A stretch of DNA of 40,597 nucleotides. It comes from Nitrospirota bacterium. GTDB lineage: Bacteria; Nitrospirota; Thermodesulfovibrionia; Thermodesulfovibrionales; UBA6898. Position 1 is the stretch's first letter, and every line of letters starts with the position of its first letter. The translations under genes were made by a program, and so were the position numbers. Below the pieces are notes generated by a model, which saw only the letters and a list, made by a program, of their open reading frames with translations, was not told the origin of the DNA and did no database searches. The stretch lies in assembly GCA_021783515.1 (NCBI GenBank), contig JAJXTV010000033.1, positions 1-40,597 of the forward strand, in the 5' to 3' direction. Below, piece by piece: positions 1-40,597 of the stretch.

Positions 1-329
1 AATGAACCCCGATGCCTTAAGCGACGGCATAAAAATTACCAGTTAATGACATTGCCAAGACATGAAATGAGAGAGATTCCACACAGGAACAAATATTATG
101 CTGAAGCAGCTTAAACTAGCGCCATTCTAGCCTGTCCCCTTTTTCTGTCCACTGGTGTCTGTGCGGCAATCGCTGCTGGGCTTTCCTCTGCGTTTTCGGC
201 TATCATAAGTGCAATCAATGCGCTTGTCGGCTATGTATTCGGTAGGATGTTTTTTCGGTGGTCGGGCGCCTTCGGAATGGTGGCCGGAAAGGACCGGAAT
301 GAGCGGCCGATGTCGTCGGAATGTGCAGC
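1..329. other. Non-coding left edge, no gene recognised
   Basis: This stretch lies downstream of gspB (which reads leftward) and is more AT-rich than the rest of the window. I see no convincing coding frame. Positions 11-30 hold a short inverted repeat (ATGCC...GGCAT) followed by AAAAATT, which could be a weak terminator of a rightward gene outside the window. Near 132-152 there are two close copies of a TGTCC motif around CCCCTTTTT. Such motifs recur in some genomes near REP-type elements, but nothing here proves a mobile element. Confidence 0.4.
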
Positions 330-1004
330 CTAAAAAACACCCTTTCTGAAGCGGGTCCCCCGATAATTGAGGACCACCCCGTCGTGGGTGATCTGCTCGA
401 GCGTCAGGCCGGGAGACACCGACTGACCCTCGTGCAGTGTGTGCCCGCCGAGGATCACGAGCCGGTGTGAGGGGGCTGTATCGAAGAAATGGCCCGATAT
501 CGTCAGGTCGGGAAGCCCCTGCTTCAGTCCCGGCGGGAGCTGGCTCATGTCGATCGGTCGTCCGGCGGGGACTGCGGTAACCTCCCGGGCGGCCGCCGGT
601 TCTGAAGATTGGCCCACCTCCGCCGCCCGAGACTTTTCCCGCTGAACGACCTGCTGCCGGGGTATATCGGCTGGAAAGTTTTCCCCCGGGACTTCGGTTG
701 CAGGAAGAGGGAGCGCATTCTCCTGTCTTTTGCCTCGTGACCCCGATAATGTCCTGCCGCTCGGCTCGGCACTGATTTCGGCGGTGCTCCGGAGCGCGTC
801 CCTTTCTGAATGCATCTGGCGCCATGGATGAAGCCACCACAACAGCAACCCCGCGTTCAAAACCAGCGCCAGGACGAGCAGGTAAACCCACGGGGGCTGC
901 CTTCTCTTTGCGGCTCCGGCATGATGATCCGACAGCAGCAGTGTCCCCTCCTCGCGTCTCTGTTTCTGCTCCAGCTTCTTCAGCGCTTCAAGTATGTAGG
1001 ACAT
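330..1004 (-). CDS. gspB: GspB-like type II secretion accessory protein
   Basis: The 224-residue protein begins with MSYILEALKKLEQ, the signature start of GspB/PulB-family proteins. A single membrane segment (about residues 38-56) follows a basic cytoplasmic stub, then a Pro/Ala/Glu-rich periplasmic linker. The C-terminal GspB domain (about 155-224) shows the family pattern LTISGHFFD, HRLVILGG, EGQSV, and ends in YRGTRFRKGVF. GspA and GspB form an inner-membrane complex that, in Aeromonas and Vibrio, helps place the secretin through the peptidoglycan. The ATG lies 2 nt after the gspA stop codon, so the two are co-transcribed. The core type II secretion genes are not in this window. Confidence 0.9.
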   Translation of the reverse strand: MSYILEALKKLEQKQRREEGTLLLSDHHAGAAKRRQPPWVYLLVLALVLNAGLLLWWLHPWRQMHSERDALRSTAEISAEPSGRTLSGSRGKRQENALPLPATEVPGENFPADIPRQQVVQREKSRAAEVGQSSEPAAAREVTAVPAGRPIDMSQLPPGLKQGLPDLTISGHFFDTAPSHRLVILGGHTLHEGQSVSPGLTLEQITHDGVVLNYRGTRFRKGVF

Positions 1005-1006
1005 CG

Positions 1007-2197
1007 CTATTCTCCCGGCCCGGCTGTCGGCGGGGTGTTCAGGGGTGTGGCGTCCCCGGCACCCTGTTGCTGCGGGACCTTATCCCCCAGCGTCTTTTTT
1101 CCGAAGCGGTCCGCAACGGACCACCGTGCCGAGGCTGCTTTCTCTTTATCGCGCGACACAAGGCTTCTCCCGGGAAGGGACCGGTCATCGAGCCACCACA
1201 ACGTATCAAGTCCCGGCCGCGCAGGCAGGGGCGCGGCGACCCGTTCCTTTACGGCAGGGGGGGGAAAAGGGTTCCCCTCTCCCCTGTGGAGGTCGTAGTA
1301 CGCCCCGAGCGCGGTCCCGAGGGCGATCAGCAGGAGGGCGGCGATCCCCGCAGCGTATCTTCTCGGGGAGGGAGCTTTCTGTGCAGCCCCTCCGAAGACT
1401 TCCCTGGCTGCTCGGCGCAGTGTAGCGAGGTCGACCGACTTCTTGCCTTCGACATACGCGCCGAGCAGCGCCCTGTCGCAGAGCACGTTGATCAGCCTGG
1501 GGACCCCTCCGGTCATGCGGAATATCTTCTTGATCGCCGGGGGTGGAAACAATCCGGCAGGTCCGCCTGCAACCGACAGCCGGTGCGCCACATAGGCCGA
1601 CACCTCGCCGGCCGTCAGGGGGCCGAGATGATACCGCGCGGTGACCCGCTGCGACAGTTGTCTGAGCTCGGGCCTTGCGATCATCTCCCTGAGTTCCGGC
1701 TGGCCGATCATGATGATCTGCAGAAGTTTGGCCCTGTTCGTCTCGAGGTTCGTCAGCAGCCGAAGCTGCTCCAGGACGTCCGCCACGAGGTTCTGGGCCT
1801 CCTCGATGAGAAGAATAGTCTGGCGTCCCTTCCCATGCGCATCAAGCAGAAACTCGTTGATCCCGTCTACGAATATCTTTACGCTCTGATTGCCCGCAGG
1901 ATAGCCGATCCCCAGTTCGTCGCAGATGGCGGCGAGCAGTTCTTCGACCGTCACCTTCGGGTTCAGTATGAAGGCCACTTCGGCGCCATCAGGGATCTTT
2001 TCGAGAAGGTGCCGGCAGACGGTCGTCTTGCCGGTGCCGACCTCTCCGGTGAGGAGCACGAACCCTCCTCCTCCGCCCCGCATTCCGTACTCGAGATGCG
2101 CCAGCGCTTCCCTGTGACCCTCACTCAGAAAGAGGTAGCGAGGGTCGGGGGCGATCGAAAAGGGGTCCTCTTTCAGGCCGAAATGTTCTTTATACAT
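1007..2197 (-). CDS. gspA: GspA/ExeA-like AAA ATPase
   Basis: A 396-residue AAA+ ATPase starting MYKEHFGLKEDPF, typical of the ExeA/GspA family. The Walker A motif GEVGTGKT is at residues 51-58 and the Walker B motif ILLIEEAQ at about 128-135; a sensor-like GQPEL follows at 165-169. One membrane segment lies at about 281-300. The remaining ~95 residues would be periplasmic and are Pro/Lys/Arg-rich. Full-length ExeA (about 550 residues) carries a peptidoglycan-binding domain there, and I cannot see one here. It is followed by gspB with a 2-nt gap. A terminator at 2248-2272 isolates this pair from the upstream spy-like gene. The RBS is weak (GGAAA about 6 nt upstream). Confidence 0.88.
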   Translation of the reverse strand: MYKEHFGLKEDPFSIAPDPRYLFLSEGHREALAHLEYGMRGGGGGFVLLTGEVGTGKTTVCRHLLEKIPDGAEVAFILNPKVTVEELLAAICDELGIGYPAGNQSVKIFVDGINEFLLDAHGKGRQTILLIEEAQNLVADVLEQLRLLTNLETNRAKLLQIIMIGQPELREMIARPELRQLSQRVTARYHLGPLTAGEVSAYVAHRLSVAGGPAGLFPPPAIKKIFRMTGGVPRLINVLCDRALLGAYVEGKKSVDLATLRRAAREVFGGAAQKAPSPRRYAAGIAALLLIALGTALGAYYDLHRGEGNPFPPPAVKERVAAPLPARPGLDTLWWLDDRSLPGRSLVSRDKEKAASARWSVADRFGKKTLGDKVPQQQGAGDATPLNTPPTAGPGE

Positions 2198-2247
2198 CGT
2201 TTTTCCGGTCTTTGGTCTTCCTCTATCAGGTTAAAACAAAGAACCGG

Positions 2248-2272
2248 AAAAAAACAATCGCCCTGCAGGGCG
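2248..2272 (-). terminator. Intrinsic terminator after the Spy/CpxP-like gene
   Basis: Read on the minus strand, a perfect palindrome CGCCCTGCAGGGCG (2272-2259) is followed by ATTG and seven T residues (2254-2248). This GC stem plus U-tract is a canonical Rho-independent terminator. It sits 60 nt downstream of the minus-strand gene ending at 2334 and just upstream of gspA. Confidence 0.8.
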
Positions 2273-2283
2273 GCGGGACGATG

Positions 2284-2321
2284 CCCCGGCCGGAACGGGA
2301 CGCCGCCTGTTCCGGCCGGGG
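2284..2321. repeat. 13-bp perfect GC-rich inverted repeat
   Basis: CCCCGGCCGGAAC at 2284-2296 is exactly complementary to GTTCCGGCCGGGG at 2309-2321, with a 12-nt loop. It lies between the Spy-like stop codon and the U-tract terminator, so the mRNA 3' end would carry two stacked hairpins. It has no T-tract of its own; it could protect the 3' end or add to termination. A run of nine G residues (2318-2326) overlaps its right arm. Confidence 0.7.
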
Positions 2322-2333
2322 GGGGGACGTCTG

Positions 2334-2759
2334 TTACGGTTCGTCTTCGGAAGGCGCCTGAGGTTTGTGCAACCTGCCGCGCATGCGTTCGCGCCGCTCG
2401 TCCTTCATCGCCTGGAACTGTTTCTTCTGCTCCGGAGAAAGGACCGCGTTGATTTTGGTATCGGTCGCCTGACGCTGCTGTATCATCTCTTGTCTTATCG
2501 CGGCCTGTTTCCGCACGCCCTCTTCTATGATCGGCTGGATCTTCTTGACCTGCTCGTTCGACAGCTTGAGCCGCTCCTTCAGACGGGAAACGACCCTTTC
2601 CCCGGAGGGCGCCTGGGGGCGCAACCCTGCCGCGCGGGCAGGGATCGGAGGGAAGGCGATTATGGCTGCGCAGAGCATTGCGCAGAGTGCAAACGCCGAC
2701 AATCCCCGCAGCCCGGTTCCCCTATCATGTGCTCGTTGTGTAACGCTTCCTGATTTCAT
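2334..2759 (-). CDS. Spy/CpxP-like periplasmic LTxxQ protein
   Basis: A 141-residue exported protein. The start at 2759 is chosen because GAGGAGG lies 6 nt upstream; a longer in-frame extension has no such support. The N-terminus is basic, then has a hydrophobic segment ending near ARA-A, consistent with a signal peptide. The mature part is helical and charged. It carries two variants of the LTxxQ motif of the Spy/CpxP family, LSNEQVKKIQ and LSPEQKKQFQ. Such proteins are periplasmic chaperones or envelope-stress sensors. The gene is divergent from a CpxRA-like pair, the same layout as cpxP-cpxRA in enterobacteria, so it is probably a target and modulator of that system. Sequence similarity to CpxP itself is only at motif level. 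Confidence 0.75.
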   Translation of the reverse strand: MKSGSVTQRAHDRGTGLRGLSAFALCAMLCAAIIAFPPIPARAAGLRPQAPSGERVVSRLKERLKLSNEQVKKIQPIIEEGVRKQAAIRQEMIQQRQATDTKINAVLSPEQKKQFQAMKDERRERMRGRLHKPQAPSEDEP

Positions 2760-2977
2760 TCGGTCCTCCTCATTAGTGTGTGGTGATCGTTTCGGGAAAT
2801 ATGTCACTGCAATCCCGTTTCCCCTGTCGACTCGCCCGGCCCGTTTCCGGTCCGGCGGCTCTCTCATCCGCATACTGCCTCCTCGCCGCTGTCGGTCTTC
2901 CTTCTTTTAGCTTCCTTTATCATAGCGGAAATTAGTCTGAGGGTGGGTTAAGATACCGCCGGCAATGGAAAAGTTTC

Positions 2978-3003
2978 GTAAAGATCTTTTAACAATTCTT
3001 TAC
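2978..3003. promoter_or_regulatory. Palindromic candidate operator in the divergent stress promoter region
   Basis: The inverted repeat GTAAAGA (2978-2984) and TCTTTAC (2997-3003) lies between the divergent spy-like and response-regulator genes. The GTAAA/TTTAC half-sites resemble the CpxR half-site GTAAA. E. coli CpxR boxes are direct repeats with 5-nt spacing, whereas these are inverted and 12 nt apart. Assignment as the regulator's operator is an inference from position and half-site sequence. Confidence 0.4.
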
Positions 3004-3060
3004 AGCGGCAGCCGTATCTTTCGGGGTAGAATAACCTATGAAACAAAAGAAGGGATTCCG

Positions 3061-3783
3061 ATGAGCCGTATACTTGTTATCGATGACGACAGGGAGCTCT
3101 GCGAGCTGCTTTCGGATTACCTGAGACCCGAGGGTTTCGAGGTGGAGGCGGTCTTCGACGGGGAGCAAGGAGTCGCCAGGGCGATTTCCGGAGATCACGG
3201 GTTGGTGGTGCTCGATGTGATGCTTCCCGGAATCAGCGGGTTCGAGGCACTCAGGAGAATACGGGACAGGTCGAAGATCCCGGTCATCATGCTGACCGCC
3301 CGGGGCGACGACGTCGACAGGATAGTCGGGCTCGAGATGGGGGCGGACGATTATCTCCCCAAGCCGTTCAATCCCAGGGAACTCGTGGCCCGTGTCAGGG
3401 CCATCCAGCGCCGCGCTGAGCCGGCTTCAGCCCAAGAGCGGGGGGAGGCTTCCGGCAGGCTCGTCGTCGCCGACGTGCAACTCGATACGATGGCGCGCAC
3501 CGTGACGCGCTCCGGTGTGCCGGTAGAGCTCACGGCGATCGAATTCAGCCTGCTCGGAGAGTTGCTGCGTGCCGCCGGGAAGGTGGTGACGCGGGCTGAC
3601 CTGAGCCGGAAGGTCCTCGGGCGGGGCCTGTCTCCCTATGACCGGAGCATTGACGTGCATGTCAGCAGCCTCAGGAAGAAGCTCGGACACGAAGTGGAAG
3701 GGTTGGAGCGCATCAGGACGGTGCGCGGCATCGGCTACGTCTATGCCTGCGCGGGCAGTCCGGGCAGAGATGAAGGGGACTGA
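3061..3783 (+). CDS. CpxR-like OmpR-family response regulator
   Basis: The 240-residue protein has a receiver domain (1-120) and an OmpR/PhoB winged-helix output domain (about 140-232). The acidic pocket is D8-D10, the phosphoacceptor D52 in VLDVMLPG, with a conserved Thr near 79 and the Lys in LPKPF near 101. The output domain shows VELTAIEFSLLGELL and the recognition region SIDVHVSSLRKKLG. I start at 3061 because MSRILVIDDD is the family's usual start and GAAGGG lies upstream; the frame extends further but without homology. It is followed after 24 nt by its sensor kinase. With the divergent Spy-like gene this forms a Cpx-type envelope-stress module. Confidence 0.88.
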   Translation: MSRILVIDDDRELCELLSDYLRPEGFEVEAVFDGEQGVARAISGDHGLVVLDVMLPGISGFEALRRIRDRSKIPVIMLTARGDDVDRIVGLEMGADDYLPKPFNPRELVARVRAIQRRAEPASAQERGEASGRLVVADVQLDTMARTVTRSGVPVELTAIEFSLLGELLRAAGKVVTRADLSRKVLGRGLSPYDRSIDVHVSSLRKKLGHEVEGLERIRTVRGIGYVYACAGSPGRDEGD

Positions 3784-3807
3784 TTCCGCTTCGGGGGAGG
3801 AGACCCT

Positions 3808-5163
3808 ATGAGAAGTCTCTTCATGAAAATATTCCTCTGGTTCTGGCTCGCGGTCACCCTCGTCGGCGCAATCGGGGTGGTCATCGCTCTTACCACCAAC
3901 CCGAGGGCGGCGGCGATCGCACGCTACGAGAAACAGATCTCCGAGGCCGGCAGGACCCTCGCGGATGCCTACAAGGCCGGCGGGGCTCGGGCGCTTGCCG
4001 AAGAAGAGGCCCGAATCGGGCGGCAGTCGCGCATCAGTGTGCTCCTTTTCGGCGAGGGGGGGCCGCTGTCGGGCAGGTTCACTTCGCCCCGCGGGAGGCG
4101 GCTTGCCGGGACGGCGCTTCTGACCGGGGAGCCCCAGTTTGGTCCGGGGAGAAGGGGGCTCTGGTACGCTCAGCCGGTCGAAGGGGATTTTGCGGTCCTT
4201 GCCGAGATCCCGCATCCGTCGCCGCTTGCCCGGGTGCTCGACCCGCGCCAGATCGGACTCCGGCTGTCGGTCACTTTTATCGTCGCGGGAGTTGTCTGCT
4301 ACCTCCTCGCCCGCTCGCTTACCGCTCCGATCCTCCAACTGCAGAAGGCCGCCCGCCAGGTGGCGGCCGGCGCGTTGACCACGAGGGTAGGCCCGCTTTT
4401 CGGGGAACGCAGGGACGAGATCGCCGATCTGGGGCGCGACTTCGATGTGATGACGGAGCGGATCGAGGCTCTCCTGAGCGGTCAGCGGCGGCTTCTCCGG
4501 GACATATCTCATGAGCTGCGATCGCCGCTTGCCCGTCTCAATGTGGCGCTGGAGCTGGCGAGGCAGCGTTCCGGCGCCGACGCCGACAAGGCCCTCGACC
4601 GGATCGGGCGGGAGGCGGACAGGCTGAACCAGCTGATCGGCGAGCTGGTCACCCTCACCCTGCTGGAGAGCGGGGCGGAAAAGATCGAAGGGAAAGGCGT
4701 CGCCCTCCTGCCGCTCGTACAGGCTGTCGCGGACGATGCAAATTTCGAGGCGAGTGACCGCGGCCGTTTGGTGCGAATCGTATCGGCGGAGGATGTTACG
4801 GTCGCAGGGTCGGAAGAGATGCTCAGAAGGGCGATCGAAAATGTTGTCCGGAATGCGGTCCGATATACTGAAGAAGGCACGACCGTTGACGTGAATATCG
4901 GGCGCGTCCGAAAGGAGGGGCGGCAGACAGCGACGGTCAGGGTCCGCGACCACGGACGCGGAGTCCCCGAGTCTGCGCTGGCGCAGTTGTTCAGGCCTTT
5001 CTATCGCGTCGCGGATGCCCGCGACCGTCAGACGGGGGGGACGGGTATCGGGCTGGCGATCACCGAGCGGGCGGTGGTCCTCCATGGCGGAACGGTGAAG
5101 GCATCGAACGATCCGGAGGGCGGTCTCGTTGTCGAGATATGCCTGCCGTGTGCCGAAGCCTGA
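3808..5163 (+). CDS. CpxA-like sensor histidine kinase
   Basis: A 451-residue membrane kinase. TM1 spans about residues 7-28 (MRSLFMKIFLWFWLA resembles CpxA starts), followed by a periplasmic domain of about 120 residues and TM2 at about 150-168. A HAMP linker follows (about 169-222). The dimerisation/phosphotransfer domain has H235 in RDISHELRSPL. The ATPase domain has an N-box ENVVRNAVRY, G1 DHGRGVP and G2 GGTGIGLAI. The RBS GGAGGAG is well placed and the gap to the response regulator is 24 nt. The periplasmic domain would sense envelope stress, plausibly through the Spy/CpxP-like protein. Confidence 0.88.
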   Translation: MRSLFMKIFLWFWLAVTLVGAIGVVIALTTNPRAAAIARYEKQISEAGRTLADAYKAGGARALAEEEARIGRQSRISVLLFGEGGPLSGRFTSPRGRRLAGTALLTGEPQFGPGRRGLWYAQPVEGDFAVLAEIPHPSPLARVLDPRQIGLRLSVTFIVAGVVCYLLARSLTAPILQLQKAARQVAAGALTTRVGPLFGERRDEIADLGRDFDVMTERIEALLSGQRRLLRDISHELRSPLARLNVALELARQRSGADADKALDRIGREADRLNQLIGELVTLTLLESGAEKIEGKGVALLPLVQAVADDANFEASDRGRLVRIVSAEDVTVAGSEEMLRRAIENVVRNAVRYTEEGTTVDVNIGRVRKEGRQTATVRVRDHGRGVPESALAQLFRPFYRVADARDRQTGGTGIGLAITERAVVLHGGTVKASNDPEGGLVVEICLPCAEA

Positions 5164-5300
5164 GGATACGGGCGAAAAGGTAAAGCCCTTTCTTCATGGC
5201 CCTCTATCAGGCCGCCGATGTCTTTTGTCCTCACCGGCTTCCCGGCGGCGTTTCAGCGGCAAAGGGGAAGGCGCTTTTACCGGCGACGCACCCGGAAATG

Positions 5301-6590
5301 TCAGAGGGCGGCCAGTTCTTCCAGTGTGCGCAGCCGGCTTGGGTGGCGGAGTTTTCTCATCGCCTGGACCTCGATTTGGCGCACCCGCTCCCTGGTGATC
5401 GAAAGCCTCCTGCCGACCTCTTCGAGGGTATGGTCCCGCTCCACGCCGATGCCGAAGCGCATTCTGATCACCTTCTCCTCGCGGTACGACAGCGTCTTAA
5501 GGATCTTTACGAGGTTTTTCGAAATCTCCTTCTTTTCGAAGCTGGCGTCGGGGAGGGGACAGTCGCGGTCGCCGATAAAGTCGCCGAGCACCGAATCCTC
5601 GCTTCCGACCGGCGTTTCGAGGGCCACGGGTGTTCTGATCGCCTTGCAGACCTCGTCGACCTTCTTTACCGAGACACGAAGCTTCTTTGCGATCTCCCTG
5701 TTGCCGGGCTCCCTTCCGAGTTCCTGGGTAAGCTCCCGCGTGGCCTTCGCCACCCGGTTGTAAAACTCGACGATATGGACCGGGACCCGTATCGTCTTCC
5801 CCTGTTCCATGATCGCACGTGTGATCGCCTGCCGGATCCACCATGTGGCATAGGTGCTGAACTTGAAGCCCATCTCATATTTGAACCGGTCGACTGCCTT
5901 CATCAGGCCGATGTTGCCTTCCTGAATGAGGTCGAGAAGCGGAAGGCCCCTGCCGACATAGTGCTTTGCAACCGTGATGACGAGCCTGAGGTTTCTTATG
6001 GTCAATTCGTCCTTTGCGGCTGTGATCGACCTTCTGGCGTCCTCGATCCGCTCCCATTTTTTCTTCAGGCATACGGGGTCCGTCATCATTGCAGACGCCA
6101 TTCTGGAGGCTTCTGCGGCGTCTGCGGAGCCGATCTTCTTCATGAGGTCTTCGAGCATGGTCAGGCTCGCTTCGAATACCTTCGATTCCGACTCGGCTTC
6201 TCCGGAGCCGGCCGTCCCGTCCCCGGCCTCCTTGTGCAGCGGCAGAGAGCATAATATTTCACGGATGACAGCCGTGCCCTCTTCCACCTTCTTTGCCAGT
6301 TCGGTCTCTTCGTTTTTCGTCAGGACGGCGATGTCGCCCATGGAGTGAAAATAGGTCCTGACCAGATCTTCCGCGGCATCGGAGCCCTGCGCATCTTCGG
6401 CCTCGGCTCCTTCCTCCATTTCGACACATTCCCCGTCGAGTTCCAGAATCCCGGCACTGGCGGGGACACAGTCATCGTCCACTACCTCCTGCAGGCGCGG
6501 TTCGGCGCAGTCCTCCATCTCGTCGCAGAGCATGGTGCCGCACCACTCATCCTTATCAGGATTTTCCCGGAATCCCTTGTCTCTTCTCAT
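5301..6590 (-). CDS. RNA polymerase sigma-70 factor, RpoD/group 2 type
   Basis: A 429-residue sigma factor. Region 1.2 is at about 74-106 (DLVRTYFHSMG). Region 2 is at about 198-262, with the core-binding and -10 helix LDLIQEGNIGLMKAV and FSTYATWWIRQAI. Region 3 runs to about 345, and region 4 is at 364-425 with the -35 helix TRERVRQIE. The segment between regions 1.2 and 2 is only about 90 residues, much shorter than in E. coli RpoD. Region 1.1 is replaced by an acidic stretch with cysteines at 17, 22, 28, 41 and 55. An AGAGGGAG RBS supports the start. It may be the primary sigma factor or a group 2 alternative; sequence alone does not decide. It is convergent with the Cpx-like kinase and divergent from a Crp/Fnr gene. 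Confidence 0.88.
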   Translation of the reverse strand: MRRDKGFRENPDKDEWCGTMLCDEMEDCAEPRLQEVVDDDCVPASAGILELDGECVEMEEGAEAEDAQGSDAAEDLVRTYFHSMGDIAVLTKNEETELAKKVEEGTAVIREILCSLPLHKEAGDGTAGSGEAESESKVFEASLTMLEDLMKKIGSADAAEASRMASAMMTDPVCLKKKWERIEDARRSITAAKDELTIRNLRLVITVAKHYVGRGLPLLDLIQEGNIGLMKAVDRFKYEMGFKFSTYATWWIRQAITRAIMEQGKTIRVPVHIVEFYNRVAKATRELTQELGREPGNREIAKKLRVSVKKVDEVCKAIRTPVALETPVGSEDSVLGDFIGDRDCPLPDASFEKKEISKNLVKILKTLSYREEKVIRMRFGIGVERDHTLEEVGRRLSITRERVRQIEVQAMRKLRHPSRLRTLEELAAL

Positions 6591-6817
6591 GACGCTCCCT
6601 CTGTCTCTTTCTTGTTTTGTGTAACGCGCCCCGGTAAATCTTCAGCAAATCGCCAGAAGGCCCCCCCCCGGGCGACCGGACAAATCGCGTATTCAGACTT
6701 GCGATTACCCCAAGAAGGGGGAAAATAATGTAATCCGGATCACAATAGGTCTTTTTTTTGAATACTGAACGATATTTACAATGCCTGTTGATTTGCGGTA
6801 ACCTTTGAAGAAGCAAG

Positions 6818-7498
6818 ATGGAAAACATAAAAATAGAATTCCTCAAGGATATTGAACTCTTTTCATCGCTTACCGATGACGAGCTGCTCGAGATAAGCCA
6901 CAAAGTCGTCGTCAAGGAGTTTTCGAAAAACGAACTGATCCTGCAGGAAGAGGAGACGAACGCATTCATGTATATCATCCTGCTCGGGAAGGTGAAGGCG
7001 GTGCAGACGACCGAGGAGGGCAAGGAGATCATACTGGCGATCCATCAGGCCCAGGAGTTCTTCGGGGAGATCTCGCTGATAGACGGCAAGACCTCTACGG
7101 CGGCGGTCGTTGCGACTGAAGAATCGCTCGTGGCGATCATCTCCAAGGATAACTTCTATTCTCTCCTTTACAGTCAGAGGAAGGTGCTCGAAAACCTGCT
7201 GCGCATACTCTGCTCCCGGTTGCGAGAGTCGTGGAACAGGATACATATCCTCAACTTCAGGGACGCCCCGCAACGCATCAGGATGCTTTTGAAGATCCTT
7301 GTCTCGGAAAACGGGGAAAAGACGGCAGACGGCGTAAAGATCAACCTCAAGCTTACCCATCAGGAAATCGCCGACATGGCGGGGCTGACGCGCGAGAGCG
7401 TCACGAGGGTGCTGAATGACTGGAAGAGGGAGGGCCTCATCGTAATCGCCCGCAGCAGGCATATTGTTCTGCGGGACCGCTTTTTTCAGAAGGCATAG
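6818..7498 (+). CDS. Crp/Fnr-family transcription regulator
   Basis: The 226-residue protein has a cyclic-nucleotide-binding-type beta-roll (about 8-120), a dimerisation helix (about 120-150) and a Crp-type helix-turn-helix (about 165-215). The helix-turn-helix shows LTHQEIADMAGLTRESVTRVL. The phosphate-binding cassette region reads FFGEISLIDGKTSTAAV, without the Arg-Ser pair that contacts cAMP in E. coli Crp. There is no N-terminal Cys cluster as in FNR and no haem motif. The ligand is therefore unknown. It is divergent from the sigma factor across a 227-bp intergenic region holding a run of nine C residues (6661-6669) and an AT-rich segment nearer this gene. Confidence 0.85.
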   Translation: MENIKIEFLKDIELFSSLTDDELLEISHKVVVKEFSKNELILQEEETNAFMYIILLGKVKAVQTTEEGKEIILAIHQAQEFFGEISLIDGKTSTAAVVATEESLVAIISKDNFYSLLYSQRKVLENLLRILCSRLRESWNRIHILNFRDAPQRIRMLLKILVSENGEKTADGVKINLKLTHQEIADMAGLTRESVTRVLNDWKREGLIVIARSRHIVLRDRFFQKA

Positions 7499-7814
7499 TC
7501 GCACCATAGCCGTCAGGCAGGCCCGCCGAACTATCGAAATCCATTTCTTCTCCCCGGCGTTGTTACATCCATTTCATACTTTGGGTAACCGCTGCCATAG
7601 TCATGCCTCGGCGGATAGGTTAACCGGTTGTTTTATAAGGAGCGGCGAGGGGCATGTTAATTGCATTGATATTAAACTAATTGATATGTTTCCGCCGCAG
7701 ATGGACTCTCACTGCCGGCGCTCGGCTTCATTCCCCCGGGGTCGATGCGCTACACAAAATGGCGGCGTGTGGTTGCGGGGGCAGCGTTCCGGAGTGCGGG
7801 AGAGGAGTTTGTTA
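7499..7814. other. Intergenic region between the Crp/Fnr gene and the diguanylate cyclase gene
   Basis: These 316 bases contain no convincing coding frame. The centre (about 7650-7695) is AT-rich, with repeated TTGAT/TTAATT words, and would suit a promoter; I cannot fix -35 and -10 boxes with confidence. An AGGAG ribosome-binding site at the end serves the diguanylate cyclase. Confidence 0.4.
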
Positions 7815-9401
7815 ATGAAGATAAGCACGAAATTAATGCTCATCATAGCCCTGGCCGCTGCCCTGATCGGAATAACGGCCCTTTCCGGCGTTTTTGCAAC
7901 GGCTAATATCCTTGAGAGCCAGATCAGGGAGAAGTTCGTGGCGGTATCCACCTATGCGATGGAGAAGGTCCACCGGATCTTCTCCCGAAGGTGCGAGGAT
8001 ATCGCGAAACTGGCAGCGGACCCGGTCATCATCTCGCGCCGTTCTGCCGTCGGAGAGATATCCGACAAGCTGAGAGAATACAAACGGCATTTCGGGTCCT
8101 ACGTTCCCTATTCTTCGATCTCCTTCTTCGACCTGCAGGGAAGGCGGATCGCCGCCACGGAAGGCAACGGAGGACGGTATGCATTCCCGGAAGATTGGGC
8201 CGGGATGTCGAAAGACCGCACCGTCCTTTTGCCTACAACCCGGCCGGAGCCGCACAACGGCAGGGCGTTTCATCTTGCGCATCTGGTCAGGGACGCAGGT
8301 GGGGCACCCTTCGGCTTCGTAGTGGCGGATATTCCGGTCGAATCCCTGCAGGAGATCGTCCGGCGTCCGCTCGGGCTTTTCAAGGTCGGCGGCGCATTCA
8401 ATGTAGACCTGATCGATGCAAAAGGCCTGATACTCTTTTCGACGCATGGCGGAAAGGGCGTTTTCGGGGATGTCTCGCCGCTCTCCACTGTAGCAGGGAA
8501 GACGCGGACCGGCAGCGGCTCTGGTGCAGTGCTCCTGCCGGGACCGTCGTCCGGCAAGAGGGGCCGCGAGATCGTCGTATTCGCCCGCGAGGAGGCGGAC
8601 GCGGCCTTCCCGGGCAACGAGTGGACGCTGATCATTTCCTTCCCCGAGAGGGCGGCGCTGGCGCCTCTCATGGAGTTGAAGAACAGACTGGCGCTGGTCT
8701 TTGCCTTGATCGGCTTTTTCGCCGCAGGTTTTGTCTTGATGCTCTCCCGGACCATCAGCAGGCCTCTGGCGAAATTAAGCCGCGCAATTGCCGAGGTCGG
8801 AAAGGGCAATCTGGACGCTGTCGTCGCGGTATCGTCCGATGATGAGATCGGCAGGCTTTCCCGCGTCTTCAACAGCATGGTGGGCGAGCTGAAACAGCTG
8901 CACGATCAGCTGCAAGACGCCGCGTCGGTAGACAGCCTGACCGGCGCATTCAACCGCAAGAGGATCGACGAGGTCCTGCATCAGGAAGTGGAAAGGGCGC
9001 GACGGTACGAGAGCCCCCTGTCCCTGATCCTGTTCGATCTGGACCACTTCAAGGGCATCAACGATACCCACGGCCACCTGAGCGGCGACTATATCCTGAA
9101 GACCGTGATCGGCATCGTGCGGGACAATATCAGGCTGACGGACCTTCTCGGCAGGTGGGGCGGCGAGGAATTCATGCTGGTGGCCCCGGGGACCGGCCCG
9201 CAGCAGGCGGCGGAGTTGGCCGACAAGATCCGGCGCTGCATCCAAAACTTTCCGTTTACGGCGGTCGGCACGGTGACCATCAGCTGCGGCGTTGCGGCCT
9301 TTCTGCCGGGAGACGCCTGCACCGACCTGATAGGAAGGGCCGATGACGCTCTCTACCGCGCCAAGGGCAAGGGAAGGAATGTCGTCGAGATCTTCGGGTA
9401 A
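7815..9401 (+). CDS. Membrane diguanylate cyclase (Cache-like sensor, HAMP, GGDEF)
   Basis: A 528-residue inner-membrane protein. TM1 is at about 7-29, a periplasmic Cache-like sensor of about 250 residues follows, and TM2 is at about 293-315. A HAMP domain (TISRPLAKLSRAI) follows, then a GGDEF domain. The active-site motif is GGEEF (449-453), so it should make c-di-GMP from two GTP. The RxxD inhibitory site RLTD lies exactly five residues upstream (440-443), so product feedback inhibition is expected. The start at 7815 has AGGAG upstream and gives a normal membrane start; the frame is open further upstream without homology. Two PilZ proteins in the same window are possible effectors. Confidence 0.9.
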   Translation: MKISTKLMLIIALAAALIGITALSGVFATANILESQIREKFVAVSTYAMEKVHRIFSRRCEDIAKLAADPVIISRRSAVGEISDKLREYKRHFGSYVPYSSISFFDLQGRRIAATEGNGGRYAFPEDWAGMSKDRTVLLPTTRPEPHNGRAFHLAHLVRDAGGAPFGFVVADIPVESLQEIVRRPLGLFKVGGAFNVDLIDAKGLILFSTHGGKGVFGDVSPLSTVAGKTRTGSGSGAVLLPGPSSGKRGREIVVFAREEADAAFPGNEWTLIISFPERAALAPLMELKNRLALVFALIGFFAAGFVLMLSRTISRPLAKLSRAIAEVGKGNLDAVVAVSSDDEIGRLSRVFNSMVGELKQLHDQLQDAASVDSLTGAFNRKRIDEVLHQEVERARRYESPLSLILFDLDHFKGINDTHGHLSGDYILKTVIGIVRDNIRLTDLLGRWGGEEFMLVAPGTGPQQAAELADKIRRCIQNFPFTAVGTVTISCGVAAFLPGDACTDLIGRADDALYRAKGKGRNVVEIFG

Positions 9402-9789
9402 CCGCCTGAGGATGAATCCTCCATGCAGCGGGACGAGCGCGATGCGACGTCGTCGAAAGATAATCGGCGAAAAATAGCCGGGACGAGGGTGAATTCGCCG
9501 GCCACTTTTCTGAATACGCTCGTTGCAGTCCTGACAGGGACGCTTTCCGGGGACAAGCCCGCCGCTCTATCGTAAATGCAGTCGTTCTTTTCATCAAAGC
9601 TGGCCGTCCTGTTCCCGGGGGAAGGAGGACATTATCCCGCCGGTTTGACGGGCCTGCCGTGCGGCATTGACTCCGGCGCACCAAATCTTTTAAACTTAAG
9701 GCCTCTGTTTGTTCAGACTCCTTCAGGGTATCAACCTTCGGACGTAGTTTGGCGAAGAGGACTTAAATCAATTGTGAGGTACGAAAACC
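9402..9789. other. Intergenic region before the S1 gene
   Basis: These 388 bases have no recognisable gene. The right half (from about 9660) holds a candidate sigma-70 promoter and a leader of about 90 nt for the S1 gene. The left half is coding-like in composition but has no frame with a plausible start and homology. Confidence 0.4.
9667..9696 (+). promoter_or_regulatory. Candidate sigma-70 promoter of the S1 gene
   Basis: TTGACT at 9667-9672 and TAAACT at 9691-9696 are separated by 18 bp in the last part of the 388-bp gap. The -35 matches five of six consensus bases and the -10 four of six. It would give a leader of about 85-90 nt. Confidence 0.4.
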
Positions 9790-11286
9790 ATGTCTGATGA
9801 AAATATCGAAAATCCCGATCGGGTGAATAATATCGCAAAGACCGACGTTGCGGTCGAGGCGAAGGAGAACTTCGCCGAGCTTCTCGAAAAGAGCGTCGGG
9901 CTGAAGGAAAGGCTCTCGCCGGGGCAGAAGGTGAAGGCGAGCGTGGTGAGCATATCGGGAGACCTCGTCTACATCGATCTCGGGGGAAAGAGCGAAGGGG
10001 TGGTCGATCTCAATGAGTTCATGAAGGAAGACGGCAGCTGCTCGGTGCAGGCCGGCGACGAAATAGAGGCGTACTACGTCACTGTCAGAGACGGGGTGAG
10101 AAGGCTGACTACTATGGTGAACGGGTATGCCGCCGTCACCCTTGCCGCGCTCAGGGACGCTTTCGAGGCGGGAGTGGCGGTCGAGGGGACCGTCAAAAGA
10201 GAGGTGAAGGGCGGTTTCGAGGTGACGGTAGGCGGTGTCCGGTGCTTCTGCCCCTTTTCGCAGATCGACCTGAAGGGCGGCCGCGAGGGTGGCCTGTTCC
10301 TCGGCAGGTCTTTCCCGTTCAAGGTCCTCGAGTTCGAGGAGAACGGCAAGAACGTGATCCTGTCGCGAAGGGCCCTGCTTGAGGGAGAAAGAAAAGCAAA
10401 AATTGAAAAGCTCAGGGAAACTCTTTCGGTCGGGATGGATGTAACCGCCACCGTCCGGTCGATACAGAATTTCGGGACGTTTGTCGATCTCGGCGGGGTA
10501 GACGGGCTGATCCCGGCGAGCGAGATTTCGTGGGACAGGGCAAAGCGGCCGGCCGACGCCATGACGATCGGCCAGGAGGTGACGGCGCGGATCATTGCGC
10601 TGGAATGGGAGAGAAACCGCCTTACCCTCAGTCTGAAGGCCCTGGAGCCGGACCCGTGGGCCGGCGTAAAGGACAGGTATACCGTCGACGGGAGGGTGAA
10701 CGGCCTGATCGTGCGGCTCGCCCCGTTCGGCGTATTCGTACGGCTGGAGCCGGGCGTAGAAGGGCTCATCCATATCTCCAACCTCGGAGCGGGCAGGCGG
10801 ATCAACCATCCCAAGGAGGTGGTCGAGGCCGGCCAGGAGGTGGAGGTCTACGTGCTCGGAGTGGACGAGGAAAACCGCAAGATATCCCTTTCGATGCAGC
10901 CCAAGGCGGCGCCGAAGGTCGTGGTACTCCCCGAGGTGGGGAAGGTGGTGGAAGGGGTTGTCGACAAGGTAATGCCGTTTGGTATCTTTGTCAAGATCGG
11001 CGACGGACTCTCCGGTCTCGTCCCGAATTCAGAAATCGGCGCCACTGACGGCGATCCGAAGCGCATATTCGCTCCCGGCGCCGCTCTCCAGACGGTCGTG
11101 GTCGACGTCGAGCAGGGCAGTGGCAAGATCAGGCTCAGCCGGAAGGCGCTGATGGACAAGAAGGTCAAAGAGGAGTACGCCGAGTATGTAGACACGGTCA
11201 AGCAGACCGAGGGAGGTTCCTCGGGACTCGGCAGTCTCGGGGATATCCTGAAGGCGAAGCTCCAGGAGAAGAAACTCGCGGGGTAA
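9790..11286 (+). CDS. Five-domain S1 RNA-binding protein (RpsA-like)
   Basis: A 498-residue protein built of five S1 (OB-fold) repeats at roughly residues 40-108, 122-192, 208-278, 293-364 and 378-450. Repeats 3-5 are the most canonical, with patterns such as FGTFVDLGGVDGLIPASEIS and FGVFVRLEPGVEGLIHISNL. It binds single-stranded RNA and is most likely ribosomal protein S1 or a paralogue, acting in translation initiation. E. coli S1 has six repeats, so the count is lower, but five-repeat S1 proteins occur. TGAGGT lies about 12 nt before the ATG. It is followed by a heptanucleotide repeat array and the convergent uvrB gene. Confidence 0.85.
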   Translation: MSDENIENPDRVNNIAKTDVAVEAKENFAELLEKSVGLKERLSPGQKVKASVVSISGDLVYIDLGGKSEGVVDLNEFMKEDGSCSVQAGDEIEAYYVTVRDGVRRLTTMVNGYAAVTLAALRDAFEAGVAVEGTVKREVKGGFEVTVGGVRCFCPFSQIDLKGGREGGLFLGRSFPFKVLEFEENGKNVILSRRALLEGERKAKIEKLRETLSVGMDVTATVRSIQNFGTFVDLGGVDGLIPASEISWDRAKRPADAMTIGQEVTARIIALEWERNRLTLSLKALEPDPWAGVKDRYTVDGRVNGLIVRLAPFGVFVRLEPGVEGLIHISNLGAGRRINHPKEVVEAGQEVEVYVLGVDEENRKISLSMQPKAAPKVVVLPEVGKVVEGVVDKVMPFGIFVKIGDGLSGLVPNSEIGATDGDPKRIFAPGAALQTVVVDVEQGSGKIRLSRKALMDKKVKEEYAEYVDTVKQTEGGSSGLGSLGDILKAKLQEKKLAG

Positions 11287-11313
11287 GCGCGCGGCCTCCG
11301 GCGGCTTTAAAAA

Positions 11314-11362
11314 GTGAAAGGTGATTGGTGAGGAGTAAGACGTGAGGTGTGAGACGTCGCTC
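11314..11362. repeat. Heptanucleotide repeat array (GTGANNN type)
   Basis: Seven consecutive 7-nt units can be laid end to end here. The first six begin with GTGA or GTAA (for example GTGAAAG, GTGATTG, GTGAGGT); the last is decayed (GTCGCTC). The array fills the gap between the convergent S1 and uvrB genes. It belongs to a family of similar arrays elsewhere in the window. Confidence 0.75.
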
Positions 11363-11419
11363 CCCGCCGTTTTTGTTGCCCTCTCCTGCTCCTTCCCTCT
11401 TCTGAGGCCCGGTCCCTGA

Positions 11420-13414
11420 CTATTCTTTCGTCCCTATTTCGATCATCTTCTTCCGCGCTTCTCTGATCCTATCCCTGATCGAAGCCGCCCTCTCGAAATC
11501 GAGGGCCTTCGCCGCCTCCTTCATCTCTTTTTCGAGGCGCTTCAGCGACTCGCCGTCAAGACGATACTCCGCCTCTTCCTCCGCCGCCGCGGGCACTGTC
11601 CAATAGTCCGATTCGTAGATCGAGCTGACGATGTCTTTTATGCTCGACCTGATCGTTTCCGGCGTGATATTCCTCTCCCGGTTATAAGCCTCCTGTATCC
11701 CTCTCCTTCTCGTCGTCTCGTCGATCGCCTTCTTCAGCGAGCCGGTAATGATGTCGGCGTAGAAGATCACCTCGCCGTTTACGTTCCGGGCCGCCCTCCC
11801 GGTCGTCTGGATGAGGGAGCGCTCTGAACGGAGGAAGCCCTCCTTGTCCGCATCGAGGATGGCAACGAGCGACACCTCCGGCAGGTCAAGCCCCTCCCTC
11901 AGCAGGTTGACGCCGACCAGCACGTCGAATGCGCCGAGCCTCAGGTCCCTGATGATCTCGACGCGCTGAAGGGTGTCGATATCTGAATGGAGATAGCGCG
12001 CCCGTATGCCGAGCTCGGTATAGTAATCGGTAAGGTCCTCGGCCATCTTTTTCGTGAGGGTGGTGACGAGCACCCGCTCCTCTTTCCCGACCCTCTTTCG
12101 TATCTCGCCCAGGAGGTCGTCGACCTGGCCGGCGACCGGCCGTACCGTAGGTTTGGGGTCGGTCAGGCCGGTCGGACGGATGATCTGTTCGACCACCTCC
12201 CCGCGCGACTTTTCGATCTCATACAGGCTCGGGGTCGCCGAGACGTAGATCGCCCGAACCACGCGCTTCTCGAATTCGGGGAACCTCAGCGGGCGGTTGT
12301 CGAGCGCCGAAGGCAGCCTGAAACCGAAATCTATCAGCGTCTGTTTTCGCGACCTGTCCCCCTCGTACATCCCCCTGATCTGCGGCACCGTTGCGTGGGA
12401 CTCGTCGATCACGATCAGAAAGTCCTCGGGGAAGTAATCGATCAGTGTGTAGGGCGGTTCCCCCGCCTCCCGGCCGCTCAGATGTCGCGAATAGTTTTCG
12501 ATCCCGTGGCAATAGCTGAACTCCTTCAGCATCTCGATGTCGAACCTCGTCCGCTCCTCGATCCTTCTCGCCTCTGCTATCCTGCCCTGCCGCAGGAACA
12601 CCTCGACGCGCTCCTTCATCTCCCTGTCGATCGCCAGCAGGGCCGACTCGATCCTGTCTTTCGGCGTGAGCCAGTGGCTGTTGGGGAAGATCGCGATCTT
12701 CCCCAACTTTCGAAGCCTGCGTCCGGTGAGAGGGTCCGCCTCCGCGAGGGAGTCTATGTCGTCGCCGAAGAATTCGACCCGGACCACTCTGTCGAGCGAA
12801 AAGGACGGATAGATCTCGACCACGTCGCCCCGCACCCTGAAACACCCCCGCTTGAAGTCGGTGTCGGCCCTGACGAACTGCATCTCGACGAGCCGCTCGA
12901 GGACCTCCTCGCGCCCCGTCCGCATCCCTTCTTCGAGCTGCAGATGCATGTCCATATAGTCCCGGGGAGAGCCGATGCCGTAGATGCAGGAGACCGAGGC
13001 GACGACGATCACGTCCCTTCGTTCGAGCACCGCCCTCGTTGCCGAATGCCGCAGCCGGTCGATGTCGTCGTTGATCATCGCGTCTTTTTCGATATAGGTG
13101 TCGGTGGTCGGCAGGTAGGCCTCAGGCTGGTAATAATCGTAATAGCTGACGAAGAACTCTACCGCGTTTTCCGGAAAGATCTCCTTGAACTCGCCGTAGA
13201 GTTGCGCAGCGAGAGTCTTGTTGTGCGCGATCACGAGGGTCGGCCGCTTCACCTTCTCGATGACGTTCGCAATCGTGAAGGTCTTCCCCGAGCCGGTCAC
13301 CCCGAGGAGGACCTGGTGCTTTTTCCCTTGCAGCACCCCGCGGGTGAGCTCTTCGATCGCGCGCGGCTGATCCCCCTTCGGGACGAAATTCGAGTTGAGA
13401 TGAAAATCGGACAT
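11420..13414 (-). CDS. uvrB: UvrB, excinuclease ABC subunit B
   Basis: A 664-residue protein of normal UvrB length. It has Walker A GVTGSGKT (about 38-45), the aromatic beta-hairpin [12 protein letters not shown] that inserts behind the lesion, and a DEAD-like IDESHAT motif. The helicase motifs [19 protein letters not shown] and GRAARN follow. A C-terminal UVR domain ([11 protein letters not shown]) contacts UvrC. UvrB receives damaged DNA from UvrA and recruits UvrC in nucleotide-excision repair. There is no good ribosome-binding site: the sequence directly before the ATG is a heptanucleotide repeat array. Lower-coordinate neighbours are unrelated, so it is probably transcribed alone. Confidence 0.97.
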
Positions 13415-13417
13415 TTT

Positions 13418-13445
13418 GTTAAAAGGTAACGGTTAAAAGTTAAAG
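13418..13445. repeat. Heptanucleotide repeat array before uvrB (GTTAAAA type)
   Basis: Four contiguous 7-nt units on the plus strand (GTTAAAA, GGTAACG, GTTAAAA, GTTAAAG) end 3 nt from the uvrB start codon. Seen from uvrB these are TTTTAAC-type units. The same word type, in the same orientation to the downstream gene, precedes the UDP-xylose synthase and galE genes. Confidence 0.75.
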
Positions 13446-13484
13446 CCGAGCTCGGTTACACCCCGCTCTTCACTTTTCATTGCC

Positions 13485-14429
13485 TCATCCCATCACCACG
13501 AGCGGACTCTTGAAAAGCTCGTTGCGCTGGGCCGAGCGGACCGTATTTTCGAGCAGCATCGAGATCGTCACCGGCCCGACGCCTCCTGGGACCGGCGTGA
13601 TAAGCGACGCCTTCTTCGAGACGGACTTGAAATCTACGTCTCCTGCGATCGAGCCGTCCTTGAGCACGCTGATCCCGATGTCGACGACGACCGCCCCCTT
13701 TTTCACCATTCCCGCCCTGATGAGCCCGACCCTTCCGGTCGCGGAGCAGAGGATATCCGCCTGTCTCGTCATGGCGGCGAGATCCTGCGTCTCCTTGTGG
13801 CAGACCGTCACCGTCGCCTCTTTTGCGAGAAACATCGTCGCCAGCGGCTTTCCGACGGCGAGACTCTTGCCGATGATCACGGCGTGCTTCCCCCTGACCG
13901 GCACCTTGTACCGGTCGAGAAGCCTGATCACGCCGAAAGGCGTGCAGGGCAGAAAACTCCAGAGCGAGAGGATCATCCTGGACTGCTGGTCCGCGTTGTC
14001 GCTGTCTTTTCTGAAGAGCTGAAACGTCGACTCGTCTGCCGCAAGCCTTCCGACGGAGATGGCGCCGAGGCCGTCGATGTCTTTTTCCGGTACGATGTGA
14101 TTGATGATCCTCCGCGGGTTCATATGCCGCGGAAGCGGCATGAGCACGAGGAGCCCGTGTATCCGCTCGTCCGTATTGATCTTGTTGACAAGGTTCAGGA
14201 TCTCGTTTGCAGTGACGGTCTGCGGAAGCCTGAACTCGTAGGCGGTCACGCCGGTCTTTCTGCAGGCGCTCAGCGTGGCCTGAAAGTACTGGACCGACGC
14301 CGGATTTTCTCCGACGAGCAGGAGCCCCAGTCCCACGTCGATGCCGATCCTGTTTAGTGTCGCCACTTCTTTTTTAACGTCCGCCCTGATCTCTTCGGCA
14401 AGCTTTCTGCCGTCAAGGATGGTTGCCAT
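13485..14429 (-). CDS. FolD-family protein lacking catalytic Lys and Gln
   Basis: A 314-residue homologue of FolD (methylene-tetrahydrofolate dehydrogenase/cyclohydrolase). Recognisable are VGENPAS, KDIDG, the PCTPFGVIRLL segment, the Rossmann region VIIGKSLAVGKP and TPVGGVGP-like TPVPGGVGP. The catalytic Lys in the YxxxK motif is Thr52 (YFQAT). The Gln of the QLPLP motif is Leu96 (VLMPLP). The HPxN after KDxDG is replaced by GAIS. About 20 extra residues (near 130-155) precede the PCTP segment. The NADP-binding part looks intact. Cyclohydrolase and probably dehydrogenase activity as in E. coli FolD are doubtful; it may act on another folate or serve another role. A GAGGAGG RBS supports the start. 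Confidence 0.82.
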   Translation of the reverse strand: MATILDGRKLAEEIRADVKKEVATLNRIGIDVGLGLLLVGENPASVQYFQATLSACRKTGVTAYEFRLPQTVTANEILNLVNKINTDERIHGLLVLMPLPRHMNPRRIINHIVPEKDIDGLGAISVGRLAADESTFQLFRKDSDNADQQSRMILSLWSFLPCTPFGVIRLLDRYKVPVRGKHAVIIGKSLAVGKPLATMFLAKEATVTVCHKETQDLAAMTRQADILCSATGRVGLIRAGMVKKGAVVVDIGISVLKDGSIAGDVDFKSVSKKASLITPVPGGVGPVTISMLLENTVRSAQRNELFKSPLVVMG

Positions 14430-14498
14430 GCATGCCTCCTCGGTCCGAGAGTTTTATCGCCAGGTGAGCTATTTACATTATAACAGAGTCCCGGCGGG

Positions 14499-14586
14499 CG
14501 AAAGGGGCAGGGAGAGGTAAAGACCGGGGCAAGGGAGAGACCGGGAAAGAGACAGGGGAATAAGAAGAGGGAGAGACGGAAGAGGT
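14499..14586. repeat. Polypurine tract, about 88 nt
   Basis: The plus strand is almost entirely A and G across this stretch, with only scattered C and T. It contains near repeats of GGGGCARGGAGAG and GGGAGAGACCGG. A pyrimidine run (TTCTTCTTTTCC, ending near 14600) follows directly and is complementary to part of the tract (GGAATAAGAAGA). The transcript of the upstream minus-strand gene could therefore fold here after its stop codon. Confidence 0.6.
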
Positions 14587-14611
14587 GTTCTTCTTTTCCT
14601 TTACCCGGTTG

Positions 14612-15292
14612 TTACCCGGTCTCCACTTCCGCGATAAACCGGTCGGTATCCGAAAGGTCCTCGAAGACCGCGTCCGCGCCCGCGGCGCGGAGCGCCCCGG
14701 ACGAGTAAGGCCCGGTCGCCACCCCTACTGCCTTTGCCCCGTAAGGCTTTGCGCAGTCGACGTCGCGGGGGGTGTCGCCTATCACGACACAGTCCTCAAA
14801 CCCCACCCTCACGGAATCCGCCTCATAAACCTTCCTTACCGCGACCGGAAGCAGCCTGTTCCTGTCTTCGGAGTCGTCGCCGTATGCGCCGACCCGAAAG
14901 TATGATGAAAGGCCATAGGCATCGAGCTTTATCCTCGCCCCTTCGCTGATGTTTCCGGTGAGAAGCCCGAGGATGCTCCCGCTGCGGGCGGCCAGCGTAT
15001 CGAGGGCAGTAAATATCCCCGGTTTGACATGGCCCTTGCCGAGCAGGACCGTTTCTTTGAGGTAACCGATATATGCCCTGAAGAATTCGGGGATGACGCC
15101 GTTTTCGCGGCCGATGCCGTGAAGGGCGAGTCCTTCCTTCAGTATCTGGAGGTCGGTTTTGCCGGCCATGCTTACCCCGCGGAAGGCGTTCTTCACCGAA
15201 AACATTTTTTCAAACGCAAGGCCGAGCGCCTTCGAGCCTGCGCCGCCGGAATCGATAAGGGTCCCGTCTATGTCGAAGAGAACGAGCCTCAT
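14612..15292 (-). CDS. HAD-superfamily phosphatase (phosphoglycolate phosphatase-like)
   Basis: A 226-residue haloacid-dehalogenase-like hydrolase. Motif I is FDIDGTLIDS near the N-terminus, with nucleophile Asp and acid/base Asp. Motif II is in LGLLTGN, and motif III/IV is in VVIGDTPRDVDCAK. The helical cap between motifs I and II is the C1 type seen in phosphoglycolate phosphatase and beta-phosphoglucomutase. The substrate cannot be set from sequence. The start codon has no clear ribosome-binding site. The gene is divergent from the DUF192 gene and upstream of the FolD homologue, separated from it by a polypurine tract. Confidence 0.85.
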   Translation of the reverse strand: MRLVLFDIDGTLIDSGGAGSKALGLAFEKMFSVKNAFRGVSMAGKTDLQILKEGLALHGIGRENGVIPEFFRAYIGYLKETVLLGKGHVKPGIFTALDTLAARSGSILGLLTGNISEGARIKLDAYGLSSYFRVGAYGDDSEDRNRLLPVAVRKVYEADSVRVGFEDCVVIGDTPRDVDCAKPYGAKAVGVATGPYSSGALRAAGADAVFEDLSDTDRFIAEVETG

Positions 15293-15338
15293 AATGTTAA
15301 CGATAACCAGAGAAGGTTTGCGAAGTCAATAAGCGTCT

Positions 15339-15357
15339 GCGGGACAGCCCGTCCCGC
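15339..15357. repeat. GC-rich hairpin in the divergent gap
   Basis: GCGGGAC and GTCCCGC form a perfect 7-bp stem with a 5-nt loop, upstream of both the HAD and DUF192 genes. There is no T-tract on either side, so it is not a standard terminator; it may be an operator or leader hairpin. Confidence 0.45.
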
Positions 15358-15538
15358 GTTCTGCGGAGAAGGGCCATGCTTCGGGAGGCCTTCGGCTGCC
15401 TTACGTGAAATGCCTGATAGCAGTGCGTATTCCAGGGTGATGTGCAGCGTTTTCGATTTCAATCCCCATATCCTTCCCCCCTTTTCCTTTTTGCATGCGC
15501 AGTGGGAATGACGGCGTAAAATGTGTATCATAAATACC

Positions 15539-15657
15539 GTGAGGAGTCAGGGGTGAGGAGCAGGAGAAAAAAGATCGGAGCGGGGTCAGAGGGGGTCACA
15601 CCTTACCTCTTGCGTCTTTCGCCTTACGGCTCACCTCTTACACCCTATGCCTTACTT
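15539..15657. repeat. Two opposed heptanucleotide arrays (GTGAGGA and CTTACNN types)
   Basis: Positions 15539-15566 hold four 7-nt units of GTGAGGA/GTCAGGG type. After 35 nt, positions 15602-15657 hold eight contiguous units of CTTACNN type (for example CTTACCT, CTTACGG, CTCACCT, CTTACAC). The second word type is roughly the reverse complement of the first, so the two arrays form an imperfect inverted repeat. Both overlap the N-terminal coding part of the DUF192 gene. Confidence 0.78.
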
Positions 15658-16155
15658 TCCGTGGCCGCACTTCTGCTTTTTTCAGTCCTTCCGGCCGCTG
15701 CGGCTTCGGGAGAAATGCCGAAAGAGGCGAAGATGACGATCGTCAGCCCCGGGGTCGACGGATCGGCCGCAACGGTGGCGCATTTCAACGTCGAGATCGC
15801 GGCGGGTGAAATGTCGGTCAGGAGGGGGCTTTCCGGCAGGGAAGCGATGCCTGAAGAAAACGGTATGCTTTTTCTTCTCGGAGAGGGGGAGTATTACTTC
15901 TGGATGAAGGGGATGAGGTATCCGCTCGATTTCGTCGTCTTCGACAGGAAGTCAAGGGTGATCGATATCATACCGGAACGTCAGCCCTGCGAGCGGTGCC
16001 CGTTGATCGCGATGCCGGAAGGGACGGGATATGTCCTGGAGATCAACGCCGGCCTCTCGAAGAAACTGGGCATACGGGCAGGGGATGTCTTTGAGATAAA
16101 ACAGGGAGAGAAGAGACCAGGCAGGCGCTCAGGGAGGGAGATGAAGGGTGGATAG
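15553..16155 (+). CDS. Exported DUF192 protein
   Basis: A 200-residue protein if started at the GTG at 15553, which has GAGGAG about 7 nt upstream. A TTG at 15610 is an alternative. A hydrophobic segment LLSVAALLLFSVLPAAAAS forms a signal peptide. The DUF192 domain (about residues 70-185) shows the family's MRYPLD and WMKGM motifs (YYFWMKGMRYPLDFVVFD) and a Cys pair in PCERCP. DUF192 function is not established. The basic N-terminal region is encoded by the heptanucleotide repeat arrays, so it is probably unconserved. The antiterminator gene follows after 22 nt, suggesting co-transcription. Confidence 0.8.
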   Translation: MRSRRKKIGAGSEGVTPYLLRLSPYGSPLTPYALLSVAALLLFSVLPAAAASGEMPKEAKMTIVSPGVDGSAATVAHFNVEIAAGEMSVRRGLSGREAMPEENGMLFLLGEGEYYFWMKGMRYPLDFVVFDRKSRVIDIIPERQPCERCPLIAMPEGTGYVLEINAGLSKKLGIRAGDVFEIKQGEKRPGRRSGREMKGG

Positions 16156-16177
16156 GCGAAGGTTCGGGAGAGTTTAT

Positions 16178-16711
16178 ATGGCGAGCTGGTACGCGATATA
16201 TACGAAGGTGAAATGCGAAGAGACGGTGGCCAGCTTGCTGAACCAGGCGGGGATGGAAACGCTCAACCCGAAGATCCGTATACGGAAGTTCTGGCGGGGC
16301 AGATACAGGGATTCAGTCGAGCAGCTCTTCCCGGGGTATCTCTTTGCCTGTTTCGACGAGGAAGAGGAGGGCCATCTGGCCAGGTATACGCGCGGGGTCA
16401 GATATGTCGTCGGGAAGGAAAGTCCGCTGATCGTTCCTCCCAGGATTATAACGGCCATACGGGAGAGGATGGAGGACGGCGTGGTGACGCCGGTCTGCGA
16501 GGAGTTCCGCAAGGGAGAGCGGGTCCTGATTAGGGAGGGTCCGTTCAAGGATTTCTATGGCGTCTTCGAGCGGAACATGCCCGGCAGACAGAGGGCGATG
16601 ATACTCCTCGATACCCTCTACTTCAGGCTCGAAGTCGAAAGCCGTTCGCTGGGGAAGATGGAACAGAAAAAGACCGGAGGGATAAAGGAAGGCAGGCAAG
16701 AGACGAGGTAA
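16178..16711 (+). CDS. NusG-family antiterminator (UpxY/RfaH type)
   Basis: The 177-residue protein has an N-terminal NGN domain (WYAIYTKVKCEETVASLL, LFPGYLFACFD, VRYVVG) and a C-terminal KOW domain (KGERVLIREGPFKDFYGVF). This is the architecture of NusG paralogues such as RfaH, LoaP and UpxY, which bind elongating RNA polymerase and help it read through long polysaccharide operons. The ATG at 16178 has GGGAGA upstream and begins the conserved domain. It directly precedes the sugar and glycosyltransferase genes, the usual place for such a regulator. The target operon is inferred from position. Confidence 0.88.
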   Translation: MASWYAIYTKVKCEETVASLLNQAGMETLNPKIRIRKFWRGRYRDSVEQLFPGYLFACFDEEEEGHLARYTRGVRYVVGKESPLIVPPRIITAIRERMEDGVVTPVCEEFRKGERVLIREGPFKDFYGVFERNMPGRQRAMILLDTLYFRLEVESRSLGKMEQKKTGGIKEGRQETR

Positions 16712-16969
16712 AGGCCGGGAATGAGGCGGATTAATTTCTTTTATATGTCACGGGGCTCTTTGACAGAGAACCGGAGTCATCCGGAGTGCAAAAAAGAGTA
16801 AACTATAGGGAGGCCAGGGGCAGAGATGATTGACAGAGGCCTTTGCGGGTTATACAACGACAGAAAAAAGATCACTCTGAGTCTGGAGAATAGAAAGGGG
16901 GTGTGCAAGGAAGATGTTTAGCACGACTGGGGGGCCTATTTCCCCTCTTGCCTCTACCTTGCCTGCGGT
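16712..16969 (+). promoter_or_regulatory. Leader region ahead of the polysaccharide genes
   Basis: A 258-bp gene-free leader after the antiterminator gene. It holds two TTGACA hexamers (16760-16765 and 16830-16835). The second is 15 bp from TATACA (16851-16856), a possible though tightly spaced promoter. GCCAGGGGC at 16813-16821 matches part of the enterobacterial JUMPstart element, but the ops core is not present. This is the likely region where the antiterminator would be recruited; no defined element can be claimed. Confidence 0.35.
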
Positions 16970-17986
16970 ATGAGAATTCTTGTCACCGGCGCTGCGGGCT
17001 TTATCGGCTTCTCTCTCTCGAAGCGGCTGGTCGATCGGGGAGACGAGGTGACGGGGCTCGACAATCTCAACGACTATTACGACGTCGGCCTCAAGCTGTC
17101 CAGGCTGAAGCAGCTCTCGCTTGAGCGGCGCTTCACCCCAATTCGACTCGACCTTCACGACAGGGACGGTGTGGCGAGGCTCTTTTCGGAAAACCGGTTC
17201 GACGTCGTCGTGAACATGGCGGCCCAGGCCGGCGTCAGGTATTCCCTGAAAAACCCCTACGCCTATGTCGACAGCAACCTGAGCGGGTTCCTCAACGTGC
17301 TGGAGGGGTGCAGGCAGACCGGTGTGAAGCATCTTGTTTTTGCGTCGTCGAGCTCGGTCTACGGGGCCAATACGAAGATGCCGTATTCGATCCACGACAA
17401 CGTCGACCACCCGGTATCGCTTTACGCGGCGACGAAGAAGTCGAACGAGCTGATGGCCCACGCCTATTCGAGTCTCTACGGTATCCCCTGCACCGGACTG
17501 AGGTTTTTCACGGTCTATGGGCCGTGGGGCAGGCCGGACATGGCCTATTTCCTCTTTACCAAAGCGATCATGGAAGGAAGGCCGATCGATGTCTTCAACC
17601 ACGGAAAGATGAAAAGGGACTTCACGTACATAGACGATATCATAGAGGCAGTGGCGAGGGTGATCGGCCGCATACCGGCGTCCGACCCTTCCTGGCGCGG
17701 CGACGCCCCCGATTCCGCGACGAGTTATGCGCCCTACCGTCTCTACAACATAGGGAACAACAGTCCCGTCGAGCTTCTTCAGTTCATCGGGGTGCTCGAA
17801 GAATGCATCGGGAAGAAGGCCGAAAAAAATATGCTGCCGATACAGGCGGGAGACGTTCCGGCCACCTACGCCGACGTCGACGACCTGATGCGGGACGTCG
17901 GTTTCAAGCCTTCGACGTCGATCGAAACCGGCCTTGAGCGCTTTGTCGGCTGGTATAAGGAATACTACAAAGACGGGGGGAAGTGA
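16970..17986 (+). CDS. UDP-glucuronate 4-epimerase
   Basis: A 338-residue short-chain epimerase. The NAD-binding motif GAAGFIG lies at the N-terminus. The family-typical LDNLNDYYD, AAQAGVRYS, the catalytic SSSSVYG and YAATK, and RFFTVYGPWGRPDMA follow. These match CapI/LpsL-type UDP-glucuronate 4-epimerases, which convert UDP-GlcA to UDP-GalA for surface polysaccharide. The ATG lies just after TGCGGT, a poor ribosome-binding site. The UDP-xylose synthase gene follows after a heptanucleotide array. Confidence 0.9.
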   Translation: MRILVTGAAGFIGFSLSKRLVDRGDEVTGLDNLNDYYDVGLKLSRLKQLSLERRFTPIRLDLHDRDGVARLFSENRFDVVVNMAAQAGVRYSLKNPYAYVDSNLSGFLNVLEGCRQTGVKHLVFASSSSVYGANTKMPYSIHDNVDHPVSLYAATKKSNELMAHAYSSLYGIPCTGLRFFTVYGPWGRPDMAYFLFTKAIMEGRPIDVFNHGKMKRDFTYIDDIIEAVARVIGRIPASDPSWRGDAPDSATSYAPYRLYNIGNNSPVELLQFIGVLEECIGKKAEKNMLPIQAGDVPATYADVDDLMRDVGFKPSTSIETGLERFVGWYKEYYKDGGK

Positions 17987-18045
17987 AAGACAAGGGACTT
18001 TTAACTTTAATTCATAACCTTTAACCTTCAACTCTAAACTGTCCA
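17983..18045. repeat. Heptanucleotide repeat array before the UDP-xylose synthase gene
   Basis: Nine 7-nt units in one unbroken register, beginning at the stop codon of the upstream epimerase. The first is GTGAAAG; later units are of the type ACTTTAA, CCTTTAA, CCTTCAA, CTCTAAA. The array fills nearly the whole 69-bp gap, leaving only an AAGGAT ribosome-binding site before the next ATG. Confidence 0.78.
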
Positions 18046-18055
18046 AGGATCGAAC

Positions 18056-19090
18056 ATGAAAAATTTTTCCGGCAAGAGGATCGTGGTCACCGGGGGGGCG
18101 GGATTTCTCGGCTTGCACCTCTGTGAGAGGCTGCTCGGAGAGGGGCATGAGGTGCTCTGCGTCGACAACTTCTACACCGGCAGAAGGCGGAACATCGCCC
18201 GTCTGCTCGCTAACCCCCTCTTCGAGGTCCTGCGCCACGATATTTGCTTTCCGCTTTACGTGGAATGCGACGAGATCTATAACCTCGCCTGCCCGGCCTC
18301 ACCCGTCTACTACCAGTTCGATCCGGTCCAGACGACGAAGGTGAGCGTGCACGGGGCGATCAACATGCTCGGCCTCGCCAAGAGGGTGAAGGCGAAGATC
18401 CTCCAGGCCTCCACCTCCGAGGTATACGGAGATCCGGTCGTGCATCCGCAGACGGAGGCGTATTGGGGCAACGTCAATCCGATAGGACTGAGGTCCTGCT
18501 ACGACGAGGGCAAGCGGTGCGCCGAGACGCTCTTCTTCGACTACCACCGGCAGCACCGCCTCAGGATCAAGGTGGCGAGGATCTTCAACACCTACGGTCC
18601 CGGGATGCACCCCGACGACGGGAGGGTCGTCTCGAACTTCATCATGCAGGCCTTGCGCGGAGAAGAGATTACGGTTTACGGCAACGGGGGCCAGACCCGG
18701 AGCTTCTGCTACGTCGACGACATGGTCGACGGGCTCGTAAGGCTGATGGAGAGCCCGGACGACTTTACCGGCCCGGTGAACCTCGGAAATCCCGTGGAGT
18801 TTACAATCCTCCGGCTTGCTGAGCTGGTGATTAAGCTGGTTAACGGGGAACACAGGCCAGAGGACCCGGAACTCAAGGTAGTCTTTGCGCCCCTTCCCTC
18901 CGACGACCCGGCCCAGCGCCAGCCGGACATCGGGCTGGCGAGGGAGAAACTCGGCTGGGAGCCGGCTGTGCAGCTCGAAAAGGGACTCGAAAAGACGATT
19001 GAGTATTTTAAGCGACTGGTTGAGTCTGAATCCGATCTTCCTCGCGGCGAGGAAAGGGCAGGCAGCGGGGAATGGGAACGTGAACAGTGA
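18056..19090 (+). CDS. uxs: UDP-glucuronate decarboxylase (UDP-xylose synthase)
   Basis: A 344-residue decarboxylating epimerase-family enzyme converting UDP-GlcA to UDP-xylose. It shows VTGGAGFLG (NAD), the UXS signature [29 protein letters not shown] (catalytic Tyr and Lys) and [18 protein letters not shown]. The core ends near residue 322. The last ~20 residues are a polar tail rich in Glu, Arg, Ser and Gly that seems unconserved and runs into a GTGAAC-type repeat. It shares the UDP-GlcA pool with the preceding 4-epimerase, so both uronate- and pentose-containing glycans are likely. Confidence 0.93.
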
Positions 19091-19112
19091 ACGTTCTTAT
19101 TCCCTGCGGCGC

Positions 19113-19132
19113 TATAATTACGTGCCGTGCGC
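19113..19132 (+). promoter_or_regulatory. TATAAT-bearing module, copy 1
   Basis: TATAATTAC followed three bases later by CCGTGCGC. Seventeen of 20 bases match a second copy at 20805-20824, both shortly after a GTGAAC/TGAATGG repeat. The hexamer is a perfect -10 box, but there is no clear -35. It overlaps the GTG start of the next gene. Confidence 0.45.
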
Positions 19133-20779
19133 GCGGCAAAGAGCATAGAGCTTCCCACGTTGAACCTGGAACATAGAACGACGAACATTGCCCTCCGCCT
19201 TCTTGCCGTCGGTTCACTTCTCGCCGCCCTCTATCTCTTCCTCGCCTTCCGCGTCGTGCCGGTGAACGAGGACGCGGGGACCTTCATCCCGATCGCAAAG
19301 GAGGTCCTGCAGGGCGCAGTCCCGACAAGGGATGTGATGACATGGAAGACGCCGGGCATCTATTATATCGCAGGATTTTGGATGAGGCTCTTCGGAACGG
19401 ACTTCGACCGGGTTGTACTCCTGGTCTATCTCGTCAATGCCCTCAACGCCTTTCTCCTTTATCTCGTCCTGTCCCGTTTCGTCACGGTGAGGCTGCCGCG
19501 GCTTCTCCTCGGCCTCTCCTTCTTCTATTCCTCGATCATTCTGGAGGGCTTCTGGTTTGTGCTCGAGCCGTTTCAGGTTGCCTTCATCCTCGCTGCATAT
19601 CTGGCGTATCTCGGCAAGAGCGAAGGTTTTCTGAAATGCGCGGTGACCGGGCTGCTTGTCGGATGCGCGGTCATGGTCAAGCAGTATTCCGTTTTCGTGC
19701 TGGCAGGCTTTCTCTCCGCGATATGGCTCGAAAGGAGGAAGAAGGACGGCGTCTGGGCGGTCGGGAAGAAGATCGTGGCGACGGCATTATTGTCGACCCT
19801 GCCTTTCTTCGCTTTTGTCGGTCTGACCGGAGCGGACATGGTCGCTGCGCTCCGCTCCTTCGGGGTGCTGGGCAGCGCCTCTGCCTCATACGTGGCGGTT
19901 GGATGGTCCGGTCCGGGCCGTTACGTCTCCGGCCTCCTGGCCGGTCTTGTCCAGGCCAACTGGCTCTTTTTGCCTTTTCTCCTCTTTCTCTTGCTGCTTT
20001 TGAAGAGGAGAGGCTATTTCAGCCCGGACGTACGGCTGCATATTTCCGCCGGCGTCCTCTTTCTCTTTTCGTCCCTTCCGCTTCTGGTCAGGCAGTTTAA
20101 CCACTATTTTCTCCTGGTGGCGCCCTGGAGCTACATCCTGCTTGGCATGTTGCTCGGGCCCGCGCTGAAGGAAGAGCGGGGGGCTGGACGGGCAGCGGGA
20201 TACGCGGGGGCCGCCGGGCTCCTCTGTCTCTTCGTCCTCTTGCCGGCCTTTGTGGCGGCAACGCCCTCTTTTTATGCCCTGCCGAAGGGCCGGATAGCGC
20301 TTTTCACCTCACTCTTCCTGCTGTCGGCCCTGTCGCTGCTCTTTGTTGCCGACCGTCTCTCCGGCAGGCGGACCGGCATCTCCGCGGCGGTCATGGGGCT
20401 CTGCGCAGTCGTCTTCTTCGAGACCCTTTTTCTCGGAATGAAGATGCCCTTCAGGGAGCTCCGGCAGCAGAAGGCGGCCCAGACTGCGGAGGCGAAGGCG
20501 ATCAACGCGGTGTTCCGGAGGGGCAGTGCAGTGCAGGTGATCGGCTATCACCCCTACATCTACGTTACCTGCGATTTCGTCAGCCCGATGCATGATTATG
20601 AGTTCAGCAATTCTTCGGCGCCCCCCGGGATCGACTGGGAGCGGACAAAGGCGGTCCTGATCGGGACGGGCGGCGTTCCTGCCTACCGCAGCGCCCTCGC
20701 CGCGCATGGTCTGAGAAAGGTCGGGGAATGGGACGGAAGGGTGGAGTTTTATGAAAAGACAGTCAGCGGCAAACAATGA
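19127..20779 (+). CDS. GT39-like polytopic glycosyltransferase
   Basis: A 550-residue membrane protein with about 10-12 transmembrane segments. The first external loop carries VNEDAGTF, with the acidic pair typical of GT-C enzymes (ArnT/PMT-like), and then WKTPGIYYIAGFWM. A soluble C-terminal part starts near residue 440. It would transfer a sugar from a polyprenyl-phosphate donor on the periplasmic side. The donor may come from the GT2 enzyme encoded at 26609-27595, but that link is an inference. The GTG start at 19127 is uncertain; residues 11-20 are encoded by four 7-nt units all ending in GAAC (19159-19186), so the true start may be later. Confidence 0.78.
   Translation: MRAAKSIELPTLNLEHRTTNIALRLLAVGSLLAALYLFLAFRVVPVNEDAGTFIPIAKEVLQGAVPTRDVMTWKTPGIYYIAGFWMRLFGTDFDRVVLLVYLVNALNAFLLYLVLSRFVTVRLPRLLLGLSFFYSSIILEGFWFVLEPFQVAFILAAYLAYLGKSEGFLKCAVTGLLVGCAVMVKQYSVFVLAGFLSAIWLERRKKDGVWAVGKKIVATALLSTLPFFAFVGLTGADMVAALRSFGVLGSASASYVAVGWSGPGRYVSGLLAGLVQANWLFLPFLLFLLLLLKRRGYFSPDVRLHISAGVLFLFSSLPLLVRQFNHYFLLVAPWSYILLGMLLGPALKEERGAGRAAGYAGAAGLLCLFVLLPAFVAATPSFYALPKGRIALFTSLFLLSALSLLFVADRLSGRRTGISAAVMGLCAVVFFETLFLGMKMPFRELRQQKAAQTAEAKAINAVFRRGSAVQVIGYHPYIYVTCDFVSPMHDYEFSNSSAPPGIDWERTKAVLIGTGGVPAYRSALAAHGLRKVGEWDGRVEFYEKTVSGKQ
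19159..19186. repeat. Heptanucleotide repeat array (NNNGAAC x4)
   Basis: Four exact-length 7-nt units ending in GAAC: GTTGAAC, CTGGAAC, ATAGAAC, GACGAAC. It lies within the annotated 5' coding part of the glycosyltransferase gene. A shorter GTGAAC pair lies at 19080-19093, overlapping the end of the preceding gene. Confidence 0.75.
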
Positions 20780-20824
20780 ATGGTGAATGGGTCTGTGTCT
20801 GCGGTATAATTACTCACCGTGCGC
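20777..20824. repeat. TGAATGG repeat plus TATAAT module, copy 2
   Basis: Two TGAATGG units (20777-20790) start at the glycosyltransferase stop codon. Fifteen bases later is TATAATTAC...CCGTGCGC (20805-20824), nearly the same as the module at 19113-19132. It may be a promoter for manC, giving a leader of about 180 nt. Confidence 0.5.
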
Positions 20825-20936
20825 CGTGAAAGGCGAGGCAAAGCCGTGTGGCGGTTTTCGTTCCGAGTCCCGCGCTGCTTCAAGCGTGCGTGAGGAGGAA
20901 AACGGGGAGCTGACATCGATTAGTGAACTTCGGACC

Positions 20937-20971
20937 GTGAGCACAGGACGGCGAGCACAGGACGGCGAGCA
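20937..20971. repeat. Heptanucleotide repeat array before manC
   Basis: Five contiguous 7-nt units alternate two words, GTGAGCA/GCGAGCA and CAGGACG. The 14-bp pair GAGCACAGGACGGC is exactly duplicated. The array ends 26 nt before the manC ATG. Confidence 0.75.
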
Positions 20972-20997
20972 GTCTTTATTGAGAGAGGGGTGATGGC

Positions 20998-22509
20998 ATG
21001 TATGCGGTGATACTTGCGGGCGGAAGCGGGACGAGGTTCTGGCCGCTGAGCAGGGAGACGAGCCCGAAGCAGATGCTGAGGGTGTTCGGCGACCTTACGA
21101 TGATCCAGCAGACGGTGGCAAGGCTGGGAGACGCGATGCCGAAAGAGAACATCTACATCGTGACGGGGCAGAAATACGCCTACGAGATCGGGCAGCAGCT
21201 GCTCGAAGTGGAAGGCGCAGAGGGAGTGAAGATTCTCAACGAGCCCGAGGCGAAGAATACCGCTCCGGCCATCGGCTTCGCCGCCGCGCATATCGCGAAG
21301 AAATCCCCCGATGCGGTCATGGCGGTGATGCCTTCGGACCATATCATCGCGAAGAACGACGTCTTCATGGAGGTCCTTCGGAGGGCGAAGGCCCTGGCCC
21401 GGAGGGGATACCTCACCACGATCGGGATAAAGCCTGACAGGCCTGAGACCGGCTACGGCTATATCCAGACGGGAAGAAGCATCTCAAAGGACGCCGCAAT
21501 GGGCGAGTTCGAGGTGACGCGCTTCGTCGAGAAGCCCGACCTGAAGACCGCGAAGCAGTATATGAAGTCAGGCGGCTATCTCTGGAACAGCGGCATCTTT
21601 GTCTGGCGGGTGAAGGACGTGCTTGCCGAGATCAGGAGGCAGCTTCCTGAGTTCTACCGCGGCATCGTCGCGATCGAAAAGGCGATCGGGAAGAAGACCG
21701 AAGAGGAGGCGGTCGCCTCCGCCTTCCGGGCCTTTAAGCCGGTTTCGATCGACTACGGCATCATGGAAAGGGCAAAGAAAGTGGCGGTGATATCGGCCGA
21801 CATAGGATGGTCCGACATGGGGAGCTTGAGGGCGATCGAAGATATCTCCGAGAAGGATGAAGCCGGAAACGTCGTTGCCGGAAACGTGATCGATATCGGA
21901 TCGAGGGATTCGATCGTATACGCGGGGAAGCGGCTCGTGGCGACGGTGGGCCTCGAGAATATGGTCGTCGTCGATACCCCCGATGCGACGCTTGTCTGCC
22001 GCAAGGACAACACCCAGGACGTCAGAAAGGTGGTCGACGCGCTCAAGAAGAAGAAGGCGGACGAGTTGGTCGAGCACGTGACGGTGAGCAGGCCGTGGGG
22101 CTCCTATACAATTCTGGAGGTCGGGGCGCGGTACAAGATCAAGAGGATCGTCGTCAACGCCGGCGCCAAGCTCAGCTACCAGCTTCACCATCACCGGAGC
22201 GAGCACTGGGTCGTTGTCTCGGGCACCGCCAGGGTGACGGTCGGGGAGAAGAGCTTCAACGTCCATCCGAACGAGTCGACGTATGTCCCGATGTCGACCG
22301 GCCATAGGCTCGAGAATCCGGGGAAGGTGCCCCTGCATCTCATCGAGGTCCAGAACGGCGATTACATGGCCGAGGACGACATCGTCCGCTTCGACGACGA
22401 ATACGGAAGAACGCCTGCAGAACAGGGGGAGATCAGGAGGCAGGTGAAGGCAAGAAAACGGACAGCTAAAAAAGATACCCGGGAGAGGGAAAGGCAAAGA
22501 GGCGGGTAA
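20998..22509 (+). CDS. manC: Mannose-1-P guanylyltransferase / mannose-6-P isomerase
   Basis: A 503-residue bifunctional type II enzyme. The N-terminal nucleotidyltransferase (about 1-290) has AGGSGTRFWPLS, a PKQ motif, MPSDHII and FVEKPD. The C-terminal cupin isomerase domain (about 360-480) has RPWGSY and the metal-binding HHHRSEHW. It interconverts fructose-6-P and mannose-6-P and makes GDP-mannose from mannose-1-P. The manB gene follows 1 nt after the stop codon, supplying mannose-1-P. A purine-rich AGAGGGG lies upstream of the ATG. Confidence 0.96.
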   Translation: MYAVILAGGSGTRFWPLSRETSPKQMLRVFGDLTMIQQTVARLGDAMPKENIYIVTGQKYAYEIGQQLLEVEGAEGVKILNEPEAKNTAPAIGFAAAHIAKKSPDAVMAVMPSDHIIAKNDVFMEVLRRAKALARRGYLTTIGIKPDRPETGYGYIQTGRSISKDAAMGEFEVTRFVEKPDLKTAKQYMKSGGYLWNSGIFVWRVKDVLAEIRRQLPEFYRGIVAIEKAIGKKTEEEAVASAFRAFKPVSIDYGIMERAKKVAVISADIGWSDMGSLRAIEDISEKDEAGNVVAGNVIDIGSRDSIVYAGKRLVATVGLENMVVVDTPDATLVCRKDNTQDVRKVVDALKKKKADELVEHVTVSRPWGSYTILEVGARYKIKRIVVNAGAKLSYQLHHHRSEHWVVVSGTARVTVGEKSFNVHPNESTYVPMSTGHRLENPGKVPLHLIEVQNGDYMAEDDIVRFDDEYGRTPAEQGEIRRQVKARKRTAKKDTRERERQRGG

Positions 22510-22510
22510 C

Positions 22511-23923
22511 GTGTCCCCGGCGTCTTTATCAGTTTCTTATAGAATGATCGACAAGACGATTTTCAGGCAATATGATATCAGGGGCGTCTGGGGGCGGGAG
22601 TTGACGCCTGAGGCTGCGCTGCTGATCGGCAGGGCCTTCGGCACCTATATCGGCCGCAGTTCACAGAAGGGCTCCCCGAGGATAACCGTCGGCAGGGACG
22701 TGAGGCTGAGCTCGGGTCCGATCGCGGCGGAACTGATCGGGGGGCTTGCGTCCACCGGCGCAGAGGTGGTCGATATCGGCGAATGCCCGACTCCGGTGCA
22801 GTATTTTTCGCTCTACCGTCTTGCGGCGGACGGCGGCGTCATGGTCACCGGCAGCCACAATCCTCCCGAATATAACGGCTTCAAACTCTGCCTCGGCAAA
22901 GAGACGATCTACGGCCAGGAGATACAGAAGATCCGGGAGATCATCGAGAGAGGGGCCTTCGACGAGGGAAACGGCAGGGTCGAAGAGAGGCCGGTGACCG
23001 GAGAGTATATCGACCACCTCAGGAAGGACTTTGGCGATCTCTCCGGCATCAGGGTTGTGCTCGACGCCGGGAACGGTACGGCGGGTCTTGCCGCCCCCGC
23101 GGTCGTGGAAGGGCTCGGCGCCGACGTCGTCAGGCTCTTTTGCGAGCCTGACGGGAACTTTCCGAACCATCATCCCGATCCGGTGGTGGCTGAAAACCTC
23201 TCCGCTTTGATACGGAAGGTGGAGGAGACGGGGGCGGACATCGGTGTCGCCTATGACGGAGATTCCGACAGGATCGGCGTCGTCGACGCGCGGGGCGATA
23301 TTATATGGGGAGACCGGCTGATGGTCATTTTTTCCCGGTCCATCCTGAAAAGGTCCCGAGGGGCCGCCATCATCGGAGAGGTGAAATGCTCGCAGGTGAT
23401 GTACGACGAGATCAGGCGCTGCGGCGGGATGCCGATAATGTGGAAGACCGGCCATTCGCTGATCAAGAAGAAGATGAAGGAAGAGAAGGCGCTTCTCGCC
23501 GGTGAGATGAGCGGCCATATATTCTTTGCCGACCGCTATTTCGGCTATGACGATGCGATCTATGCGACCCTGCGGCTGCTGGAGATCCTCAAGGAAAACG
23601 GAAGCCCCTATCGCATCGGCCGGCTGCTGGAAGGGCTGCCGGAGGTCTTTTCGACCCCCGAGATCAGGTTGGACTGCCCCGATACGCTGAAATTCAGGGT
23701 GATAGAACGGATGCAGGAGGCGTTCATCGGATATGACGTCAACACCACCGACGGGGCCAGGGTCAACTTCGGGAACGGATGGGCGCTCGTCAGGGCCTCC
23801 AATACTCAGCCGGCTCTGGTGATGAGGTTCGAGGCGCAGAGCGAGCCGTCGCTGAAGAAGATACGGGCGGTCGTGGAGGGAAAACTGGAAGAAACGATGA
23901 AGACGGTTAAAAATCAAGCATGA
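22511..23923 (+). CDS. manB: Phosphomannomutase / phosphoglucomutase
   Basis: The 470-residue alpha-D-phosphohexomutase converts mannose-6-P to mannose-1-P and probably acts on glucose phosphates too. The active-site phosphoserine loop is TGSHNPPEYNGFK, the metal-binding loop DGDSDRIG, the sugar-binding loop GEMSGH, and the C-terminal phosphate-binding loop RASNTQP. I report the GTG at 22511, which has GAGGCGGG upstream; the ATG at 22544 (MIDKTIFRQYDIRG) is where conservation begins and is an equal candidate. It forms an operon with manC and the following dehydrogenase. Confidence 0.93.
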   Translation: MSPASLSVSYRMIDKTIFRQYDIRGVWGRELTPEAALLIGRAFGTYIGRSSQKGSPRITVGRDVRLSSGPIAAELIGGLASTGAEVVDIGECPTPVQYFSLYRLAADGGVMVTGSHNPPEYNGFKLCLGKETIYGQEIQKIREIIERGAFDEGNGRVEERPVTGEYIDHLRKDFGDLSGIRVVLDAGNGTAGLAAPAVVEGLGADVVRLFCEPDGNFPNHHPDPVVAENLSALIRKVEETGADIGVAYDGDSDRIGVVDARGDIIWGDRLMVIFSRSILKRSRGAAIIGEVKCSQVMYDEIRRCGGMPIMWKTGHSLIKKKMKEEKALLAGEMSGHIFFADRYFGYDDAIYATLRLLEILKENGSPYRIGRLLEGLPEVFSTPEIRLDCPDTLKFRVIERMQEAFIGYDVNTTDGARVNFGNGWALVRASNTQPALVMRFEAQSEPSLKKIRAVVEGKLEETMKTVKNQA

Positions 23924-23940
23924 GGAGTCGGGAGGCGAGC

Positions 23941-25272
23941 GTGAAAAAGGGGAATAAGAGAATTCTAAAAGAACTGTCTGATGCCATCGGGAATAAGAAG
24001 GCGACGGTCGGTGTGATCGGGCTCGGCTACGTAGGCATTCCCCTGGCGATCGCCTTCAATAAAGCGGGTTTCTCCGTCCGCGGCTTCGACGTCGATCCGC
24101 GGAAGATCCCGCTTCTCAGGAGGGGAAGAAGCTATCTGAGACATATCCCCTCGGGGGAGATTCGGGCGATGAACGAGACCGGCCGGTTTGTCGCGACAGA
24201 TGATTTTTCGCTCATCCGCAATACCGACTGCATCTGCCTCTGCGTGCCGACCCCCCTCGACAGCCACCATCAACCGGACCTTTCCTATGTGATCAATACG
24301 GCGAAGACCGTCGGCAGGTATCTCCGGCCGGGGCATCTCATCGTTCTCGAAAGCACCACCTATCCCGGGACCACGCAGGAGGAGGTCAGGCCGATTCTCG
24401 AGAGCAACGGCCTCAGGGCCGGGAGGGACTTTTTCCTGGCATATTCTCCGGAGAGGGAGGACCCGAACAACCCGCGTTTTTCGACCCGCACCATCCCGAA
24501 GGTCGTCGGGGGCTGCACGAAGAGCTGTCTGCAGGCGGCCGGGGCGCTCTATCGCGCCGTTGTCGAGACGGTCGTGCCGGTTTCTTCCATGGACGTCGCC
24601 GAGGCGGCGAAGCTTCTCGAAAATATCTACCGCTCGGTGAACATCGCGCTCGTGAACGAGTTGAAGGTCTGCTTCGACAGGATGGGCATCGACGTCTGGG
24701 AGGTGATCGGAGCGGCAAAGACGAAGCCCTTCGGGTTTCAGGCATTTTATCCCGGCCCCGGGCTGGGGGGCCACTGTATACCGATCGACCCTTTTTATCT
24801 CACCTGGAAGGCGAGAGAGTTCGATTTCCACACGAGGTTTATCGAACTCGCAGGAGAGATCAATACCGCGATGCCCTATTATGTCGTCTCTCGCCTCGGC
24901 GAGGCGCTTAATAGCGGGGGAAAAGGGGTGAAGGGTTCGCGCATACTCGTCCTCGGGCTTGCCTACAAGAAAGACGTCGACGACGTCAGAGAATCGCCGT
25001 CGCTGAAGCTGATCGAACTGCTCCGGGGGAAGGGTGCGAAGGTCGATTACCACGACCCCTATGTCCCCAAAACGAGGAAGTCCCGCGAATACGACCTCAG
25101 GATGACATCGGTCCCTCTGACCGCCGCCAATCTCGGGAAGTACGACTGCGTGCTCATTTCGACGGACCATTCGGTCTTCGATTACGATTTCATCGTCAGG
25201 CACAGCAGGCTTGTGGTGGATACGAGAAACGCCACTGCAGGGATGAAGTCGAAGAAGATCGTGAAGGCGTAA
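23941..25272 (+). CDS. Nucleotide-sugar 6-dehydrogenase (WbpA-like)
   Basis: A UDP-sugar dehydrogenase of about 443 residues. It has Rossmann motif GLGYVGIPLA, CVPTPLD, ESTTYPGTT, SPEREDP, and catalytic Cys in GLGGHCIPIDPFY. C-terminal NAD-domain motifs are GLAYKKDVDDVRESPS and DTRNA. GGHCIPIDPFYL followed by TWKARE and FIELAGEIN is typical of WbpA-type UDP-GlcNAc dehydrogenases. It makes a UDP-uronate by two successive oxidations. No other candidate for UDP-GlcA synthesis is in the window, so a UDP-glucose substrate is also possible. I prefer the GTG at 23941 with GGGAGG just upstream; an ATG at 23920 overlaps the manB stop by 4 nt. Confidence 0.88.
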   Translation: MKKGNKRILKELSDAIGNKKATVGVIGLGYVGIPLAIAFNKAGFSVRGFDVDPRKIPLLRRGRSYLRHIPSGEIRAMNETGRFVATDDFSLIRNTDCICLCVPTPLDSHHQPDLSYVINTAKTVGRYLRPGHLIVLESTTYPGTTQEEVRPILESNGLRAGRDFFLAYSPEREDPNNPRFSTRTIPKVVGGCTKSCLQAAGALYRAVVETVVPVSSMDVAEAAKLLENIYRSVNIALVNELKVCFDRMGIDVWEVIGAAKTKPFGFQAFYPGPGLGGHCIPIDPFYLTWKAREFDFHTRFIELAGEINTAMPYYVVSRLGEALNSGGKGVKGSRILVLGLAYKKDVDDVRESPSLKLIELLRGKGAKVDYHDPYVPKTRKSREYDLRMTSVPLTAANLGKYDCVLISTDHSVFDYDFIVRHSRLVVDTRNATAGMKSKKIVKA

Positions 25273-25352
25273 AGGCTGTGGAAGGTGAAGACACGAGGCT
25301 CAGGGGCGCTTTCAATTATTCGCTTCGAGCTCTCCGTGCTCATTCTTCTTGC

Positions 25353-26422
<1,070 letters not shown>

Positions 26423-26520
26423 TTTGGGAAGGGACTGTCTTCAAGGAGATGGCGAATGGTGAGACGAACGGTCGCTGTGGTAAACTAAAATAGCATCCGG
26501 GAGCTTTACCGTAATGCCCG

Positions 26521-26567
26521 GGCGGCTTCAGATGAATGCCGCCGGAGGGGGGTGAAACGACGGTTTC
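26521..26567 (+). other. Two hairpins in the GT2 leader
   Basis: GGCGGC (26521-26526) pairs with GCCGCC (26538-26543), and TGAAAC (26552-26557) with GTTTCA (26562-26567). They lie in the 238-bp gap between galE and the GT2 gene, 41 nt before its ATG. I could not match this to a known riboswitch or ribosomal leader. A TAAAAT at 26486-26491 could be a -10 box, without a good -35. Confidence 0.4.
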
Positions 26568-26608
26568 ATCTCTCTGAACAGGGAACGACCTGAAGAGGAA
26601 CAGGAACT

Positions 26609-27595
26609 ATGGAGAACGTATCGATCGTAATCCCCGTCTATAATGCAGAGCAGACGATCGAGCTGCTCTGTGAGACGCTGGTTGCCCTGTATGCGGAAAA
26701 GTATGGCCTCGAAATCATCCTGGTGAACGACTTCAGCAATGATAATTCCGACGCAATCTGCAGGTTGCTCCAGTCGAGGCATGCCGCGATTGTCACCTAC
26801 ATCAAGCTGGCGAAAAATTTCGGCGAGCATAACGCGCTGATGGCGGGATTGCATCACGCGACGGGCGACTATTGCGTCATGATGGACGACGACCTCCAGA
26901 ACCCCCCGGAAGAGGTCGGGAAGCTGGTCGAAGAGATCAAAAAGGGATACGATGTGGTGTATACCTGTTTCGAAGAGAAGCGCTACGGGATATTCAGAAG
27001 GCTCGGCAGCTTTTTCAACGACAAAATGGCAACTCTAGTGCTCAAGAAGCCCGCCTCACTTTATTTGTCGAGTTTTAAGGCGGTCAACAGGTTCCTTGCG
27101 CAGGAGATCATCAAATACGACGGTCATGACCCGTATATCGACGGCGTGATCCTAAGATCGACGGGCAGCATCGGGAGTGTGAGGGTGACGCACCGGGAGA
27201 GGTCCTACAGCAGATCAGGGTATACCTTCGGCAAACTGGTCTCGCTCTGGGGCAGCATGGTGGTCAATTATTCGCTCTTCCCGATCCGCGTAATCGGCGT
27301 TCTTGGTACATTTCTTGTCGCGCTGAGCATTTGCTACTCGCTGTACAAGGCCTTCGACGACATTGCCACAAGGGGAATCCTTTCGAATTATGAGACGCTC
27401 ATGTCTGCCAATTTGCTCTTCAGAGGGTTCGCCCTGATTGCGCTCAGCGTACTCGGAGAGTATGTCGGCAGGATCTATCTTGCCCTCAACAAGGACCCGC
27501 AATTCGTCATACGCGATAGGGTGTCTGCGAGGAAAAAGACGCAGAAGGTGGAGCTTGTGCGGAACACGCGGGAAGATGGACGGAAAGAAGGCTGA
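26609..27595 (+). CDS. GT2 polyprenyl-phosphate glycosyltransferase (GtrB/ArnC-like)
   Basis: The 328-residue protein has a GT-A domain (about 1-225) with VSIVIPVYNAEQTIE, VNDFSNDNS, the DxD-type MDDDLQNPP and a basic HREREYSRSGYT-like segment (HRERSYSRSGYTFGKL). Two transmembrane helices follow (about 230-252 and 270-290). This layout is that of DPM1/GtrB/ArnC enzymes, which load a sugar onto undecaprenyl phosphate at the inner membrane. It leads the deoxyaminosugar cassette: the next ATG lies 20 nt inside its 3' end. It may load the product of that pathway, or supply the GT39-like transferase. Confidence 0.88.
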   Translation: MENVSIVIPVYNAEQTIELLCETLVALYAEKYGLEIILVNDFSNDNSDAICRLLQSRHAAIVTYIKLAKNFGEHNALMAGLHHATGDYCVMMDDDLQNPPEEVGKLVEEIKKGYDVVYTCFEEKRYGIFRRLGSFFNDKMATLVLKKPASLYLSSFKAVNRFLAQEIIKYDGHDPYIDGVILRSTGSIGSVRVTHRERSYSRSGYTFGKLVSLWGSMVVNYSLFPIRVIGVLGTFLVALSICYSLYKAFDDIATRGILSNYETLMSANLLFRGFALIALSVLGEYVGRIYLALNKDPQFVIRDRVSARKKTQKVELVRNTREDGRKEG

Positions 27596-28364
27596 GGAAG
27601 AGAGCGGCCCCGGAGCGGATGATTCCGGGGGCAGCTGTTTCCCTAAACCGGACAGCCCGGTCCTCCCCCGCATCGCGTTCGACAGGAAGTTTTTTTTCGA
27701 TCTCTTCGTCTCGCGGACGACGCAACAGGCGCTCCATGACGACGACTTCGTGGAGCGGTGGATCGGCGGCCGGCTCTCCAGCGCGAAGCTTGAATCGAGC
27801 GTCGTCCCGATTTCCGCGGTCGATCGCTGGAGCCTGGGGCCGACGGGCAACATTCAGCACGAATCGGGGAGATTTTTTTCTGTCACCGGCCTTGAGGTGC
27901 GCCACCGGACGAAGAATGAGGAGATCTCATGGGACCAGCCGATTATCGAACAGCCCGAGATCGGCATCCTGGGGATACTCGCAAGGAAATTCGTTGGCGT
28001 TCTTCATTTCTGCCTGCAGGCGAAGGAGGAGCCGGGCAATATCAACTCGGTCCAGCTTGCGCCGACGGTGCAGGCCACCTACAGCAATTATACACAGGTC
28101 CACGGGGGAAGGCTGCCGCTTTTTATCGACTTGTTTCTCGATCCTCCTCATGAGCGGCTGCTCTTTTCCCGGCTTCAGGCCGAAGACGGCGGGAGGTTCC
28201 TGTATAAGTCGAACAAGAACATGGTGATCGAGGCCGGCGCCGGCGAGGCGACCGCACTGCCGGAGGAATTTATCTGGCTGACGCTGCGCCAGATAAGCGG
28301 CCTTATGCGGAGGGACAATACCATAAACTCGTGCACGAGGAGCGTTCTTTCATGTCTGATCTGA
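27576..28364 (+). CDS. NDP-hexose 2,3-dehydratase, first half-size subunit
   Basis: A 262-residue protein equal to one module of the two-module NDP-hexose 2,3-dehydratases (EvaA, TylX3, SpnO; usually about 450-480 residues). Family motifs present are WDQPIIEQPEIGILGIL, QAKEEPGNINSVQLAPTVQ, the SNY after it, EDGGRF, and the C-terminal NTINSCTRSVLSCL. Fused enzymes remove the C2 hydroxyl from dTDP-4-keto-6-deoxyglucose to give a 3,4-diketo-2,6-dideoxy sugar. The ATG overlaps the GT2 gene by 20 nt and is the only plausible start. The next gene encodes a second module homologous to this one, so the two probably assemble as a heteromer. Confidence 0.88.
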   Translation: MDGKKAEEESGPGADDSGGSCFPKPDSPVLPRIAFDRKFFFDLFVSRTTQQALHDDDFVERWIGGRLSSAKLESSVVPISAVDRWSLGPTGNIQHESGRFFSVTGLEVRHRTKNEEISWDQPIIEQPEIGILGILARKFVGVLHFCLQAKEEPGNINSVQLAPTVQATYSNYTQVHGGRLPLFIDLFLDPPHERLLFSRLQAEDGGRFLYKSNKNMVIEAGAGEATALPEEFIWLTLRQISGLMRRDNTINSCTRSVLSCLI

Positions 28365-29116
28365 CCGGGGACCCCGAAATGGGGAGGCTTTTGTCGGAAC
28401 TCGCCGCGCCGCCGGACCTTTTCGGGACTATCAGGGCAAACCTGATACGGGAGCAGGCATGCGGTCTTTTCCCCGACGAAGAAGACGGAAACAGCCTCAG
28501 GGACATCGTGCAGTGGCTCGACGACGAACGTGCATCGAACCATATCCGCGCGGAACGGCAGGGGCTGAGCTCTCTTTCGGAATGGGGGATGGACGGCGAG
28601 GGTTTTTTCTCCCATAAAGAGAAGAAGTTTTTTCAGGTCGTCGGGCTGAAAGTCACGTCGCCTTACCGGGAAGTTGGCACATGGAGCCAACCGATTCTCG
28701 ACAATGCCGGGACCGGGCTGGTCGGCCTTCTGATCAGGCGCGCCGGTGACAGGACGTATTTTCTCATGCAGGCGAAGCCCGACGTCGGAAACCGCAACGT
28801 CGTGCAACTCGGCCCCACCGTCCAGTTCAACCCCGGAAATTACATCGATAACAAGAAAATAAGGAAACCGTTTCTGTTCGATGATTTCCTGCACGACCGC
28901 GGGTTCGTGCCGGTGATGACGAGCAGACAGTCGGAAGAAGGGGGGAGGTTTTACAAGGAAGAGCAGGTGCATAAGATCCTTTTGCTCCAGGGAGGCCGTG
29001 ACCTTGCCCTCCCGTCCTCTCATCGCTGGCTCTCCTCCGGCCAGGTACGGTTCTTCCTGCATCTGGGCGACGTCGTCAATTCCTCCGCAAGAAGCATACT
29101 AGCCTGCCTTCTCTGA
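28352..29116 (+). CDS. NDP-hexose 2,3-dehydratase, second half-size subunit
   Basis: A 254-residue paralogue of the preceding protein and the second module of EvaA-type 2,3-dehydratases. Matching motifs are WSQPILDNAGTGLVGLL, QAKPDVGNRNVVQLGPTVQ, GNY, EEGGRFY and the C-terminal VVNSSARSILACLL. The start at 28352 is supported by GAGGAG about 10 nt upstream, within the last codons of the first gene (13-nt overlap, different frame). This looks like two translationally coupled genes. A frameshift splitting one gene is the alternative. The aminotransferase gene follows after 19 nt. Confidence 0.88.
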   Translation: MSDLTGDPEMGRLLSELAAPPDLFGTIRANLIREQACGLFPDEEDGNSLRDIVQWLDDERASNHIRAERQGLSSLSEWGMDGEGFFSHKEKKFFQVVGLKVTSPYREVGTWSQPILDNAGTGLVGLLIRRAGDRTYFLMQAKPDVGNRNVVQLGPTVQFNPGNYIDNKKIRKPFLFDDFLHDRGFVPVMTSRQSEEGGRFYKEEQVHKILLLQGGRDLALPSSHRWLSSGQVRFFLHLGDVVNSSARSILACLL

Positions 29117-29135
29117 TGGGGGAGATCGGACTCCG

Positions 29136-30260
29136 GTGATCAGCTACTGGAATTATCTGGGAGATTACGGCAGACGGCGCGAGGAGATATTGCGCATCGT
29201 CGACAGGGTTTTTTCGTCCGGCCGACTGATCCTGGGCGGAGAAGTCGAGTCCTTCGAAAAGCGATTTTCCTCGTTCTGCGGCGTCCCGTTCGGTGTGGGC
29301 GTAAATTCCGGCACGGATGCGCTTTTCCTCGGACTCAAGGCCCTTGGCGTCGGGGACGGGGACGAGGTGATCACTGTGGCGAACACCGCCGTGCCGACCG
29401 TGGCGGCGATCCGTGCGACCGGGGCGACGCCGGTATTCGTAGACGTGGAGGAGAAGACGTATCTGATGGATGCGTCCCTCATCCGGCCGGCAATTACGGG
29501 GAAGACGAAATGCGTTCTCCCCGTGCACCTGTTCGGACAAGCGGCCGATATGGACGCCATTGCGGCCGTGGCCGCGCCGGCCGGTCTGCGGGTCCTTGAG
29601 GACTGCGCCCAGGCGGCGGGCGCCCTTTATAGGGGCAGGCCCGTCGGCGGCATCGGCGATGTCGGCGCGTTTTCCTTTTATCCGACGAAGATCCTCGGCG
29701 CATTCGGCGATGCCGGCATGGTCGTAACGAAGGACGAGGGCCTGTACCGTAAGGTCAGGAGGCTCAGGTTTTACGGCATGGAACAGGCGTATTACTCGGA
29801 AGAGGAGGGGTATAATTCGCGTCTGGACGAGGTGCAGGCGGCGCTCCTGAGCTTTGCCCTGTCAAACCTGAAAGAGGCGGTCCGGAAGAGGCGGGAGCTC
29901 GCGGCCCGCTACTCGGAGGGGCTCCGGGGCATAGGCGATGTCGGTCTCCCTGAGGTATGCGAAGACCGTACGCACCAGTTTTATGCCTACACCATCTCCA
30001 CAGGCCGGAGGGACGAGCTGATGCGCTTTCTGAAGGAATGCGGCATAGAGACGAAGATCAATTATCCCGCGCCCGTTCACGTTATGCGCGGCTATGCCTT
30101 CCTCGGGTACCGGCCGGGCGACCTGCCGGTTACCGAGAAGATGGCGGCCAGGATGCTCTCCCTGCCGCTCTTCCCCGATCTCTTGCCGGCCGAGGTGGAT
30201 GAGGTCGTCGATCGGATAACGGCCTTCTTCCGGACGGGGGGCCGCAGGGGCCGTGCGTGA
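29136..30260 (+). CDS. DegT/DnrJ/EryC1 sugar aminotransferase
   Basis: The 374-residue PLP enzyme has GVNSGTDALFLGLKALG, the DCAQAAGA segment binding the cofactor ring, and the Schiff-base lysine in FSFYPTKILGAFGDAG. The region YNSRLDEVQAA is typical of nucleotide-sugar aminotransferases. It most resembles the 3-ketosugar type (DesV, TylB, EvaB, QdtB). After a 2,3-dehydratase it would aminate C3 of the 3-keto intermediate, as EvaB does after EvaA in epivancosamine synthesis. The GTG start at 29136 has GGGGGAG upstream; the 3' end overlaps the methyltransferase by 8 nt. Confidence 0.92.
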   Translation: MISYWNYLGDYGRRREEILRIVDRVFSSGRLILGGEVESFEKRFSSFCGVPFGVGVNSGTDALFLGLKALGVGDGDEVITVANTAVPTVAAIRATGATPVFVDVEEKTYLMDASLIRPAITGKTKCVLPVHLFGQAADMDAIAAVAAPAGLRVLEDCAQAAGALYRGRPVGGIGDVGAFSFYPTKILGAFGDAGMVVTKDEGLYRKVRRLRFYGMEQAYYSEEEGYNSRLDEVQAALLSFALSNLKEAVRKRRELAARYSEGLRGIGDVGLPEVCEDRTHQFYAYTISTGRRDELMRFLKECGIETKINYPAPVHVMRGYAFLGYRPGDLPVTEKMAARMLSLPLFPDLLPAEVDEVVDRITAFFRTGGRRGRA

Positions 30261-31008
30261 TGCCGAGTACGGGAAGATGTTCGATGTCGAGGACGCCCAC
30301 TGGTGGTATGCCTCGCTGCACCGGCTGATACGCGACGTTGTCGCGGGGGAGCGAGCCGGGAAGGGCCCGCTTGAGATATTCGATGCGGGGTGCGGCACGG
30401 GGCGTCTCTGTCAGCTGCTGTCCGAGTTCGGTGCGGTAAGCGGCTGCGACATGTCCCGGCTTGCCGTCGACAGGTGTGCCGAGAGGGGACTCCCCGACAT
30501 CTCTCTCCTCGACCTGAATGACGGAGATGTCGGCAGGTCGAGATACGACGTAGTCACTTCGATCGACGTGCTCTACCACCAATGGGTGAAAGACGAAGCC
30601 GCCGTGCTCAGGAAGCTGGGCGATGCGCTCAGGCCGGGAGGGGTTCTCATCTTCCAGTCGCCCGCTTTCCGGTTTCTGAGAAGCCGGCACGATGCGGCGG
30701 TCCTGACAGGGAGGCGCTATACAAAGAAACAGGTCAGGCGGCTCGTGGAGGAGGCGGGACTTGCCGTCGAAACGATCACCTATCGGGTATTTTTTCTCTT
30801 CCCCCTCATCGCAGCCTACCGGTTCGCGCAGAAGCCTTTTGTGGGGCGGCGCGGCGCGGCCGTCGTTTCCGATGTGGCGATGCCGCCCCTCTTGATCAAT
30901 CGTATGCTCCTGAAGGTGCACCTGTGGGAAAATGCGTTGCTGAAGAGGCGTTCTCTGCCCTTCGGGACTTCCGTCTTTGCGGTTGCCAGAAAGCCGCTCC
31001 GCAGGTGA
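30253..31008 (+). CDS. Class I SAM-dependent methyltransferase
   Basis: A 251-residue methyltransferase. N-terminal FDVEDAHWWYASLHR is the HWWY motif common in polysaccharide- and lipid-linked methyltransferases. SAM-binding motif I is FDAGCGTGRLCQLL, with acidic loop GCDMS and a motif near VVTSIDVLYH. The C-terminal third is basic and hydrophobic. It overlaps the aminotransferase and ends the cassette. It could methylate the amino group (as DesVI does) or C3 (as EvaC does); sequence does not decide. The GTG start is chosen for the overlap and because the conserved region begins soon after. Confidence 0.85.
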   Translation: MRDAEYGKMFDVEDAHWWYASLHRLIRDVVAGERAGKGPLEIFDAGCGTGRLCQLLSEFGAVSGCDMSRLAVDRCAERGLPDISLLDLNDGDVGRSRYDVVTSIDVLYHQWVKDEAAVLRKLGDALRPGGVLIFQSPAFRFLRSRHDAAVLTGRRYTKKQVRRLVEEAGLAVETITYRVFFLFPLIAAYRFAQKPFVGRRGAAVVSDVAMPPLLINRMLLKVHLWENALLKRRSLPFGTSVFAVARKPLRR

Positions 31009-31030
31009 AGAAGATACCGTCCCCTGATTT

Positions 31031-31468
31031 TTAGTCCAGCCGCAGCAGCACCATCCCCGAGGCCGGGTCCAGTTCTCTTCTGGCGGTGACGCCTTCGATT
31101 TCGATCACCACCGCCTCGAGCACGAGAAACGTCTCGGAATTCTCGCGCAGGCAGCCCACCTTCACCGTCTCTTTCTTGCCGAAGGCCCCGTGAAAGTGCA
31201 CCTTCGGAGAGTCATCCTGCCAGAAGATCGTCCCCACCCCCAGCACTTCATGGCTCTCGCCGAGTTTCTTCCATACGGGCGTAGGCGGAAATTCGTCTTT
31301 TTCCGGGCCGACCACGATGCTCCCTTCCCTCATCCCGCCTACCATATATAGTACTGCCGAGCGGATATTCTCCTTCGCTGCAAGCTCGACGAGGTTGCCG
31401 AGCACGTCGTCACGGTCTTCGAACCGCACGATTACGACCCTTCCGGGTCTTCCCACCTGATATTTCAT
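31031..31468 (-). CDS. PPC/DUF296 domain protein
   Basis: A 145-residue single-domain protein of the PPC (plants and prokaryotes conserved, DUF296) family, known in plants fused to AT-hook DNA-binding motifs. The conserved HFHGAFGKKE, with the metal-binding histidines, and the VGGMREG segment are present. Bacterial members form trimers; their role is unknown. A GGGGAGGA ribosome-binding site supports the start. It is convergent with the deoxyaminosugar cassette (22-nt gap) and has its own upstream region. Confidence 0.88.
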   Translation of the reverse strand: MKYQVGRPGRVVIVRFEDRDDVLGNLVELAAKENIRSAVLYMVGGMREGSIVVGPEKDEFPPTPVWKKLGESHEVLGVGTIFWQDDSPKVHFHGAFGKKETVKVGCLRENSETFLVLEAVVIEIEGVTARRELDPASGMVLLRLD

Positions 31469-31649
31469 TGTTCCTCCCCGTTCCTTTCATAAGTTCTTAC
31501 TGCGCACACTTCTCTCTCAGTCCCGCGCTTTTCCCATGGCATTTGTTGCCGCGGGTTCACCCTTCGACAGGCCCGGGGTGACATTCCTGGACGAGCGGCG
31601 TTCACTGTCCTGCTAGTTTACAATGATGCCGCCGCAAAATAAAACGGCG

Positions 31650-31678
31650 TTGACAGTGGGACCGGTTCAGAATATGCT
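31650..31678 (+). promoter_or_regulatory. Sigma-70 promoter of the double-PilZ gene
   Basis: TTGACA at 31650-31655 and TATGCT at 31673-31678 are separated by exactly 17 bp. The -35 is a perfect consensus and the -10 matches four of six. The expected transcript start is near 31685, about 38 nt before the ATG. Confidence 0.7.
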
Positions 31679-31722
31679 GTAATCAGAGCCGCAATGACGA
31701 CTAGCCGGTAACAGGGAGATCA

Positions 31723-32409
31723 ATGCAGGAAAGACGGCATCGCAAGAGGTTCGTTGTGGAAGGGATGGACATCCACGGCAAGATGATCTTTGCCACGGAG
31801 GTCAGGGTCCTCAACGTAAGCGTCGGCGGAATTTCGCTGAAGGCCGACAAGCGGCTGAATATCGGGAGCGAGTATTCGCTGAAGCTTTTAGACGGCGAAA
31901 AGACGGTCGCACTGAGAGGGACGGTCGTCTGGTCTGCTCTCAGCGGACACCGGGAGGGGCCTCACGGTGACGTGGTCCCCTTCTATACGGCCGGCCTGAA
32001 GTTCGTCAACCTCGTCAGCGACAAGGCGGCGGAGTTCGTCGCTTTTATCGGGGAGCATCTCGCAAGCGAGGAGCAGAGGGTAGGGGGCCTGAGGGTGACG
32101 ATCACCAGCCCGGAAAAGGCGATCCTGAACTACCCCTCGGACTATCTGGTGAAGAATCTCAGTCTGACCGGCATGCTGATCGAAGGCACTCAGGAGATCC
32201 GCGTCGGGCTCAGACTGCCGATGGAGATGTCGCTGCCCGACGACATGCCCATCCGTTTCATGGGCAGGATCACCGCCTGCCGTCATATGCACGAAAAGGG
32301 CTCGGACCATTTCGATATCGGGATCGCGTTCATGACTATGGAGGAGAAGGACACGGAACGGCTGAAAGATTTCGTCAGCCTTCTCCGCCGCATGGACGAC
32401 ATCTCCTGA
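31723..32409 (+). CDS. Double-PilZ-domain protein
   Basis: The 228-residue protein has two PilZ-like beta-barrels. The first (about 3-115) has an RxxxR-type segment in ERRHRKR and the NVSVGGISL (D/NxSxxG) motif, so c-di-GMP binding is expected. The second (about 120-225) retains NLSLTGMLI but lacks an obvious RxxxR, so it may be structural or bind ligand poorly. A GGGAG ribosome-binding site precedes the ATG, with a strong promoter upstream. It stands alone between the PPC gene and the chaperone-usher locus. Confidence 0.82.
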   Translation: MQERRHRKRFVVEGMDIHGKMIFATEVRVLNVSVGGISLKADKRLNIGSEYSLKLLDGEKTVALRGTVVWSALSGHREGPHGDVVPFYTAGLKFVNLVSDKAAEFVAFIGEHLASEEQRVGGLRVTITSPEKAILNYPSDYLVKNLSLTGMLIEGTQEIRVGLRLPMEMSLPDDMPIRFMGRITACRHMHEKGSDHFDIGIAFMTMEEKDTERLKDFVSLLRRMDDIS

Positions 32410-32412
32410 GAC

Positions 32413-32439
32413 CCGCCGCCGACAGATCCGTCGCGGCGG
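32413..32439. terminator. GC-rich hairpin between convergent genes
   Basis: CCGCCGCCGAC (32413-32423) pairs with GTCGCGGCGG (32430-32439) with one bulged base, just after the double-PilZ stop. It has no T-tract, so termination is possible but not certain. The minus-strand pilus arm ends 100 nt further on. Confidence 0.45.
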
Positions 32440-32538
32440 CACCCCCGGAGTGAAGAAGCGCCGTGATATGCGCCTCAATGATTTCGGGAACTCATGGTGC
32501 GGGTGGCAATGCACAAAACGAGGCAAGAGGAAGTGCAG

Positions 32539-33000
32539 TTACCAAAGGATGATGACGGTCAAAGCATCGCTATATATACCTGCGGACACATCCTGTCCGG
32601 GGAAAAGCCGTGCGTAAATAATGTCCGACACCGTTTTCTTGCTGGGATCATGGACGACGACTTGTGTCCCCGATGAAATCCCGTCCCCCCAGATAGCGCT
32701 CATCGAGGCATCCGTAAAAACATTATATGCCAGCTGATCCTGCCCGCCGGTTTTCCTCATCCATCTCGGATTGAAAGTCCCTGAGCTTGCACTCGGACTT
32801 ATGGAGATTGTCACCATCGGCCAGGGCGCGCTGCAGGTCACGGTTATCGATCCCGTGGAGTCCAGAGGGGTGGAAGAGAAGACGTCGTAGTTCCCGAAGT
32901 TGACGCCTGTTGCCGATACAAAGCAGTTGGATGCGGCGTCAGAAACATCCGCAAGAAAGATGCAAAGGAGCAATATCCAGAATTCAGCGCATTTCTTCAC
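32539..33000 (-). CDS. SCPU-domain minor pilus subunit, possible tip
   Basis: A 153-residue exported protein with a spore-coat-U (SCPU) fold typical of archaic chaperone-usher pilins. The GTG at 33000 has GGAAGG upstream and gives a clean signal peptide (KKCAEFWILLLCIFLADVSDA). Domain hallmarks are NCFVSATGVNFGNYDVF, a second Cys in TVTC, and the C-terminal LFPGQDVSAG-Y-D-LTVIILW strand. The mature chain starts almost directly at the first Cys. The alternating hydrophobic N-terminal donor strand of the other three SCPU proteins here is absent. A subunit that accepts but cannot donate a strand should sit at the tip. It overlaps the usher 3' end by 17 nt. Confidence 0.8.
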   Translation of the reverse strand: MKKCAEFWILLLCIFLADVSDAASNCFVSATGVNFGNYDVFSSTPLDSTGSITVTCSAPWPMVTISISPSASSGTFNPRWMRKTGGQDQLAYNVFTDASMSAIWGDGISSGTQVVVHDPSKKTVSDIIYARLFPGQDVSAGIYSDALTVIILW

Positions 33001-35392
33001 AAACAAGCCTTCCGAGGTCAATGATCATCTCGTCATTCTCCGGTATTATTATATCAAATGAGCATTGTTTTTCCTGGCATGAAAGTGTCGCATGATGTTT
33101 GCCGGGCCTGATGTTTTCGAAATAGAACTCTCCTCCCCTTCCTGTCGGAGAGGTCACTTCCTTGCCGTTGACTGTTATGCCGAGCTCACAAAATTCAGCC
33201 GGCATAACTTGTCCCGTCATTTTGCTGTTCAGCTTGCCCGTAATCGCCTGGAATTTTGAGGCTTCGAAGGCGATCAGCGAACCGCTTCTCAGAGGGGGGG
33301 AAACATACCTGACCACCTCTTTGATCGAATAATTCATGGGGATGTCCTTATCATTGATGGAAATCTGATTGTCATAGTATGAGCCAAGGTTCGGCAGAAA
33401 GACCCGGCCGGAGGCGTCAGTACGCCCTATCTCCTCATTGTTCTGGTATACCCTGACGCCTTCAAGATTTGCTACCTTTGCGAGGGCGAAGCTGTCGTTG
33501 ATCGGGCGGCTGAAACCGAAGGTATTGCCTATGTAGGCGATGCTTCCGGCGGCGGTAAGATTATACAGGTCGGCGCCACCCGAGCTTGCGGACTGCCTCG
33601 AATATTCCGCGGTATATATTCCGTAACGGCCGTTATACTGAAACGACGGGTTTACCGTAGTGACATCGCCGGAACCTGTCTGGGCATTGCTGAACGACGC
33701 CCTGTAGCCAAACCCCTGGCCTACGGGAGGGTTTTTCTGTACCTGCACGGTTTCACTATTCAGGCCAGCGCTTCTCTCAAAATTCGACGATACGACCGTC
33801 TCTTCCCGGGGATAATATGTCAGTCCGACGAGGAAGTTGTTCGAGGACGCTATCTCATTCCTGTGGGTGAACGACGCGAGCAGCATAAGCTTCCGCGAAA
33901 GATTTCTCGAATAGCTGATCCCGAACGAGCGGCTGTCCTGTCCGACATATTTGGAGACCTTGTCAAAGAAAAAAGAGAAGGAACCCAGCCTTTCATTGCT
34001 GTATCCAAAGACGGCCCCTGTCTCGTATTTTGTCTTGTCCAGCAATAATTCGCTGCCGATGGTGGCGTAGTCCTTTGTGAAACCCCTAAAGAATGCCTGG
34101 GTATTCATCCTGGCATTCTGATATCCGTAATTCACCGTCCCGGCGAGACCTGCCCTGTTGTCCGCATTCCTGCTCCCCGCAAGGGAAAGGGTGGCAACAC
34201 CCGCTTTCCGCATAAGGAACGACGCCTGAGCCCCGAGACTGTAATTGCCCCTTCCTCCCTCTGAAGAGATCCCGATGCTGAAGTCGTCGGCCACGCCATA
34301 TCGGTGAAAACCCGAGTAAGCGAAACCGCTGTAATTATTGCTCTCGAATCCGAGATCGTTTCTTATCATGCCTACATTGTAGCTGTATTCATGAAGACCC
34401 TTTCTTAGCAGGATGTCGGTGAAATAGAAGGGATACCTTACGATCTGGACCCGTCCGAAGGCGTCTTTTATCACAACCTCCACGTTGTTTGCGCCCCCGT
34501 AATAATACAAATTATTCAGCATGAACTCGCCCGGCGACAGCTTCTCGGTGCCTATGCGTATCTTGTTCATATAGACCTCCATGGTGGAGGGCAGGGACGC
34601 AAACCCTGTGAAGTGGGCGGTTGGATATCTGATAAGATACGGGTCTATGTCGTAAATCTTGGAAAAACTCAGGCCTCCGAGTGTCACGCTACTCCCCAGG
34701 TCGCCGGACGATGCGACGAAATCGCCGGCAATGAACCTCTGCAAATCGTCCCTCCTGTCGTAGGTCAGACTGCTCATAAGCCTTACGAATGTCGAATGTT
34801 CCGGCGTCTTCGTGTAGGAGGTGTCCGTGAGAAAGAGAAGGCTGCCGGCCCTCGCGCCCAGTTGATTATTCAGATTGAAGTCCTGGAAAGTGAAAGAATT
34901 GCCTGCGCCATAGCCGAGGCCATAGTTCAGAAAGGCCGCTGAATCCTTCGGATAATAAATGTTTGGCGGTCTCCTCGGCATAAAGTCAAGCGTTCTCTCA
35001 GGAAAGAGTGATGGATCGGCCGTAATCTTAAGCGAAAGCGTATTTTCGTTGAAGCTGAACGTTACCCCTCCCATTGACTTCAGGGAAATATACTGCTCCC
35101 CCTCGATTTCCTGCGTCCTTCCCCTGACGACCGACAAGCCCAGGGACTTCATGTCGGATGTTTTCACCAAGAAATCCCCCCCGGCGGTCCGGTTCACGAA
35201 GAATTCGCCTTTGGTCTCGGTGTTGAGTATTACGCCCACTACCATTGTTTCCTCCTTCCCCGTCGCTGCGGCATCCCGAAACATCCCCTCCGAGGCGTGG
35301 GCATTCAGGGAGAGCAGGAGAAGGACCAGAGAAAATGCAGGACAAATCACGACAGGCATGACAACACCGGATAAAAGATGGAAGACGCGCAT
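32984..35392 (-). CDS. Outer-membrane usher, archaic chaperone-usher pilus
   Basis: An 802-residue usher from the ATG at 35392, which begins a good signal peptide (MRVFHLLSGVV... to NAHA-SEG). The frame stays open 59 codons further upstream into the chaperone gene, but that part is basic and unlike any usher. Visible are the N-terminal periplasmic domain (GEFFVNRTAGGDFLV), the barrel start DFNLNNQLGARAGSL, SLPSTMEVYMNKIRIG, GGANNVEVVIKDAFGR (plug/middle region), and C-terminal domains with NNEEIGRTDASGRVFLPNL and GRGGEFYFENI. It secretes and orders the SCPU subunits. The ribosome-binding site is weak, and 127 nt separate it from the chaperone. Confidence 0.92.
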   Translation of the reverse strand: MRVFHLLSGVVMPVVICPAFSLVLLLLSLNAHASEGMFRDAAATGKEETMVVGVILNTETKGEFFVNRTAGGDFLVKTSDMKSLGLSVVRGRTQEIEGEQYISLKSMGGVTFSFNENTLSLKITADPSLFPERTLDFMPRRPPNIYYPKDSAAFLNYGLGYGAGNSFTFQDFNLNNQLGARAGSLLFLTDTSYTKTPEHSTFVRLMSSLTYDRRDDLQRFIAGDFVASSGDLGSSVTLGGLSFSKIYDIDPYLIRYPTAHFTGFASLPSTMEVYMNKIRIGTEKLSPGEFMLNNLYYYGGANNVEVVIKDAFGRVQIVRYPFYFTDILLRKGLHEYSYNVGMIRNDLGFESNNYSGFAYSGFHRYGVADDFSIGISSEGGRGNYSLGAQASFLMRKAGVATLSLAGSRNADNRAGLAGTVNYGYQNARMNTQAFFRGFTKDYATIGSELLLDKTKYETGAVFGYSNERLGSFSFFFDKVSKYVGQDSRSFGISYSRNLSRKLMLLASFTHRNEIASSNNFLVGLTYYPREETVVSSNFERSAGLNSETVQVQKNPPVGQGFGYRASFSNAQTGSGDVTTVNPSFQYNGRYGIYTAEYSRQSASSGGADLYNLTAAGSIAYIGNTFGFSRPINDSFALAKVANLEGVRVYQNNEEIGRTDASGRVFLPNLGSYYDNQISINDKDIPMNYSIKEVVRYVSPPLRSGSLIAFEASKFQAITGKLNSKMTGQVMPAEFCELGITVNGKEVTSPTGRGGEFYFENIRPGKHHATLSCQEKQCSFDIIIPENDEMIIDLGRLVCEEMR

Positions 35393-35502
35393 ATCCCGCG
35401 TCAAAGGCGTGGGGGAACAACGGTGGCGAGGCATCTTCCGATATGTTCCTAGCAATCGGGCGATAACGGGAAAACGGCTGATGGTCCTGCGTATGCGTAC
35501 GC

Positions 35503-35519
35503 GCCGGCGTGATGCCGGC
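35503..35519 (-). other. Hairpin between chaperone and usher genes
   Basis: GCCGGC and GCCGGC (a self-complementary hexamer, 35503-35508 and 35514-35519) form a 6-bp stem with a 5-nt loop directly after the chaperone stop codon. The palindrome GCGTACGC lies beside it at about 35496-35503. No T-tract follows. It may adjust transcript stability between chaperone and usher. Confidence 0.5.
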
Positions 35520-36287
35520 CTAGGGAAGGCACATGGTCTTGTCCACATCCAGATTACCGTTAACGGCAAATTTATCCGTCTTGACTTCGACAGCGATCTT
35601 CGCTATGCCGGAGCATATGTCCTGCGGAATTGCAGCCGAGTACGAACGCGAAGCGCCGCTGAGAAGATACCAGCCCGGAAGTTCCTTCGAAAACTTTTCT
35701 TCACCTTTGAGGTCTTTCCCTTTTACGATTATGGACTCAATCCTGAAATGCACGTTGCCGGAGTTCTTCACGAGCATTTCAACGTTGCCTTTAGACATGA
35801 CGAGTCTTGCTATCTCACCCTTCGGCTCTTCTTTAAGGGGTTTTACGAAAATAGGGACACCGAACTTTATTGCTATCGCAACGGTGCTTCCCGCGCCCTT
35901 GCCGTGTTCGGGTATCTCCTCTATGAACAACCGGTATGTCTTCTCCTTCGCCACGGCCGGTATCTTTATCCCGGCCCGGATGATCTTTTCTTCTTTCTTT
36001 TCGAATACCATTATCTTCGGGAAGAAGACGATATCCCCGGTATCAGAATAGACGTCCTTCCCCTCGGAGTCCTGCGTCCAGTCCGAGGCATATATCTGCA
36101 CCTGTAATTTCCTGTCTTCGTCATTGCTGACGGTTATGACGGCACTCCTTGAATCCCTGCTGAAATCCAGTCTGATGGGGGTTACCCCCCAAGCCCCGGA
36201 ATAAGCGGCAGGAGGAAGGAGGAAGGAAAAAGAAATGAGGCCCGCGAACAAAAAGAGGGTCAGAAGAATCTTGTGCTTTGTTTTCAT
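35520..36287 (-). CDS. Periplasmic pilus chaperone, archaic type
   Basis: A 255-residue PapD-like chaperone. The ATG at 36287 gives MKTKHKILLTLFLF... and a signal peptide ending at AAYSGA. A TTG 36 nt upstream is a weaker start. Domain 1 shows VTPIRLDFSRDSRSAVITVSND and, on the G1 region, EKTYRLFIEEIP; AIKFGVPIFVKP follows, all typical of fimbrial chaperones. Domain 2 has VKNSGNVHFRIESI. It would fold SCPU subunits by donor-strand complementation and deliver them to the usher. It is the first gene of the minus-strand structural arm. Confidence 0.9.
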   Translation of the reverse strand: MKTKHKILLTLFLFAGLISFSFLLPPAAYSGAWGVTPIRLDFSRDSRSAVITVSNDEDRKLQVQIYASDWTQDSEGKDVYSDTGDIVFFPKIMVFEKKEEKIIRAGIKIPAVAKEKTYRLFIEEIPEHGKGAGSTVAIAIKFGVPIFVKPLKEEPKGEIARLVMSKGNVEMLVKNSGNVHFRIESIIVKGKDLKGEEKFSKELPGWYLLSGASRSYSAAIPQDICSGIAKIAVEVKTDKFAVNGNLDVDKTMCLP

Positions 36288-36375
36288 TGAAATTACTATA
36301 GCAGAACAGGGGGGCAGTTTCAATGAGAGGGTCAGAAGGGTCCCAAGATATCGAAGGACGTAAATCCCCTAAGGG

Positions 36376-36969
36376 TTACAGATTCCCGCCATCAGCGGAA
36401 GAGCTGTGAGACATCGTTGAAACCAGCGCTATTAAGCGGCCTCTGGACCTGACCTCCATCTTCCGCATAATATTTTTCAGGTGGTCCTTTGCGGTATGCT
36501 CCGAAATAAAGAGCTTTTCCGATATTTCCTTGTTTGAGAGTCCCTGACAGACGCAGGCGAGCACCGCCGCCTCCCTTTTGGTGAGGTTGAACCGGGACTG
36601 GGCCTCATCGAGGTCGCCGGCAGACTGGCTTGGAGCCATCTTCTCTACAAGAAGCATGACATGAGTGGGTGAAGTGCTCCTGTCCCCCTGTCCCATCATG
36701 ATGGCCATTACCGAGCAGGGAGTTCCCTCTCCCGTTTCGGCAACGATTAACTCCTTGTGCGAAGGCGATTTTCCCCCGGCAATCTTTTCCCTTATTTTCG
36801 CATGAAGGTCCATAACCTCAGACGGGAGAGATTTTGCGTCAGACGCCCCCTTAAGCTCCGGAAAAAGTTCGAGCGCTTTGGCGTTAAGATAAAGGAGGGC
36901 GCCTTCCATGCTGAGAATGATGACTCCAGGTTCTCCGCGGCGTATGGGAAAATCGGACGCGTTCTCCAT
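36376..36969 (-). CDS. PAS-LuxR transcription regulator
   Basis: The 197-residue protein has an N-terminal PAS-like domain (GVIILSMEGALLYLNAKALELFPEL) and a C-terminal LuxR/FixJ helix-turn-helix (LTKREAAVLACVCQGLSNKEI, HTAKDHLKNIMRKM). It lacks a receiver domain, so a small ligand, redox change or protein partner would be sensed by the PAS part. The ATG at 36969 has GGAAG 5 nt upstream; a GTG at 37014 is less likely. It sits between the two arms of the pilus locus and is divergent from the PilZ-pilin operon, so it is a likely local regulator. Confidence 0.85.
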   Translation of the reverse strand: MENASDFPIRRGEPGVIILSMEGALLYLNAKALELFPELKGASDAKSLPSEVMDLHAKIREKIAGGKSPSHKELIVAETGEGTPCSVMAIMMGQGDRSTSPTHVMLLVEKMAPSQSAGDLDEAQSRFNLTKREAAVLACVCQGLSNKEISEKLFISEHTAKDHLKNIMRKMEVRSRGRLIALVSTMSHSSSADGGNL

Positions 36970-37024
36970 GCACTTCCATTCTAAAACAAAACCGAAACGT
37001 TGTAAAATCCCCACTTTCGAGGGA

Positions 37025-37054
37025 TTGACCGCATAGGGTGCCTTCCATTATGCT
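37025..37054 (+). promoter_or_regulatory. Weak candidate promoter ahead of the PilZ-pilin operon
   Basis: TTGACC (37025-37030) and TATGCT (37049-37054) are 18 bp apart in the short divergent gap. The -10 would overlap the reported ATG at 37050. If this promoter is used, translation probably starts at the ATG at 37062, with almost no leader. Confidence 0.3.
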
Positions 37055-37358
37055 GAATTCAATGGAAGAGGATGTGACACCACCCAGGCGGGCAAAAAGA
37101 GTATCAATCGATTCGGACATAGAGTTCGAAAAGAGCATCCACCTGATATCGGAGAACATAGTTTATTCCGGTCGCGGTCGTGACATAAGCTCAGGCGGAC
37201 TCGGTCTTGTCAATGGCGAGAGACTCGAAGTAGGCTCGGTGATCAAGATCTACCTGCCTTTTGACGGCAAGGGGACCATCGTCCCCGTCTTTGGCGAGGT
37301 GGTCTGGTCTGAGGAGATCGACGGGCAGTTCCGGAGCGGTGTAAGGTTTCTGGCCTGA
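37050..37358 (+). CDS. Single-domain PilZ protein
   Basis: A 102-residue PilZ protein. The N-terminus holds the c-di-GMP-binding RxxxR (RRAKR), and DISSGGLGLV supplies the D/NxSxxG motif. The barrel closes with FGEVVWSEEIDGQFRSGVRFL. Both motifs are intact, so it should bind c-di-GMP. ATGs at 37050 and 37062 and a GTG at 37038 are possible starts, none with a strong ribosome-binding site. Its stop codon overlaps the ribosome-binding site of the first pilin gene (9-nt gap), so pilin and PilZ are co-transcribed. A c-di-GMP-responsive role in pilus assembly is inferred. Confidence 0.85.
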   Translation: MLNSMEEDVTPPRRAKRVSIDSDIEFEKSIHLISENIVYSGRGRDISSGGLGLVNGERLEVGSVIKIYLPFDGKGTIVPVFGEVVWSEEIDGQFRSGVRFLA

Positions 37359-37367
37359 GGAGAAGGC

Positions 37368-37859
37368 ATGGGACTCATTGGGAAGATAAGTGGTACTATG
37401 GCTATTCTTTCAGTAGTGATCGCTGCAGCCGGAGGTGAGGCATCGGCAGGCACGGCGACAACTTCATTCACCGTTCAGACAAATACCATAGCCGTCTGCA
37501 AAATAACGACTGCGGCGGCAACCATGGACTTCGGAAATTATGATCCAACCGCCACAGCCGATAACGACAACGGGCTCGGGAGTTTCGGCTTTAAGTGCAC
37601 AAAAGGCACCGCATATAAAGTCTATATCGCTGGAGGCCGGACGATGGCCGCCGGCTCGGAGTCACTGTCCTTCGAGATGTATTCCGACCCCGGACGTTCG
37701 ATCATCTTCCCGGACACCAATGCGGCAGGTATTTCGGGCAGCGCCTCCAGCAATGGGATCGAGATAATCACGAATATCTACGGCAGGATACCTGCGGGGC
37801 AGGATGTGACCGCAGGCAAGACGTTCACTCAAACGCTGACAGCGACAGTAGATTACTGA
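37368..37859 (+). CDS. SCPU-domain pilus subunit 1
   Basis: A 163-residue exported spore-coat-U pilin. TGAGGAG lies 8-9 nt upstream. A signal peptide ends at EASA-GT. The mature N-terminus TTSFTVQTNTI is an alternating hydrophobic donor strand, followed by the first Cys (AVCKI), DFGNYDP, the second Cys (FKCTKG) and the C-terminal YGRIPAGQDVTAG...TLTATVDY. These match the SCPU subunits of Csu-type pili, and this is the most canonical of the set. It differs clearly from subunits 2 and 3. Confidence 0.88.
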   Translation: MGLIGKISGTMAILSVVIAAAGGEASAGTATTSFTVQTNTIAVCKITTAAATMDFGNYDPTATADNDNGLGSFGFKCTKGTAYKVYIAGGRTMAAGSESLSFEMYSDPGRSIIFPDTNAAGISGSASSNGIEIITNIYGRIPAGQDVTAGKTFTQTLTATVDY

Positions 37860-38007
37860 TACAGGGTGTGGTGAGGTATGTGTGAAGATCTGAGATCGTT
37901 TGAGAAGGGGAGGTGAGGCAGCAAATCTTTCTGTGGGAAAAGGCAGATTCGTCTAAGGCAAAACAACTGGCGGGCATAAAGAGACCCGCAAATAAGAAGG
38001 AGGCAGT

Positions 38008-38466
38008 ATGAAGAAGCTAGCAGTAGTAATGGTCGCAATGATGATTGTGGGGATGGCAGCAACGGCAATGGCAGCCGATACAAACACCCTTACGGTCTCG
38101 GCGACTGTGCAGGGAGCATGTAAGTTCGTTTCGACCACATCAACACTTGCTTTTGGCGCTCTCGATCCCTCCGTCGGCACTAACGTAAACGGAACGGGAA
38201 CAACCCAGTTCTGGTGCACCAAGGGCGTAACCGAAAGCATCACGGCAGACAACGGCCTTAATTTTGCCGCCTCACGGCAGATGAAGGACCCTGTCAGCAC
38301 CGATGTCATTCCCTATTCCCTGACCCTCACACCGGACGGCAATCCCAACAGCGGGCCCACCTCTCCGAGGACCTTGACGATCGCCGGCACGGTCCTTGGA
38401 ACGGATTACATTACGAAGACCGCCGGAAGTTATTCCGATACGGTAATGCTGACCATAACCCCATAG
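38008..38466 (+). CDS. SCPU-like pilus subunit 2
   Basis: A 152-residue exported protein with a strong AAGGAGG ribosome-binding site. A signal peptide ends at AMA-AD. The mature start TNTLTVSATV is an alternating donor strand, then a Cys (GACKF), STLAFGALDPS, a second Cys (QFWCTKG), and the C-terminal GSYSDTVMLTITP. It is closely related to subunit 3, so the two are recent paralogues. The strong initiation site and central place suggest the major shaft subunit; that is an inference. Confidence 0.85.
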   Translation: MKKLAVVMVAMMIVGMAATAMAADTNTLTVSATVQGACKFVSTTSTLAFGALDPSVGTNVNGTGTTQFWCTKGVTESITADNGLNFAASRQMKDPVSTDVIPYSLTLTPDGNPNSGPTSPRTLTIAGTVLGTDYITKTAGSYSDTVMLTITP

Positions 38467-38485
38467 GGCAGGCCTGGGACTGGCA

Positions 38486-38525
38486 CTAAGGAAGAGGGGT
38501 AAAGAGCATTACCCCTCTTCCTTAG
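38486..38525 (+). other. Perfect 17-bp hairpin between pilus subunits 2 and 3
   Basis: Positions 38486-38502 and 38509-38525 are exactly complementary (17 bp, 6-nt loop). The stem includes AAGAGGGGTA and its complement. It lies 20 nt after the stop codon of subunit 2 and 49 nt before the ATG of subunit 3. No T-tract follows. It fits a transcript-stabilising or partial-termination element that would raise subunit 2 over subunit 3. Confidence 0.8.
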
Positions 38526-38574
38526 GCAGCATGGTCTGGGGCAGGAAAGAATTCAGTAAGAGGGCGGCATCATT

Positions 38575-39063
38575 ATGAAGATCATCTCTGGCATACTTGT
38601 CATTATCTCCCTGCTAGTGCTGGCTGGGGGAGTTTGCCATGCCGCCGGTTCGAATACCCTTACCGTGAGCGCGGTAGTCATTTCCAAAAGCAACTGCAAA
38701 TTTAACACCGCCACATCGACCCTCAATTTCGGCAACCTGGACCCTTTAAGCTCTGCCGATGTTACTGCAAGCACTACAACGGCGTTCCGTTGTGTAGGAA
38801 GCTCGCCTATTGCGACATTTTTTATCAGTCAGGACTTCGGAGCGCACAAGACCGGGCCGGGCGGAAACAGGATGATAAATACGACATATCCGGTCCCGCC
38901 CGCATATTTACCGTATTCGCTTACCCTTAATCCGTCCAGCGGGACGGTGCCGAAAAATTCGACTCAGACCCTTACGATTACAGGCACCGTCCTGGCGAGC
39001 GATTTCCAGAGCGCCTATGTCGGCAATTATTCAGATACCGTCATACTCACCATTGCGCCGTGA
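38575..39063 (+). CDS. SCPU-like pilus subunit 3
   Basis: A 162-residue exported protein paralogous to subunit 2. A signal peptide ends at CHA-AG. The donor-strand-like SNTLTVSAVVI precedes the first Cys (NCKF), then STLNFGNLDPL, a second Cys (FRCVG) and the C-terminal GNYSDTVILTIAP. GAGGGCGG lies 8-10 nt upstream. The hairpin before it suggests lower expression than subunit 2, as for a minor or adaptor subunit. Confidence 0.85.
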   Translation: MKIISGILVIISLLVLAGGVCHAAGSNTLTVSAVVISKSNCKFNTATSTLNFGNLDPLSSADVTASTTTAFRCVGSSPIATFFISQDFGAHKTGPGGNRMINTTYPVPPAYLPYSLTLNPSSGTVPKNSTQTLTITGTVLASDFQSAYVGNYSDTVILTIAP

Positions 39064-39105
39064 AGAGTGAAAACCAGGGCAACTGTATGCGGCGGGAGAA
39101 GAAGG

Positions 39106-40597
39106 ATGGGGCGGACGAGTGAAATTGCCGGCAGGATGCCTGCAAAAGCACTGAATCGCTTTTTCGCGAGGGTATTTCTGCCGGCCTTGTTCATTGCCGC
39201 CGCCGCATATCACGGCAATGCATCGGCCGGGACATACCAGTATTCGGGGACGCTTCCATCAGGCGACCTTTCCTACTTTAGCAGTCCGTTCGGGGTCGCG
39301 GTCGACGGCTCGGGGAATCTCTATGTTGCTGACTCGGGCAACCATCGCATCCAGAAGTTCGATCCTGCCGGGGCGTATGCCGGTACGCTCGGCGAGACGG
39401 GCGTTCCGGGAACGGACAACAGTCATTTCAATTCCCCGCAAGGGGTGGCGGTTGACGGCTCGGGGAATCTCTATGTTGCTGACTCGGGCAACCATCGCAT
39501 CCAGAAGTTCGATTCTGCCGGGGCGTATGCCGGTACGCTCGGCGAGACGGGTGTCCCGGGAACGGACAACGGTCATTTTTATAATCCATACGGGGTGGCG
39601 GTCGACGGCTCGGGCAATCTCTACGCGGCTGATACATATAACCATCGCATTCAGAAGTTCGATTCTGCCGGGGCGTATGCCGGTACGCTCGGCGAAACGG
39701 GTGTCAAGGGAACGGACAACGGTCATTTTTATTATCCATGCGGGGTGGCGGTTGACGGCTCCGGCAGTCTTTATGTGGCCGATTCGAACAATCAACGCAT
39801 TCAGAAGTTCGATTCTGCCGGGGCGTATGCCGGTACGCTCGGCGAAACGGGTGTCAAGGGAACGGACAACGGTCATTTTTATAATCCATACGGAGTGGCG
39901 GTTGACGGCTCGGGGAATCTCTATGTTGCTGACTCGGGCAACCATCGCATCCAGAAGTTCGACCCTGCCGGGCTGCACGCAGGCACGCTGGGAGTAACGG
40001 GTATTTCGGGAACGGACGACAGCCATTTCAATTATCCGTGCGGAGTGGCGGCAGACGGCTCAGGGAATCTCTATGTGGCTGACATGGGAAACGACCGCAT
40101 CGAGAAGTTCGACCCTGCCGGCGCGCACGTGAGCACCTTGGGGAGCAGTGGCACGGATAACGGCCATTTCAATTATCCATACGGAGCGGCAATAGACGGC
40201 TCAGGGAATCTCCATGTGGCCGACATGGGAAACAGTCGCATCCAGAAGTTCTCTCCTCCGGGGGTATATGCGGGCACACTGGGAGCAGCGGGCATCGCAG
40301 GCGCGGACAATGGCCATTTCTATTATCCGAAGGGAGTGGCGGCAGACGGCTCAGGGAATGTTTATGTGGCTGATACATATAACCATCGCATCCAGAAGTT
40401 CGATGCTGCGGGAGCATATGCCGGCACGCTCGGCGAAACGGGCGTTCAGGGAACAGACAGCAGCCATTTCAACTTTCCACAGGGTGTAGCTGTTGACGGC
40501 TCAGGGAATGTTTATGTGGCTGATACAGGCAATGAGCGCATCCAGAAGTTCGATGCTGCGGGAGCATATGCCGGCACGCTCGGAGAAACGGGCGTTC
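39106..40597 (+). CDS. Exported NHL-repeat protein, 3' end outside window
   Basis: At least 497 codons, open to the window end. The ATG at 39106 has GGGAG/GAAGG upstream and gives a signal peptide (LPALFIAAAAYHGNASA-GT). Nine NHL repeats follow, each with the core VDGSGNLYVADSGNHRIQKF or a variant, spaced 50 residues apart (47 between the sixth and seventh). NHL repeats form beta-propellers of about six blades, so this is more than one propeller. It follows pilus subunit 3 by 42 nt and may be part of that operon. A surface or matrix-binding role is an inference. Confidence 0.88.
   Translation, partial: MGRTSEIAGRMPAKALNRFFARVFLPALFIAAAAYHGNASAGTYQYSGTLPSGDLSYFSSPFGVAVDGSGNLYVADSGNHRIQKFDPAGAYAGTLGETGVPGTDNSHFNSPQGVAVDGSGNLYVADSGNHRIQKFDSAGAYAGTLGETGVPGTDNGHFYNPYGVAVDGSGNLYAADTYNHRIQKFDSAGAYAGTLGETGVKGTDNGHFYYPCGVAVDGSGSLYVADSNNQRIQKFDSAGAYAGTLGETGVKGTDNGHFYNPYGVAVDGSGNLYVADSGNHRIQKFDPAGLHAGTLGVTGISGTDDSHFNYPCGVAADGSGNLYVADMGNDRIEKFDPAGAHVSTLGSSGTDNGHFNYPYGAAIDGSGNLHVADMGNSRIQKFSPPGVYAGTLGAAGIAGADNGHFYYPKGVAADGSGNVYVADTYNHRIQKFDAAGAYAGTLGETGVQGTDSSHFNFPQGVAVDGSGNVYVADTGNERIQKFDAAGAYAGTLGETGV
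39301..40597 (+). repeat. 150-bp tandem repeats in the NHL gene
   Basis: Equivalent codons recur at 39301, 39451, 39601, 39751, 39901, 40051, 40192, 40342 and 40492: a 150-bp period with one 141-bp unit. The first five units are nearly identical at DNA level over long stretches, including synonymous sites. Units six to nine are more divergent. This points to recent duplication or gene conversion in the 5' units. Confidence 0.9.

Follow-up and report, generated by a model that had tools for sequence, protein, structure and literature searches.

A divergent archaic chaperone-usher pilus locus flanking a PAS-LuxR/PilZ regulatory cassette in a Nitrospirota bacterium

Pilus genes at the end of a 40,597-nucleotide stretch of Nitrospirota DNA (the whole stretch is referred to here as the window) run in two opposite directions, with a minus-strand arm comprising a tip SCPU subunit, an usher and a chaperone, a plus-strand arm comprising a PilZ protein, three SCPU pilins and an NHL protein, and a PAS-LuxR regulator between the arms (Table 1). 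The best overall explanation, which we regard as reasonably probable, is that archaic pilus genes were rearranged around a portable PAS-LuxR/PilZ cassette, whose LuxR protein would activate transcription and whose PilZ protein would feed c-di-GMP into the circuit. Established here are which genes are present and that they diverge, that the cassette recurs before unrelated exported proteins in several phyla, and where its operator lies relative to the PilZ -35 box.

Table 1 Features of the pilus locus and its regulatory region (positions in the window)
Position	Strand	Feature	Evidence
32539..33021	-	SCPU subunit without N-terminal donor strand, probable tip	SCPU 5.6e-26 (Pfam); alignment
32984..35395	-	Outer-membrane usher	Usher 1.9e-21 (Pfam); orthologues in 23 other genomes of the class
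35520..36287	-	Periplasmic PapD-like chaperone (alternative start TTG 36323)	PapD_N 8.4e-14 (Pfam)
36376..36969	-	PAS-LuxR (GerE) one-component regulator, 197 aa (alternative start GTG 37014)	GerE 7.9e-20 (Pfam); AlphaFold2 and Foldseek; orthologues in the same divergent cassette
36978..37006	-	Predicted luxR promoter, TTTACA-17-TAGAAT, -35 touching the operator's other side	
37007..37025	+	Palindromic operator ATCCCCACTTTCGAGGGAT, common to LuxR/PilZ cassettes	Pattern and PWM match
37025..37054	+	Predicted sigma-70 promoter of pilZ-SCPU, TTGACC-18-TATGCT, -35 abutting the operator	
37062..37358	+	Single-domain PilZ protein, 98 aa (alternative start GTG 37038)	PilZ 5.7e-11 (Pfam)
37368..37859	+	SCPU pilin 1	SCPU 2.5e-19 (Pfam)
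38008..38466	+	SCPU pilin 2	SCPU 1.7e-15 (Pfam)
38486..38525	+	Hairpin in the SCPU2-SCPU3 spacer, 17-bp perfect stem, 6-nt loop, no T tract	Spacer folding
38575..39063	+	SCPU pilin 3	SCPU 1.7e-8 (Pfam)
39067..40597	+	Exported NHL beta-propeller protein, cut by the contig end	NHL 3.3e-88 (Pfam)

The original prediction of an archaic chaperone-usher locus was borne out, as every gene it named is present and was confirmed by Pfam, giving the complete archaic set of SCPU pilins, PapD-like chaperone and usher. Like the archaic (sigma) pili Csu (PMC4654587) and CupE (PMC10104325), the locus combines SCPU pilins, a chaperone closest to CsuC (its sole sequence relative in the PDB, 3e-6), an usher and a tip gene placed after the usher. 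The pilin cysteine pair C44 and C77 is invariant in an alignment of 14 SCPU proteins, in which an N-terminal donor strand is found in three SCPU pilins and not in the usher-adjacent subunit. The latter had been predicted to be a minor subunit; it is indeed an SCPU subunit on the minus strand, but it is better named a tip subunit, because it lacks the donor strand of the other three. With 160 aa and one SCPU domain, this candidate differs from the two-domain tip adhesins CsuE and CupE6, and the split, divergent locus with PilZ and PAS-LuxR inside it differs from the single unidirectional operons of Csu and CupE. Judged from its sequence, the locus is an archaic chaperone-usher pilus without a two-domain adhesin. 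Csu and CupE match the pilus of the window only; control of CupE lies with the PprAB two-component system (PMC10104325).

The whole genome (98.7% complete) has a single usher and no further SCPU genes, and an usher-based scan of the genome_contigs set gave no match. GC content is 52.2% in the pilus block versus 59.0% in window positions 1-32500. The NHL gene starts 4 bp past SCPU 3, and the 108-nt SCPU2-SCPU3 spacer with its hairpin folds at -48.3 kcal/mol (z = -4.66); the hairpin is a possible processing or stability element and may set pilin stoichiometry. No Rfam or tRNA feature was found.

The layout was also predicted to be unusual, and comparison with other Nitrospirota supports this. 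Of 230 genomes searched across the class, an usher was found in 24, this genome among them, and the comparison set comprised 31 loci, 20 from the class (those with a readable chaperone, usher and at least one SCPU gene) and 11 from the wider phylum. All 31 are one-directional, usually in the order SCPU-chaperone-usher-SCPU, and none has a PilZ or LuxR gene of the cassette families between or beside its pilus genes. The window usher clusters with those of four genomes of other families (G027, G103, G092 and G031; support 100/100) and not with its own genus (G003). The four sister pilus loci each run in one direction, which makes the divergent layout a derived one; taking this together with the placement of the usher outside its own genus, we infer that the pilus was probably gained horizontally and that its divergence arose afterwards. 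The pilin set is mosaic, in that SCPU2 and SCPU3 resemble major pilins of the sister clade and SCPU1 the major pilins of the other clade; the nearest relatives of SCPU1 are major pilins of other Nitrospirota loci, at about 43-45% identity. In two loci of genus g123 of the phylum (L216 and L222), a convergent PilZ gene lies about 3.3-3.5 kb past the tip gene in both genomes.

The regulators have a different distribution, and here the linkage to pilus genes that the original prediction would have expected in relatives did not hold. Class searches with LuxR and with PilZ separately returned the same loci, in which the two genes are linked to each other and not to SCPU or usher genes, and the conserved unit is therefore the regulatory cassette. 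In other families of the class, divergent LuxR/PilZ pairs occur in the usher-free genomes G037, G135, G202 and G226 and in G203, which has its usher on another contig, while the pair lies on the same strand in G118 and both genes are at contig ends in G196. A scan of named genomes added Geobacter sp. AOG1, Geomobilimonas luticola, an uncultured Geobacter, Geothrix paludis and MAGs from Desulfuromonadaceae, Nitrospinota, Desulfobacterales and a deltaproteobacterium. No SCPU, usher or chaperone gene was found at these cassette loci outside the window. Among the genomes examined, only this one has the cassette joined to a pilus; the PilZ-SCPU gene order was sought in the others and not found.

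In most cassettes PilZ is the first gene of its transcript and the protein encoded next appears to be exported (a FecR, subtilase, NHL or RCC1 protein or an unknown secreted one), with a hydrophobic, signal-like N-terminus in most cases; in one, an AMP-binding enzyme follows PilZ, ahead of exopolysaccharide genes. Across at least four bacterial phyla the same cassette stands ahead of unrelated cell-surface genes, which gives it the look of a transferable switch linking surface structures with c-di-GMP. G118 has two cassette PilZ copies, one before an NHL protein and beside the same-strand LuxR gene (L075), the other before an RCC1-repeat protein (L076), and in both DxSxxG has degenerated to NxGxxG. 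A near-identical second PilZ in G037 (contig C17, L082), with no LuxR gene and a decayed operator-like sequence, looks like a recent duplication.

The PAS domain originally called in the LuxR protein was recovered by structure prediction. The AlphaFold2 model (pLDDT 81) has a PAS fold followed by a GerE HTH, despite the absence of a match to the Pfam PAS model, and its top Foldseek matches in the PDB, the PAS/LOV-LuxR one-component regulators EL222 and VqmA, share this two-domain architecture. Unlike EL222, it has no LOV cysteine motif, which is absent from all 14 aligned cassette LuxR proteins, and unlike both it is paired with a PilZ protein. That partner carries intact c-di-GMP motifs (RRAKR and DISSGG), and RxxxR and DxSxxG are present in 14 of 14 aligned cassette PilZ proteins. 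Alignment with relatives makes ATG 37062 a more likely start than GTG 37038; depending on the start, the protein has 98-106 aa and consists of the PilZ domain alone, with no YcgR-N domain and no signal peptide. The gap between PilZ and SCPU1 is 9 bp and contains a strong Shine-Dalgarno sequence, so that the predicted co-transcription of PilZ with the pilins is most likely correct. LuxR and PilZ have been inherited as one unit, because their distance matrices agree (Mantel r 0.86, p 5e-5), an agreement also expected from co-inheritance without contact.

What the cassettes share beyond their two proteins is a palindrome, which in the window is placed between the -35 boxes of both predicted promoters. 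A match to the operator pattern (ATCCCnCTTTCGAGGGAT) stands against the PilZ -35 box in 16 of 16 cassettes, and matches were observed in all 16 intergenic regions, where Markov shuffles of these regions would give 0.13; that expectation is somewhat optimistic because the pattern was composed after the sequences were seen. There is little doubt about the operator, given that it is conserved between phyla whose proteins share roughly 25-40% identity, as seen in the copies from the window (AAAATCCCCACTTTCGAGGGATTGACC), G135 (AAAATCCCCACTTTCGAGGGATTGACT), G203 (CCCCATATAGGGGAATTGAC), Geobacter (AAAATCCCTCTTTCGAGGGATTGAAT) and Nitrospinota (AAAATCCCACTTTTGAGGGATTGACT); most relatives have TTGAC-about 17-TAnnnT downstream of it. 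A PWM built without the window scored the window operator at 29.2 and the next distinct site in 40 kb at 16.0, and in its own genome the operator occurs once, at 37007-37025, with no other close match. LuxR is the likely reader of the operator, because the operator subtype tracks that of the LuxR recognition helix: CCCC-ATATA-GGGGAATTG goes with TVHDY, and TCCCnCTTTCGAGGGATTG (CTTTCG type) with TVKDH. The conserved operator thus lends support to the predicted control of transcription by LuxR.

Looser operator patterns, which might have pointed to a large LuxR regulon, gave 0-8 mostly chance-like matches per genome, and a CTTTCG-type site was found at the cassette only; a local operator is therefore favoured. 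The chaperone has a promoter-like site of its own, and the best candidate for a second operator before it (about 36384, minus strand) scored 13.5, below chance sites of 16.0 and 15.1. The sequence TTCCATT occurs three times around both -10 boxes (36974-37067), two copies forming an inverted repeat; as a second operator it was rejected, being weakly unusual (5% of shuffles) and not conserved. In a Deltaproteobacteria MAG (L095, 1200-5500), a secretin/pseudopilin operon and a NosD beta-helix gene lie between two operator-like sites additional to the cassette, a pattern that suggests a local regulon there.

We envisage LuxR binding, activation and modulation of the circuit by PilZ and c-di-GMP as follows. 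A LuxR dimer, tuned by a signal at its PAS domain, would bind the operator, which lies about 45 bp ahead of the predicted start, and activate the pilZ-SCPU1-2-3-NHL transcript, and possibly also its own luxR-chaperone-usher-tip transcript. PilZ, the first product, would then bind c-di-GMP and modulate the same circuit, most simply by contacting LuxR, and either a high c-di-GMP level or the PAS signal would lead to the production of adhesive pili. Activation is suggested by the position of the operator, since a centre at about -45 is the usual class II, or classic, activation site for LuxR/GerE-type proteins. Alternatively, LuxR bound to the same operator could repress pilZ-SCPU until the PAS signal, or PilZ with c-di-GMP, lifts the repression, and the operator's partial overlap with the abutting -35 box is compatible with occlusion of RNA polymerase; we consider this unlikely, given both the centre near -45 and the weak -10 boxes of many cassette promoters, as in activated promoters.

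It is also doubtful that the cassette is a bystander, brought between the arms by a rearrangement and with no part in controlling the pilus. The junction was seen in one genome only among those examined, on which its function rests, and the normal location of the cassette elsewhere, like the chaperone's own promoter-like site, would fit such a bystander. Against this, the sole operator of the genome lies exactly at the start of the pilZ-pilin transcript, PilZ and SCPU1 are closely spaced, and the cassette habitually drives exported surface proteins.

Control of the pili by c-di-GMP at the protein level, as the original prediction had it, could for example pass through the subunits, the usher or secretion, and would be in keeping with the intact c-di-GMP motifs and with a PilZ gene that adjoins, and is probably co-translated with, that of the first pilin. 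Chaperone-usher assembly, however, uses no cytosolic motor and needs only parts located in the periplasm and outer membrane, and PilZ, having no signal peptide, is cytosolic, which makes such control distinctly unlikely; moreover, the same PilZ heads subtilase, FecR and beta-propeller operons that have no assembly machine in common. Because of this cytosolic location and the lack of shared machinery among its downstream targets, action of PilZ on its constant partner LuxR would be more economical. That PilZ is itself a DNA-binding, c-di-GMP-dependent activator with LuxR as an accessory, after the model of MrkH, a PilZ protein that activates a chaperone-usher operon and whose PilZ domain binds DNA (PMC3161979, PMC5055493), is improbable, as MrkH has two domains and 234 aa against a bare 98-aa domain here, and the operator palindrome suits LuxR-type dimers and varies in subtype with the LuxR helix.

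Klebsiella MrkH/MrkI is nevertheless the nearest precedent and a clear functional one, being a PilZ and a LuxR-type protein encoded beside the type 3 fimbriae genes mrkABCDF, which they control according to c-di-GMP (PMC3161979). The window likewise has a PilZ protein with RxxxR and D/NxSxxG and a LuxR-type protein of 197 aa beside chaperone-usher genes, but assignment to the same family fails on domain structure and gene arrangement. MrkH joins a YcgR-N domain to its PilZ domain, whereas the window PilZ is single-domain; mrkH and mrkI form one operon, convergent with mrkABCDF and adjoined by an EAL gene, whereas here PilZ is divergent from LuxR and heads the pilin transcript, no EAL gene adjoins (the scanned neighbours are pilin, chaperone and NHL genes), the pilus is of the SCPU type and the pair recurs without pili. 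In the open literature we found no description of the cassette or its operator, and the PilZ/PAS-LuxR pair led only to MrkH/MrkI and unrelated cases. Each part is of a known kind; what looks new is the way they are combined, together with the operator.

A bolder version of the favoured explanation, which we put forward tentatively and with less than even confidence, is that the cassette is an undescribed, horizontally portable two-input switch, in which a PAS signal and c-di-GMP would be integrated by PilZ acting on LuxR, that has been placed before surface structures in several phyla and has here captured a complete chaperone-usher pilus, both arms of which would be driven from one operator. 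For most of the many single-domain PilZ proteins no partner is known; here, in at least four phyla, the regulator partner and the operator of such a protein stay the same while its surface-protein targets change, which offers a concrete, testable partner and promoter. If true, this would extend c-di-GMP control of chaperone-usher pili past the enterobacterial Mrk system and illustrate the recombination of regulators and pili.

The surroundings of the locus had been described as rich in c-di-GMP genes, which holds only in so far as one Cache-HAMP-GGDEF protein lies about 28 kb off and one PilZ gene at 31723-32409; nothing more was found in the 20 Pfam-scanned window genes. The latter gene encodes a tandem-PilZ protein of 228 aa and is convergent with the tip gene, 130 bp away; it was set aside as a member of the locus, its homologue in G020 (L083) lying amid unrelated genes and not linked to a pilus. 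Upstream of the pilus, window positions 16148-30260 hold an apparent polysaccharide gene cluster, in which the sugar enzymes were called from the translations only and a NusG-like factor was confirmed by Pfam.
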